DNA of 64,000 bases from NCBI GenBank assembly GCA_019448385.1, contig JAGTXO010000022.1, forward strand, positions 379,501 to 443,500, in the 5' to 3' direction. The position numbers and the translations under genes are program-made. This stretch comes from Diacronema lutheri (Eukaryota; Haptophyta; Pavlovophyceae; Pavlovales; Pavlovaceae). The number at the start of each line of letters is the position of its first letter. The stretch's first letter is position 1. Positions 1-64,000 of the stretch are shown here, in pieces. The notes beneath the pieces were generated by a model that saw only the letters and a list, made by a program, of their open reading frames with translations, was not told the origin of the DNA and did no database searches.

Positions 1-607
1 GCCACCGCCCAGCGCGCCGCCGCCGAGCCCGCCGCCGAGCCCGCCGCCACCACGCCCGCCACCACGCCCGCCGCCGAGCCCGCCGCCGCCAAGCCTGCTG
101 CCGAGCCCGCCGCCGAGCCCGCCGCCGAGCCCGCCGCCACCAAGCCCTCCGCCTCCAAGCCCGCCGCCGAGCCCGCCACCGCCAAGCCCGCCGCCGCCAG
201 GCCCACCACCGAGCCCGCCGCCGAGTCCGCCGCCGCCGAGCCCGCCGCCGCCGAGCCCGCCGCCGAGCCCGCCGCCACCAAGCCCTCCGCCTCCAAGCCC
301 GCCGCCGAGCCCGCCACCGCCAAGCCCGCCGCCGCCAGGCCCACCGCCGAGCCCGCCGCCGAGTCCGCCGCCGCCGAGCCCGCCGCCGCCGAGCCCGCCG
401 CCGAGCCCGCCGCCGAGTCCGCCGCCGCCGAGCCCTACGCCGCCGAGCCCGCCGCCGAGCCCGCCACCGCCCAGCCCGCCGCCAAGCCCGCCGCCAAGCC
501 CGCCGCCGCCCAGCCCTCCGCCGCCGAGCCCGCCGCCGAGCCCGCCACCGCCGAGCCCGCCGCCGCCGAGCCCGCCGCCGCCAGGCCCACCGCCAAACCC
601 GCCACCG

Positions 608-638
<31 letters not shown>

Positions 639-2042
639 GCCCGCCGCCGAGCCCGCCGCCGCCAAGCCCGCCGCCGCCAGGCCCACCGCCGAGCCCGCCG
701 CCGAGTCCGCCGCCGCCGAGCCCGCCGCAGCCGAGCCCGCCGCCGAGCCCGCCGCCAAGTCCGCCGCCGCCGAGCCCGCCGCCGCCGAGCCCGCCGCCGA
801 GCCCGCCACCGCCGAGCCCGCCGCCGCCCAGCCCGCCGCCGAGCCCGCCACCGCCGAGCCCGCCGCCGCCGAGCCCGCCGCCGAGCCCGCCGCCGCCGAG
901 CCCGCCGCCGCCAGGCCCACCGCCAAGCCCGCCGCCAAGCCCGCCGCCGCCCAGCCCTCCGCCGCCGAGCCCGCCGCCGAGCCCACCGCCGCCAAGCCCG
1001 CCGCCGCCAGGCCCACCGCCAAGCCCGCCGCCAAGCCCGCCGCCGCCCAGCCCTCCGCCGCCGAGCCCGCCGCCGAGCCCGCCGCCGCCAAGCCCGCCAC
1101 CGCCCAGCCCGCCGCCAAGCCCGCCGCCAAGCCCGCCGCCAAGCCCGCCGCCGCCCAGCCCTCCGCCGCCGAGCCCGCCGCCGAGCCCGCCACCGCCGAG
1201 CCCGCCGCCGCCGAGCCCACCGCCGAGTCCACCGCCGAGCCCGCCGCCGCCGAGCCCTACGCCGCCAAGCCCGCCGCCGCGCCCGCCGCCGAGCCCGCCG
1301 CCGCCAAGCCCGCCGCCGCCAGGCCCACCGCCGAGCCCGCCGCCGAGTCCGCCGCCGCCGAGCCCGCCGCCGCCGAGCCCGCCGCCGAGCCCGCCGCCAA
1401 GTCCGCCGCCGCCGAGCCCGCCGCCGCCGAGCCCGCCGCCGAGCCCGCCACCGCCGAGCCCGCCGCCGCCCAGCCCGCCACCGAGCCCGCCGCCGCCGAG
1501 CCCGCCGCCGCCGAGCCCGCCGCCGAGCCCGACGCCGCCGAGCCCGCCGCCGCCAGGCTCACCGCCAAGCCCGCCGCCAAGCCCGCCGCCGCCCAGCCCT
1601 CCGCCGCCGAGCTTGCCGCCGAGCCCGCCGCCGCCAAGCCCGCCGCCGCCAGGCCCACCGCCAAGCCCGCCGCCAAGCCCGCCGCCGCCCAGCCCTCCGC
1701 CGCCGAGCCCGCCGCCGAGCCCGCCGCCGCCAAGCCCGCCACCGCCCAGCCCGCCGCCAAGCCCGCCGCCAAGCCCGCCGCCGCCCAGCCCTCCGCCGCC
1801 GAGCCCGCCGCCGAGTCCACCGCCGAGCCCGCCGCCGCCGAGCCCTACGCCGCCGCGCCCGCCGCCGCGCCCGCCGCCGAGCCCGCCGCCGCCAAGCCCG
1901 CCGCCGCCAGGCCCACCGCCGAGCCCGCCGCCGAGTCCGCCGCCGCCAAGCCCGCCGCCGCCGAGCCCGCCGCCGAGCCCGCCGCCAAGTCCGCCGCCGC
2001 CGAGCCCGCCGCCGCCGAGCCCGCCACCGCCCAGCCCGCCGC

Positions 2043-2073
<31 letters not shown>

Positions 2074-5000
2074 CAGCCCGCCGCCGAGCCCGCCGCCGCC
2101 GAGCCCGCCGCCGCCAAACTCACCGCCAAGCCCGCCGCCGAGCCCGCCGCCGCCGAGCCCGCCGCCCAGCCTGCCGCCGCCGAGCCCACCGCCGAGTCCG
2201 CCGCCGCCGAGCCCGCCGCCGCCCGTCTCGCCGCCCAGCCCGCCGCCCAGCCCGCCTCCCAGCCCCCCACCGCCCAGCCCGCCGTCACTGCCCACCTGCC
2301 CCTTCATCGGCGATCTTTCCCTCACCGCGTTTGTGCGCGGCGACTTGCACAACGCGCAAGCCGTCGGCGCGGGCGGCGCCAAGTACGCGGACATCTACGC
2401 GTACCTGCCCGTTGGCGGCGACTTTGCCAGCGGCTTCAGCGAGGACACGGCGCTGCTCATTGGCGAATGCGCGTCCGCGCCGCAGAACGTGCCGCGCTGC
2501 TCCATCGCGCCGCAGCTGGCGTACACGTGTCCGGGCACGCCGCTTGTGAACGACTTTTTGCTGCCGCCGGGCGCGGACGGGCGCACGGCGCTCAAGCTCA
2601 AGGTGTGCATCAGCGACGCGGTCGAGCTGCGCACGTGCGACCCGTTCAACAGCTGCGGCTTCTCCGTGCGTGTCACGCTGCGCAAGGTGGTCGGCACGGG
2701 CGGCGCCGGCCTGCCTGCCTACGTGCGCAACGCGCCGAGCAACGCTGCGAGCGCCTTCCAGATCGCCGAGGCGCCCGGCTCGTGCTCACCGCTCGGCCCG
2801 CCGCCGGCACAGGAGCGGTGCACTGACATTGAGATCCCGCAGATCCTGTGCGTGCCGCCGCCGCCCAGCGCGCCGCCGCCGAGCCCGCCGCCGAGCCCGC
2901 CGCCACCACGCCCGCCACCACGTCCGCCACCGAGCCCGCCGCCGCCAAGCCTGCTGCCGAGCCCGCCGCCGAGCCCGCCGCCGAGCCCGCCGCCACCAAG
3001 CCCTCCGCCTCCAAGCCCGCCGCCGAGCCCGCCGCCGCTTAGCCCGCCGCCGCCAGGCCCACCGCCGAGCCCGCCGCCAAGTCCGCCGCCGCCGAGTCCA
3101 CCGCCGCCGAGTCCGCCGCCGAGCCCGCCGCCGCCGAGCCCGCCGCCGCCTAGCCCGCCGCCCAGCCCGCCGCCGAGTCCGCCGCCGCCGAGCCCGCCGC
3201 CACCGAACCCTCCGCCGAGCCCACCGCCGCCCAGCCCGCCGCCGCCGAGCCTGCCGCCGAGCCCGCCGCCGAGCCCGCCGCCGCCGAGCCCGCCGCCGCC
3301 GAGCCCGCCGCCGAGCCCACCGCCAGCCAGCTTCGTACCGCCAAGCCCGCCGCCCAGCCCGCCGCCGAGTCCACCGCCGCCGAGCCATCCGCCGCCGAGC
3401 CCTTCACCGCCGAGTTCACCGCCGAGCCCGCCGCCGAGCCCGCCGCCGCCGAGCCCGCCGCCGCCAGGCCCACCGCCAAACCCGCCACCGAGCCCGCCGC
3501 CGCCGAGCCCGCCGCCGCCGAGCCCACCGCCGAGTCCGCCGCCGCCGAGCCCTCCGCCGCCGAGCCCGCCGCCCAGCCCGCCGCCGCCGCCAAGCCCGCC
3601 GCCGCCAGGCCCGCCGCCGAGCCCGCCGCCGCCGAGCCCGCCGCCGCCGGGCCGACCGCCAAGCCCGCCACCGAGCCCGCCGCCGCCGAGCCCACCGCCG
3701 CCGAGTCCGCCACCGAGCCCGCCGCCAGCCAGCTTCATACCGCCCGGCTCACCACCGAGCCCGCCGCCGAGTCCGCCGCCGCCGAGCCCGCCGCCGCCGA
3801 GCTCGCCGCCGAGCCCGCCGCCGAGTCCACCACCGCCAAGCCCGCCGCCGAGCCCGCCGCCAGCCAGCTTCGTACCGCCCGGCTCACCACCGAGCCCGCC
3901 GCCGAGTCCGCCGCCGCCGAGCCCACCGCCGCCGAGTCCGCCACCGAGCCCGCCGCCGCCGAGCCCTCCGCCGCCAAGCCCGCCGCCCAGCCCGCCGCCG
4001 AGCCCGCCGCCGCCGAGTCCGCCTCCGCCAGGCCCACCGCCAAGCCCGCCGCCGAGCCCGCCGCCGCCGAGCCCGCCGCCGCCGGGCCGACCGCCAAGCC
4101 CGCCGCCGAGCCCGCCGCCGCCGAGCCCGCCGCCGCCAGGCTCACCGCCAAGCCCGCCGCCAAGTCCGCCGCCGCCGAGCCCGCCGCCGCCGAGCCCGCC
4201 GCCGAGCCCGCCGCCGCCGAGCCCTCCACCGCCAAGCCCGCCGCCGAGCCCGCCGCCGAGCCCGCCACCGCCAAGCCCGCCGCCGCCAGGCCCGCCGCCG
4301 AGCCCGCCGCCGCCGAGCCCGCCGCCGCCGGGCCGACCGCCAAGCCCGCCACCGAGCCCGCCGCCGCCGAGCCCGCCGCCGCCGAGCCCGCCACCGAGCC
4401 CGCCGCCGCCGAGCCCTCCGCCGCCACGCCCGCCGCCCAGCCCGCCGCCGAGTCCGCCGCCGCCGAGTCCGCCGCCGCCAGGCCCACCGCCAAGCCCGCC
4501 GCCGAGCCCGCCGCCGCCGAGCCCGCCGCCGCCGAGCCCGCCGCCGCCGGGCCGATCGCCAAGCCCGCCACCGAGCCCGCCGCCGCCGAGCCCGCCGCCG
4601 CCGGGCCCACCGCCAAGCCCTCCGCCAGCCAGCTTCGTACCGCCCGGCTCACCACCGAGCCCGCCGCCGAGTCCGCCGCCGCCGAGTCCGCCGCCGCCGA
4701 GCTCGCCGCCGAGCCCGCCGCCGAGTCCGCCACCGCCAAGCCCGCCGCCGAGCCCGCCGCCAGCCAGCTTCGTACCGCCCGGCTCACCACCGAGCCCGCC
4801 GCCGAGTCCGCCGCCGCCGAGCCCTCCGCCGCCAAGCCCGCCGCCGAGCCCGCCGCCGAGCCCGCCACCGCCAAGCCCGCCGCCGCCAGGCTCGCCGCCG
4901 AGCCCGCCGCCGCCGGGCCGATCGCCAAGCCCGCCACCGAGCCCGCCGCCGCCGAGCCCGCCGCCGCCGAGCCCGCCGCCGAGCCCGCCGCCGCCGAGCC

Positions 5001-5771
5001 CGCCGCCGCCAGGCTCACCGCCAAGCCCGCCACCGAGCCCGCCGCCGCCGAGCCCGCCACCGCCGAGCCCGCCGCCGAGCCCACCGCCAGCCAGCTTCGT
5101 ACCGCCCGGCTCACCACCGAGCCCGCCGCCGAGTCCGCCGCCGCCGAGCCCTCCGCCGCCAAGCCCGCCGCCGAGCCCGCCGCCGAGCCCGCCACCGCCA
5201 AGCCCGCCGCCGCCAGGCTCGCCGCCGAGCCCGCCGCCGCCGGGCCGATCGCCAAGCCCGCCACCGAGCCCGCCGCCGCCGAGCCCGCCACCGCCGAGCC
5301 CGCCGCCGAGCCCACCGCCAGCCAGCTTCGTACCGCCCGGCTCACCACCGAGCCCGCCGCCAAGCCCGCCGCCGCCGAGCCCGCCGCCGAGCCCGCCGCC
5401 ACCAAGCCCTCCGCCGCCAGGCTCACCGCCAAGCCCGCCGCCAAGCCCGCCGCCGCCCAGCCCTCCGCCGCCCAGCCCGCCGCCGAGCCCGCCACCGCCG
5501 AGCCCGCCGCCGCCGAACCCGCCGCCGAGCCCGCCGCCGCCAAGCCCGCCGCCGCCAGGCTCACCGCCAAGCCCGCCGCCAAGCCCGCCGCCGCCCAGCC
5601 CTCCGCCGCCAAGCCCGCCGCCGAGCCCGCCACCGCCGAGCCCTCCGCCGCCGAGCCCGCCTCCCAGCCCGCCGCCACCGAGCTCTCCGCCGCCCATTTC
5701 GCCGCCCAGCCCGCCGCCGAGTCCGCCGCCGCCGAGTCCGCCGCCGCCGGGCCCGCCGCCAAGCCCGCCGC

Positions 5772-5802
<31 letters not shown>

Positions 5803-5966
5803 AAGCCCGCCGCCGAGCCCGCCACCGCCAAGCCCTGCGCCGCCGAGCCAGCCTCCCAGCCCGCCGCCGCCGAGCCCGCCGCCGAGCCCGCCGCCGCCGA
5901 GCCCGCCGCCGCCCAGCCCGCCGCCGAGCCCGCCGCCGCCTAGCCCGCCGCCGCCCAGCCCGCCGC

Positions 5967-5997
<31 letters not shown>

Positions 5998-8900
5998 CAG
6001 CCCGCCGCCGAGCCCGCCGCCGCCGAGCCCGCCGCCGCCAAACTCACCGCCAAGCCCGCCGCCGAGCCCGCCGCCGCCGAGCCCGCCGCCCAGCCTGCCG
6101 CCGCCGAGCCCACCGCCGAGTCCGCCGCCGCCGAGCCCGCCGCCGCCCGTCTCGCCGCCCAGCCCGCCGCCCAGCCCGCCTCCCAGCCCCCCACCGCCCA
6201 GCCCGCCGTCACTGCCCACCTGCCCCTTCATCGGCGATCTTTCCCTCACCGCGTTTGTGCGCGGCGACTTGCACAACGCGCAAGCCGTCGGCGCGGGCGG
6301 CGCCAAGTACGCGGACATCTACGCGTACCTGCCCGTTGGCGGCGACTTTGCCAGCGGCTTCAGCGAGGACACGGCGCTGCTCATTGGCGAATGCGCGTCC
6401 GCGCCGCAGAACGTGCCGCGCTGCTCCATCGCGCCGCAGCTGGCGTACACGTGTCCGGGCACGCCGCTTGTGAACGACTTTTTGCTGCCGCCGGGCGCGG
6501 ACGGGCGCACGGCGCTCAAGCTCAAGGTGTGCATCAGCGACGCGGTCGAGCTGCGCACGTGCGACCCGTTCAACAGCTGCGGCTTCTCCGTGCGTGTCAC
6601 GCTGCGCAAGGTGGTTGGCACGGGCGGCGCCGGCCTGCCTGCCTACGTGCGCAACGCGCCGAGCAACGCTGCGAGCGCCTTCCAGATCGCCGAGGCGCCC
6701 GGCTCGTGCTCACCGCTCGGCCCGCCGCCGGCACAGGAGCGGTGCACTGACATTGAGATCCCGCAGATCCTGTGCGTGCCGCCGCCGCCCAGCGCGCCGC
6801 CGCCGAGCCCGCCGCCGAGCCCGCCGCCACCACGCCCGCCACCACGCCCGCCGCCGAGCCCGCCGCCGCCAAGCCCGCCGCCGAGCCCGCCGCCGAGTCC
6901 GCTACCTCTTAGTTCTGCGCCTCCACCACCGCCGCAGCCGCCTGCGCCGCCCAGCCCGCCGTTGCCGCTCTGCCCTCTTCTCCCCGACCTCTCGCTTACC
7001 GTCCGAGCGGGCGGCAATTTGAACGGCGCCGTAATTCAAGTATTCACCTTTCCCTTTGTCCAAGGCCTTGGCTTCGACACGCGCGCGCCGCCCATTCTGC
7101 TCATCGCCGACTGCAGCAGCGCGAGCGCGCTCGACCAGTGCGTCGGCAAGCCCAATCAGTACACGTGTCCGGAGACGCCGGCGGTGAGCGAACTCCTCGC
7201 AGAACCAAATCGCGATGGCTTCAGCAGCCTGCTGGTGCGCGTGTGCACGACGGGCGACGTGAGCGTGTGTCCGCTCGCAGTCGAAGCGACGCTCGCGCCC
7301 TCGAGCAGCGGCATGCCCGCGTCGTTTGAGCAGACGGTTCTCGCAGAGTCGACGTGCCCTTCGCTGCGCGACAGCGGCGGGCGCGGCGCTGCGGGCACGT
7401 GCTGCGTTGACGTCGAATTCGCTGGGCTGCGCTGCGTGGGCGCGCCACCGCCGAGCCCGCCGCCGAGCCCGCCGCCGAGCCTACCGCCGCCTAGCCCGCC
7501 GCCCAGCCCGCCGCCCAGCCCGCCGCCCAGCCCGCCGCCGCCGTCAAGCTCGCCGCCGTTTCCAAACGCGCCTTTCAGCCTCACCTATATCGAGCTCACG
7601 ATCGCTGGCGACGACGTGACGCCGTTCTCCAATGCGAGCCTCACGTCAGCGATGAGCGGCGCACTGTGTGACGCCTTGCAGCTCGAAGGCAGCGGCGCGA
7701 CGTGCGCGTACGAGCATGCGGCACTCGGCTCGATCGTGCTCACCTTCTCCGTGCGCCAGCCAGTTACGGACGCGCCTGTCGACGTGCACGCGCTCCTCGC
7801 TGACCCGGCCGGTCTGCAGGCCCTCACTGCGCTCTTTGCTGATCTCGAGCTCGTCCTCGTCGCTGTCGGCTCGCAGCTCGTGCTCTCGTGCGCGGCATCG
7901 GGCGCGGGCTGCACCGTGCCGTCGACCGTCGTGGCCGTTGCGATCGCGCGCCTCACGGACAACCTCGAGCTGCTCAACGCTGCGCTCGCCGCCGACGACG
8001 ACGACGCTGCGCGCGCGCACGCAGACAGCGTTGACGTCGCGCTTGAGGAGCTGATTCAGCTCAGCGCGGCGCCGCTCGCGCCGGGCGAGGCCGCGTCGAT
8101 CATCGTGACGACGCGCGACGGCGTGATCGGCCTTACCGTCGTCGCGGTCGACCGGGCCGCGCTGGTGGGCGGTGGCGCGGGCGCACGGACGAGGGCGACG
8201 TCGCCCGCGGTGCTCCTGCTCGACGGTCGCGTGCAAACGGCGAGCGTGAACGTACCCGCGGACGCGTGGCTCGAGGTGGCGCCCGGCCTCGAGACCGGCT
8301 CGGACGATGGCCCGTACTTCGTCTCCGTCACGCTCTCCGCGTTCAACTACCGCGCCTTCGAGGCGCCGCCCAACCCGTCCGACGCGCTCGGCGCGGACGG
8401 GCTCGTCGGCGCGATCCTATGGCGCGGCGAGAGCAAGCTGCGCGTGGAGGGGCTCGAGTCGCGCATCGCGATCACGCTGCCCGCGCTCCGCGCCGGCGCG
8501 CAGGGCGGCACGCCCGCGTGCACGTTTTGGGACGAGGACGCGGCACCGCCATCGTGGAGCTCCGATGGCTGCGAGAGCGGCGCCTTCGCGCCCGCGGTCG
8601 GCGGCGGCAGCTTCGGCACGATCGAGTGCAGCTGCACGCACCTGACGGACTTTGCGACGCTCTACGCCGCGCTCGTCAGCCTTGAGCAGAACGGCATCGT
8701 CGCCAACGCGCCGCTGCTCGACTTGAACAACATCGCGGTCGGGGACGGCATCACGCTCAACCAGGCGGGCGTCGTGAGCATCTGCGTGCTGCTGCTGCTG
8801 TACGCGCTGCTGCTCGGGCTGGCGCACCGCGTGGACACGCACATCGACCGCGAGCCGCGCATGCCCGGCTGGAAGAAGAACGAGGACCAGTCGACGCTGC

Positions 8901-10867
8901 GCGCATGCGCCGCCGCGCTGCTCACGGGGTCGACCGTCTCGTGGTGGCTCGCGCGGCTGCCCGGCGAGCCGATCACGGCCAAGCAGCGCGCGACGGTGCT
9001 CTTCAACACGCTGCTGGTCGAGCTCACCTTTATCGCGCTCTTCGTCGGGCAGGGCAACGCCCTCGCCCAGCAGATCCTGCTCATCGCCGCGCTGTCCATC
9101 GTGGTGGGCGTCCCGCTCGAGCGGGTCTTTTTCGCAGTCTTCGCGCTCGGCAATCGGCGGACACCGCTCGCCGAGCTGAAGGGCAAGCTGATCAACGAGA
9201 TCCACCGCGAGATGCGCAGGCCGCCACAATTCGTGCCCTGGCTCCGTTTCGGCCTCGAGAGCAGCGCCGCGCGCGAGCGCGCAGTTAGCGCGCTCGACGA
9301 CGGGGCGCCCGCCGGCGTCCCGTCGGGTGCGCCGCCGCGGTCGTCGAACTGGCGGCAGCAGCGCGCGGCGCTCGCATCCGACCCCGCCACCGCCCGCCCA
9401 CCACCCGCCTTCACCTCGTCCACCACGTCGCCGTCGGTTGGGCGCAGCGCGCCTGCGCCAGTGGAGTTGTCGGCCGTGCTCGTCGACGGCCTCGCGATCA
9501 CCGAGGTGCGCGGCGGGAGCGTGGCGGGCAAGGGCAAGGGCACGGACGGCACGTCGGAGTTCACGCCCTCCGACGTCTCCTCCGAGTCGGCGGACAGGTC
9601 AACCTTCGAGATGCCGCCGGCGCCGCACGGCGCGACGCGCGACACGCGCGACACACTCTTCAGCCTCGGCGCCACCAAGGCGCGCACGCTTCTCTACGCG
9701 TGCCCACCGAGCGTGGGCGCGCTGAGCTTGCAGCCCAAGCGCGCGCAGCCGATCAAGTCGACGCTTGAGAGCCGCCTCGCCCTCGACGACGAGGTGCTCA
9801 TGCCCGCGAAGGCGCTCGTCTCCATGCTGACGCCGAAAGGTGAAATGGCCGGATTTTTCGTGCGCGCGGAATCGGCGCTTGCCGAGCGGGCCCTGTTGCC
9901 GCCGGCAGCGACGGCGGGCGCTGCGGCGGGCGCGGCGCGCGCCAAGCCGATGCCGCCGCTCGACGCGCTCGTCGCCATGGGCACGGGTCGGCTGCGACGC
10001 CGGTCGAAGGAGGGGGCGCCCGCCGCGCCGAGCGGCTCGGCGGCGGGCGCGCGCGCCGCCGTCGACTCGCGCGGCGGGCTGCCGCCGCGCCCGGCGCACT
10101 GCCCCGACCTGCGCTTCGTGCAGGCGCGCTTTGTCCTCGCCGCGCCGAGCGTCCGCGGCGACTTCGCCGCGGCGCGCTTCTATGGGCTTGCAGGCGAGAG
10201 CGCTGCGCGGCTTTCGCTCAAGGTGGTACGAATGGTGCACGTCGTGCCCGTGCACGGCGCGGTGCTGCCCGGCGGACGGCACATCACGTCGGCCGATGTC
10301 TTCTGCGAGTGCGACGTCGCGCGCGCGCAGCTCCTTGCCGCGTACCACCGCGCGGCCGCAGACAAGGGCAGCGGTGCGGGCATGCCGCGGAGCCCATCGC
10401 GCGCCTGTGCTCACGTGTCGCCCTCGTTTGCGACGAACGGCATGGAGGTCGACGATGGTGGCGAGGTGGCCGGGCGCGGCGCGGTCGAGCGCTACTGCCG
10501 CATCCGCGAGACGGACCTCGCGGGCGCCGACCTGTGGTGGAGCCGGCCCAAGGCGTGGCGTCTGGGCCTCGCGTGGGCCTTCCACATCGCGGTCCTCGTC
10601 GGGCTGTGCACCGTGCTGCTGCTTTACGCACTCACGCCAAACTACCTCTCCAAGCGCGGCGTCTGGTTGCAGCAGGTCGTGGTCGCGACCGCGCAGGGCC
10701 AGGGCATCAAGATCGTGCTCATGGAGCCCATCGTTGCGCTCACGACCCCGCTGCTCATGGCGCTGCTCAAATGCCTGCCCGACGACGTTTCCGCGCAGCT
10801 GATCGAGTACGCGATCAATCCGTACATCAACCTCGTGGAGAAGGTCCGAGCCCTCCTGCCCTTCTGA
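1..10867 (+). CDS. Polyproline-rich GPS-domain multi-pass membrane protein, polycystin-like (5' end outside window)
   Basis: The frame starting at base 2 is open to the TGA at 10865-10867, giving 3,621 visible residues; no plausible ATG lies in the first kilobases, so the gene starts upstream. Long SPPP/SPPPP tracts (extensin-like, probably glycosylated wall or surface rods) separate three Cys-containing globular domains at about 2287-2860, 6211-6784 and 6960-7440. A further ectodomain follows, ending in a GPS-like autoproteolysis motif (CSCTHLTDF; expected cut between L2881 and T2882 of the visible part). After it come hydrophobic segments near 8765-8830, 9000-9135, 10565-10630 and 10720-10790 and a long, poorly ordered cytoplasmic loop. 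GPS followed by transmembrane helices is the polycystin-1/adhesion-receptor layout; a PLAT domain was not recognised. The globular domains resemble pherophorin layout but I cannot assign them. Stop is 57 bp from the convergent MEKHLA gene. Confidence 0.85.
2210..2935 (+). repeat. Intragenic duplication, copy 1 (Cys domain plus flanking linkers)
   Basis: This block and the block 3,924 bp downstream share the same Cys-rich domain and flanking proline linkers. The only difference I saw in the domain is a C/T change at about 2690 versus 6614. The spacing equals 1,308 codons, so the frame is kept. Confidence 0.9.
6134..6859 (+). repeat. Intragenic duplication, copy 2 (Cys domain plus flanking linkers)
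   Basis: Near-identical to copy 1, offset by 3,924 bp. After it the linker diverges and a third, unrelated-looking Cys domain follows at 6960. The window itself begins at the point that follows each copy of this domain (positions 8, 2864 and 6788 align), implying another copy just upstream of the window. Confidence 0.9.
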
Positions 10868-10924
10868 GCCTGCTCAGCGACTCCATTCATCAGGCGAGTC
10901 GCTCACGTTCAAGACGTAGGCAAG

Positions 10925-11464
10925 TCACGGGCATGATGAGTCGAGGGGCTCGACCCTGGCGCGCTCAAACGTGCAGGCCTGGCCGTGCAGCACGCCGTGC
11001 TCGTCGCGTACGTCCCAGACCACCGCCTCGCTGATCCGAAAGCGCTTGCCTGTCGCCGAGACACGCACGCCGGTATAGTCAGCGATGAAGCCGTGCGCGC
11101 GCACCTCGTCGAGTAGCCGCTGGCGCTCGGAGCGCGCGACCGGCTCGGCGGAGCGAGAGGACGGCAGGCGAACGAACGCGTCCCACTCGAGCTCCCACAG
11201 CTCGCGCGCCGCGCGGTTTGCATAGTTGAAAACGGGCTCGGGCAGCTCGACGCCGTGCGATACGACGACGATGTCGCCGTCCGCCGCGAGCCGGCGCGCG
11301 TCCTCGGCCTGCGCGCCGGCCGGCAGGATGCACCGGCCCGTGAGCCGGCGCAGCGAGCCGTCCAGGAGGAGCGCGTGCGCAAGGAGGTAGGCGTTCGCCT
11401 CCGCCGGCTCCGCCGGCCGCGCGATCGCGCCCGCAACCGAGGCCAGCGCGCGGCGCAGCAGCAT
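10925..11464 (-). CDS. MEKHLA-domain protein (PAS-like sensor fold)
   Basis: ATG at 11464, 179 residues. Almost the whole protein is a MEKHLA domain: the family pattern of '[13 protein letters not shown]' followed by a 'LPSSRSAEP' segment, a conserved '[19 protein letters not shown]' stretch and a '[16 protein letters not shown]' ending in GQA is all present. MEKHLA is a PAS-related small-ligand or light-sensing fold found alone in cyanobacteria and algae and attached to class III HD-ZIP factors in plants. Here it is free-standing, so a role as a small sensor or partner protein is inference. An upstream in-frame TTG exists but the ATG is preferred. It is divergent from FIP1 across 110 bp. Confidence 0.88.
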
Positions 11465-11574
11465 TGGCCTCTCACGAGACGCGCCAAAATTTCCGGTCCG
11501 CAACCCCGGCCGGCATCGTGCTCGCCGACGTCTCGCGGACGTCTTGGCGGGGCGCGCTTATCCGGCGGGGCGCG
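11465..11574. promoter_or_regulatory. Shared 110-bp intergenic region, MEKHLA gene and FIP1
   Basis: The two divergent start codons (11464 minus, 11575 plus) leave only 110 bp for both promoters and 5' leaders. No TATA box is visible; the only AT-rich patch is AAAATTT near 11487. Confidence 0.55.
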
Positions 11575-12981
11575 ATGGAGCGGCTGGACGGCGAGGACGA
11601 GCATGCGGAAGACCTCATGTTCCTTCTCGATGGCGAGGGCCGCATCGGCGCGAGGACGGCTCGCGCGGCGGGCAGTTTTGACGCGATCTACGGGCTGGAC
11701 GCGTCGCGCCCAGCCGCGAGCACGCGCGCGCCCGGCGGCGACGGCCAGGCGCGCGACGCGGCTGAGGAGGGTAGCAGCGAGGAGGGAGAGGATGACGTGG
11801 ACAGCGACGATGACTATGAGGGCGTCGACATCATCCTCGACCCGCCCGATGGCACGCTGCACGGGCCGCCCGGCGCGCGGCACACGACGCGCGCGTCGGC
11901 GGCCGCGGGCGCGCCGCCCGGCGGCGCGGCGTCGGATGACGCGTCCAAATGGAACAAGTATGTACGCGGAGGCCCAGGCGGCTTTGCAGGCGCTACCGTC
12001 GACGCCGCGCCCGCCGCCGCCGACGGCGCCGCCGATGCGCCGCTCGGCACAGAGTCGGCCGCACACCGGCTCGCTAGCTCGATCGCGGCGCACGTGCCGG
12101 GCGGCATCGAATCGCTCCTCGCGCCGGCGGACGCGGCGATGGAGCTGGACATGGACAACCTGCCGATCAAGCCGTGGCGCGAGCCCGGCGCCGACATCAC
12201 CGACTACTTCAACTACGGCTTCACCGAGGATACATGGCGCATGTACTGCACGCGCCAATTTGAAATTCGGTTCGGCCAGGCCGAGCCGCGCGGCGCGGCG
12301 CGGCCGGGCGCGGTGCGCGCGTCGCCCGACGGCGCGGACGCGGACGGCGCGGACACGGACGGCGCGGGCGCAGAGGGCGCCGCGCCAACCGACGGCGAGG
12401 ACGGCGTGCACGCCGCCGCTCGCCAGCAGCAGATCCCGCAGCAGATCCCGCAGCTGATCCCGCAGCAGCAGCAGATCCCGCAGCTGATCCCGCAGCAGCA
12501 GCAGATCCCGCAGCAGATCTCGCAGCATATGGGCGCGATGGGCGGGATGGGGATGTGCGGGATTGGGGGGATGGGCGTGCCGAACATGCCCTTCATGCTC
12601 GGCATGCCTGGCATGGTGATGCCGCCCGAAATGGCCGCCATGATGGCCGCTCAGGGGATGGGCGGGATGGGCGGGATGGGCGGCTTCGGCGGCATGCCGA
12701 TGCCGCTCAACTTTGAAAGCGGCGCGCAGGGGATGGGCGGCGGCGGCTTCGGAGGCATCGGCTTCGGCGGCGGCGGGCTGCACATACTTGGCGCGCAGGG
12801 AGGGGGTATGGGCGCCGGCGGCTTTGCCTACCCGGACGGCAGTGCCCATCCGCAAATACATTTTGACGTGGGCGGCGCCGGCAGCGTCGGCGTTGGAGGC
12901 GCAGGCGGGCAAGCCCAAGGCGGGCAGGGCGCGGGCGGAAAGCGCGGAGGGCCCAGCTGGAAGCGCAACCGCCGACACTGA
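11575..12981 (+). CDS. FIP1: FIP1, pre-mRNA polyadenylation factor subunit
   Basis: ATG at 11575, 468 residues. The diagnostic Fip1 motif lies at about residues 196-228: [18 protein letters not shown] followed by TEDTWRMYC, essentially the family consensus. Fip1 bridges poly(A) polymerase to the cleavage and polyadenylation specificity factor in the nucleus. As in other Fip1 proteins the N-terminus is acidic (runs of E/D around residues 60-85). After the motif come a Gln-Ile-Pro repeat (about 12420-12530), a Met/Gly-rich stretch and a basic tail ending in RNRRH. The conserved core is short, which is usual for the family. An upstream TTG extends the frame but overlaps the divergent MEKHLA gene's start, so the ATG was chosen. 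Confidence 0.93.
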
Positions 12982-13400
12982 TTGCCACCGCCCAGGTATA
13001 GATGGTCAAGCCAAATCCGATCAGGGGCACGATCGCGCCCCGAGTGCAGCGCGGGCCGTTCGGAAGGACGTCCTTGTGAGGGAGCTCTTCGCGTTTGGCG
13101 AGCGGGGGAGCACGACGCGCAGCGTTGCTGCGGCGGCGTGCGGGCGGCGAGCAGCGGTCGGGCTGCTCGCGACGAGGCCGGAGCAGACGGCGCCGTGGCC
13201 GCCGGCGCAGGTGACGCGCGCCGACGAGCCGTAGCGAGCGTCCGTGATCCGCACGGCGGTTGGAGCGGGCCGGCTGGTGCGGCGCGCTCGGCCACGGGTG
13301 GCGGCGTGCACGGTCGTGCCGCGCGCGGCACGCGTCGCCAGCCGCGCGCGACCTGGGCAGAGCCCGCAAAGCGTCGACCGCTGCGCGGCTCGGCCGTGCG
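12982..13400 (-). other. Non-coding gap after FIP1 and the Fanzor gene; possible guide-RNA region
   Basis: No supported protein gene lies in these 419 bp between the FIP1 stop and the convergent Fanzor stop. TnpB and Fanzor nucleases use a guide RNA transcribed from just beyond the 3' end of their gene, and this is that position. Short palindromes are present (for example AAGGACGTCCTT near 13060 and GTGCCGCGCGCGGCAC near 13315). No conserved guide scaffold can be recognised by eye, so the assignment is only positional. Confidence 0.25.
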
Positions 13401-15620
13401 TCAACGCCGGCCGCGCTTCGGCCCGCGCGCGCTGCCGCCGCCGGCACTGGCGCTGGCAGCTCCGCGGGCGGGGGTGCGGGCGCGAGAGCCGCCGCCGCCA
13501 CCGCCGCCGCGCCCGCCGCCGTCGTCGCCACCGCCGTCGCCGCCGCCGCCTCCCCCGCCGTCATCGTCGTCGTCGCCGCCGCCGCCTCCGTCGCCGTCGC
13601 CGTCGCCGTCGCCCTCGCCGCCGCCGCCGTCGCCGCTGCCATCGTCGTCGTCGTCGTCGTCGCCCTCGTCGTCGCCCTCGTCGTCGCCGTCGCACTCGTC
13701 GTCGCAGTCGTCGCCCTCGCCGTGCACCATGCGCTCCTCACGCTCCCACACCTCGCCGCGCGCCCACCAGGCGAGCACGAGGGCAAAGCGCTCAGGCGTC
13801 GACGTGGTGTCGCGCCCGGCCGCGTGCGCCGCCATGTCGTGCACGTCGTAGAAGATGTTGCGCGCGGCGTTGTAGTCGCGGTGCACGGGCTTCTTGCCGC
13901 CGTTGCACGCCGGGCAGATGACGAGCGCGTGCACCGTGCGCGTGCCGCCCTTTGCCACGGGCAGGCGCGGGTTCTGCGCGAGCTCCGCGCCGCAGCGCTG
14001 CAGCCTGCCGCCCTTGGCGAGCCGCGGCATCGAGCAGTGCATCGACGTGTACGGCTCGGGCACGAAGACGGCCGCGACGCCGCGCCGCCGCAGCTCGCGC
14101 AGCAGCCCCACCTGGAAGGCGGGCGGCGCGCCCTTGGGCTGCGCGCCCTTGTGGTCGCGCAGCCACTTGCCCACGCACACGAGCAGCCGGTCGCGCGTCA
14201 CGCCGTCGACACAGTGCGCCGCGATGAGCGCCTCGGCGACGCGCGCCGCGTTGGACCGCCCGCCGCTGTCGCGCCGCCAGCGCTCCTTCCGGCGCGCCGG
14301 CGCGTCGTACACGTGCTCGGCGGCGCGCTCGCGCACCCGCGCGCTCTCGCGGTGGAAGGCGTGGAACTCGCCCTCGCCGAGCACCTTGGCGCTGTGCGCC
14401 TCGCCAAGCCGCGCCTCGTCCGCCTCCACGCTGAACTCCTCGCCGCGCCCGTCCTTGCGCACGCGCCGCCGCGCCGCGTTGGTCTTGGCCGTCTCGCGCG
14501 CAAAGCCCGCGGCGCGCGCGCGCGCGCGCTGCGTGAACTGCCGCCAGACGGCCGCCCGCCCGACGTGCGCAGAGTAGGTGGTGATGTTGCCCATGTTCGG
14601 GTCGGCCGCGACGACGACCGCCGCCTCGACGTCGATCGCCCGCCGCAGCTCGGAGCCGAGCGCGACGGCGATGCGCCCGTCCGGCCGGCGCCAGCGGTGC
14701 AGGACGCCCGAGCCGCCGGCCGGCGCCTGCGCCTTCGGCACGAGGACGGTCCCGACGGCGTGCACGGCGACGCCATCTGTCACCACCGACTTGACGGGCT
14801 GCCGGCCCGGGAGCGGCACGCGCGGCAGCGGCGCGAGGCCAACCCACGAGCGCCGCGCGTGCCACGGCAGATCGGCCGGCGGCCGCTCGCGCCCGGCGTA
14901 GTCGAAGACGCGGTTGGAGATGTCGAAGCGCGTCGCAAAGACCGCGTACCTGACGCGCACGTCCGACATCGGCGGGGTGTTGCCGTTTGTGCCTGTCCAC
15001 TTGATCGGCTCGCCATCGTGGTCGCGCAGGTCCAGCGCCTTGAGCCGCGCGCGCAGCTCCTTGCGCTCGTCATCCGAAAGCGTCACCCAGATGGCGCTCG
15101 CGGCGAGGCGCACGTTGCGCGGCACCTGCGCGCAGCGCGCGGCGCGCGAGCGCGCGGGCGCGTGACCAACCTGGCCGCGGGGCGGCGCGCACGGCGGCGG
15201 CGCGCGCGCTTGGGCGCTCGGCGGCGGCAGCGGCAGCCACGCCTCGCGCGCACATTGTGCGTGCGCAGCGGCGCCACATTGTACCGCGGCGGCCGTCCGG
15301 TCAGCTGCGTGTGGATGTGCGCGAGCCGGCAGAGCAGCGCCTGCCCCTCGGCCACGTGCTGCAGGGTGCGGATCTGCACGAGGAAGTAGCGCGTCGTGTG
15401 CCGGTCGTAGTTCCACCTTTTCGTGGGCGTGCACTTGTAGTCGATCTTGTGGAGGACCATGTCGGGCAGGTGGCGGTCGAGCGCGGCGGGGCAGCCGACG
15501 CGCGCGCCCTCCACGTCGCCGCGCAGCAGCCGCTCGCACAGCTCGCGCACGCGCGCGTTTCGCTGCATCTCGGGCAGCGCGACGAGCGCCTCGTCGCGCT
15601 CGACTGCCGCGCGGACGACG
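13401..15620 (-). other. Fanzor (eukaryotic TnpB, IS200/IS605 OrfB-like) nuclease module
   Basis: Known family features seen: the N-terminal RYNVAPLRTHN segment, continued across the inferred intron into VPRNVRLAAS (Fanzor1-like 'LPlr..vPr'); a VVTDGVAVH motif; RuvC-I Asp in VVVAADPNMGN (codon 14603-14601); RuvC-II Glu in FVPEPYTSMHCS (codon 14057-14055); RuvC-III Asp in HRDYNAARNI (codon 13877-13875). A four-Cys zinc ribbon sits between the last two (HCS, RCG, CPAC). The catalytic residues are therefore all present, suggesting a potentially active RNA-guided DNA nuclease. Family assignment is strong; Fanzor1 rather than Fanzor2 is my inference from the TDGV motif. Confidence 0.87.
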
Positions 15621-18600
15621 TCGCGGAGCAGCCCGTTCACGACGCGCGATGGATGCATCAGGCACGCGGTGGACACCTGCGTCGCCTCCGCCTCGAGGAT
15701 CTCCGTGAGGCCCACCGCGCAGACGGGCTGGACGCCCTCGGCCATCTCGCCGACGGCGCGCGCCGTCGCCGCCTTGGTCTGCGCGGCGGCTTGCTCGGCG
15801 GGCTTGCCTCGGGGCGCTGCACCGTACGTGCTCTCGTCCTTGTGCCAGCCGATGGCCGAGAAGATCGCACGGACGGTTCCCTTGTCCATCGTGGTCGACG
15901 TGTGCACGCTGGTCGACGGGCCGCCCGACGCCGCGCCGACGGCCTGCGCGCTCGCCACCGCAGCCTCGTCGCGCACCACCTTGTTGATGACGCGGTACGC
16001 CTGTGTCGTGAGCCTGTGCACGGCCGCCGCGATGCGCCGCAGCTCCTTCCGCGCACCGGGCTGCGCCGTCACCGCCTGCGGCCCCGCGTTGAGCGTCGAG
16101 CGCTTGACCACGAAGCCCGGGAGCACGCTGACGCGCGTGCGCGCCGTCGCGCCGCCGGCGGCGCGCGCGCTCGGCGCAGCGGGCTCGTCCACGCGCGCGC
16201 GCTCGACGCCGCGCGCGCGGGGAACGCTCGGCGCGCGCGCGCCCGCGGCGTCGCGCGCGCTCGCGGCGGCACCCGCCGCGGCGCGCTTGCCCGCGGCGCC
16301 CGACTCGCCGTGCGCGCGAAGCGGCGCCGACGCCAATGCCGACGCCGCGCCCGCGCCGCCGCTGCCGCTGCCCGATACGCCCGCGCGCCGCTTCTGCTCG
16401 TCGCGCGTCTTGCGGAACTGGGCGACGAGGTCGCTGCTCACGTTGGCCTCAGGCTCCCACGTGTCGGCGCTCTCGTCGTAGCCCCGCCACCTGATCCGGA
16501 ACTGGAACGTCACCTTCTTGCCCGCCTTGCGGCGCTCGTCGACGACCGCCTCGACCTCGTACGTGCGCGCCTCCTCGTCGACGCTCGCGCCCGCCGCGCT
16601 CGCGCCCGTGTCCGGCCACCCAGCGACCGTGCCGCCCAGCCTCTCGGCGGCCGCGCGCAGCTGCCGCTCGCGCTGGGCGGCCGCGGCGCCTCGCGCGACC
16701 AGCGCGGGCAGCATGCCCGCGCCGCCCGCGAGGCCGTGCGCGCCGACGCTGGCGGTCATCAGCGCGTCGAGGCACGCGAACGTTGCGAGCGCACGCGCGC
16801 CATCGTCGCCGCCGCGCGGCTGCGAGCGCACGACGGGCGATGGCCGCGGCTCCCCCTCGGCCGCGAGCAGCGGCCAGATCGCACTGGCCAGCGCGACGGC
16901 ATGCGCGCCGACCGCGACGGCCACGTCCGCGTCGAGCGGCGCAAAGTCGTAGCGCACGAGCGCGGCCGGGCGCGAGTCGTCCGTCGGCCGGTCGGCGACG
17001 AGCAGCCCGACCGGGCGCGGCGGCTCGCCGGACGGCGCGGCGACGGGCACGCAGAGGAGCACGACGAGCAGGCGCGGCGTGCCGCCGAGCAGCGCGCGCG
17101 CGGCATCCGCCCCGTCGGCTCCGCCGCGCGCGGCCGCGGCGAGCAGCTCGGCCGCGCGCGTCGGGCCCAGCGCCGTGCGCGCGTCCTTGCGCGCGCGTGC
17201 GCGGGCCGTGTACGCGGCGCAGGCGTCGTCGAGCACCGCCGCGCTGGGCGCGGTGCCAGTCGTCGCCCACGCGCGCAGCGCGTCGCGCACCCGCGTGACG
17301 ATCGCCTGGTCGACCGCCGCCTCGCCGGCAGCGTGCGCCGGCGCGCACGCCGGCGGTGCGGCGGCAGGCGCGAGCGCGGGCGCGCCGTCGGCGCCGTCAA
17401 CGCCGACGGCGCCGTCGGCGCGCCGCCACGCGAGCTTCGCCTCGATCTGCTGCCGGACGGCGTGGCAGTGCCGGTCGATGCCGCGCGCGTCGTCGAGCGC
17501 GGCCAGCGCGTCCTCAGCGGCGGGACGGCCGCTCGCGTCCGCGACGGCCTGCAGGCAGAGCAGCGCGGCCGCACGCGCGTTGCGCGCGCTCTGCGGCTCG
17601 GGCGCGAGCGCGAGCTCGAGCTCGAGCGGCGACGCGCCTCGCGCCGCGGCGATCGCGTCCATCAGCACGTCCAACCGCTGCACCAGCGCCCTGTGCGCGT
17701 CGCGCGGCGCGCCCGTCGACGGCGCGCGCGAGCGCGTCGCCAGGAGCCCGAGCGCGCGCGCCGGCGCGCCCGCCGGCGTGTGCAGCACGAGCAGCGCCGC
17801 GCCCGCCAAGCTCGCGTTGCGCGTGACGAGCGCGAAGATGCGCGTCGCCTCGTGCGCGCCCACCGACGCCCAGATCGCAGCGCGATCGGCGTCCGTCTGC
17901 GCGTCGCACAGGTCGCGCACGTCGTCCGGCGCGAGCAGCGCGCCGCCGCCGGCGGAGCGCGCGACGATCGCCCGCGCCTCCGCCACGAAGACGGCCTGCG
18001 GCAGGTCGGCGTGGCGCGCGTCGACGATGGCGCGCGTCGCGTGCACGCCGAGCTCCACGCCGCGGTAGAAGGCGCGCGCGTTGGCCGCGCGCGCGTGCGC
18101 CGGCCGTCCGTCCGCGTTGCGCCTCGCGCGCGCCTGCTTGCTCGTGCGCGCGAGGCCGTCGCGTGGCGGTGGCGGCAGCGTGGCGAGGAAGCGCGCGGCG
18201 GGCGGCGGCGCGCGCACGCCGCGCTGCCGCCGTGCGATGGCCGCGAGCCGCCGGCCCGCCGCGCTGCCGCCCGCGCCGACGTGCTGCCGGCGGCCGAGCG
18301 CCGCCGGTGGCGGCGGCGGCGGCGGCGCGGCGGCGGGCGGCGGCGCGACGGCGGGCGGCGGCGCGGCGGCGGGCGGCGGCGCGGCGGTGGGCGGCGGCGC
18401 GGCGGCGGGCGGCGGCGCGGCGGCGGGCGGCAGCGGCGGCGGCGCGGCGGCGACGGCAGCACCAGTCGGCTTGTCCGCCCACGCACCCGAGACTCTGTCC
18501 CAGACCTTGCCCCATGGCGCGCGCCCACGCGGCCGCGCGAACTGCCCCGGCTCGAGCGCCTGGCCGCGCTTGGCGGCGGCGGCGGCGGCAGGGGGCGGGC

Positions 18601-21600
18601 GGCCGGCGCGCCAGTCGAAGACAGGTGCAACCGTGGCGGCAGGCGCCGAGTGCCGCGCGTCGGTCACAGAGCGCGTGGTGCGCGCGGCGACCGTGGCACG
18701 CCTGGCGGGCGGGCGGTGAGCAGCGCCCGCCGGCGCGCCGGCGGGCGCGGCCGCCTCGAGCCCGGCGGAGGCGCCGCGCTTGCGCTTGCGCGTGCCGCCG
18801 CGCGTGCGCCTGCGCGCGCGCCCGCCGCGCGCCCGTTCGGCCTGCGCGTCGCCAGCCGCGTCGCCGGCCGCGTCGCCGCGCCGCACGTAGACGACCGCGA
18901 ACGCCTCCTCGCCGGTCCCGTCGACGCCGCCGCGCGCGCGGCGCAGGACCGACCGCCACTGCAGCCGCCGCGCGCGGCCGGGCTCGCACGCAAACCAGCG
19001 CCCACCGCGCCTGACGACGGCCACAAAGTCGTCGTCGCGCCGCCCGCGCCGGCGCGTGCGCAGCAGCACGCACTGCACGTCGAGCCAGCCCTCGTGCCAG
19101 TCGGCCGTGCTGGGGGCGACGCGAATCGACTGCGGGAGCTCGACGCCAAAGCCGGCGAGGCGCACGATGTGCGCGACGATGACGCTCGAAATGGCGGGGG
19201 CGCTCGACGGGTCGCCCGCTGCAGCGAGCACCGCCCCGCCCCAGTGCTCACGCGTGACGCAATCCGCGTCCTCGACGTGCACGTGCGCCACGCTCGCGCC
19301 GAGCTGGTGCAGCAACGCGCAGATGTCGGCGTCGACCGTCCTCTCCTCCTCGGCCGCCTCGGCCGTGCCGCGGGCGGCGGCGTCGCCTGCCGGCTGCCCG
19401 AGGTACGCGATCGCCCGCTCGACGGCCGCGCGCTCCGCACGCGCTGCGCTGTCGATCGCCGCATTGCCGACGGGCGCGCGCAGCGCCGCGATCGCGTCTT
19501 GCAACGCCGTCGCGTCGCCCGTCGCCGCCGCCGCCGTCACCGCCGCCGCGCTCGCGGTGCCGTGCGCGACGGCGTGCAGCGCGGCGGCGCGCGCGGCGGG
19601 GATGCGCCCGTCCAGCGCGAGCACGAGCGGCGGCCCGGCCGGCGTCTGCTGCCGCCGGTGCCGCCGGCTCGCAGCCGGGTGGTCGGCGCGCGCGCGCTCG
19701 AGCCGCGCGCGCCGCTCGACGACGCGCGCCCAGAAGGCCTGCACCCTCGGCTGCGCGAATGCAAGCCAGCCGGCGCCGCGCGTCACGACGTGCACGACGA
19801 TCCGGTCCTCGTGCCTGAGGTACTGCACGTAGAGCGCTTTGCTCACGCCGAGGACGTGCATGCCGAGCTGCAGCTGATCGCGGTGCGGCTGCGGCGGCCC
19901 GTCCTCGTGCGCCGTGGCGCCCGCCTTGGTGAGCGTCTTCACCTCGACGAGGACCTGCTCGTTGTTTTCGGGGAGGATGGCGAGCCCGTCCGGCGAGAAG
20001 GCGAACGGCGCGCTCTTGTCGTGCGGGTCCGCACGCACCATCGGCAGGTTGCACACGACGGTGATGCCGTACGCGGCCGCCAGCTTGCGCAGCGCGACGG
20101 CCTCGCCGAGGATGCCCGCGGTCGTCGCCTTGGTCCGCACCTCGCGCCGCCGCCGGTGCACGTACTCGTCGGTGAGCGTCTCGTGCGCGACGCCGGCGTT
20201 GTCGTTCACGACGTCGCCAACCTTGCTGCCCGTGACCTCCTCCCATCGCTCGTCGTGCCAGCGCGGGCTGCGCTGCGCGGGCGCGCCCGCGCCGACGGCG
20301 TCGAGCACGCGGCGCAGCGCTGTGCCGTCGGGCGCAGCAGGCACGCGCGCGCGGTCCTGGGCCTCGCGAGCGTCGAGGACGCGGCCCGTAGTGGAATCTT
20401 GGGGTAGGTCGAGCTTGCTCGCCTCGCCGTAGCGGCTCTCCAGCTGGCGCGGTGCGTCGGCAGGGCCGCCGTCCGTGCGCGCACCCGACGCGCCCGCCAG
20501 TGCACGCGGCGCAGCGTCCGAGGCGCCCGCCGCGCCCGCGCCGCCGCCAATCGCGCCAGCGCACGCGCGCGCCGCGACCTGCGGACGGCCAGCCGCAGGG
20601 ACCTCGTCCGCTCGGCCGGCCGCTGCGTCGGCCGTCCGCTTGGCCACCTCGCGCACGTCTCCGAGCGCGAGCGTGGCTGGCGCCGTCCAGCTCCCGTTGC
20701 GTTTGTCCCAACATTTGAGCAGCCCGCCAAGGAAGGGCGTGCCCGTCGGGCGGTCCTCGGGCACCTCCGCCAGGATCGCGTCGACGCGCAGCGCGGCCGC
20801 CACATCGCAGAACGCGCGCGCGGCGCGCGCCATCCGCTCGGCGCGCGCGCCGCCGTCGTCCGCCGCGCGGCGGATGGCGTGGCTCACGTGCGCGACGCGG
20901 AGCGAGACGACGGCGTGCGCCGGCGCGTCGGCGCCCGTGCCGAGCGTGTGCCGCCGGATGGCCAGCTGCCCATCGCCCATGCGCGGCGGCAGCGACGCGC
21001 ACGCCGCGACGGTCGTCGTGCCGGCCGCGCTGTCGCACAGCCAGCTCGCCTCGCCGCCGCCCGCAAACTCAAAGGTCGCGAAGCCCTCGCGGCCGAAAAG
21101 CGCGACGAAGTGGTCGAGCACCGCCTTGTTGATCGCGCGCGCCGCCGGCCGCGTCGATGCGCCGCGGGCAGCGCCACCCGCCGCGCCGCGCGCATCGCTG
21201 CACGTCGCAGGGCAGGTGCAGCCGGACGCGCGCACGCCGTCCGACCGCGTCCGCGGCAGCTCGAGCTCGCGCACCTTGGGGCAGAACCAGAGCGGGTTGG
21301 ACGCCTCGAGGCACAGCACGACGAGCCGCCCGTCCGTGCCGGCCAGCGCGCGCGCGTCGCGCAGCAGCTCGACGGCGAGCTCGGACGTCGCCGCGTGCAC
21401 CGCCGGCTCGCCCGTCGCGCGGTCGGGCGGGAAGAGGCCGCCGCCGACGAGCGGGCTGGGGCAGCGGCCGAGCATCACGAGAAGCGGCGGCGGCGGCGTC
21501 TGCGGCGCCTGCTGCCCGACCGCAGCCGCCGTCAGCCCGGCCAGGTCGGAGCTCGTGCGGAGGGCCTTGAGCGCGACGCGCGAGCCGGTGCCCGCCTGCT

Positions 21601-23986
21601 CGGAAAACGTGGCGAGCATGGCGCACGTGCTCGCCCTCGCGCCGCACTGCCAGCTGACGCGCGCGAGGAGGCCTTCCAGCGTGTCGTTTTCGCGCGGCCG
21701 CGTGACCGCGTCGAGCGCCGCCGGGCCGAGCTGGAGGCTGCCGGGCGTGACGCACAGCACCGCCTCGTGGTAGGCGCGCAGCAGCTCCCTCGGCAGCTGC
21801 TCGGCGGGCGTCGCCGCCTGCCCGCCCACCCACCGTGCACCGTGGCCGCCGTCGCCCGCGCCCGCGAGCCGGACCGCCGGCCCGCCCGTGATCGCCGAGG
21901 TCGGTGGCGTGCCGAGCGCGTCGACGAGCGCGCGCACGGGCGCGACACGCCTGCGCGCGGCGTCCGCGCCGACGGCGAGCGCGGCGATCTGAGCGCCGTC
22001 CCATGCGCGCTCCCTCGCGTCGTCCCGCGCGGCCGCCGGCGCGGCGCCCGGCCGCGCGCCGGGCGGCACCGCGCACGCCGCCGCGACGACCTCCGCGCGC
22101 GCGCCGGCGGCGTCGGGCGCGTGCAGCTGCGCGAGCGCGCCAAAGAGCGCGGCGGCCGAGCGGTAGCGGCCGTGCGCCGCGACGAGCGCGTAGAGCACGC
22201 GCAGCGCGGCCACGCCCGCCTGGTCGGGCGCGTCGCCAGCGATTTGCTCGACCTCCCACGTGCGCGTGGGCGGCGGGCTGCCGTCGGCCGGGTCCGGACG
22301 CAGCGCCCACGCGCGCTCGACGATCGCGTTGAACACGCCGTGCGCGGCGCCCTCGTCAAACTCGGCGGCGCCCGCCGCGTGCGCGCACCACCCGTGCACG
22401 CGCGACGTGGGCGCGTCCACGGCGCGCTGCACGACGAGCACCGCCGGCCGGTCGACGCAGCCGAGGCTCACCGCCGCGTGCTTGCCCTCGAGCAGCGCCG
22501 CCGCCGCAGCCTCGACCAAGGCGTCATCAGGCGCGTCGCCGACGACGACGGCACAGCCGTCGCCGTACTCGGCCTGCATCGCGGCGACGCACGACGCGAC
22601 AAAGTCGCCGCCCGCGGCCGCCGCGTGTCGCGCCGCCAGCATCCGGCGCGCGATGGCAAGCCAGACGTACTCGGCCGGCGCGCGCGCGGCGCGCGCGCGA
22701 GGCGCGCCGGCCGCGCCGCGTGCGCCCGCGCGTGCGCCTCCAGCGGCCGCAACGGCCGAGGCGGCTGGAGCGGCGGTGAGCGTGCGCCGCGCGCGCTTCG
22801 CCGGCCGCGTGATGGGCGATGCACCCGCCATCGCACCGCCCGCAGCAGCCGGTGCGGCCGCCACAGCGCCCGCCGCAACGCCACTCGTCACGACGCCCGT
22901 GGCGGGCGGCGCGGCGGCGGACGTGGCCGCCTCGACGGGCGTCGCGCAACTACCGCCAGCGGTCGCGGACGCGCCCGGCGACGCGTCGGCGAGGAGGTGG
23001 CGCAGCACGCCGCGCGCGAGCGCGACTCGCACGGCGAGCGTCAGCGCGCGCAGGCGGTCGGAAGGCGAGGCGTCGCGCTCGGCGTCGGCGGACGTGGCGG
23101 CAGCAGGCGGGGCGGCGGGCGGCACGGCGGCGGGCTGGGCGGCCGCCGGCGCAACCTCGTCGGCCTTGGCCAGCCAGACGAGCCCGGCGACTGCGAGCAC
23201 GACGCTGTACGCGCCGACATCGTCACCCGCAACGCGCGCCAGCCGGGCGTGGGCGTCGGCCTCGGACACGGCGACGTGGAAGAGCACGTCGTCGCGGGCA
23301 GCTTGCTCGGCAAACTGACGCAGCTGCTTGGCCATCGTCACGCCGGCGACGCACGCCTCGCCCGCCTCTGCCTCGACCTGCTCGTCCTGGCCGATGGCGG
23401 ACGCGCCGGCCTCGGCGCCAGCGTCGAGTGTCCGGCGGCGCTCGAGGGCGAAGCCACGCACACAGACGCGCTGGAGGCCGCCGAGCGCGCCCGCCTTCTC
23501 GTGCAGCGCGCACGACAGCTCGACCACCGAGTCCACGCGCCTCGCGGCGGCGCCCCCCCGCTCGCCGCGCGTGGCCGCGCGCACGACGAACACCGTGAAT
23601 TGCGCGCGCTTCGCCGCGCGCGCCGACGCGCACGCGTGCTTCAGGAGCCGGCAAAGCGCGGGCCTTTGCGCCGCTGCGCCCCGCGTGCACAGCAGCAGTT
23701 GGCCGCGCTCGTCGCCCAGCTCCTGCTCGACGGCGGCCTCGAGCGCGTCGTCCGTCAAATCGCCGTGCTCCGTCGAGGCGAGCGCGCGCGCAGCCGCGAG
23801 CGCCAGCTCGCCTGCGCCCGCGCGCCGCCGGCGGCGCGCACCGGCGGGCGCGTGCGGCGCCGACGCGTGTGACGACGCCGCCGCGTCCGCGCGCGCACAC
23901 GCGGCGCGCAACGCCTCACGCGCCGAGGCGGCCGCGCGCGCCCTGGGCGCGAGCTTCAAGAACGTGCGCGCGGCGGTGGCGGCGGC

Positions 23987-24059
<73 letters not shown>

Positions 24060-27000
24060 TCGCCCGCGTCGCCGGCCGGCGGCGGCGGTGGCGGCGGTGG
24101 CGGCGCGGCCACGGCGGCGGCAGCAGCGGCGGCGGCGGCGGTGGCGGCGGCGGCGGCGCCCAGCGCGGGCGGCGGCGGCGTGGCGGCGGCGGTGGCGGCG
24201 GCGGTGACGCCAGCGGCGGCCTTGGCGCCGCGCGTCTGCGGCGGCGTTTCGGCGCCATCGGGGCTGCCCCCGCCGCGCACCGCGCTCGTGACCGCGCAGA
24301 CGCCGCCCGGCGCACGATCGCTGGCCGCGCCGGTCAGCGCGACGCGGAGGCGCTCGCCGACAGCGTACATGTCCGCCACGCTGAACGTGCGCGGCGCGGA
24401 CGAGCAGCCCGCCGCGGCGAGCGCGTCGTTGAGCGCGCCCACTATCGCGAGGCCGCACGTCGCGCCACGCTGCGCCGCCTCGTTGAGCAGCAGCGCGCGG
24501 CGCACGCGCGAAATGTCGAGACCCGCCGCGTGCAGCGTGGCAGTTATCGCCTTGGCGAGCATGAGCGCCTGCCTGCAGGGCGACGCGAGCGTGTCGACGA
24601 GCACCGCGTCGTAGCGATGCTCGCCCGCGCGCGCGACGCGCACAAGGCGCAACGCGGTGAAATGGCCGGAGGCGAGCTGCGCGCCGTCGTCACCGCCCGC
24701 GCCGCCGCGCTCGTCCGACGGGCTCCACACGCCGATGACAGCCTGCGTTGTCGCCTCGCTGCGCAGGCGGTGCAGCAGCGCGGCGCGCTCGGCGTCGTCC
24801 TGAAACACCGCGGGTTGCGCGGCGAGCGGCACGTGGCAGACATGCCCGCCGCCGGCCTGCCCGTGCACGCGCAGCACGACCTCGCAGCACGCGTCGACGG
24901 TTGAGGCGAGCATGTCGCCGCTGGCGATGCGCTCCACCTCTGCCTGCGGGAGGCCGGCGCTCGCGGCGGCGGCGGCCAGCCGGCGCGCAGCCGCGTCGCC
25001 CGCCCACGCAAGCAGCGCCGAGTTGGCGGGTTGGAGGGGAAGCTCAAGGGCGGCTGGTTCGGTGGCGGTAGCCTCGTTGGCAACGGGCACGTTGGCGGTG
25101 CGCGCGTTGGCGGCGGGCGCGGCGGCGATGGCTGGTGGGGCGGAAGACGCGCCCGCGGCGGCGGGCGCGGACGCGGCAGCGGCAGCGGCTAGTGGCGCGG
25201 GGAAAACGCCGTCGGAGGCGGCCTGGAGGGCGGCAGCGGCAGCGGCTAGTGGAGCGGGGCAAAAGGCGTCGGAGGCGGCCTGGAGGGCGGCAGCGGCAGC
25301 GACTAGTGGGGCGGGGAAAACGCCGTCGGAGGCGGCCTGGAGGGCGGCAGCGGCAGCGACTAGTGGGGCGGGGAAAACGCCGTCGGAGGCGGCCTGGAGG
25401 GTGGCAGCGGCAGCGGCTAGTGGCGCGGGGAAAACGCCGGTGGTGGCAGGCGCGGAGGCGAATGCAGGAGCAACTAGTGGGGCGGGAAAATCGGCGGCAG
25501 GCGCGAAGGCGGATGCAGGAGCGGCTAGTGGGGCGGAAGACACGCCCGCGGCGGCAGGCGCGGACGCGACAGCGGGAGCGGCTAGTGGCGCGGGGAAAAC
25601 GCCGGTGGTGGCAGGCGCGGAGGCGAATGCAGGAGCAACTAGTGGGGCGGGGAAAACGCTGTCGGAGGCGGCCTGGAGGGCGGCAGCGGCAGCGGCTAGT
25701 GGAGCGGGGAAAACGCCGTCGGAGGCGGCCTGGAGGGCGGCAGCGGCAGCGGCTAGTGGAGCGGGGCAAAAGGCGTCGGAGGCGGCCTGGAGGGCGGCAG
25801 CGGCAGCGACTAGTGGGGCGGGGTCGGAGGCGGCCTGGAGGGCGGCAGCGGCAGCGACTAGTGGGGCGGGGAAAACGCCGTCGGAGGCGGCCTGGAGGGC
25901 GGCAGCGGCAGCGGCTAGTGGCGCGGGGAAAACGCCGGTGGTGGCAGGCGCGGAGGCGAATGCAGGAGCAACTAGTGGGGCGGGAAAATCGGCGGCAGGC
26001 GCGAAGGCGGATGCAGGAGCGGCTAGTGCGGCGGGGAAAACACCGTCGGCGGCAGGCGCGAAGGCGACAGCAGCAGTGGCTAGTGGAGCGGAGGCGCAGG
26101 GCCACGCGCGCGCCAGCCGTGCAAGCCCAAGCCGCGCGCGAGCGACGCACGCGCCGATGGCCGAGGCGGCGGCGCAGGCCACGACGTGGCATGGCACCGG
26201 TGTGGCCAGCCGCTCGCGGGTGTGCACGTCGAGCCGCGCCCCACGCCAAGAACGGCGGCGCGCTGAACGGAGGCGCACGACCCCGATCGGTCCGCCCGCG
26301 CACGCGCGCGCCGGCTCAGTGTGGCCAACGCGCGCCGCTATGCAAGGCGCGCGCGCGATAACGGCGGCTGTCGGCCGTGGCGTGCGCGTGGCGGCGCCGC
26401 GGCGACGGGCGCGGCACACGAGCCGCTCGGGTGCGCCGCCGCCGCGCGGCACGATGTCGAGCAGCACGGTCACGCCGCGCGCGCGCGCGACCGCCGTGCA
26501 CGCGAGCCGCACGGGCAGCGGCGGCCCGTCCGGGCGCGCGAGCGCCGCCACCTCGGCGTCGGTGAAGCTGTGCAGCTCGCGGCGCGCGCGCGCGAACGCG
26601 GCAATGTCCGCGCGCAGCTCCGCGTCCGTGCCGAGCGCAACGCGCGCGTGCACGGGGAGCGACGCGCGCAGCGCGTGGAGCACGCCGCCGCGCGCGCCGC
26701 GCGGCGCCGGCGCGCGCTCGCGCTCAGCGCGCGCGGCGCGCGTGAGCTCGCGCACCGCGCGCTCGAGATTGCGCGGCGCGGCCGCGACGGGAGGGCTAGG
26801 TGCGCGCGCGCGCCGGTTGTAGCGCGGCCGCGCCGAGTTGAGGGGCGGCGGACGCGGTGCGTACGCCGCGGCGCGGCCCGCGCGCCAAAAGGCCGGCGGC
26901 GGGCGCAGCTCCGTCGCGTCGACCGCGGCCGCGAGCGCGCCGAGCGCGGCGTCGCTGTCGCCCGCCGCGTCGGCCGCGTCGACGAGCACGAAGAGCGCGC

Positions 27001-30000
27001 CGAGCGCGCGCGACGCGGCCGCCTGCGCGGCGGTGGGGCGGGCGCAGGCAGCGACGCATGCGGCCGCCATGCCACGCGCCGCGGCGAACGCCGGTGACGT
27101 GACGGCCGCGCCGATGGCAACGGCGGCGGCGGCGACGGTGGAGGCGGCAGCGCCGGCTATGGAGGTGGCAGCGGCGGCGGCGCTTGCCATCGCGCGGCGC
27201 GCGAGACGCGAGGCGCCACCGACCGCCGCCGCCGCAGCGCGCGCTGCGCGCGCGCCGGTGGCGCGCATCGTCGCCGCGCCAGGCGCCGCCGCGCCGATGC
27301 CGCCGGCGCCCGCGCCGTCGCCGCTCTCGGCCGTGCAGGGCTCCGATGACGGGCCCGGCGTGCGCTGGCGCGTGATGCGCGCGCCGAGGCGCGCGCTCCG
27401 CGCCGCGCGGCCGGCGACGTCGAGGACGCGCCGTGCGCGCGCCGCGCACAGGCCACGCGCGCGCGGCGGCGCACCGACAGGCGCCGAGCGCCGCGGCGCG
27501 CACGCCGGCGCGTCGCTGTCGGGTTGCGCAGCGCGCGCGCGGGAACTCGGCGCGGCGTGTGCGGGCGGCGGGCGCGCGCCCGCGCGGCGCAGAGGCGCGA
27601 GGCGCCGGCCGCAGACGAGGCGTGTGCGCGGCCAGGACGGTGAGGGCCGCAGGGCGCCGTCGACGTCGCGCATCGGCGGGCTGCGAGCGCGCCGCGCAGC
27701 CGTGCGGCGCGCGCAAGGCGCTCGGCGGCGCGCGCGCCGCACGGCGCGCGCGGCGGCGCGCACGCCAGCGACGGCTGCGGCCACGCCGCGCGCCAACACG
27801 GCCGCGGCGTGCGCCATCGCACCGAGCACGGCGCGTGGCGCGCCGAGCAAGCGCAGCAAGCGCGACGCCGTCGCGCGCGCCGGCGCACCGTGTGCAGGGG
27901 CCTCGCCAGCGCCAGCACCGACGCCGCCATCGCCGCAGCCGCAGGTGGCGTCGCCGCCGCCGCAGGCGTCGCGACGGACGCCGCCGCCGCCGAAACAATC
28001 GCCGCACACGTCGCCGCCGACGTTGCCACCCCAGCCGCCGTTGCCTGCGTAGGTGGCTGCGGCGCGTGCGTGCGGGAGGCGTGCCGTGCGCCGCGCATCA
28101 CACGGGCTGCGCGACGCGAGCGACGCCGCCGGGGGCCCCGCTGCGCCAGGCGCGCCGTGCGCGCCAGCCTCGCCGGCCTCGCCGGCGCGCGGTCGCGCGC
28201 TCGCCTCGACGTGGCCGCCTCCGCCGCCATCGCCGCCGTCGAACCGGGCGGCGGAGGGCTGCCGCTCGAACCGCTCGTCGGCGTCGGCCGCCACCGCCGC
28301 CTCGCGCTCCGCCGCCGCATCGGCCGCACGGCGCGCGTGGCGGAGCGCGCGGCCGCCGTCCGCTGCGCGGCGTGGTGGCGCGGGCGCGGCCTTCGGCGCG
28401 CGCGGCCTCTCGGCGCGCTCGCGGAGCACGGCGAGCGGCGTGCCTGTGGCGACGCTCGTGCAGACGCGCTGCAAGGCGGCGCTTACGCACGCGTGGACGA
28501 CGCGCGCCGTCCGCTTGTCGGCGGCGCGCGCGGCGCGGCGCGCGGCCTTGGCGGCGGCCTTTTTGGCGCGCCTCTGCTCCGCCTGCTCCGACAGCGCGCG
28601 CGCCTGGCGCTCGGCTGCGAGCGCTTCCTCGGGTGAAACGGTCGGCCTCGGCGGCTGCGCGCGCGCGCTGCGACGCTGCGCGCTGCGGCGGTCGGACGGC
28701 GGCTGCCGCGGCGGCGAGGACGGCGGGCGCAAGCTCGGCGTGGGCGACCAATCACCGCTGACGGTTGCGAGCGGCGCAAACGGGTTGTCGTCCCCGCACC
28801 CCGCGGCGTGCGACAGTGCACGCGGCGTCGGGCGCCGGCCGACCGCTGGCGGGCCCCACTCGGACGGCAGCTCCGAGGGCGAGCGCGCCGTCGGCGCCGC
28901 GCGTTCCGCGGCCGGCGGCGCCTCCCGGTCCAGCGCCGCCTGCTCTCTCGCCGCGGCCTGCTCGTCACCCTCCGGCACGCCACGCGGCGCGAGCACCGCG
29001 GTGGCGCAGCGCGTCGCGTTGAGCAACGCCGCCTCCATCTGCCGCACGTTGGCCTTGGCGCACGCCACACCCTGTCTCGCCCGGCGCAGCGCCTCGTGCG
29101 CGCGGCGCACATCCGCGTCGGCATCTTCGCGAATGCCAAAGTGCGCCTGTTGCAGCCGCAGGTCCGCAGGGCGCCCCTGCGCGCGAGGGGCACGGGCGCG
29201 GCGGCGCGCAGGTGACGGAGCTGGCGCGCCGTTCTGCGCTGCGCGCACGCCAATCGACGGGCGCGCGCGCGGCGGGGCGCGCGCGCGCGCGCGCGCGCGC
29301 GCTGCCTACCCAGCCGCCGGCCGGCTCGCGCGAGCGCGCCAGCTGCTCCGCCGCCTCGGCGTCGAGCACGCGCTGCTGCGCCTCCTCCTCGCCCAGTGCA
29401 GCGAGGTGCAGCCGGCGGGCTGCCTTGCGGCAGTTGCCCTCCGCCTTGCCCACGGCCTTGCGCGCCGCGTCGACGGGGTCGTCGTTGGCTCTGGCGCGCC
29501 TGCGCTTGCCCTTGTCGGCGGGCGGCGGCTCGGCGCGCTGCAGCGTGCCGAGCGCGTCGTCGGCTCCGCGCGCGGCCGCCCGCGGGCGGCGGGCCCCAAA
29601 AAGCGCACCGGTCGCCGTGCGCGCCGCGCAAGCAACGACCAGCGCTGACATGCCGGCGAAGACCGCACCGCCCAGCGCCACGGTTGCCACGATGCGCAGC
29701 GTCCCGTGCGCAAGCCGCGCTGCCTCCGCCGCTTTGGCGGCCTCGCGCGCGCGCGCATCGGCGGCTCTCATCTCGTGCAGCAGCCCGGCCGCGCCGCTCG
29801 CGCCGTCGCGGCCGCGCGCGAGCTCGCACAGCACCGCCGCCGCGTGCCGCGTGGGCTCGCGCGCGAGCAGCTGCGCGCTGCCGTCGGGGCGCAGCTTCTC
29901 AACGAACTCGACAAACGTCGCGTCGCGCCAGAGGGACTTGCGGAAGGCCCTGTGCACCGCCCCCTCTTGCTTGCGCATCCGCCGTGCCGCCCGCCTGCCG

Positions 30001-30605
30001 TCGCGCGCGTGCGCTTGCGCGGCCGCGTCGAATCCCGCGACGCCGCGCTGCGCGTCGCGCGCGGCCGACGACGGCGCCGCCGCGCTGCCCGCCAAGGGCG
30101 CCGCAGCGGCGACGCACGCGTGCGGAGCGACGGGATCGCCGGCGGCCGGCGGCTCGGCGCGCTGCGGCGTGCCGTTTGCTCCGCGCGCGGCCGTCCCGGG
30201 GGAGATGGCCGCGATGGCGCCACCAGCCGCGCCGTGCGCCAGCCACGCGCATAGGCTGCCGACGAGCTCGCCGAGACCCCCGACGGTCGCCGCGGCGGCG
30301 AGTGCGCCGGGCTTGCCGGCCGACAGCGGCTCGCGAGCGTCGTCGTCGCAGCCGCCGGCACCCGTCTTGGCGAGTGCGTCGCGCTCGCCCTCGACGCCCG
30401 CCACGACCGCCGCCCCTCCGTCGTCCGCCGCGCCGGCCGCGCGCGCGGCCGGGCGCAGAGGAGGCGTGCCGGTGCAGCCGTCGCCGCTCGTCTTCGCCGT
30501 TTCCTCCACCTTGATCGCTTCGTCGCTACCTGCGCCATCTCCGACGCCGGGGCCCTTGGTCACGCTTGCCGCCATGGGCATCGAGCCGGTCGTCTCCTGC
30601 GCCAT
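13401..30605 (-). CDS. Giant mobile-element protein: Ulp1-like protease, YqaJ-like nuclease, chromodomain, Fanzor nuclease
   Basis: Model: exons 30605-29310, 29176-15254 and 15125-13401, with phase-0 introns of 133 and 128 bp, giving 5,647 residues. The middle exon is open for almost 14 kb. In order: an N-terminal region with one hydrophobic segment and basic coiled coil (1-432, least certain); Ala/Arg-rich sequence; a 19-residue tandem repeat (about 1460-1760); a Ulp1-like protease (H1937, D1960, C2006); poly-Ala; several protease-like but degenerate regions; a YqaJ/lambda-exonuclease-like PD-(D/E)XK core (E3457, D3495, E3510, K3512); Pro/Ala linker; a chromodomain (about 4638-4680); and a Fanzor nuclease (about 4900-5600) ending in an Asp/Gly-rich acidic tail and a KRGRR end. 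I know of no described protein with this set. That it is one translated protein is inferred from frame continuity and the splice fits. Confidence 0.65.
15126..15253 (-). other. Inferred 128-bp intron inside the Fanzor module
   Basis: Donor AAT|GTGCGC and acceptor GCGCAG|GTG, both phase 0, join the 14-kb frame to the Fanzor catalytic frame and restore a Fanzor-like THN|VPRNV junction. Length and borders match the introns of MYCBP and other genes here. Confidence 0.7.
16440..16565 (-). other. Chromodomain within the giant gene
   Basis: Reads YEVEAVVDERR, then FQFRIRWRGYDES and DTWEPEANV: the canonical chromodomain order with the aromatic cage positions Y, W and the WEP motif. Chromodomains in retroelements and some DNA transposons steer integration to methylated histone tails; a targeting role here is inference. 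Confidence 0.88.
19720..20290 (-). other. YqaJ / lambda-exonuclease-like nuclease domain in the giant gene
   Basis: The PD-(D/E)XK motif set is in order: RWHDERWEEVTGSKVGD (entry helix, 'T.SK'), GILGEA (Glu), FSPDGLA (Asp), VLVEVKT (E-x-K) and DQLQLGMHVLG (the Gln helix). This family makes 5'-3' exonucleases or recombinases in phages, large DNA viruses and some eukaryotic transposons. All core residues are present. Confidence 0.8.
23965..24235 (-). repeat. GGC/GCC trinucleotide tract (poly-Ala and poly-Pro coding)
   Basis: Nearly pure GCG-type repeats with a run of more than twenty alanine codons, plus poly-Pro. Expected to be length-unstable. Confidence 0.9.
24420..24960 (-). other. Ulp1-like (C48) cysteine protease domain in the giant gene
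   Basis: His in SGHFTALRLV (H1937), Asp in VLVDTLAS (D1960), then Gln and Cys in AAQRGATCGLAIVGAL (C2006, Gln five residues before). This order and spacing match SUMO/adenovirus-type proteases. Such proteases occur in several eukaryotic transposons, where they may process fusion proteins. Other parts of the gene look like decayed versions of the same fold. Confidence 0.6.
25180..26090 (-). repeat. 57-bp coding minisatellite in the giant gene
   Basis: About fifteen units of a 57-bp repeat encoding 19 residues of the type GVFPAPLAAAAAALQAASD, with shorter variant units between. All length changes keep the frame, which argues that the frame is or recently was translated. Confidence 0.9.
29177..29309 (-). 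other. Inferred 133-bp intron holding a (GC)n microsatellite
   Basis: Donor TGG|GTAGGC and acceptor GCGCAG|GGG, both phase 0, join the N-terminal frame (432 residues, from 30605) to the 14-kb frame, leaving two coiled-coil-like stretches contiguous. A (GC)n tract of roughly 28 bp lies at about 29275-29302. If this is not an intron, repeat slippage would produce the same frame change. Confidence 0.5.
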
Positions 30606-30708
30606 CGCGCGTGCTGGTCGTCCGCGTCGGTCGTCCTCGCGGGCGGATTGGCAGACGCCTTTTGATCCGCTGCTTTTGAAAGTGTGATAAGACGTCGCTC
30701 TTGGCCTC

Positions 30709-30719
30709 ATAAATTTATA
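30709..30719 (-). promoter_or_regulatory. TATA box for the giant Fanzor gene
   Basis: TATAAATTTAT on the minus strand, in otherwise extremely GC-rich DNA, about 105 bp upstream of the ATG at 30605. Position fits a core promoter with a leader of roughly 75 nt. Confidence 0.5.
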
Positions 30720-30890
30720 GAAGGCCCGTGGTGCGCCCCACGGCGAGCGATGTACCACTGCGCTCGTGGAATGCATCGCGCTCGTCGCGGCGCTGGGCGT
30801 GCCGGACGCGGCCGCCCTAGCGGCTGTTTAAGCGGGAGTTTCTGATGGGAGATTGTCCCCAGCGACCTTATCGACCGACCCCCCAACCAA

Positions 30891-30912
30891 CCCCCCCCCC
30901 CCCCCCCCCCCC
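30891..30912. repeat. Poly-C homopolymer
   Basis: A run of about 22 C between a CCCCCCAACCAA motif and GCCCCCGC. Confidence 0.9.
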
Positions 30913-32209
30913 GCCCCCGCACCAGCCACGCCTGCTCCGCCGTGCGGCAGCGGCCGCGTCGACGTCGCGTGCGCCGCACGCCACGTCGCCCGCCGAGGGC
31001 GACACGGCGACACCGCGCTCGCACGGCGCGACGAGCTTGTCGGCAGGCGGCAACACGCGCGCGTCGCCGGCGCTGCCGTCGGCCTCCTTCGCGCCGAGTG
31101 CGCCGCCGTTCCGGCCGACGACGACGAGGCCGCCGACGACGACGACGCCGACGACGGCCCGGCTAGGCCGGCGTGGCTGGCGCGCGGCGCGCCCACGACG
31201 CCCGCCACGGCCGACGCCCCTGCCGTCGTCCGTCGCGCCGGCCGCGCGCGCTTCCGCGCGCGAGGCGACGGAGGCGGCGGCCGTGACGCGCCGGTGTGGC
31301 CGTGGCCGCTCATCGCCGCCGCGTCCACCTTCTCGTTCGCTTCAACGCCGCCTGCACCACTCCCGACGTTGCCGCGCTGAGTCACGCTTGCCGCCGCGGG
31401 CATCGCGCCGCGCCACCCGCCACGCGCTGCGACCGCCCGGCGCTCTGCGCGCGTACGTACGGCTGCAGCGTGCCGGTGCCGCGCCGCACCGGCCGCGGCC
31501 CGCCAGCCGCGGCCGGGCCAGCGGCGCGCCGTCGGCGTCCGCGGCGGGCGTCGCGCTCGGAGCGGGCGCACTTCCGCTTCACCTCGCGCAGCTGCGAGCA
31601 TCCGTTGGATCTCCGCAGCTTGGGTACGAGGGTCGTCGCGATGTCGAGCCGGCGCAGCGCCCAAAGCAAGCCCCTCACCGAGCGCGGGCGGCTTGCCTCG
31701 CACACGGCCGCCGCCGCGCGACCGGTGCAGCCAGCTGCCGCACACAACGAGCAGCTGCTCGGGCCGGAACCCGCGCCCGGTCGCATGCACGCGCTCGAAC
31801 CGCGCCGCCGCGAGCGTGCACGCGCGCCAGTTGAGGTCGCCGCGCCGCCCGCGCGCTCAGCCGCGCGGGCGGGTTGTGCACGTGCCGCGTCTGCGTGCGC
31901 ACATGCGTGTGCGCGCGCGTGAAGCTGACCCGCTCGTTGGCCTCCAGCACCGTGCGCCCTCGGTGCTCCACGCCGCGCGCCGCATAGGGCGCGGCCGCCC
32001 GGCGCACCCGGCGCCGACGGGGGCCGATGCGCTGCACGGTGGCCCGTCTCGCGCGCGGTCGCGTGCCGCGCGTGCGCAGTGCGCTTGCGCTGCACGAGCG
32101 TGACCGAGACGGGCTTCTGTCCCTCGGCCACCCGGCATGTACGAGGCCCTCAGCGCCCGGGTCTACAGCCGCGAGCAAGAGGCCGGCGCGTCGGCTAGCC
32201 GCGCGCGCG

Positions 32210-32211
<2 letters not shown>

Positions 32212-32247
<36 letters not shown>
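32212..32247. repeat. Poly-G homopolymer
   Basis: An uninterrupted run of about 36 G, flanked by (GC)n. Length may be unreliable in any assembly. Confidence 0.9.
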
Positions 32248-32458
32248 CGCAATGTGGACCGGGCCGTTCGGAGTGCGCCACTGTGTGTGTGAGATGCGAC
32301 GCCTCGCCGAGCCGCCGGGGCTCGCCCTCGTCCTCGCCGCGACACATTTTTCACGTCTTGTCTGCGCGCTGCGTGCTGCGTGCGCGCGCAACAACTGCCC
32401 GGCGCGCGCCGCGGGCTCGGCGCGAGGGGCGGCAGGAGTGGCGCCAGTCCGCAGGGTA

Positions 32459-35400
32459 TCACGTGCTCGATGTGGCACTTAAATTCATGTCGATGTGACG
32501 GCCTCCCTGCTCGATGTGCTGTACGGCCACGGCGTGTCGGATCCGCCCCTCAGCCGTGACCGCAGCTTCGTCCGGCCACGCAGCGGGCTCCCGCGCGTTG
32601 TGCGCGCTCGGCGCGCGAGTGGTGCCAGTGGCGGGCGAGCCTCGTCGCCCACGGAGCCCGCCCCCGGCTCGGCGGCGCGCCGCCTGCTCGCCGGATCGCG
32701 CACCGCCGTCGCCGCCGCTGCGCGCTTGCCCAGCTTGCCGGCAGGCGGCAGGCGGCGGCGACGGCGGCGGCGGCGGCTGCGGCGCGAGCGCGACGCCGGG
32801 CGGCGGCAGCGCCGACGGCACGCGCGTGGCGGCGACCCACGCGGCGGCGGGCGGCGCGCCGGCTTGAGGCCCCTGCACGCCGGCCGCATTGGCGCCGCCC
32901 TGCGCGCCCGCGAAGGGCGCGCAGGTACGCGGGCCGGTCGCGCGGCGCGCGGTGCTGGCGAGCATCCGCCGGCTGCGCGTCGGCGCGAGCGGCGCGGCGG
33001 GCGTCGCGCCGGCGGGTGCTGGCCAGCACCGCGCGCCGGCGGCGCGCCCGCCGCCAGCGCGCCGCCCGCCGCCGGCGCCGCGCGCGCCGTCCGCGCCGCG
33101 CCCGCCGCGCTCGCCGCCACCGCGCGCCGCCGCCGCGCATTCGCGCGCGGCGGCGACGGCGGCCGCGGCGAGCGCCGCCGCCGCCGCCTCGCCACCGCTG
33201 ACCGCGCGGAGCACCTCTTTGAAGACGACGCTGCGCGTCACGAGGTCCGCGCCGAGCGCAAAGCGGACGCGCGACGTGTGCCCGACGCGCGAAGCGGCCA
33301 CGTGGAGCTGGCCGTGCGTGAAGCACGGCTCGGCGATCCACACGCCCGCGCACCCGAGCGCTTGCCCCTGCGCCTCGTTACGCCGGCCGCACCGGGGAAC
33401 TGGCGGCGCATCCGCACAAGCGCGAACGTGCCGTCGTCGGGCGAGTGGTGGTCGACACGCGCGACGAGCACGGTGCTGTCGCGCCCGGCGGCCGCGCCGG
33501 GGCGTGCGCACTCGAGCAGCCGGCCGCCGGCGCGCACGCCGCGCACGATCAGCCGCGTGCCGCCGCACAGCCCCTCGCCGGGCGAGAGGTTGCGCGGCAG
33601 CATCACCACCATCCCGGGCTTCAGGTCGAGGACGCGGTGCGGCATCTGCGCGTGCTCGAGCGAGTCGAGGAATTCGACCGACGCCCGCGCAATCTGCTTG
33701 CCCGCCCCGTCGTCGCGCCAGCTCGTCCGCCGACGCGCACCTCGCCGCCGCGCCCGGGAAGCGGCCGATCACCAGCCAGTTGATCCGCGCCACGTCCGTC
33801 TGCTTGGCGCAGAGCACCGCGCGGTCGCACAGCGAGCCGTCGTCGGTCCAACACGTCGCGCCGTGGACAAAGTCGTCACGAGCTCCGTCGGGTAGGCCGA
33901 GCCCACGCGGATGGGGACGCCGCCGACGGCCTCGGGCAGCTGCACGGGATCGAGCGGGAATGCGCCGGGCATGGCCCCGGCCGCCGGCACCGCCGCGGGA
34001 ACGGCGCCGTCGCCGGGGCTGCGCAGCAGCTCCGCCCACTCGCCCGCGCCGAGCGCGTCGCCCGTGTCGCGCGCCGCGCTCGAGGCGCGAACGTTCTCGA
34101 CCAAGGCGTGCTGCCGATCGTGCTGCCACGGCGCCGAGTACTTGAGGCAGGAGCGCACGATCTGCGCGCGCGAGCCGCGCCGCACCACCGGCAAGCACTG
34201 GCGAAAGTCGCCGGCGAGCAGCAGCGTCTCGCCGCCGAAGCGCTCGTCGACGCCCGTCACGTCGCGCAAACACCGATCAGGCGAGTCGAGGTGGCACCGC
34301 GTCTGCATCGGCGCCTCGTCCCACACGACCAGCCGCCGCGGCGGCCAGGGAGCGCCCGCGCTCGGAGCGCGGCACGCCATTGAACGGCTTGCCCGTCGGA
34401 GTCGGCACCGCCGGGCACCTTGAAGGTCAAGTGGAAGGTGCGGCCGTCGGGCAGCAGCGTGGCGGCGACGCCCGAGGACGCGCCCACGACGACCGCGTGC
34501 CCATCCGCGCGCACGGCGGCGATAATGGCGCGCTCGACGAACGTCTTGCCCGTTCCGCCCGGCGCGTCGCAAAGATGCAGCCGGTTGCCCACGCCGCGCA
34601 GCGCCGATTTGACGACCGCGCCGTGGAGCGCGCACTGCTGGCCGCCCTCGGCCATCGCCGCGCGCGCCGCCGCCGCGCTCGCAGCCCGCTCGGCGCGATG
34701 GTAGCCCTGCGCGCGCGCGAGCTCGCGCCCGCCCGGCCCGGCCGGCGCGCGCGCCGTGCGCAGACCGGCCACCGCCGCGAGCGCCGCCGCGCGCTCGCGC
34801 TCGTCGGGCACGTACAGCCCCGTGGAGTCGAACGTGTCGGCCCAGGCGGGCACGCCGTACGAGGCGAAGGCGTCCGAGCCGGGCTGCGGCCGCTGCTCGG
34901 CGCGCTTCAGGAGCATGACCCCGCACACGTTCCACTTGGTGCCAAACATCGAGCCCGTGAGCCCCGTGTAGACGCGGTCGAGCTGCGTGGCGATGGCGCA
35001 GACGTCCTCGTGCCGGATCTCGTCGACCGGTTCGCGCCGCGCGTCGACGAGCGGCACGACGCGCTCGGAGCCCGCCCACGTGAACGTGCGCGTCGACATG
35101 TTCAGCCGCGTGTGCGCGAGCGTGTCGTCCTCGTACTTGGGCTTGACGGCGGGCGAGAGCTTGCCGCGCACCTCCTCCTTCGAGAGGCCGCGCGTGTTGA
35201 GCAGCTCCTTCTGGCGCGCGTGCACCGTCTCGACGCGCTGATCGTCGATGGCGCGCAGGGCGCCAAAGTAGGCGTCCATCTGCGCGAGCGGCGCGCCTTC
35301 AATCGGCAGCTCCTTGTCGGTCACGCCGGCCGTGTACGCCGCCTTGTCGACGTCCGTCGGCCCGTACATGGTGCCAAAGTTGCCGTCGCCCGTGAGCTCG

Positions 35401-35570
35401 GGCCAGTCGACGACGCAGGGCGGCGAGACGAAGGCGAGCGCGCGGCGCGACGGCCCGTAGCTCAGCTTGTCGACCGTGCGCGCCTGCTCGCTCGGCTTGA
35501 CCGGCCGCGTGCTCACGATCTCGCAGTTGACGAGCGCCGCGTCGAAGGCGCGCAGGTCGATGGCGGCCAT
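32459..35570 (-). pseudogene. PIF1-type helicase with N-terminal ssDNA-binding-like domain, frameshifted
   Basis: ATG at 35570. The first ~200 residues (…YGPSRRALAFVSPP… GALRAIDDQ… TKWNVCGVMLL) resemble the single-stranded-DNA-binding proteins of large DNA viruses. Then follow PIF1 helicase motifs: Walker A DAPGGTGKTF, Walker B LVVWDEAPM, GDFRQCLPVV, AYPTELV, DVARINWLV, LDLKPGMVVMLPRNL, GLCGGTRLIV, then NEAQGQALG and HGQLHVAASRVG. The motifs occur in order but in three frames: the frame changes near 34370, 33870, 33715 and 33400. At 33870 and 33715 a single base explains the change, so introns are unlikely there. It is probably a dead gene from a mobile element. Same strand as, and upstream of, the Fanzor gene. 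Confidence 0.75.
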
Positions 35571-35781
35571 GGTCGTTGTGCGCGGGAGATCACGCTGCAG
35601 GCGGCTCCACAGTAGGTTCGAGAAAAAAAAAAGCTGGGCCAACGGTCAGTCGAGCGCCACAAGCAATCCTCGGGAGCCGGTGGCCCAACCCAACCCAACG
35701 ATCTTCGTCGCCACCCTTCGCGCGTTTTCCGTTCGCGCCCAAGCAGACAATGAGACCACAATCTCGGTGCTGCTCGGCGCG
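35571..35781. other. Intergenic stretch with A10 tract
   Basis: Between the PIF1 start and the next small plus-strand ORF. Contains an A10 run at about 35623-35632. The plus-strand frame is open through here into the next ORF, so this may be an upstream exon or just chance. Confidence 0.4.
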
Positions 35782-36045
35782 ATGATGGGCCTCAGCGGCT
35801 CGGTGGCGATCGTGCTCTACGTGCGCGCGCGACGTCGCGAGGTGCAGCACGGGCGCGTGGCGACGCCGCGCATCATCCAGCGCCAGCTCGAGCTGCAGCT
35901 GCCGTGGGGCCGGCCGGACGAGGCATCCGTCGCCTCGCGTGCCGAAACGCCGGGCGTCGAGGCCGCGTCGCGCTCGGTGCGCGACGCGGCGCCCGAGCCG
36001 GACCCGGACGAGGGCTACGTGCGCGTGGCGAGCGCGGCGTTCTGA
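35782..36045 (+). CDS. Small single-pass membrane protein, possibly a 3' gene fragment
   Basis: From ATG 35782 to TGA 36043-36045, 87 residues. A hydrophobic stretch (MMGLSGSVAIVLYV) is followed at once by RARRRE, the pattern of a transmembrane helix with positive-inside flank, then an acidic tail. The frame remains open upstream with protein-like sequence (NPTIFVATLRAFSVRAQ), so this may be the last exon of a longer gene whose upstream part was displaced by the adjoining element. Not recognised. Confidence 0.35.
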   Translation: MMGLSGSVAIVLYVRARRREVQHGRVATPRIIQRQLELQLPWGRPDEASVASRAETPGVEAASRSVRDAAPEPDPDEGYVRVASAAF

Positions 36046-36127
36046 GGCGCGCACGACGTCGCCCAGCCAGAGCAGCCCGGGGCGGGGCGAGTCCGGCTGC
36101 GCGGAGGTCCGGCTCGAGCGGGCGGGC

Positions 36128-36475
36128 GCCATGCTCTGAGGCGCCGCCGCTTTCTAAAAGGGTGTAGGGTGTAGGGTGTAGGATGCAAAACAAGCCCTCC
36201 CCACATTTGGGCCCGACGTCATTCCTTCTTCGAAGCCGTGACGTTACTCACATACGAGTACTTTTACTTAGTGTAGGATGTATCTATTCTCTAAGTATTT
36301 GCATAGTGTAGGGTGTAGGATAAGTACGGTTACGAAAGTCCTACAGGGAGTGAAGGAATGACGCTGTGACGAAAGAAGGAATGACGTCGGGCCCAGATGT
36401 GGGGAGGGCTTGTTTTGCATCCTACACCCTACACCCTACACCCTTTTGAAAAGCGGCGGCGCCTCAGAGCATGGC
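36128..36475. mobile_element. Non-autonomous TIR element (MITE-like), copy 1
   Basis: About 348 bp. Ends are inverted repeats of about 100 bp beginning GCCATGCTCTGAGGCGCC and continuing through CTTTCTAAAAGGG, three TGTAGGG units, GCAAAACAAGCCC and GGGCCCGACGTCATTCC. The interior is AT-richer than its surroundings and has no coding sequence. Confidence 0.85.
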
Positions 36476-36690
36476 GGCTCGACAGCATGGCGCCTATACA
36501 GCATGGCGTCGTCCAGCGTCACGCCGCGTCGTGGTCCTGCCGCTCCTCCGTGGCGCACGGATGGCGCTCCTCCGTGACGCAGCCGAACGACGTCGCGGCG
36601 TCACGGCCCGGGCGCAGTCGCCATCCTGGACGCCACGCTGGACGACGCCATGCTGTCGAGGCGCCATGCTGTCGAGCCGCCATGCTCCGA
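36476..36690. repeat. Palindromic spacer between the two TIR elements
   Basis: The left part (GCATGGCGGCTCGACAGCATGG …) is the near-exact reverse complement of the right part (… CCATGCTGTCGAGCCGCCATGC), with a non-repeated centre at about 36530-36620. It extends the palindrome formed by the two elements. Confidence 0.8.
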
Positions 36691-37012
36691 GGCGCCGCCG
36701 CTTTCTAAAAGGGTGTAGGGTGTAGGGTGTAGGATGCAAAACAAGCCCTCCCCACATTTGGGCCCGACGTCATTCCTTCTTTCGTCACAGCGTCATTCCT
36801 TCTCCCCCCTATGGGACTTTCATAACCGTACTTATCCTACACCCTACACTATGCAAATACCTAGAGAATAGATACATCCTACACTAAGTAAAGGTACTCG
36901 TATGTGAGTAACGTCACGGCTTCGAAGAAGGAATGACGTCGGGCCCAAATGTGGGGAGGGCTTGTTTTGCATCCTACACCCTACACCCTACACCCTTTTA
37001 GAAAGCGGCGCC
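36691..37012. mobile_element. Non-autonomous TIR element (MITE-like), copy 2, inverted
   Basis: Same family as copy 1; the interior is its reverse complement (for example CATACGAGTAC/GTACTCGTATG). Ends are GGCGCCGCCGCTTTCT and AGAAAGCGGCGCC, so the outer tip is slightly shortened relative to copy 1. Confidence 0.85.
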
Positions 37013-37427
37013 GAAGGTGGGAGGATGCCACCCGTATGCGCGCGTTTGAACGTGCGCGGACGGCCGTTGGCTTCGCGCCCTTTCGCCCACGGTTTGCGCG
37101 CCAACGGACCAGTCCTCCGCGGGCGCCGCGCATCGTCTCAGGGGCGGTCGGTGTGGTACGCCGCGCGCATCGTCAGCGCCGCGGCGTCGAGCTCGGCGAG
37201 CGAGGGCGCGTACGTGACGCCGCTCAGCACCTCGTCCGCGCCCGCCCTCGTCGCGCTCGCCGCCTCCGCAGTGCGCGCAGGCGGCTTCGTGACGGCACGC
37301 GAGGCCACGCCGCGCGCCGCAGGTGCCTTCGCGCGCTGCATCGTCTGTCTGCCGGTCCGACGCGCTCTGCTCTGAACGAACGGACGGCACGCCCGACGAG
37401 ATCTCGTCGCGTGCACGCTCGCACAGC
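37013..37427. other. Intergenic, nothing convincing
   Basis: Frames are open on both strands but no motif or splice fit supports a gene. May contain the promoter of the broken gene that follows. Confidence 0.4.
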
Positions 37428-38260
37428 ATGTACCCCCAGAACGTCTCCGAGCTGCTGCCCGACGAGATCTTCGGCGACGAGCTGCTCGTCGACCGGCACT
37501 ACCGCGTGCGCATCCTTCAGCGCGTCGCCCGCCGCCGCGATGCGGCCGAGGCCAACTTTTGGCTCGACGGCGGGCCCGCCGACTCGGTCGTCGGCGCGTG
37601 CATGTGCGGCCGAATCTACGCGCTCAAGTGCATGGGCCGGCTCGTCCGCGGCGCCCGGATCCTCTCGCTGCTGCGCAAAAATGTGGCGCTCGCCACGTGC
37701 CGCGCACACCTCATGGGCCACATGCTCCAGCGCATCGTCGGCGACAGCGGCGTCGCGCGGCTGCTGCAGCTGGTTGCAGCTCGTTCGCGAGGATCACGAC
37801 ACGCTCAACGCCGAGCACCAGGCCTTGGAAGCACAGCATGACACCGGCCAAGTCATGCGACGGCATGTGCGCGCGCGCCGACGCGCTCTCCAAGGACCTC
37901 GCACGGGCGCACGAGCACGCTCACAAGCTCGATGGCTATCTGGTGTGGTGCAGCGAGCGCCTCGGTGAGAGTGACTCTTTCAACGGAGCGCTCGAGAACC
38001 TGAACACGCGGTGCAGCATGAGATGTGCTGGCTCCACGCCGAGATGTCGTCGCTCGTTGCGAGTTCGCCCGAGGCTTACGCGAACGACAGCGAGGCCACC
38101 GACTTCAAGGACCACGGCGTGTGCGTCGAGTTCGATGTCTTCAACCGCGACGGGGTCGAGGGCGCGCCCGTGCCCGCGACCGCGCCCACGAAGGCAGAGC
38201 CGGGCATCGAGTCCGAGTGCATCGCGCCCGCACAGGCAGAGCCGGGCAGCGAGTCCGAAG

Positions 38261-38293
<33 letters not shown>

Positions 38294-38330
38294 GGCAGAG
38301 CCGCGCACCGAGCCCAAGTGAGCCAACGTG
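37428..38330 (+). pseudogene. Broken coding region, unknown helical protein
   Basis: From ATG 37428 the sequence begins MYPQNVSELLPDEIFGDELL and runs to RIVGDSGVARLLQ. It then continues in a second frame (QLVREDHDTLNAEHQALEAQ), a third (CARADALSKDLARAHEHAHKLDG) and again another (HEMCWLHAEMSSLVASSPEA). The first break is explained by a 10-bp tandem duplication, CAGCTGGTTG/CAGCTCGTTC, near 37770. The pieces read as one charged, helix-forming protein with an Arg/Pro-rich tail. I do not recognise the family; splicing instead of decay cannot be fully excluded. Confidence 0.5.
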
Positions 38331-39225
38331 CCGCCGAACTCGCCCAAGCTCTCGTCGGTCGACAGTCAGGCCACCGAGTACAAGACCTCCTACGCGAACT
38401 CACGTGCTCGCCACCTGCAACGCCTCGAGTTTACGCACGCGTTCGAGTCTGTGCAGGCCGAGGTCGCTTAGCCAAAGCGCGCCAAGGTTCCGGCCACCGG
38501 CGCATCCAGCCGCTGGCTGCGCAACACGGCGGTGCGCAACACCCGCAGCTCGGCCAACGGCAAGTAGCGCGCCGGCGCAGCGCACGGTATGCCGCGGCGA
38601 GCTCAGTCGCGAAGAGTGTCCGACTGGCCGCGCCCTCCACGGGGTGCACGCGCACTCGGCGCGGTCCGGTCAGTCAGGGGGCCTCAGCTTGCGCGATGCC
38701 AGTTGCGAGCCCCCCCGGAATCCGCCATTCTATTCTACTAGGCGTAAATCACCCAAGCCCTTCCGGTCGCCCACATTCCGGGGTCGGACCCTCCGTCGGC
38801 CCGGCTCGGGCCCTCCGTCCGCCGCGCCCGCTCGACCCCGAATTCTACTCCAAATCGGCCGGTCAGGAGGGTGTCTCGGTCCTAGGCTCGTCATAAGCCT
38901 CGCCCCGACCCCTCGAGCGCTCATTGGCTGGCTTTTAACCCTTGATTGTACGACCCGGGTCGTACTCTCAGCCTTACACTGGCCGGACCAGCCCGGACCG
39001 CGCCGTATATAGAGATCGAGGAATGCCATTTCGATTTTGTCAGCGCACGGTCGCACAGCTGCAGTGGCTGCTCGCACCGCGCTTCTCGCAACCCGGCCTG
39101 CGAGCTTGAGCTGGTGTGCGATCGGCAGACATGCCGTGGCCGCACGGGCACGCTGCGCAGCCAGCGCGCTCCTCTGACGCGGCGGGCCGCGCGCCCAACG
39201 CCGGGAGGGAGCGCCAGCGACCCAC
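38331..39225. other. Intergenic DNA between broken gene and MYCBP
   Basis: No supported gene. A perfect palindrome, TACGACCCGGGTCGTA, lies at about 38949, and a plus-strand TATATAG at 39006-39012 has no convincing gene after it; it could be a leftover promoter. Confidence 0.4.
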
Positions 39226-39869
39226 TTAATCCGCTGCCGGCGCGCCCGTGAGACTCTCGATCTGCGCGCGGTGCAAGCCGTGCGGCGCGCGGGCGGAGCA
39301 GGCGTACAGCGGCGCCGGTCGACGAGCACCGCTGTGAGAGCGAGCGGCGCGCGAGCGCGCGGCCGCGGGGAAGGACGCGGTGGTGGGGATCGCGGAAGCA
39401 CCTTCTTCGTCAGCTCGACGATCTTTTGCGTCATTTGGTCGTTCTTCTCGCGCAGCTGGTCGTTCTCCGCTTTGAGCGCCTCGACGTCCACGCCCGTCGG
39501 CGCGCCGAGCGTCATCTTGACGAAGTCGAGTGCGTTCATCGGCTTCTCCGGCTCCTCGTAGAGACCCACAAGCACTGCGAGCAGCACAAGGCGCGAGTGT
39601 TGCGCTCGCCGTCGGCAAGGCGCGACTGGCCGCCCCAGCGCGCGCGGCGCGGCGCGCACCTCGCGTGAGCGCGTCGATTACGCCGCTCCGCTCGAGGTAT
39701 CGCCTGAACTCCTCCTTCTTGACATCGGGCGACTGCGCGCAGCGGAAACCGCGCGTGCGACCGACGCGGAGCGCATAGGCACGCGGCGCACCCCGCGCGA
39801 GCTCGCGCCGCGCCGCGCCGCAAAAAAGGCGCGCGCGGGCGCCGCGCAACGCACGGTGTGGGCTGACAT
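39226..39869 (-). CDS. MYCBP: MYCBP (AMY-1) homologue, four exons
   Basis: Exons 39869-39855, 39732-39660, 39574-39402 and 39261-39226, introns 122, 85 and 140 bp, total 98 residues; human AMY-1 is about 103. Splicing yields VKKEEFRRYLERSGVIDALT joined to RVLVGLYEEPEKPMNALDF, which tracks the human protein almost residue by residue, then a C-terminal coiled coil (EALKAENDQLREKNDQMTQK). AMY-1 binds c-Myc and the A-kinase anchor AKAP95 in animals; in algae it is known as a conserved ciliary or scaffold-associated protein. The MSAHT first exon is the weakest part. It is divergent from adenosine deaminase. Confidence 0.9.
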
Positions 39870-39908
39870 GGCGGCTGTGTGCGAAACCGTTTGCGTGGCT
39901 GAGGCAGC
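39870..39908. promoter_or_regulatory. 39-bp shared region between MYCBP and ADA start codons
   Basis: Start codons at 39869 (minus) and 39909 (plus) leave 39 bp. Either the promoters overlap the genes, or the leaders are almost absent, or the MYCBP first exon is mis-set. Confidence 0.5.
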
Positions 39909-41147
39909 ATGTCCGAGGTATCGAGCTGGAGAATCGCGGACGGTGAAGAGGGCGCGCGCCCGGCTCGCTCCTGGCGGCAGCTCCCGATGGTCGAGCTGCA
40001 CGTGCACCTGGATGGTGCGTTCGACCCGCTCGTGCTGTGGGAAGCGGTGCAGGCCGAGGAGGCGGGCGCGCTGCCGGGCGAGATCTCAATGGCGTGGGAC
40101 GCGTCGGAGCGGCTGCCGATCCGCGAGCGCGTGCAGCGCTGCGCGTCGGCTGCCGAGTACCACGAGCTCGTGACGTGCCGCGGCCGCCAATCGCTGCACC
40201 AGATGCTCCGCTGCTTTGAAACCTTCCTCCCGTCCGTGCGCGGCCGGCTCGCGCTGATCGAACGGCTCGCGGAGGCGTTCTGCGCGCGGCAGGCCGCGTC
40301 AAACGTCGCGTACACGGAGGTGCGCTACTCGCCGCACCTGCTCGCCGAGGGCGGCGCGATGAGTGGCGAGGGCGCGGCCGCGATCGACCCGCTGCCCGTG
40401 CTTGACGCGGTGACGCGCGGGCTGCGCGCCGGCTGCGCGCGGCATGCGATCGTGGTGAACCAGATCCTCTGTGCCATCTCGTTCCAACCGGGCTGGGCTG
40501 ACTCGGTCGTCGACCTTGCGCACGCGCGACGCGACGACCGGCCGTGCGCAGTCGTCGGCATTGACATCGCCGCGGGTGAGGACGCGCTCGACGCCGCCGT
40601 CGACGCGCGCTCGCACGCGGCGCACGCCGCCGCGTTTGCGCGCGCGGCGCGGCTGGGCGTGCCCGCCACCGTGCACGCGGGCGAGGAGGGTGGCGCGAGC
40701 AACGTGTTCGCGGCGGTGCGCGAGTTTGGCGCGCGGCGCATCGGGCACGGCTACGCGGCCGCGTGCGACGCGGCGCACGTGCGAGAGCTCACGGCGGCTG
40801 GCGTCCACTTTGAAGTGTGCCCAACATCGTCCTTTTGTACAAGCGGTTGGGTGGCGCCTCCGGAGGGCGATGGCGACGCGGCCGACTGGCGCGCGCACCC
40901 ACTCCGCGCGCTCATCGACGCCGGCGCGTCGGTGAGCATCAGTACGGACGACCCGGCCATCTTCGACACGACGCTCGAGGCGGAGTACGCGCTGTGCGAG
41001 GTGCAGATCGGCGTGAGCGCGGCGCAGCTCGTCGAGTGTGTGCTCTGCGCCGCGCGCGCGGCGTTCACCACCGACGATGAGCGGGCGGCGCTGTGCGAGC
41101 GGATCGCCGCCGCGGCGCGCGCACAAGGGCTTGGCGCTGTCAGATGA
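39909..41147 (+). CDS. ADA: Adenosine deaminase
   Basis: ATG at 39909, 412 residues, no intron. Zinc-binding HxH is in ELHVHLDGAFDP (H31, H33). The catalytic set follows in order: VHAGEEGG (H256, E259), RRIGHGYAA (H280), EVCPTSSF and SISTDDPAIF (D347, D348). These are the metal ligands and acid/base residues of the purine deaminase family. The enzyme converts adenosine to inosine plus ammonia in purine salvage. Cytosolic: no signal peptide is seen. The family also contains adenine and N6-methyl-AMP deaminases, so the exact substrate is likely but not proven. Confidence 0.93.
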   Translation: MSEVSSWRIADGEEGARPARSWRQLPMVELHVHLDGAFDPLVLWEAVQAEEAGALPGEISMAWDASERLPIRERVQRCASAAEYHELVTCRGRQSLHQMLRCFETFLPSVRGRLALIERLAEAFCARQAASNVAYTEVRYSPHLLAEGGAMSGEGAAAIDPLPVLDAVTRGLRAGCARHAIVVNQILCAISFQPGWADSVVDLAHARRDDRPCAVVGIDIAAGEDALDAAVDARSHAAHAAAFARAARLGVPATVHAGEEGGASNVFAAVREFGARRIGHGYAAACDAAHVRELTAAGVHFEVCPTSSFCTSGWVAPPEGDGDAADWRAHPLRALIDAGASVSISTDDPAIFDTTLEAEYALCEVQIGVSAAQLVECVLCAARAAFTTDDERAALCERIAAAARAQGLGAVR

Positions 41148-41323
41148 CAGCGACCTCGACATTTGACCGCGCCTAGTGTGCGTCAGGGCCAGTCTGCGAC
41201 ATGACACGCTGAAGAATTTGCGTCCACGTTTCACGAGGCAAGCAATTTTGGGGCTTGTTGAGCGGCGCGCGAGGTCTCAGGCGGCAACGTGCGCCTTCCA
41301 GCGCGAGCATCACGCCCGCGAGC

Positions 41324-44300
41324 TTACGCCCTCGATGCGCGCATGTGGCCGCCTTCCGCGCCGTCGTCTGCGCCTCGGCCCCCAGCGCGCAGCTTGGCGA
41401 GCGCGCGCGCCTGCGCGCGCACCGTCTCCTCAAGCTCGGCAATCCGCTGCGACAGATCGTGCGAGGACGACGGCGAGGACTGCGACGGCGCGCCTGACGG
41501 CCGGTCGGCCGGCGCGGGCGCGGCGCCGCGTGGCGAGCCGGCGCTCGGCCGCGGCAAGTCAGCGTGGGCGGCGCAAAGCGCGATCTCAACCTGAGCGGGC
41601 GGCGGGACGTTTGGCGGCTCGTGCGGCAGCGTGCGGCTTCGCTTCGTCCGCCTGTTGCCCGCGCCGTCGGGCACGCCGTCTGTGTGCGCAAAGTCATGCG
41701 CGGCGGCGTCGCCGTGCGCCGCAGCCGCAGATGGCGCGCTGCCCGTCAACGCTCGCGGCGCGATGCTCGCGTCGCCCTGCTTGGCCACAAGTGCACGCGG
41801 CGGCACGTCGGGAGCGACGGCCTCGCACGGCGCAGCGAGCAGGCACGCGGGGGCCGCACAGCTGGCGCCGACGTTGCGCACGTCCGCCAGCGCGTGTGGC
41901 GAAGTGGCGGGCACGGACAGCGCCGACGGATGGTTTGGCCGCGTCGGCGTGCTGCTTGATGTCGGAAGCACTGTCGGAAGCACTGTCGGAAGCACTGTCG
42001 GAAGCACTGTCGGAAGCAATGGCGCATTGGCCGACGCGCCGCCGGGGGTCGCGCGCCGCTCGACGTCGGGCGAGGGCGCCGGGCCGTGCTGCGCCGTGCG
42101 GTGCGGTGGGATCGGTGCGGTTGGGTCGCGTGGCGGCGGCGAAGCGCAGCCGGTGTCGAGCACCTCGTTGTGTGTCGGCAATTCGCCAGCGAGCGTAGGC
42201 GCCGATGTTTTAAATCGGGCTGTGTCGAGCACCTCGTTGTGTGTCGGCAATTCGCCAGCGAGCGTAGGCGCCGATGTTTCAAATCGGGCTACGAGCCGGG
42301 GCGAAGTCCTCCGCGCGGGCTGCTCGGGCTGCGACTGATGCTGCAGCCGCTGCGCCAGCGCCGGCACCGCTGCGCACGCGCTCCGCTCCGCCTTCTCGCG
42401 CTGCGCGCGCGCGCGCACGAACGCGGGCGCGGAGAGGGCATGCGAGCGCATCTCACCGGCCAAAGCATCGACCGCCGTCGGCTGCGGAGGAAGGAGCTTG
42501 AGCAACCATCTGCGCGGCGCACAGCGCAGCGCACGGAGCGCGCGGCGGCGGTCGATGAGCGCGCGCGCGCGCGGGCGCGCGGCGCGGCGGTCGCGACCCG
42601 CTTTGGCCTGAGCACCCACGGCCGCCGGGAAGCGGCGTGCGCCATCGCGCCGTCGTGGTGTCGTGGTGTCGTGCCGTCGGGTCGCGCGCGCTGTGGCGTC
42701 GTCGCGTGCGTCGCGCGCACTGTGAGATGGACAGGCGCTCGCCCGCGTTGGCGAAGCGCTCGTCAATAAGCGCGATCGTGCCCCAGTCGTCACGATGGCG
42801 GACGCACCGGCCAAGCGCCTGATTGAGCGCGCGGAACGCCTGCTGCTTGTACCACTCCGCGCCGCTAAGCAGACCTTCCGCGCGCGACGATGGCAGGTCG
42901 TTGAACGCGCGCTTCGCCTTGAGCTGCTCGTCCGCGACGGACGGGAAGGGCACGCCCACGCACACGACCAGGCGCGCGTAGTCGTCATTGAACGAAATCC
43001 CCTCCGACAGCTTGCCGCGGTACACGGCGATGCACAGCGCGCCGCGGCCGTCGTCGACCGCCGCGCGGAATGCTCGCACATCCTCGGTGGCGTCCGCGCC
43101 CGGCCCGTGCGCCTCGACCATCACGACGCCCTTCGTCGCCTGCAACTCGGCCCTGATCGGCACAGGGGCGCGCGCGCGCGCCGCGCAGGAGGGCGCGTTG
43201 GCAGGCACGTCAAGGACGGGTCGGGGCGCGCGCGCGCAGGGGCAGTGGACGGGTCTGCGTGCGCGACGGGGGCAGTGGACGGGTCTGCGTGCGCGACGGG
43301 GGCAGTGGACGGGTCTGCGTGCGCGACGGGGGCAGTGGACGGGTCTGCGTGCGCGACGGGGGCAGTGGACGGGTCTGCGTGCGCGACGGGGGCAGTGGAC
43401 GGGTCTGCGTGCGCGACGGGGGCAGTGGACGGGTCTGCGTGCGCGACGGGGGCAGTGGACGGGTCTGCGTGCGCGACGGGGGCAGTGGACGGGTCTGCGT
43501 GCGCGACGGGGGCACGGAGGCCGCGCGGCCAGTGGCGCGGTCGGCGCGCGCGCACCAGACGGTGAGCCCGGGCCAGGCGGCGTTCCACGCGCGCTGCCAA
43601 TGGTCGGCGTGCGCCGCGCGGTCCTGCCACATGGCGCTCAGCTTGCGCGCGCTCGAGAACGATGAGACGAAGACGAGCACGCCCGCGCGGGTCGGCGTCG
43701 CGCGCGCGAGCCGCGCGAGCGTGATGCCGAGCTCCAAGCAGACCTCCGGCCTGGCGAGGTTCTCGGCGTTGCACGTGAGTGGGCAGCCGGCCGCCGAGAC
43801 GCTCACCACGCGCGCGAGCAGCTGCTCCGCGCCCACCGCGTGCTCCGCCTGCACGGGCCGGATCGTCGGGTGGACGCGCGCGGCAAACGCCGGGCCCAGT
43901 TCCTTCTCCATGGCGCCAAGGGGAGAGAGCGTGCCGGACGTGAGGACGAGCGCGTGCGCGGCGGTGGCGAGGGCCGAGAAGATGACCGACGGGCTGAGCA
44001 GCCACACGCACAGCTCGACGCCCCATTCGGCGATCGCGCCGTTGCACCGCCATGCGCGCGGGATCAAGTCCGGGTCGGCCGGAGCAAATTTGCGCGGGAA
44101 CGACGAGCCGCGATTGTCCCACACCTGCACGGCAAGGGCAAACTTTGCAGGCTCGTCCGCGCAGAGCGCGAGCGCGCGCAGCGCGCACAGCGCCGCCTCG
44201 AGCGCCGCCGTCTCGTGCACGTCGGGCTGCGACAAGGCCTCGCTCAAGGCATCGGCAGCCGCCCGCAGCCTCGCCGAATCAAGCGCGCCGAGCACGCCGC

Positions 44301-47247
44301 TCGCCGGCACGGCGGCGGCCGCGCCGACGGCGGACTGCGTCGGCGTGACGGGCGGCACGTTGCGCGCGCCAACCAGCTCAGTCAGCGCCTCCGCCGTGCG
44401 CGTGCTCGACCACTTGTGCAGCAGCGCGCGCTCGTCGGGCGGGACGCGGAACTTGGTGCGTCGCTCACGCTCGCGGGCCGCTTGCGACTTGCCGCTGCTG
44501 CCGCTGCCTACACGCGCGGACGGCTGCTGCTGCTGCGACGCACCCTGCGAGCCATTGGTGCCGCCATTGCCCCACTGCGAACCGCCGTAGCCATCGCCGC
44601 CCGCCACGCTCTCGCCGGCTGCGACTGACGGCCCTTCGAAGCGCTGGCGCCTGTCGACCAGCGCACCACACAGCGCGGCGAGCAGAGGCTCGGCGCGCTC
44701 GGCGGCGGTGACGACGATCGCCTCGGAGTGGTTGCCGCGGCCGCCGCGCTGCCTGCCCTTCGACTTGGTCTCGATCGTCAGCCTCGCCCACTCGAGCGCC
44801 GAGATGAGCGTGCGCATATCCACCTCCGCCGTGCCCACGTCTCTGCACTCCGATTCAATGTTGTGCGCCTCGTCGAGGATCACAACCGCGCCGCGCACGT
44901 CCACCTTCATCGCCGCGCGGATCCCGGGATCGATCAAATACTTGTACGGGCAGAAGACAAGGTCAGCTTCCGCCGCGAGCGCAAGCGCCGTGAAGTAAGG
45001 GCACCCGAGCGCCGCGCTCGCGCCGTCCGCGCCGTAGACGCCGCCGTCGCCCTCGTCGTCGGCTGCAGGGCCGCCGCGCGAGACGCGCAGCCGGACTGAC
45101 CCGCCGCCAAAGTCGGCGAGCTGGCGCAGAGCGCCGTCGCCCGCGCAGAGCGGCGCCGCGTCCGCCCAGGCTGAGAGCGGTCCGAGCGCAACGTGCGTGA
45201 TCATGTCACGCGGCCGAAGCGTGCAAGTGGCGGGTGCGTGCCGCACGCGTGCGCCGCGCGTGCGTGGCGCCAGCTCGACGTCCTCGCATTCGGCGCGCTG
45301 CAGCAGAATCTCGAGCTCAACCGCCGGAGCGCCACCACCGCCGCCATCGCCACTGCCACCGCCGCCGTTGCCGCCATTGCCGCCACCGCCCCCGCCAGCA
45401 CCACCATCGCCGCCACCGCTGCCACCGCTGCCACCGCCGCCGCCACCATCGCCGCCACCGCCGTCGCCACTCTCATCAGGCTGCAAGCCACCGCCATGCT
45501 CGGCGCCGCGCGCCCGGCCCCCATCAGCGCGCGCGCTGCACGGCGCGCCGACACCACGGCCGTTCCCGAGCGGATCCGCGGCGAATTTGGCGAGATCTTC
45601 AATGTCAAAGACGCCGGTTGGCCGCGCCAGAGCGCGCGCGCCGCCGCCATTGCCGCGCGCGCCACCGCCGCCTCCGTGCGCGCCACCGCTGCAGCAAGCT
45701 GCACCCGCGTCGGCCGCGGCCGCGTCGGCGGGCGCGGGCCTCGCGCGCTCGCACAGCGCGTCAACGTATACGCTCTTTGTCATGAGCTTGTAGTGGGTGC
45801 AACCGCACTGCGTGCCGTCGCTCGCGCGCAGCACCTTTGGCGGGTCGTCGTCGTCCCAACTGCCGCGGTCGATCCGCTCACGCCGCGCAGTCTCGACGGC
45901 GCGCACAGCCGCGCGGCAGCGCTGGTTGAGGCTTGACCGCCCAGAAGCCAAGCGTTCGCCGCCGCCGTTGCCGCCGCCGGCGGGGGCCGCGTGCGGCCTT
46001 GAGTGCGCACGGCCGCCAGCGGGCTGCGCGAGGCCCACGTCCTTGTTCAGGCATTGGCGCTCGCGCGACGCGAGAAACGAGATGGCCGGCCGGTACGGCA
46101 CCTTCTCGAATTCTCCGATGACAGCACGAATTTGCGAGTGCGTGCGTATGCCATACAAAATGCGGGGCGCCGCGCCGTGCGCGCTGAGCTGCTTGCGTTG
46201 CCAGGCGAGCGCGGCGCAGAGCAGCGCGACGGTCTTGCCCGTGCCCGTCGGCGACTCGACGAGGCACGCCTGCCGCTCCTCGAGCGCGCGAAGCACGGCG
46301 ACCATGACGCGAGTCTGCGACGGGAGCGGCGATTTAAACGGAAAAAGCACTTCTGTGCCGAGCATCACGCGCGCACACCGACTGCGCGCGGGCTCGACGG
46401 GGAAGGGCGCGCGCAGCAGGCGCACGGGCGGCGGAGGCGGCGGCGCCGCCGTCACCGCCGCCGGAGGCGCGTGTGCGCCAAGGCCGCCATGCGCACAGGT
46501 GCGCATCGCGTCGTGATGCAGCATGGCGCCGACGTGCGCGTGCGCGCCGGCGTCCGCCGGCTGGGCCAGCGGCGGTGAGGGCCACGGCACTGGCGTTGGT
46601 GGCGGCGGTGGTTGCGTTTGCTGCGCGGGCGACGACTCGAAAAAGATCGCGCCCCGCTCCAGGTCGAGCGCGCGGATGCGCTTGGCGAGCTGCTGCACGA
46701 TGGAGTCGCACGGATCGCCGCTGCCGAGCGGCCCGGGAAGCCTCTGAAGCCGTTGGGCCGGCGTGAGCGCCGGCGCAGGCGCAGGCGCGGGCGCAGCGGG
46801 CGGCGCAGCCCACGTAGAGGCACACGCGCCGGCCGCACAGCTCGCGCCCAGCGCCAGCTGCTGCGCCGCCGCCGCGAGCGCCTCGGACTTGATCGCACCG
46901 GGTCGGTCGGCGGCAGTCGTGGCGGCCGAGAAGGCTGCGGCTGCGGCGGCGGCGGCGCGCGACGGCTCGGATGCGGTGTGAAGAGGAATCTCGCGCCCGT
47001 GCACGGCTGCCTCGTCGCCACCCGCACAGCTTGTGCATGCGTGCGCGCGCGCGCCGCCCGCGGCTGGGGGCGCCGAGCGCGCAGGCGTGTCGGCCACGTC
47101 GATCACGTCGCCGCGCGCAGCGGCGGCGGCGAAGCGGTCGGCGAGCACCTCATCCAGCGTCCTTTCCGCCACGAGCTCCACCTCGTCGGCCTCTGCAGCC
47201 TCGGGTAGCCTTCGCCCGCCTGCCGGCTCACGGCGCCCCCCGCCCAT
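41324..47247 (-). CDS. BRIP1: FANCJ/BRIP1-like iron-sulfur DNA helicase, three exons
   Basis: Exons 47247-43556, 43152-42721, 42509-41324; introns 403 and 211 bp; 1,769 residues. An XPD-family superfamily-2 helicase: FPFKSPLPSQTRVM (Q-motif region), ESPTGTGKT (Walker A, about residue 331), YGIRTHSQIR, the Cys set for a 4Fe-4S cluster (RERQCLN … RCRAA … LGCPYF), ILDEAHNIE (DEAH, about 790), LVLTSGTLSP, then across the first intron YRGKLSEGISF and QALGRCVRHRDDWG (motifs V and VI). The sequence around Walker A is closest to FANCJ among XPD, RTEL1, DDX11 and FANCJ. It unwinds DNA in crosslink repair and replication-fork maintenance. The Gly-rich insert near 45400 and long Ala/Pro tail are extra; further small introns in exon 1 are possible. 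Confidence 0.87.
41955..42290 (-). repeat. Coding repeats in the FANCJ-like tail
   Basis: A 12-bp repeat (LPTV, four to five copies, about 41960-42020) and a 69-bp tandem pair (units starting 42153 and 42222, differing at one base seen) that encode a duplicated 23-residue block containing SAPTLAGELPTHNEVLDT. Confidence 0.9.
43153..43555 (-). other. 403-bp intron of the FANCJ-like gene
   Basis: Donor TG|GTGCGC and acceptor GATCAG|G (phase 2) restore helicase sequence on both sides (LTVW|AELQATKG). Without it the frame would read through the internal minisatellite. Confidence 0.8.
43237..43515. repeat. 30-bp minisatellite inside the intron
   Basis: About nine perfect tandem copies of a 30-bp unit containing GACGGGTCTGCGTGCGCGAC. 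Unit length is a multiple of three and both strands stay open, so it mimics coding sequence. Confidence 0.95.
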
Positions 47248-47285
47248 CCCGCCAAAGTCGTCGCGACCAAATAAAAAAGGGAGCG
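47248..47285. promoter_or_regulatory. 38-bp shared region, FANCJ-like gene and TFIIE-beta
   Basis: Between divergent starts 47247 and 47286. It contains an AT-rich AAATAAAAAA block at about 47269-47278, the only such block nearby, which could serve either direction. Confidence 0.55.
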
Positions 47286-48032
47286 ATGTCCGTCGCGATG
47301 CGCCTGAGCGCCGCAAGGCAGGAGAAGCGGAGCAAGCCGCCCGAGCTGCCGGTCGTGCTCGAGAACTTGGAGCGCAGGCTCAAGGAAAAGCCGCACACGC
47401 GCGCCGAGCTCGTCGCCTGGCTCGACGGCTCGCACGCGTGGAGCACGTGGGACGGCGTCCTCTCGACGCACCTCTTCGAGACGTCCACTGGCCCGCGCGC
47501 CGCGCTCGACGCGTTCCGCAGCGCGAACACGTCGGTCGACGTGGAGCTGCGCGCCGATGGGGCTGAGTTGTGGGTGTATAGACTCACCTACGCGTTCCGC
47601 AACAAGCGTGGACTCGAGGCCGCAATCAGCGCGAGCCGGTCGGGCCTCGTCCTCGCCGAGCTCATCTCGCACATGGAGGGCGAGTACAAGACGATCAAGC
47701 AGGACATTGACGCGCTTGTGCGCGAGAAGCGCGTCTTCACGATCGATGACGAGCACTCCGGCCGTAAGCGCGGCAAGGTGCTCTTTGCGTGCGTCGACCG
47801 CGGCGAGGTCGACCGGCTGTACGCAGACAAGGAGATGCGCGCAGCCTACCATGCGCTCGCGGTGCCCGAGCACGCAAACGTGCTGGACGTGCTGCAATCC
47901 TCGGAGTTTCGGCTGCCAGAGGATGTGTACCGCCGCAGGCGTGATCGCAGCGGCGGCGTGCCCGCGCCCGCGCCCGCGCCGGGCCGGAAGCGCGCGCGTC
48001 CGCGCAATGTCACCAACCCATCACTTTTATAA
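47286..48032 (+). CDS. GTF2E2: TFIIE beta subunit (general transcription factor)
   Basis: ATG at 47286, 248 residues, no intron. Tandem winged-helix layout: the first wing around residues 15-100 (LENLERRLKEKPHTRAELVA) is followed by YRLTYAFRNKRGLEAAI, then GLVLAELISHMEGEYKTIKQ and DIDALVREKRVFTI, the TFIIE-beta core, and a basic C-terminal tail rich in Arg/Lys. With TFIIE-alpha it recruits and regulates TFIIH at RNA polymerase II promoters. Length is near the usual ~290. Divergent from the FANCJ-like gene and 33 bp from the stop of the convergent gene downstream. Confidence 0.87.
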   Translation: MSVAMRLSAARQEKRSKPPELPVVLENLERRLKEKPHTRAELVAWLDGSHAWSTWDGVLSTHLFETSTGPRAALDAFRSANTSVDVELRADGAELWVYRLTYAFRNKRGLEAAISASRSGLVLAELISHMEGEYKTIKQDIDALVREKRVFTIDDEHSGRKRGKVLFACVDRGEVDRLYADKEMRAAYHALAVPEHANVLDVLQSSEFRLPEDVYRRRRDRSGGVPAPAPAPGRKRARPRNVTNPSLL

Positions 48033-48065
48033 CCATCGGACGTACGGGCCCTGCAAACCGTCGAC

Positions 48066-50531
48066 TCAGCTCGCCACCAGTGAACCGTCGTGCGGCGCAG
48101 TGTGCGCGGGCCGGCCGCCATCAACTGGGGCGCGCCGGCGCCACGTGCGCGTGCCCATCGGCGCGTGCTCGGCGCAGAACAGGCGCTTGTGCCGCCGATC
48201 CGCCGGAACAAAGTGCGTCGGCTCGCGGTCGCACGTAAACGCGACGCAGCATGGTGGCATGCCCGGTGCCCGTGGCGCGCGCGGCTGCTCGCACGCGCCA
48301 GTGGCCGCGCCGCTCACGCGCGCGACGCACGCGTGGCATGTGCCACACGCGAGCTCCGCCGCGCGCTCCGCCGCGCGCTCCGCGCGCGCCTGTGCGCTGC
48401 GCTGCTTAGCTGCGCGTGGCCTCGGCGCGGTTGGGTCCGTCGCCATGCGCGTGAGGAACGATGCGATCGCGTTGGGATAGGTCCAAAGCGGGACCCACTG
48501 CCCGCTTGCCCTCAGCTGCACGACGGGCGTCGCGCACACCGGCGGCCTCTTGCCGACGAGCACGAGCTTGCGATACCCGACCGCACCGAGAAACCGCCGC
48601 CGCTGCGTGCACACCAAATCGCGTTTCAAAAAAGTGACCAAGCTGCCGCCCTCCACGCTGCGCCCGAGCCGGACCAGCATGCGGCTGCCAGGGAGTGTGG
48701 ACTCAACGCTGCCTTCGCGGCCTTGCCACCGGCCCGCCTTGACGACGCGAACCATCGTGCGCCCTGCACGCTCCGCGTCGTCGGCGCCGTCGTCTGCGCT
48801 GCCATCCGCGCCGTCCGTGCCGGCCGCGCCGGCTGCGCTATTGTGCATGTCGCACGCACCATCGCCCACCTGCGCACATGCGCCCGCGCGCACGCCCGCA
48901 TCAAAGCCTAGGCGCGCTGCAGCACAGGTGCCCACCGCAGTGACGGGCATCACCGCAGTGACGGGCATCACCGCAGTGACGGGCATCACCGCAGTGACGG
49001 GCATCACCGCAGTGACGGGCATCACCGCAGTGACGGGCATCGCAACGGGCAGGTGCACGACCGTGCGGAGATGCGTCTCCACCTCCGCTGCGGAGCGCCG
49101 CTCGCAAAAGAATTGCGGGCGTGCGCTGACTGGGTGTTCGCTCGCGCCGCTGGCGGGTCCGGCGCCGCTGCCGGACCCGCCAGCGCCGTTGGGGCCGTTG
49201 GCGCCATCGGCGCCATGAGACCCGTCGACGACGCCGGACCCGCCAGCGCCGCCAGCGCCGTCGGCGCCGTCGGCACCGTCGGCGCCATTGGAAGCATCAA
49301 CGCCGCCAGACCCGCCAGCGCCGTCGACGACGCCGGACCCGCCAGCGCCGCCAGCGCCGTCGGCGCCGTCGGCACCGTCGGCGCCATGAGAACCGTCGAC
49401 GACGCCGGACCCGCCAGCGCCGCCAGCGCCGCCAGCGCCGTCGGCACCGTCGGCGCCATGAGACCCGTCGACGACGCCGGAGCTGCAAGCGCCGCCAGCG
49501 CCGTCGGCGCCGTCGGCACCGTCGGCGCCATGAGACCCGTCGACGACGCCGGAGCTGCAAGCGCCGCCAGCGCCGTCGGCGCCGTCGGCACCGTCGGCGC
49601 CATGAGAACCGTCGACGACGCCGGAGCTGCAAGCGCCGCCCCCCACCGACGGCGCGCGCGGCAGCGACACGCACAGCCAATGCCCATCGTGCAGCGTGGC
49701 GTACGGGCAGCGGAAGAGCGTGCGCCGCTTCATGCATGGCGGGCAGCCGGGTCGGTGCGACGTCTCCTGACTGTACACTGGCACCGGCCGCTCGGCGGTC
49801 GACGGGGGCGTCGGCGGTGTCCACCCGCACAGCGACGGGCGCACGGTGGGGGTGCTCGCACGGCGGCGCGTCCTGCTGCGAGCGCGATTGCCTGCACCGG
49901 ACCCGGCATTGCCGCCGCCGCGCTGCCGCCGCGGCTGCTGCTCGCCGCGCCAGCCCGTCCTGGCGCGCATTGTCGCGTCGGCCGTGCTCGCAAAGCGCGC
50001 GGGCAGCAAGAGCGGCTCGTCGCTAGGCGTGCTTTCAGTCCCGCGGCCGTCGAAAAGGTGCGCGAGCTGCTCGGCCCTGTGCCGCACCACCTCCTCGAGC
50101 ACGACGCCGATCATCCGCGCCTTCTGCACTTGTCTGCCTGCACCCGTGCACGGCCGTCCGCGCTTGCGCGGACGGCATGGTCGATTTTTGCGCGCGGCCT
50201 CGGCCGTGTCGGAGAGCATCGAGGCGAGCGCGCGCACCGATTCGTCGGAGAGGGCCTCGAGATTTGGCCAGATTGGGTCGAAGAGCCCCTCGCCGAGCGC
50301 ACCCTCGCGCTCACCGCGCTCGAGAGCGTCGAGCCGCCCGCATACTCGGCCGCGCAGCTTGTTGCTGAGATGCCGTGTGCCCTGCAGCCACTCCTCCAAG
50401 AAGGCGCCGGTCGGCGCGCCAAGGCTCGACGCCAGCTCGCGCGCATCATTGCACCCGCTCTGCTCCATCCACGCGCGCACGCGAGCGCGCAGTGAGCCCG
50501 TCACAACGCCGATCGCCACCGCGGACTCCAT
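48066..50531 (-). CDS. Repeat-rich protein with EsV-1-7-like motif and AT-hook-like segment
   Basis: ATG at 50531, 821 residues in one frame. N-terminal helical region (RVRAWMEQSGCNDARELASS … LEEWLQG) resembles a helix-turn-helix; then RKRGRPC, an AT-hook-like core. The middle consists of GADGADGAGG-type repeats and six MPVTAV units. Near the C-terminus a KOW-like segment (AGRWQGREGSVES) is followed by one C-x4-C-x18-C-x2-H unit (CVAFTCD … FCAEH), close to the EsV-1-7 motif of algae and their viruses. These parts suggest a nuclear DNA- or RNA-binding protein, but the function is unknown. Unrecognised introns could exist. Confidence 0.6.
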   Translation of the reverse strand: MESAVAIGVVTGSLRARVRAWMEQSGCNDARELASSLGAPTGAFLEEWLQGTRHLSNKLRGRVCGRLDALERGEREGALGEGLFDPIWPNLEALSDESVRALASMLSDTAEAARKNRPCRPRKRGRPCTGAGRQVQKARMIGVVLEEVVRHRAEQLAHLFDGRGTESTPSDEPLLLPARFASTADATMRARTGWRGEQQPRRQRGGGNAGSGAGNRARSRTRRRASTPTVRPSLCGWTPPTPPSTAERPVPVYSQETSHRPGCPPCMKRRTLFRCPYATLHDGHWLCVSLPRAPSVGGGACSSGVVDGSHGADGADGADGAGGACSSGVVDGSHGADGADGADGAGGACSSGVVDGSHGADGADGAGGAGGAGGSGVVDGSHGADGADGADGAGGAGGSGVVDGAGGSGGVDASNGADGADGADGAGGAGGSGVVDGSHGADGANGPNGAGGSGSGAGPASGASEHPVSARPQFFCERRSAAEVETHLRTVVHLPVAMPVTAVMPVTAVMPVTAVMPVTAVMPVTAVMPVTAVGTCAAARLGFDAGVRAGACAQVGDGACDMHNSAAGAAGTDGADGSADDGADDAERAGRTMVRVVKAGRWQGREGSVESTLPGSRMLVRLGRSVEGGSLVTFLKRDLVCTQRRRFLGAVGYRKLVLVGKRPPVCATPVVQLRASGQWVPLWTYPNAIASFLTRMATDPTAPRPRAAKQRSAQARAERAAERAAELACGTCHACVARVSGAATGACEQPRAPRAPGMPPCCVAFTCDREPTHFVPADRRHKRLFCAEHAPMGTRTWRRRAPVDGGRPAHTAPHDGSLVAS
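48932..49040 (-). repeat. 18-bp coding repeat (MPVTAV)
   Basis: Six perfect tandem units of ACGGGCATCACCGCAGTG on the plus strand. Confidence 0.95.
49170..49640 (-). repeat. Gly/Ala/Asp coding repeat array
   Basis: Units of roughly 54-75 bp built from GGCGCCGTCGGCACCGTC-type 9-bp subrepeats, encoding SGVVDGSHGADGADGAGG variants. The frame is kept throughout. Confidence 0.9.
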
Positions 50532-50603
50532 CCTTGCCCACGGATGGAGGGCGGCTCCCGAGGGTGAGTACACAGTACATACTACTACGGCGCTTACGTA
50601 TGA

Positions 50604-50625
50604 GGGGTTCGCCTAGATTTCGCCC
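50604..50625 (+). repeat. Left terminal inverted repeat
   Basis: 22 bp identical, inverted, to 52483-52504. Confidence 0.9.
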
Positions 50626-50666
50626 GAGGCTCATATTCGCCCAACGACGGTGCCGAAGGGCGGGAG

Positions 50667-51982
50667 ATGTCGAGGACCATGGGCGGCGCGAGTGGGCGCC
50701 ATGGGGGGCAGCTCAGCGGCGCGGCGCGCGCGCGAGGAGCCGCCAAGAAGGCGGTGGGGGTGCGCGTCGTCGAGCGCCAGCCGCTCGAGCCGGTGCACAT
50801 CAACGCGACGCACGCGCACGCCTACATCGAGAAGGCGATCGCCGACGCGGCGCGGACGCAGGCGCTCGAGGTGGATCTCGCGGCTATGCAGGCGCAGCTC
50901 GACGCGCTCAGGGCGGAGGCGAAACAGCGCGCGAAGCGCTTGCGCGAAGCGCTCGCCGACGCGCCGGCGGGCCACACGCGCGGGCAGGCTCTGACCGACG
51001 CCGAGCCGTCGGCACAGCGGATGGCGGCCGCGCCGCGCGTCGTCGGCACCTCCAAGACGGCGCGAAGGCTCCTTTCGTCCGTCGCGCGCGGCTAGGAGGT
51101 GACCATCAAACCAAAGGCTACGTACCGCAACGGCTACGAGATGGACGACGTGTAAAACCTGTGCGCGCGGATCAAAACGGGCAGCCTCACGCTTGCCGAG
51201 GTGCGGCGCAACCCGAGCACGTACAAGGTGCCGCGCAAGACGCCCGAGGGCTACCTCAAGCCGCGCGCGTCTGACGGTGCGCCGAAGTGGCTAGTCATGC
51301 GTGACGAGCAGCGGATAACGACGCTGCCCAAGGACGTCGGGCCCCCGCACGGTGCTCGGCGAGGCGGTCGAAAAGAAGCTGATGGTCACGATCGCCGATG
51401 CCGCGCTGATGCACTGCCCGTACCGCTACGCTGAGATCGAGGAGCTCCTTCGCCGCACGTGCATCAAGATGAACCTCGTCGTCCCCAAGACGGGCACGCC
51501 GTACACGCAGCTGACGGACGTGTCGACGATGGTCGCAGGATTCGTCCGCCGGTGCGCCGAGCGTGGCGTCCACTTCATCGAGAAGAACCTGGGCGACCAT
51601 TGCCGAGTTCTGGGGCAAGCACCATGCCAGCATCGTGTCGGCGGAGGCCGTGCTCGAGGCGGCCGGCGGCGAGCTGAGCGAGGTCACCAAGGTGGGCGAC
51701 CTCAAGGCGCTGATCATCTCGCGCACCGGGCACATTCCCACAAACAAGAATGGCGGCGACGCGCTCCGCGCGGAGGCGGAGGCCGCGCTCGACGCTTCGG
51801 CGACCACGCTGATGCCCGACGAGGACCTGGCTTCTGCCAGCGTCGGCGGCAGCTGCCCGTCGTGCAACAAGGAGCACGCCGCTGGCCAGCTCACGCCCGA
51901 CGAGAACGGCAAGCTGTGGTGCGAGTGCGGCGGGCGTGTCAATTTCGGGGACGAGGCGGAGTCGGCGGAGCCCGTTGAGTGA
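50667..51982 (+). pseudogene. Element-borne protein of unknown family, dead copy
   Basis: ATG at 50667. The frame is interrupted by TAG (51093-51095) and TAA (51153-51155), then shifts at a C-run (51342-51346) and again near 51598; each shift is explained by one extra C. Read through, it is about 435 residues: a coiled coil (ALEVDLAAMQAQLDALRAEA), TLAEVRRNPSTYKVPRKTPE, CPYRYAEIEELLRRTCIKMN, TIAEFWGKHHASIVSAEAVL and a C-terminal zinc-ribbon-like end (SCPSCNK … WCECGG). I do not recognise the family. Confidence 0.7.
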
Positions 51983-52482
51983 GTGGCGCTGAGATTGCAG
52001 CAGTCAAGCCTGAGCGATGCGCGCGTCACGGCGGACGTCTCATATGCGGTGTGGCGCCCGACCGCGGCCGAGCGTGCGACACGTCGCACGCGCGGCACGC
52101 GCCGGCACGCGCGGCTGCATCCTCCACTCCGACTGCACGAGGGCAAAGTGGGTGGTCCCAGCGGTCTTGGCGGTCTAGTTGACGTGCCGGGTAGTGGGCT
52201 GCAGGGGGGTGGGGGGCGCTGTGGAGGCCTGCCATCGACCAGAAGCGAGCACACGCTCGCAGGCAAGCGCAGCCGCGCCCGGTAAATATTCGCCCAGAGC
52301 AGCTTGTTGGGGGCAACTTCAGCGTGTTGTAGCGGCGCGTGGAGACGTCGGGCGTCGACACGCCCAGCGCAAATTTCGCCGAGACGGCAGTGCTCCATGT
52401 GCTCTCGCGAGCGCATCGCGTCGCGATCACATGGACGGCCCGGCCAACATGCTGAATGAAGGTCACTTTTGGCAGTTATCTT
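51983..52482. other. Right part of the TIR element, no gene recognised
   Basis: About 500 bp between the broken gene and the right TIR. Frames are open on both strands but nothing recognisable is present. Confidence 0.5.
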
Positions 52483-52504
52483 GGGCGAAATCTAGGCGAA
52501 CCCC
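52483..52504 (-). repeat. Right terminal inverted repeat
   Basis: 22 bp identical, inverted, to 50604-50625. Confidence 0.9.
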
Positions 52505-52889
52505 CTCCATATACTAACGACGCTTCCGACGGGTCAGGAAGTGCGGGGTCAGGAAGTGCGCAGCGAGGCGCCAGGCGGAGCAGGCCCAAAGGCCCACACG
52601 CGCCTAGCCACCGCGCGCCGCCGCCCGCGCGCCGCCGCACCGGTGGCCGCCGTCAACCACACCACCGGCCGACGCGCACGCGCACGCCGAGGCCCCAAGA
52701 TCGTCGGCGACGACCGCCACCCCCGAGCCGCCGCCTGCCACGTCGCCAAGCCGCCCGCCGCCGCTGCAGAGCGCGACGCCCGCCGCCAGCGAGCCGCCGC
52801 CCTCCCCGCCGCGTCGCAGCCCCCTGCCGCCGCCGCGAAGCGCACCGCCACACGCCGCCAGCGTGGCAAGCGCCGCGATGCTGGCCGCG
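52505..52889. other. Sequence before the 189-bp repeat
   Basis: Holds a 14-bp tandem pair (GGGTCAGGAAGTGC, about 52528-52555) and Arg/Ala/Pro-coding GC-rich DNA open in several frames. No gene is supported. Confidence 0.4.
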
Positions 52890-53600
52890 TGGCCGTGCGC
52901 GCGCGCCCCGCCACCCCCAACCCCACCGACCGGGGCGAAAAGTACGTTGTTCGCGGTGCCGGCGCAGTCGATGGGCAGGGGCGGCGGGGAGCGCGGGGCG
53001 CGGCCATCGGAGCGCGAGGGCGCAGCCGTCGCAAGCGAAAGTTTCGTCGTAGAGAAGGCCACGCCGCCGTCGCTCGTGCGGCCGTGCGCGCGCGCCCCGC
53101 CACCCCCAAACCCACCGACCGGGGCGAAAAGTACGTTGTTCGCGGTGCCGGCGCAGTCGATGGGCAGGGGCGGCGGGGCGCGCGGAGCGCGGCCATCGGA
53201 GCGCGAGGGCGCAGCCGTCGCAAGCGAAGGTTTCGTCGTAGAGAAGGCCACGCCGCCGTCGCTCGTGCGGCCGTGCGCGCGCGCCCCGCCATCCCCAAAC
53301 CGACCGACCGGGGCGAAAAGTACGTTGTTCGCGGTGCCGGCGCAGTCGATGGGCAGGGGCGGCGGGGCGCGCGGAGCGCGGCCAGCAGAGCGCGAGGTCG
53401 CAGCCGTCGCAAGCAAAGGTTTCGTCGTAGAGAAGGCCACGCCGCCGTCGCTCGTGCGGCCGTGCGCGCGCGCCCCGCCACCCCCAAACCCACCGACCGG
53501 GGCGAAAAGTACGTTGTTCGCGGTGCCGGCGCAGTCGATGAGTAGGGGCGGCGGGGCGCGCGGAGCGCGGCCAGCAGAGCGCGAGGGCGCAGCCTGGATG
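52890..53600. repeat. 189-bp tandem repeat, about four copies
   Basis: The landmark GGGGCGAAAAGTACGTTG starts at 52932, 53121, 53310 and 53499, exactly 189 bp (63 codons) apart, with few differences between copies. At least two plus frames and one minus frame are open across the array, so coding strand cannot be decided. Confidence 0.95.
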
Positions 53601-53639
53601 GCCAAGGCAGGCGTCGTCAAGGCAGCCGGCGTTCCGAAG

Positions 53640-54526
53640 CTGCCGGCGTGCCGCGCCGGCGCGCGCCGCGCCGACGGGGACCACGGCGCCTCGCAGCTGT
53701 TCAAAATACACAGTATGGGTACATACGACGGAGAAGCGCCGTCGCGGACGCGCCAAGTGACGGCGCAGCGCAGCTGCGCACCCGCCAGCCGCGTACGCGG
53801 GTGCGCGACCTGCCCGCGCTGCCGAGCGTCAGGGCTGCAGCGCAGCTCGCTGACATGCGCGCGCCGCCGCTCGTCGGTTGCAACGCGCGTGGCGAGCCGA
53901 CGGTCGGTGGTCGGCGTGCCGCGGCACATCGACCCGCGCGCGCAGCGTGACGACGCGTTCTGTTGGCTCGATCAGCGCGCGCGCGAGACGATCGGCGAGG
54001 TGCAGCGCCCGTTTGAGCTATTGCCTCATGTGCACGCCGATCTGCGCGTGCAATTTGCGCTCGGCGCGGAGCTGAGCGACGCGCTCGACGTGATGGCGAA
54101 CGAGATGTACGCGCGGCTGTGCAGCCGCGACGGTGGCGAACTCTCCGCCGCAGACCTCGGGCATGGATCTTGTGAGCGACGCGGCGCTACGATGTTCGCT
54201 CACGCCCGATGAGCGCACATGGCTGACCCGACGAGCCAGCTGCGCGCGCGCGACACCAAGCCCCCGCGAGCCGCCCCAATTAGGTGGCGACGGCCGCGCG
54301 CGTGGAATCGTGTACCGGCACGAGCTCGCGCTGCACACCACGCGACGAGTCCGCCACTCAGCGAGCAGTGGAGCGATTTGCCATCGCACGTCGCATCTCA
54401 GCGCCAAGCGCGCACGCTGGCGCGCCCGCCGGCGCTGAGTTCGCTGGCAAGTGGGCGCAGCGAGCTTGGGTGGACGCTGTGGACGGCGCGGCGAGGGCGC
54501 GCGGGAGCGCCGGCCGAGCGAGCTGA
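53640..54526 (+). pseudogene. Possible degraded or spliced coding region, unknown
   Basis: Protein-like stretches appear in turn in three plus frames: DDAFCWLDQRARETIGEVQR … SDALDVMANEMYARL (to about 54150), then GMDLVSDAALRCSLTPDERT (to about 54340), then ATQRAVERFAIARRISAPSA … GKWAQRAWVDAVDG (to 54526). The changes are too close for ordinary introns at the first junction. Unrecognised. Confidence 0.3.
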
Positions 54527-54776
54527 CCGCCATCCGCCGCGGTGGCGCGTTGAGCTCAGCCAGTCTCAGACTCTCACTCTCAGTCCAAACACCGACACTG
54601 AAAAACGCTCAGAGAGTGCAGCCGGCGTTCACACTCGCCACCGATGGCCCGTCTGTGTCCAGACGCGTCAAGCCTCACGTCCCCAGCCTCAATCCTCCCC
54701 AGCCGCGTCGCCTCGTCGCGGAGCGACCACAGCCGAGCCCTTCCGCGTCACCCGCCCGCTCTTGCTCTCGCGCTTG
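54527..54776 (+). other. Leader/promoter region of the UBX-domain gene
   Basis: Contains a less GC-rich patch (CAGACTCTCACTCTCAGTCC near 54565) and no recognised gene; probably 5' untranslated DNA. Confidence 0.4.
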
Positions 54777-55874
54777 ATGATGGGCCAGACCTCCGGCAGG
54801 CCCGTGCGCGCCGCCGATGCGACGGCGCGCGCGACGAACGACGCGGCCGTGCGCGACCTCGTGCAGATGGGCTTTGACCCGACGGCCGCGCGCGAGGCGC
54901 TGATCGCGTCGAACGGTAACGTTGCCGTCGCGGCCGAGTACCTCCTCACGAACGCCGAGGCGCGCGCACGCACGCATGTGCCCGCGCGCCCGTCCGAGGC
55001 CGACGCACGCCGCGAGCGCGCGCTGCTCGCAGCGCAAGCGCGCGCTGTGGCGTCACGCGCAGCGGTGCCTCCGATGGCGCGGCGCGTCGCGCCGGCCGCC
55101 GCGCGCACGCCATTTGCCGCCGCTTCCCCCGCCACCACCACCGCCGCCGCCGGCGCGAGCGGCGCGTCGCGTGAGGCGACGATCGTGCGGAGCGCCGCAG
55201 CACTCGCGACGATGCCCCAGTCGCTCGATCTTTTGATCGCCTCGCTTTCAAAGGTGGCGGCGTCGCCGGGCGAGGCGCGGTACCGACGCGTGCCGCTTGG
55301 GAACGCCAACTTCCGCGCGCACGTCGTCGACGCGCCCGGCGGCCTCGAGCTGCTGCACGCCGTGGGCTACGAGAAGCGCGGCGACGCGCTCGTCCTCTCC
55401 ACGGCAGACGAGGCGGTGCTCGCGCTCGCGCTGTCTGCGCTCGAAGCGGCGCGAGGCTCGTCGCACTACCTCGACGCCAAGTCGGAGCAGTTGCTCGTCC
55501 AGGCGCTCGGCGCGTCGCGCGACGAGTGGGATCAAGCCGAGCGCGACCGGCGCGCGGCCGCGGCCGCCAAGGTGCCCGTGGAGCCCGCGGACGGCGCGGC
55601 GGGCAATACGCTGCTGTGCTTCCACCTGGGCGAAAAGCGCGACCGCTCGCGCTGCGTGTGGCGCCGCTTCGAGAGCTGGTCCACCCTTGAGGAGGTGTGC
55701 GCGTACATCGAGTCGACCACCCCTTTTCAAATCGGCCGGACCGCAGAACTTCTGGACATCACGCTCTCGCCGCCCGCGAAGCTGCAGCGCTCGGACGGCG
55801 GGCGCACGTTGCAGGTGCTCGGGCTATGGCCGAGCGGCCACATCCAGGTGCAGCCCATCGTCGCGAGCGCCTGA
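54777..55874 (+). CDS. UBA-PUB-UBX protein, p97/CDC48 cofactor
   Basis: ATG at 54777 (a second ATG follows directly), 365 residues. UBA domain at about 25-57 (VRDLVQMGFDPTAAREAL), which binds ubiquitin; PUB domain at about 148-212 (ARYRRVPLGNANFRAHVVD … LLHAVGYEKRGD), which binds the p97 C-terminus; UBX-like ubiquitin fold at about 275-365 (RRFESWSTLEEVCAYI). PUB plus UBX is the UBXD1/UBXN6 layout, normally without a UBA, while SAKS1/UBXN1 has UBA plus UBX. The protein probably delivers ubiquitylated cargo to CDC48. A conserved FPR loop in the UBX is not seen, so N-domain binding is uncertain. Confidence 0.87.
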   Translation: MMGQTSGRPVRAADATARATNDAAVRDLVQMGFDPTAAREALIASNGNVAVAAEYLLTNAEARARTHVPARPSEADARRERALLAAQARAVASRAAVPPMARRVAPAAARTPFAAASPATTTAAAGASGASREATIVRSAAALATMPQSLDLLIASLSKVAASPGEARYRRVPLGNANFRAHVVDAPGGLELLHAVGYEKRGDALVLSTADEAVLALALSALEAARGSSHYLDAKSEQLLVQALGASRDEWDQAERDRRAAAAAKVPVEPADGAAGNTLLCFHLGEKRDRSRCVWRRFESWSTLEEVCAYIESTTPFQIGRTAELLDITLSPPAKLQRSDGGRTLQVLGLWPSGHIQVQPIVASA

Positions 55875-56121
55875 GCGCTCCGAGTCCGAGTCCGGGACGC
55901 CGCGAACGCCGGAACGCGGATCGAATCCCGGAGCGGCTCGCGTGCGATTGGATGTGGGCCTGGGAGGTGCAGCGGGCGCGCGTCGCAGTCTTGCGGTCTT
56001 AGGCCTCGGAATGCCAGTGTGCGCCGTGCACGTGGCCGTTGAGTCACGATGAGCCGATGATCACCGCCGCTCAAGAGAGTCACGGTCACGACGTCCACCC
56101 CCCCCCCCCCCCCCCCCCCCC
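55875..56121. other. Convergent 3' gap with poly-C run
   Basis: Between the stops of the UBX and OTU genes. A run of about 25 C, interrupted once by T, spans roughly 56098-56122 and abuts the OTU stop codon. Confidence 0.7.
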
Positions 56122-57096
56122 TCATCCCCCCACGGCCACGTGCTTCATCGCCCGGACGAACAACGAAGCTCCGCCGTCGCGCGCGCCGACGTGTTCCCGC
56201 GCGTGCGGCTGCGCCGCGCCGCACGTCTGGTGCACCTCGGCGCTCGCCCTCGCCGCCCTCCCATGGCCGCCCGGGCGCTCGTCGCTCGCAAACTCGCGCG
56301 TGACCGAATTGTAGTGGATCGGCGCGACATACGTGACGACGAGCCGGCGCACCGGCTCGCCGCCCGCCGGCACGTACGTCAAGTGCCAGTTTTCCGGTGT
56401 TGATTGGATCACGTGTATCATACACCGGAACGCGTCCGCCGCCGCGCGTAGCGTGAGCTCGTCGCCCCACTTCTTGAGCTCGGACATGGACTCCAGCCAC
56501 TCGTCGAACTCGCCGGGCTCAAAGAAGATCTCGTATTCCTCCCGGTTGGCGCGCATGTGCGCGCACGCGCGCGCGCGCACGTGCGCATGGTGCGCCTGCG
56601 TGCCGAATAGTTGGTACGAGATTGACCGGAACTGGCAATTGCCGTCGCCCGAGATCTGGGCCTCGACGAGGCCGCAGAAGGCGAGGCGTTGCGAGAGCAG
56701 CGTCAGCCCCGCCTGCATGTCGTGCTCCTTTGGCGATGCCAGCGCCGCCGCGTGGCGCGCGGCGGACGGCCGGCGCGCCTCGGCGACGGCCGAGCCCCCG
56801 CGCGCGTACCTTGGCTGCGCAGCGACGCGCTTCGCCTCGATGCGGCGTTTGAGGATTATGCGCATCTTCAGCACCGTCGCCGCGAACTCCTCGGGCACCG
56901 CCTTGGCGCCGAGCAGCCGTGCGAGGCGCTCGTCCTCCTCGGCCGCCATCACGATCGCAGGCTCCCCGGCGCTCGCGCGCAATGGTGTGCCCGGCGGCTG
57001 CGACGGCTGCTGGCCGACGCGCTCGGCGACTGCGGCGACGTGCGCGACGGGAGCCGCCGACATGCACGGCGCCGCCACCGACGCGGAAGCGCCCAT
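56122..57096 (-). CDS. OTU-family deubiquitinase
   Basis: ATG at 57096, 324 residues. The OTU core reads SGDGNCQFRSISYQLFG (catalytic Asp-Gly-Asn-Cys; Cys at about residue 152), HAHVRARACAHMRANREEYE, LKKWGDELTLRAAADAF and finally VTYVAPIHYNSV (catalytic His at about 259). This is closest in pattern to OTUD3/OTUD5-like and plant OTU proteins. It cleaves ubiquitin chains in the cytosol or nucleus; linkage preference cannot be told. N-terminal ~120 residues are Ala/Arg-rich and not conserved in kind. Divergent from the U2AF65-like gene across 109 bp. Confidence 0.92.
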   Translation of the reverse strand: MGASASVAAPCMSAAPVAHVAAVAERVGQQPSQPPGTPLRASAGEPAIVMAAEEDERLARLLGAKAVPEEFAATVLKMRIILKRRIEAKRVAAQPRYARGGSAVAEARRPSAARHAAALASPKEHDMQAGLTLLSQRLAFCGLVEAQISGDGNCQFRSISYQLFGTQAHHAHVRARACAHMRANREEYEIFFEPGEFDEWLESMSELKKWGDELTLRAAADAFRCMIHVIQSTPENWHLTYVPAGGEPVRRLVVTYVAPIHYNSVTREFASDERPGGHGRAARASAEVHQTCGAAQPHAREHVGARDGGASLFVRAMKHVAVGG

Positions 57097-57205
57097 ATCG
57101 CGCGGCAGCGAGCCGCCCTCCTGGGGCTCGGCCGGCGGGCTCGAAAATCGAGTCCCCCCAGAGGGCCAAAATTTTAGAAAATCTCGCTTCTGGCGCCTCG
57201 TCGCA
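57097..57205. promoter_or_regulatory. 109-bp shared region, OTU protease and U2AF65-like genes
   Basis: Lies between starts 57096 and 57206. It contains an AT-rich CAAAATTTTAGAAAAT block at 57168-57183, a candidate core element for either direction. Confidence 0.5.
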
Positions 57206-59156
57206 ATGCCGCCGCCCGGCTCGGAGGCGGCGAGCCACGTCGGCGACAAGGTGGCAGAGGAGGGCGGCTCGCAGCCCGACGGCTCGCCGGTCGCGAGCGC
57301 CGATCGGCGTGGGCGCGAGCGCAGTGGAGACGGGCCGCGCGACGGCGAGGTCTCGCGGGTCGCGAGCGCCGATCGGCGCGGGCGCGAGCGCAGTGGAGAC
57401 GAGCCGAGCGACAAACCCGAGCGCGACAGGCGGCGGCGGCACGAGCTCGACGACGAGCCGCACGGCGGCCGCAGCGTCGGCGGTGGCAGCCGCGGCCGCG
57501 AGTCGCGCCGCGACGAGCGCGGCCGATCCGAGCGCGACGAGCATCGCGATCGTCGCGTCGACCGATACGAGCGCGAGCGCGAGCGCGAGCGCGAGCGCGA
57601 GCGCGAGCGCGAGCGCGAGCGCGAACGTGAGCGCTTTGACCGGCGCGCGCCCGATCGCTACTACCAATACCGCTCGTCGCGCTCGCCGCCGCGGCGGCAC
57701 AGCTCGGGAGGGTACGAGCGCGAGCGATACTATCGCCGGTCGCGCTCGCGCAGCCGCTCGCCGCCTCATCGCCACCGCGCCGCCACGCGCGTGCGCGTAG
57801 AGGCGCCGCGCACAAGCGGGTTTTCTGGCGCTGCGCGCGCGGCTGCCGGCGCACCGCCGGGCGAGAAGCTCTTTTTCGACGGCTTCCAGTGGGTGAAGCC
57901 GACGACGGGCGGGCCGACCAACTTGACGAGCAGCGCGATCGCCGTCGGCTCCGCCCAAAAGGACCGGCGCGTGCACGTGGGCAACCTGCCGCAGAATGTC
58001 GGGCTGACGCAGGACCTTTTGACGGAGTGGCTCAGCGCGCAGATGACGGCGCACGGCCTCGTCACGCCCGGACTCGAGGTACGCGCCGCGGCACGCGCGT
58101 TTCCACGCAGCGCTGGGTGTGCGCAGCGCCGCATCCACGCCCCGGTCTGTCCGCCATCCTCCGCGGGCGGCGGGCGGCGGCCGGCGCAGCTCGCCGCCCG
58201 GATGGGCCCCGCAGTATGCGAGGCAGTTCAGCCCACGCCCGCCCCCGGCGGCTGCGCGCGCCCACCGCGTGCTCACGCCGTGTGCGCAGGGCCCGATCGT
58301 CGCAGCGACCTGGATCTCGCCCGAGGGCGCGTATGCCTTCCTCGAGCTGCGCTCGGCCCAGGAGGCTACAGAATGCCTTCGTCTCAACGGCCAGGCGCTG
58401 CTCGGGCAGGCGCTGCGCGTGTCGCGGCCCAACACTTATGGGAACGCGCCGCTGCAGCCGTTGCCCGTGCTCGCGCCTGCGCCACCCGTCGTGCCCGCAG
58501 TCAACCTCGCGGTTGCGGCGGTCGCGCCGCAGATCGCCGGGCTGCCCGGCGCGGACGTCGCGCTGCTCGCCGCGCGCGCCACGGCGTGCGCCAAGCCAGA
58601 GCGCGCGATCTCGCTCGCAAACTTTGCGCTCGAGGGCGAGCTCGACGACGCGGAGGAGCGCGCCGACCTCGCCGAGACGCTGCGCGAGGAATGCGCCACA
58701 TTCGGCCGCGTTGCGTCCGTCATCGTGCCGCCCGCAGCCGCGCAGGTGCGCGACGCCCACGCGCCGGCCGGCGCCGGCGGCTACATGCCCAAAGTGTACG
58801 TGCTTTTCGAGGAGATAGCGGCGGCGACGGCGGCACTCGCACGGATGCACGGGCGCGCGTTCGACGGGCGCATCATCACGGCCGCGTACGTGCCGCAGGC
58901 CGAGTACGACCTCGTGCAGGCGCGCGCGGTGGTCGACGGCGGGAATCGCGAGCCGGAGATGGCGCAGCCGCAGCAGCCGCAGGTTGAGGAGGGGATGCTC
59001 ACGTCCGTGCGACCCGGAGCGCCGGCCAGCGAGGCCGGCATGGAGGAGCTCATTGCCACGGCGGACGCGCCCGGCTCCGCCGAGGCTGAGGTTGGCGACG
59101 CGGGCAGTGAAGCGCGAGCAGGGCCGGAGTTGGTGCCGGCGGAGTCAGCCGCTTGA
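57206..59156 (+). CDS. U2AF2: U2AF65-like splicing factor, two exons
   Basis: Exons 57206-58078 and 58290-59156, intron 211 bp (GAG|GTACGC … GCGCAG|GGC, phase 0), 579 residues. N-terminal Arg/Ser and RE/ER dipeptide region (an (ER)n run near 57570); then RRM1 split by the intron (RRVHVGNLPQNVGLT … EGAYAFLELRSAQEA) in the U2AF65 style; then a C-terminal UHM (ISLANFALEGELDDAEERAD … PKVYVLFEEIAAA … AFDGRIITAAYV). U2AF65 binds the polypyrimidine tract and recruits U2 snRNP. The usual central RRM2 is missing: the linker between RRM1 and UHM is only ~80 Ala/Pro-rich residues without RNP motifs. Tail is acidic. Confidence 0.88.
58079..58289 (+). other. 211-bp intron in RRM1 of the U2AF65-like gene
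   Basis: GTACGC donor and TGTGCGCAG acceptor rejoin RRM1 (TPGLE|GPIVAATW). There is no pyrimidine-rich run before the acceptor. Confidence 0.85.
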
Positions 59157-59339
59157 AGTTCGAACTCGTCGAACGATCCATCCCCAACTGTCAGCCTCCC
59201 CAACCGTCTGGGCGTACGTTTGCGGCGTCTGCGTGGGCCCGAAGCATCTCATTTCCAGATCTGGAATCAGCCGCCGCACTTTGTTCGACGCCTCGCAGCG
59301 TCACAGCGCACAAGTGCAAAACGTCCGGCAACTGCTCGC

Positions 59340-59838
59340 TCATTTTGCAACCTCCCCATTTGATCTGCCCGTCCGCCAGCGCTCGGCCGTCTCTTCCACG
59401 ACCTCCTGCTTTTCGCCATGCTGGTAAAATTCGTCGGCCGCCGCCTCCCAGACGGGCTTGTGGCTTGCCGCCGCAGACGGTTTGGAGACGTTCACTTTTA
59501 GCACGCGGCCGAAGAGCTCGGCGCCGTCCATGTTGTCGATGGCGTCAGCCGCGTCGTCCGCCGATTCGAACTGCACGAAGGCGAATCCGCGGTGCTTTTG
59601 CGTCGTTTGGTCGATCGGCAGGCCAATCTCGAGCACCTCGCCAAACGGCACAAACGCCGCGCGCAGCGTCGCAACCGTGACGGTCTCTTCCAAGCCACCT
59701 GCGGCGCGCGCGGGGGGAGGCGAACGCCACGGCGGGAGGAAGAGAAGGCGTAGGCGTGAGCGCTCGGCACCAGCGTGCAACGCGTGGCGCTCGTCCTGCG
59801 GCCCCACCGACGAAGAGCGTGCGCCGATCGTTCGCCAT
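59340..59838 (-). CDS. Single-RRM RNA-binding protein, PPIE (cyclophilin 33) RRM-like
   Basis: Exons 59838-59808 and 59698-59340, intron 109 bp (GTCG|GTGGGG … GCCGCAG|GTG, phase 1), 129 residues. The join gives RRTLFVGG|LEETVTVATL, RNP2 of an RRM; RNP1 is KHRGFAFVQFESADD. The phrase DNMDGAELFGRVLKVNVSKP matches the RRM of nuclear cyclophilin PPIE closely, and KPVWEAAADEFYQ resembles the segment after it. The cyclophilin catalytic domain is absent: the frame stops 40 residues later. It may be a stand-alone spliceosomal RRM protein. Confidence 0.87.
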
Positions 59839-59921
59839 CGTGCATGCAGCGCGGCACGATGTTTTGAAAAGTGTGCGCTCCCATCCGAGAGAGCCGCCCG
59901 TTTTCCAGGGATCTTGTCGGG
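59839..59921. promoter_or_regulatory. 83-bp shared region, RRM protein and small unknown gene
   Basis: Between divergent starts at 59838 (minus) and 59922 (plus). Includes a TTTTGAAAA palindrome near 59862. Confidence 0.4.
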
Positions 59922-60314
59922 ATGGCTGAAGCGGGCGAGGACTACTGCGCGCGGATGCACGACCATTCGCTCGCGCGCTGGGAGCGGACGGACGCGAAGC
60001 ATCGCTGCATTGGGCAGCACCCGCAAGACTTTGGTGGCCTTGACAGCGCGGTCAGCCTCCTCGGCGGCGTGCTGTCGTCCGCTGACCATGCGATCACGTC
60101 GGAGATGGCCATCGAGGCGACGGACTCGTCATACGGCGACTACCACCAGCTGGGCGCGTCGCCAGACGCCGTGCACCACGCGCACAACATGCAGCACACG
60201 GATGTCGCCATGCGCGCCATCTCGGAGATGCTCGGCTTCTCGCACTCGATGATGAACCCGCAGCCGCAGGCGGCGGGCGCGTCGCATGCGCCAGCGTCCA
60301 CGGCTGGCCGATGA
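59922..60314 (+). CDS. Small conserved-looking protein of unknown function
   Basis: ATG at 59922, 130 residues: MAEAGEDYCARMHDHSLARW opens it, followed by a helical middle (LLGGVLSSADHAITSEMAIE) and a Met/His-rich stretch (VHHAHNMQHTDVAMRAISEM), ending in a Pro/Ala/Gln tail. Its amino-acid composition is balanced, unlike the Arg/Ala shadows nearby, and it occupies a normal divergent slot beside the RRM gene. No family recognised. Confidence 0.6.
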   Translation: MAEAGEDYCARMHDHSLARWERTDAKHRCIGQHPQDFGGLDSAVSLLGGVLSSADHAITSEMAIEATDSSYGDYHQLGASPDAVHHAHNMQHTDVAMRAISEMLGFSHSMMNPQPQAAGASHAPASTAGR

Positions 60315-60994
60315 GCGCGCCTTTGAGCCCGTCGCGTGGCTCGCGGAGCCTTGGCCTGCCCGCCATGACGCCATCAACCGCAGCCGCTGCCCACGTGCAT
60401 GGCCCGCATTTGATGGTCGGCGCGGCGCGACACGTGCGATGTCGCAAGGTCCTGAAGGCCTGAACCCGAACTGAGTCTGCCAGATCTGAATCAGTGACAG
60501 CCGAGTGCCGGCGTGCGTGGAGGACATGGACTGTCGCCCAGGCCCGTGCCGCCCTCCCACCATTACCCTTGCCCCTTTTACAGCCTCACGGCGACAACAT
60601 CCCATGCTCGCGCATGCGCTCACGCTGCTGCGCCAGCCGACGCTTGGCATCGGAGAGCGCCGAGCGCATCGCGCACATGTCGTTGCCGCGGTGCCCGTCA
60701 AGCCCACCGCCCGCCGCGCTCACGAGCGCAGTCGGCGTGCCAATTGCGAGGACTCGCGTCGCGATGCCCGGCTGACCGACCGACGCGATAGCCGACGAGA
60801 AGGTCGAGGCGCGCGCGCGCATGCGCAGCTCGAGCGCTCGCCTCTCGGACGCGTGCGTCTCGCGCAACTGCGCGCGCGCGTGCGGGAGAGGGGGAAGGGG
60901 ACGGCTTGGGTGGGGGTGGGATAGAAATGGAAAAGGAAGGGAGAAGGGAGAAAGAAGGGGGGGAAGGGGGGGGGGGGGGGAGGAGGGCTCCCGA
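60315..60994. other. Intergenic; 3' region of the coiled-coil gene
   Basis: No supported gene. A G-rich block at about 60885-60985 (GGAAGGGAGAAGGGAG and a G12-14 run) lies just past the coiled-coil stop. Confidence 0.5.
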
Positions 60995-63893
60995 CTAGCA
61001 CGCCGTTCGCGAGCGGAGGACGGCCCGCAGCCCCCGTCTCGCGCGCTTCGGCCGCGCGGCGAAGGCGGCGGCGACGACAGCCAGGCCGCCGATGTCGGCG
61101 AGCATGCGCGCGCGCGCACGCTCGTCCGCGCGCACCTCGGTGAATTGCCTCTCGTGCGCGCTTGCGCCCGCAGCAAGCGCGGCCTGCAGCGCCGCCGCGC
61201 GCTGCGCGGCGTGCGCGCACTCGGCGCGCGCCTCGGCAATGTCCTGCGCAGCGCGCAGCGCGCGCGCGGCGCGGCCACGAGGCGAGGTGCGCGCGCGTGA
61301 GCGCGCCGCGCATGCGCACGCACGCGGCGCGCGCTCGTCGGCCGCCGCGGGCGCGCACCTCGTCCGCGGCGGCGAGCGTGTCGCCGAGGGCCATCTCGCG
61401 CACAATGGCCTGCGCGCGCATCGTCCTGGCGTCAGCCTCCGCCGCCTCACGCGCGGCCGCGACCGCCGCGCGCGCCGCGTCGAGGCCGAGCGCGGCCGCG
61501 CTCGCGCGCTCGGCGGCGCGCGCGCCCTCCGCCGCGAGCAGCGCCGCGCTCGCCTCGAGCCGCGCGCCGAGCTCGGCCTCGAGCGCGCTGGCGCGCGCCA
61601 CCGCCTCGGCGTGCGCGCGCTCCGCCGCCGCGCGCTCCGCCTCTCCTCGCGCGCTCTCCGCGCCGAGCGCGTCCGTCGCGTCGCGCGCGCGCGCGCGCTC
61701 GTCGTCGGCGTCTGCGCGCGCGCTCTCAAGGTCGCGGCCGAGCGCGTCCGCGCGCTCGTGCGCGGCGGCGAGGGTCGTGCGCGCCTCGTCGACCGCCGCC
61801 GCGAGCATCGCCTCGAGTTGCGAGCACCGCAGGTTTGAGCCGCGCTCGGCCGCGCCGAGGTGCTCCAACAGGTCCGCCGCGTGGATGGCGAGGTCAGATG
61901 TGTCAAGCTCGAGCGCCGAGAGCTCGACGACGGCGGCCTTGGCGGAGCAGAGCGCGGCGTCGACGGCGCGCGCCTCCTCGAGGCTCAGGCTCGCCGTCTC
62001 CGCCTCGAGCGCCGCGTATTCTGCCAGCTCCTCCGCCTGCGCGCGCCATCGTCCAAGCTCGGCGCCGAGCCGCGTGGCCACCGCCCGCCCGTCGGCGCGC
62101 GCCGCGTCGAGCTGCGCGCGCAACGTCTGCGCGTCGGCGGTGAGTGCGCGCGCCTCGACCTCGGCGCAGAGGGCCGCCACGCAGCTCGACACGTCGTGTG
62201 CGCCGGCACGCGCCTCCGCAGCGCGCGCGCGCGCCGCCGCCGCCTCCGCCGCGTCCGCCGCGCACGCTTGGGCCTTGAGGGCGGCCGCGAGCTCGGCGCG
62301 AAGCTCGTCGAGCTGCGCGAGCGCGCGCGCCGCGCCATGCTCGGCCGCCTCGCCGGCCGCGCGCGCCTCCGCCGCCTCCCGGCGCGAGGCGCCGGCGTCG
62401 GCGCACGCGTGCGCGCACTCGGCGCGCGCGGCGGCCTCCCGCGCGTGCGCGGCGGCGAGGTGCTCGGCCGCGCGCGCGAGCTGTGATTGCTGCTCGGCAT
62501 TGCGCGCGGCATGCTCCGCCTCCCTCGCCGCTGCCGCGTCGGCGCTCTTCTCCGAGGTGGCGGCGCCGTCCGCCGCCGCCTCAGCCATGCCGACGTTCGA
62601 CTCCGCCCGTGCCGCCACCGCCTTCGCCGCGCGCGCCTCCGCGTCGGCAGCGCGCGCGTCCGCTTCGGCGGCGCGCGCCTCCGCCGCGCGCACCGCCGCG
62701 CGCTCCTCGTCGAGCTCCGCCTCGAGCGCCGCGATCAAGTCGGCGGATGCGTGATCAGCCGCGGGCGCGCGCCCGCACACGCGCTCGTCGCGCGCGTCGC
62801 ACGACACGACGCCATCGTGCGGCGGCGGCTGGCGCACGGCCGGCGAGGCCAGCAGCTGCACCGTCGCATCCGCCAGCTCCGGCTGCGTGCTCGTGCCGGC
62901 ATCCACGCGCGGCAGCGCGGCTGCGCGCACTGGCGCAAATGGCGCTTGTGCTAGGCTCTCACGGGCGCGCGATTTACGGAGGAGCCGGAGGTCGTCCTGC
63001 AGCCTCTCGTTGGAGACCATCGCGCCGGCGAGCTCGCGCTGGAGTGCGGCGGCCTCCTTGTGCGCCGCCGTGAGCTCGCACCGCGCGCGGCTCAGCTCGG
63101 CGCGCGCCGCTGCGTCGGGCTCGCTGGCGTCGGCCGCATCGGCGCTGTCGGCGGCGGCGCCCCGCACGCCTGCGGCCGCGACTGCCGACGCGCCGGCTGC
63201 GTCCAGTTCGGCGCGCAGCCGGTCGCACTCGGCGCCCATTTGCCGGAGCTCGTCGCGCAAAAGCTCGTTGGCCAGCTCCGCCGCCTCGCGCAGGTGCGCC
63301 TGCCGCGCCTCGCCCGCCTTCGCGCCCGTGCCTTGCGCACCTTCGGCAGCGCCCGCGCTCGGCGCGCGCTGCTCGAGGAGCGCGATGCGCTCGGAGAGCG
63401 CCGCGCGCTCGCCAACGTGCGCGCGCTCGAGCTCGAGGAGGCGCGCGTCGCGATCGGCGAGCGCGCTCGTCAGCTGCGCGTGCTGCGCGCTCAGCTGCAC
63501 AACCTTGCCGCACTTGGCCGTGTAGGAGCGGTACAGCTCCTCGCCCTCGGACTGGATCCGCTCCGCCTCCGCCTGAAACTGCGCCGCTTCTTCCTGCGCG
63601 TTGGTCAGCGCAACGCAGAGCTCCTCGGCCTTGTCCGTCAGGAATTTGAGCTCCTCCTCCTGCTCGCGCACCGTGTTCTGCGCCTCGCGCAGCACAGCGT
63701 CCGAACGCTCGCACGTCTCGCACGGCCGCTCGGCCGCCTCGGGCTCGGGCGCGTCCGCGCGCGGCTTAGACGGTTTGGGGATGCGCGTGGCACTGCCAGC
63801 CGCCGCCCTCGGGGCCGCGCGCGCGTGCTGCTCGTTGCTGCTCAGAGGCTTGAGCGCGCTCGGCCGCGCGGCGCGCCCGACGGCGGGCTCCAT
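60995..63893 (-). CDS. Long coiled-coil protein, two exons
   Basis: ATG at 63893; exons 63893-61359 and 61243-60995; intron 115 bp (GAG|GTGCGC … GCGCAG|GAC, phase 0), 927 residues. After a basic N-terminus (…RIPKPSKPRADAPEP…) nearly the whole protein is Ala/Glu/Arg heptad sequence, for example REQEEELKFLTDKAEELCVA, interrupted near residues 330-390. The splice continues the heptads (TLAAADE|DIAEARAEC). The C-terminus (MLADIGGLAVVAAAFAARPK) carries a mildly hydrophobic segment that could be a membrane anchor. A structural, centrosomal or Golgi-tether-like role is possible, but not assignable from sequence. Confidence 0.7.
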
Positions 63894-64000
63894 CAGACTG
63901 AGGCCCGCGTTCAAACTCGACGTCGCGCGTTACTTTCACTTTTGAAAAACGGTCGGTGCAGAGGCACTGAGATCACAGTGGAGGTCGTGCTCGTGCGGTC
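63894..64000 (-). promoter_or_regulatory. Upstream region of the coiled-coil gene
   Basis: The last 107 bp of the window; contains a TTACTTTCACTTTTGAAAAA patch at about 63931-63950, less GC-rich than its surroundings. Confidence 0.35.

Follow-up and report, generated by a model that had tools for sequence, protein, structure and literature searches.

What kind of gene keeps one strand of the Diacronema lutheri genome open for about 14 kb, and what sort of element carries it together with a Fanzor RNA-guided nuclease? The window analysed here, 64,000 nucleotides of contig JAGTXO010000022.1 whose positions are used throughout, was originally predicted to encode between 30605 and 13401 a single protein in which a Ulp1-like protease, a YqaJ-like nuclease and a chromodomain precede the Fanzor in one frame. 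The continuity of the strand was borne out, with the ORF list giving a stop-free frame of 4740 codons at 15083..29305 on the minus strand and the remaining two minus-strand frames containing 49 and 19 stops over the same interval. Among 100 first-order Markov sequences of equal length, the longest open frame reached 1323 codons; the opposite strand, however, holds an open frame of 1774-1787 codons, longer than in every simulation, so that this control is lenient and ignores the shadow cast by coding. GC3 ranged from 0.86 to 0.96 along the frame, except in two 250-codon bins (0.70 and 0.77) over 57-bp tandem repeats within it (25173..26091, minus), and peaked in one phase across most of the 4740 codons, exceeding GC1 by only a slight margin in the first 750. 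The predicted extent held in part: from an ATG at 30605 down to 29310, coding-like sequence recognised by GC phase and translation does continue on the minus strand, but in a different frame (about 29.3-30.6 kb), and the predicted interval lies inside a larger unit, 12996-39011, that carries a PIF1 helicase gene in the same orientation. This upstream stretch is common to the window and another copy, C71, up to position 30576.

Within the long frame, amino acids 3008-3199 (19709..20284, minus) form the YqaJ or lambda-type (RecE-like) exonuclease domain that had been predicted, matching PHROG 434 (RecE-like exonuclease) at 6.3e-15; the lambda-exonuclease family model TIGR03033 scored 24.1 bits (3.2e-5) where its cut-off is 68.05, and Pfam YqaJ (0.033) likewise stayed under the Pfam cut-off. 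Its translation contains GILGEA, SPDG, EVKT and QLQLGM, which we take to be the exonuclease motifs, and family profile and catalytic motifs thus occur together. The chromodomain (amino acids 4249-4299; 16409..16561, minus) was likewise recovered by Pfam Chromo at 6.1e-12 (45.7 bits against a cut-off of 25.1) and matches CDYL (8.6e-9) and HP1 (7.3e-7) chains. Both domains share their frame with the N-terminal half of the Fanzor, which runs from amino acid 4394 (15285..16126, minus), is placed by position and continuity and gave no profile match. The predicted common frame does not extend to the catalytic half, which lies in another frame, from about 15125 to 13401.

This second Fanzor exon (13401..15125, minus; acceptor CAG ending at 15126, as read from the sequence) contains the RuvC and TNB regions, and Pfam PF07282 (TNB) matched the frame 13401-16448 at 4e-6, with 27.3 bits against a cut-off of 26.3. 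Read in translation on the minus strand, the motifs D (14609-14589), YTS (14063-14034), CPAC (13919-13905) and HRDYNAARN (13883-13857) follow one another in the order D...[TS][TS]xx[C4]...RD, including the C4 zinc finger of the TNB, which is the Fanzor pattern given in the available part of PMC3627910; the NCBIfam TnpB model scored 12.1 bits, short of its cut-off of 100. The frame change between the halves and a 2-nt indel at about 15200 in the C71 and C2 copies relative to the window allow an intron, and the halves are probably joined across 15126..15284 (minus; upper limit approximate). Past the Fanzor stop, the non-coding 3' end up to the element boundary (12996..13400, minus) would, from its position and by analogy with the known Fanzor/TnpB layout, be a candidate omega-RNA scaffold. 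The predicted fold of the last 200 nt of the element was not significant (z -1.29), and Rfam gave no match in 10000-42000.

The protease, by contrast, found no support. The segment that had been named Ulp1-like (24296..25060, minus) is found at 98-100% identity in at least 149 places (149 scored of 229 candidates), and the name goes back solely to a GHF / VDT / QRGATCG motif read by eye, where a Ulp1/C48 protease would be expected to show a family profile or a fold bearing His, Asp, Gln and Cys. It had no Pfam match at E up to 10 and nothing relevant among solved structures; the structure prediction originally proposed as a check yielded a single-sequence model too poor for use (mean pLDDT 42.3), for which Foldseek returned 190 matches at E<=10 and none at E<=0.001. 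The self-processing ascribed to this protease fares no better, as the C2 copy is without the part of the frame holding the segment, so that self-processing by it is not required in every copy. A second single-sequence model made in the course of the analysis was equally unusable (mean pLDDT 38.0). As a separate matter, the idea that several degenerate Ulp1-like modules are spread along the frame was dropped after pairwise hhalign of 12 segments, in which the best probability was 1.19%.

An alternative to one protein is that several neighbouring genes share a frame by chance in very GC-rich DNA; the Fanzor would then be a gene of its own, picked up by an ordinary transposon, with the transposase encoded elsewhere or unrecognised. 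Long open frames do arise in such DNA, as the 1787 codons on the opposite strand illustrate, other copies lack the N-terminal part of the frame or have different sequence in its place, and Fanzor1 genes have been captured by many transposon types according to the part of PMC3627910 available. Chance would nevertheless have to account for an open run far beyond any in the simulations, with GC3 mostly highest in one phase, and for the C11 copy, in which module A, module B and the chromodomain-Fanzor unit all lie in an open frame of equal length, 6136 codons. Furthermore, Met codons are absent between amino acids 4198 and 4473, an interval that spans the chromodomain and the Fanzor N-terminus near 4394, so that a Fanzor expressed on its own would have to obtain its start codon from further upstream by splicing. 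The chromodomain-Fanzor join was complete in every one of the 123 places scored among 317 candidates, and 121 of these had no internal stop. We therefore regard separate genes as rather unlikely, and judging from the sequence, the chromodomain and the Fanzor are likely to be carried on one polypeptide.

The frame belongs to a mobile element that spans 12996..39011 (26,016 bp; genes on the minus strand), with sharp ends in the fetched copies: similarity to the window stops at 12996 in 10 of 10 (in L028 at 12999), and at the opposite end GGACCGCGCC[C/G]TATATA is present in all 10 and in the window, with an alignment break at about 38920 in two of the 10 (L012 and L019). Apart from short repeats, the flanks of these copies are mostly unrelated. 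One such repeat, CTAACG..., adjoins two element copies; of the 14 places listed, 9, these two among them, have the repeat following TATA, so that the terminal TATATA may belong either to the element or to the target. As to target-site duplication, a variable direct repeat was absent in 11 copies, where only the near-constant GTATA and TATATA ends were seen. The union of two segment searches places the element or large parts of it in at least 171 places, and the Fanzor end and the PIF1 end are each 100% identical in at least 40 places (over 1301 bp, 40 of 314 candidates scored, and over 1346 bp, 40 of 241 candidates scored, respectively). Many copies with identical sharp ends and differing flanks mark an interspersed mobile element, here flanked by a Fip1-like frame and one that matches adenosine deaminase, and its identity as a giant Fanzor-bearing transposon is in our view almost certain. 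The explanation as a whole, with a giant (26-31 kb) haptophyte DNA mobile element, active now or until very recently, whose strand encodes first PIF1, then the long frame with exonuclease and chromodomain and finally the Fanzor, and with the mode of spread proposed below, seems to us somewhat better than an even proposition. Because no transposase was recognised by Pfam in the frames scanned of the element, mobility in cis can only be inferred. A nested palindromic MITE-like insert (36127..37013, no strand assigned) lies inside the aligned stretch of 10 fetched copies.

Several structural forms occur among the copies; those of C71, the window and C2 have PIF1, exonuclease, chromodomain and Fanzor in common as their core. 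About 31 kb is the common form, and the window holds a shorter, less common one, internally shortened to 26.0 kb; among the matches listed, 24 of the 149 scored places of the segment that occupies 24.3-25.1 kb of the window had no scored partner module of the C71 type within 30 kb. In 12 contigs such a module sits at the offset expected if the contig started at the Fanzor end, and the starts of 11 of these contigs (all but C10), read over 80 bases, each lie no more than about 50 bases from the Fanzor end, compared with none of 8 other contig starts picked for nearby module places. One of these 8, C49, begins just inside the opposite, non-Fanzor end, by a few bases. We interpret these starts as points where the assembly broke at a repeat rather than as ends of chromosomes.

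The original prediction mentioned neither this high-copy context nor two further enzymes, the PIF1 helicase and, in the 31-kb form, a USP deubiquitinase, which Pfam UCH matched at 4.3e-8 in C71. The helicase gene, in several frame pieces (33284..35570, minus), matched Pfam PIF1 in two frames at 1e-24 and 3.7e-14 (87.8 and 53.3 bits against a cut-off of 25.9); a motif search placed what are presumably Walker A at 34556-34539, Walker B at 34323-34306 and motif VI at 33316-33284, all on the minus strand. Its N-terminal part of about 330 aa had no family or profile match, and a protein-database search with the first part of the gene recovered its own copy plus a single weak match to PIF1.

PIF1-type helicases are typical of Helitrons, and a Helitron-like rolling-circle element, with PIF1 as part of the machinery that replicates it, a hairpin close to each end and the Fanzor as a passenger, was considered. 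Palindromes were indeed read near both ends, GTACGACCCGGGTCGTAC near the 5' end and GGGGC...GCCCC near the 3' end, and the part of PMC3627910 available describes Helitron2 elements of the green alga Chlamydomonas (CRe-1,2,3) that likewise carry a Fanzor and subterminal palindromes. Yet no Rep/HUH domain, and with it no Rep-PIF1 combination, appears among the Pfam matches in the frames scanned, the folds of the two ends were not significant (z -0.95 and -1.34), and the 3' end reads CTATAC, as opposed to the CTRR of Helitron1 in the same part of PMC3627910. Compared with CRe-1,2,3 as that part presents them, the element is also far larger, has TATA at its ends and shows no Rep/HUH nuclease in the frames scanned. 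A rolling-circle origin thus appears decidedly improbable.

Exonuclease, PIF1 and proteases are common in giant and Polinton-like viruses. An endogenous remnant of such a virus would fit these genes, and YqaJ is mentioned in several giant-virus papers, but no capsid, packaging ATPase or family-B polymerase was found among the Pfam matches in the frames scanned, and the element behaves as a uniform interspersed repeat. In addition, the viral contigs contained no related locus for PIF1, Fanzor or exonuclease in a search that reaches close relatives only. We consider this origin highly improbable. For the long frame and the Fanzor, neither the protein database nor the viral contigs yielded a relative outside the D. 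lutheri genome: residues 1400-4740 of the long frame had none in the protein database (1317 candidates scored), and residues 445-890 of the Fanzor frame had a 99% identical entry as their sole match there.

Within the genome, substitutions between the window and the C71 and C2 copies showed no codon-position bias. Two relics, L035 and L036, are decayed and carry frame-breaking indels; dN/dS of their assigned frame in the five main blocks was 0.69, 0.70, 0.70, 0.39 (81 codons) and 1.11, a count that leaves out several low-complexity matches (values up to 4.1), and in each block it stayed below the value for the alternative frame (0.76-1.36), which hints weakly that the assigned frame once was coding.

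A giant transposon in which no transposase was recognised raises the question of how it spreads. End resection by a lambda-type exonuclease, synthesis driven by a PIF1 helicase and RNA-guided cutting by TnpB or Fanzor fit together in break-induced copying. The Fanzor might take RNA from the 3' end of the element and use it to cleave DNA at empty target sites that adjoin TATA. The exonuclease might resect the break so made, and PIF1 might then drive break-induced synthesis of the element with another copy as template. The chromodomain would tether the complex to marked chromatin, and the ubiquitin-directed protease of the full form would be accessory. New insertions may be started by a transposase acting in trans, or by one that lies concealed where the frame has no assigned domain. 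We put forward this copying mechanism tentatively, as a possibility against which the chances still weigh. Its strongest version, a self-sufficient giant transposon without a transposase, in which a protein of over 6,000 residues, tethered to chromatin, couples Fanzor cutting to resection and the element's own PIF1 copies 31 kb into the cut by break-induced replication, we think unlikely. The length quoted for this protein derives from the 6136 codons open in the C11 copy.

Among known mobile elements, fungal giant elements of the Starship type measure tens of kb, occur in several structural forms and carry a tyrosine-recombinase captain, and KDZ (Kyakuja-Dileera-Zisupton) transposons are large elements with accessory domains. 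The element described here shares size and multiple forms with the former and size and accessory domains with the latter, but the frames scanned gave no Pfam match to a tyrosine recombinase or a KDZ transposase. With the Fanzors described in the available part of PMC10432273 it has in common the order of the catalytic motifs, the TNB, carriage by an element and a position near one element end, whereas it differs from them in that the Fanzor is continuous in frame with a chromodomain and a lambda-type exonuclease upstream, and in that the element measures 26-31 kb, has PIF1 aboard and, as far as its scanned frames show, carries no recognisable classical transposase. An exonuclease-chromodomain-Fanzor architecture with PIF1 was not found in literature searches judged by title. 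If the join holds at the protein level, a natural RNA-guided nuclease would have gained a chromatin-reading module and a resection enzyme, a type of fusion that genome engineers assemble by hand.

For D. lutheri itself, 22.9% of the genome has been reported as repeats, LTR elements and LINEs making up most of the annotated ones in the available part of PMC8379373; if most of the places found here are full length, this one element would, as an estimate, amount to roughly a tenth of the assembly. The roles of Fanzors for their host elements have only been proposed, as far as the available part of PMC10432273 (2023) goes, and an element present in at least 171 places of a 43.5-Mb genome, many of them identical, offers a good natural system for testing how Fanzors benefit the elements that carry them.

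The long open frame lies within a mobile element (positions 12996-39011 of the window, minus strand) that is present in many copies in Diacronema lutheri. We searched 43,492,796 bases on 103 contigs, in which the window corresponds to C78:379501-443500; the published assembly has 43,502,671 bp, 103 contigs and 73.25% GC, according to the available part of PMC8379373. DNA searches with the 1301-bp Fanzor end and the 1346-bp end on the PIF1 side each returned at least 40 places with 100% identity (in each search 40 candidates were scored, out of 314 and 241 respectively). Comparing ten copies over 10-kb stretches at both ends, similarity at the Fanzor end stopped at position 12996 in nine and at 12999 in one, while the other end read GGACCGCGCC[C/G]TATATA in all ten and in the window, including locus L019, where it stands behind a sub-terminal deletion. 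The flanks vary from copy to copy, short repeats excepted, and the window copy is bordered by a Fip1 frame (stop at 12981) on one side and an adenosine deaminase frame on the other. Twelve contigs (C1, C5, C6, C10, C12, C26, C29, C80, C83, C90, C91 and C92) appear to start at the Fanzor end, all 11 of the starts read lying within about 50 bases of it; these are probably assembly breaks at a repeat, and could conceivably represent linear extrachromosomal forms.

The element occurs in several structural forms. The copy on contig C71 (C71:452451-483485, 31.0 kb) aligns with the window over 14545-30576, with indels in tandem repeats, and again from 32593 to the end, the intervening block measuring 7.7 kb in C71 versus 2.0 kb in the window. 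This insert encodes a USP-type deubiquitinase (Pfam UCH, 4.3e-8) and a further module whose frame runs on into the window's 29.3-30.6-kb frame, both missing from the window copy. In its second half (L030:3741-7775, minus strand) this C71-type module has no profile match and contains an EVTT-type stretch that, purely by impression, might be another nuclease-like fold. The copy on C2 lacks 24155-32592 and carries a 4.9-kb insert with the same USP frame and, by reading, no C71-type module. An additional USP variant in a 439-codon frame gave at least 30 UCH matches when 149 of 217 candidates were scored; for 18 of the 30, a chromodomain-Fanzor match follows 12.0-12.7 kb downstream. Searches with the segment at 24296-25060 (at least 149 matches, each at 98-100%, with 149 of 229 candidates scored) and with the C71-type module (at least 147; 147 of 192) together mark at least 171 places, some of which may be fragments; both occur in 125 of these, 7.0-7.4 kb apart in 123. 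PIF1, the exonuclease stretch, the chromodomain and Fanzor are common to the three copies read (window, C71 and C2). Within the element we also noted a nested palindromic insert at 36127-37013, which has GGGTGTA-like repeats and 207-bp arms of 97% complementarity and falls in the region over which the ten fetched copies align, and a coding-like plus-strand stretch at 37428-37770 (MYPQNVSELL...) with no Pfam match. Elsewhere in the window, 6 kb of GC-rich tandem repeats (17-6208; 77-88% G+C per kb) lie within a 3621-codon plus-strand frame extending beyond the window start.

The roughly 14-kb open strand of the original prediction was borne out as 4740 stop-free codons (minus strand, 15083-29305). 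Since the surrounding DNA is so G+C-rich (0.74-0.85 per kb), long frames are expected; nonetheless, this length exceeds expectation, the longest frame in 100 length-matched first-order Markov sequences reaching at most 1323 codons, a lenient control, because a 1774-codon plus-strand frame in the same stretch also tops every simulation. The remaining two minus-strand frames contain 49 and 19 stops. Third-position G+C in the phase of the long frame is 0.86-0.96, save two bins (0.70 and 0.77) over 57-bp tandem repeats near 25.2-26.1 kb, and over codons 1-750 its contrast with the first position is small.

Three of the four proposed domains held up. The chromodomain is certain by profile match (Pfam, 6.1e-12), and PHROG 434 (6.3e-15) and TIGR03033 (3.2e-5, beneath that model's own cut-off) give good support to the YqaJ-type nuclease, with Pfam YqaJ at 0.033, also beneath cut-off. 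Fanzor scores above the PF07282 cut-off and its residues follow the motif order given in the accessible part of the published description; the NCBIfam TnpB model scores far beneath its cut-off. The Fanzor catalytic half is read in another frame, spanning 13401 to roughly 15125. The interval between the halves contains a CAG resembling a splice acceptor, and both copies compared (C71 and C2) have a 2-nt indel there; this fits an intron. A second, distinct Fanzor family occupies 14 places at 43.9-44.5 bits to PF07282 (L001-L008 on C11, C1, C4, C9, C25 and C69), with a 586-aa open frame inside the 3.2-kb locus L002.

The putative Ulp1-like protease fared less well, leaving a motif read by eye as its sole support: Pfam gave no match at E up to 10 over 24000-25300 in the long frame, and PDB sequence searches with this segment and with the C71-type module returned nothing relevant. 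Foldseek found no match at E<=0.001 with a single-sequence AlphaFold2 model of low quality (pLDDT 42), which is no evidence against a protease fold. The suggested self-processing is weakened because the N-terminal part of the coding region varies among structural forms.

Whether these domains form one protein was judged from frame continuity across copies. Of 317 candidates, 123 places were scored, and every one of these holds the complete 326-aa chromodomain-to-Fanzor unit, free of internal stops in 121; the open frame there spans at least 4400 codons in 70 and fewer than 3000 in 25. For the 24.3-25.1-kb segment, the corresponding numbers are 103 and 18 of 149. No methionine occurs between residues 4198 and 4473 of the long frame, and in the copy on C11 the open frame is 6136 codons long for the 24.3-25.1-kb segment, for the C71-type module and for the chromodomain-Fanzor unit alike. 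In two diverged, decayed relics, the assigned frame had the lowest dN/dS of the frames compared in all five main blocks (0.39-1.11). Counting against one protein, most scored places have the C71-type module in a frame of its own, 1345 or 1346 codons long; the switch of frame lies close to a run of GC dinucleotides (about 29.28 kb) and may stem from an intron, from a microsatellite shift or from an error in the assembly. On the same side, substitutions between the window, C71 and C2 copies bear no mark of selection, which is to be expected of very young copies. Frame continuity and the complete unit favour one protein; a single polypeptide is probable for chromodomain and Fanzor and less so for the whole chain.

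Fanzors inside DNA transposons are already known. By title and listing, in literature mostly outside subscription journals, we found no match for the exonuclease-chromodomain-Fanzor frame, the PIF1 partner, the 31-kb size or the copy number. Pfam matches in the element frames scanned include no transposase, integrase or Rep domain. Counting the window, the two ends show GTATA in 10 of 11 copies and TATATA in all 11, which could be the target sequence; a motif of this TATA type would be similar to CATA, the motif of a Fanzor already characterised (PMC10432273, in its available part). A short repeat starting CTAACG[AG]CGC (window 52514, L003, L011, L016, L017, L018, L019, L022, L025, L034 and L035) immediately follows TATA in 9 of 14 places among the matches listed, adjoins the TATATA end of the giant element in two copies, and may share its target preference. 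Given the known activities of these enzyme families, the set suits a scheme in which the RNA-guided nuclease would cut, the lambda-type exonuclease would resect and the PIF1 helicase would copy the element.
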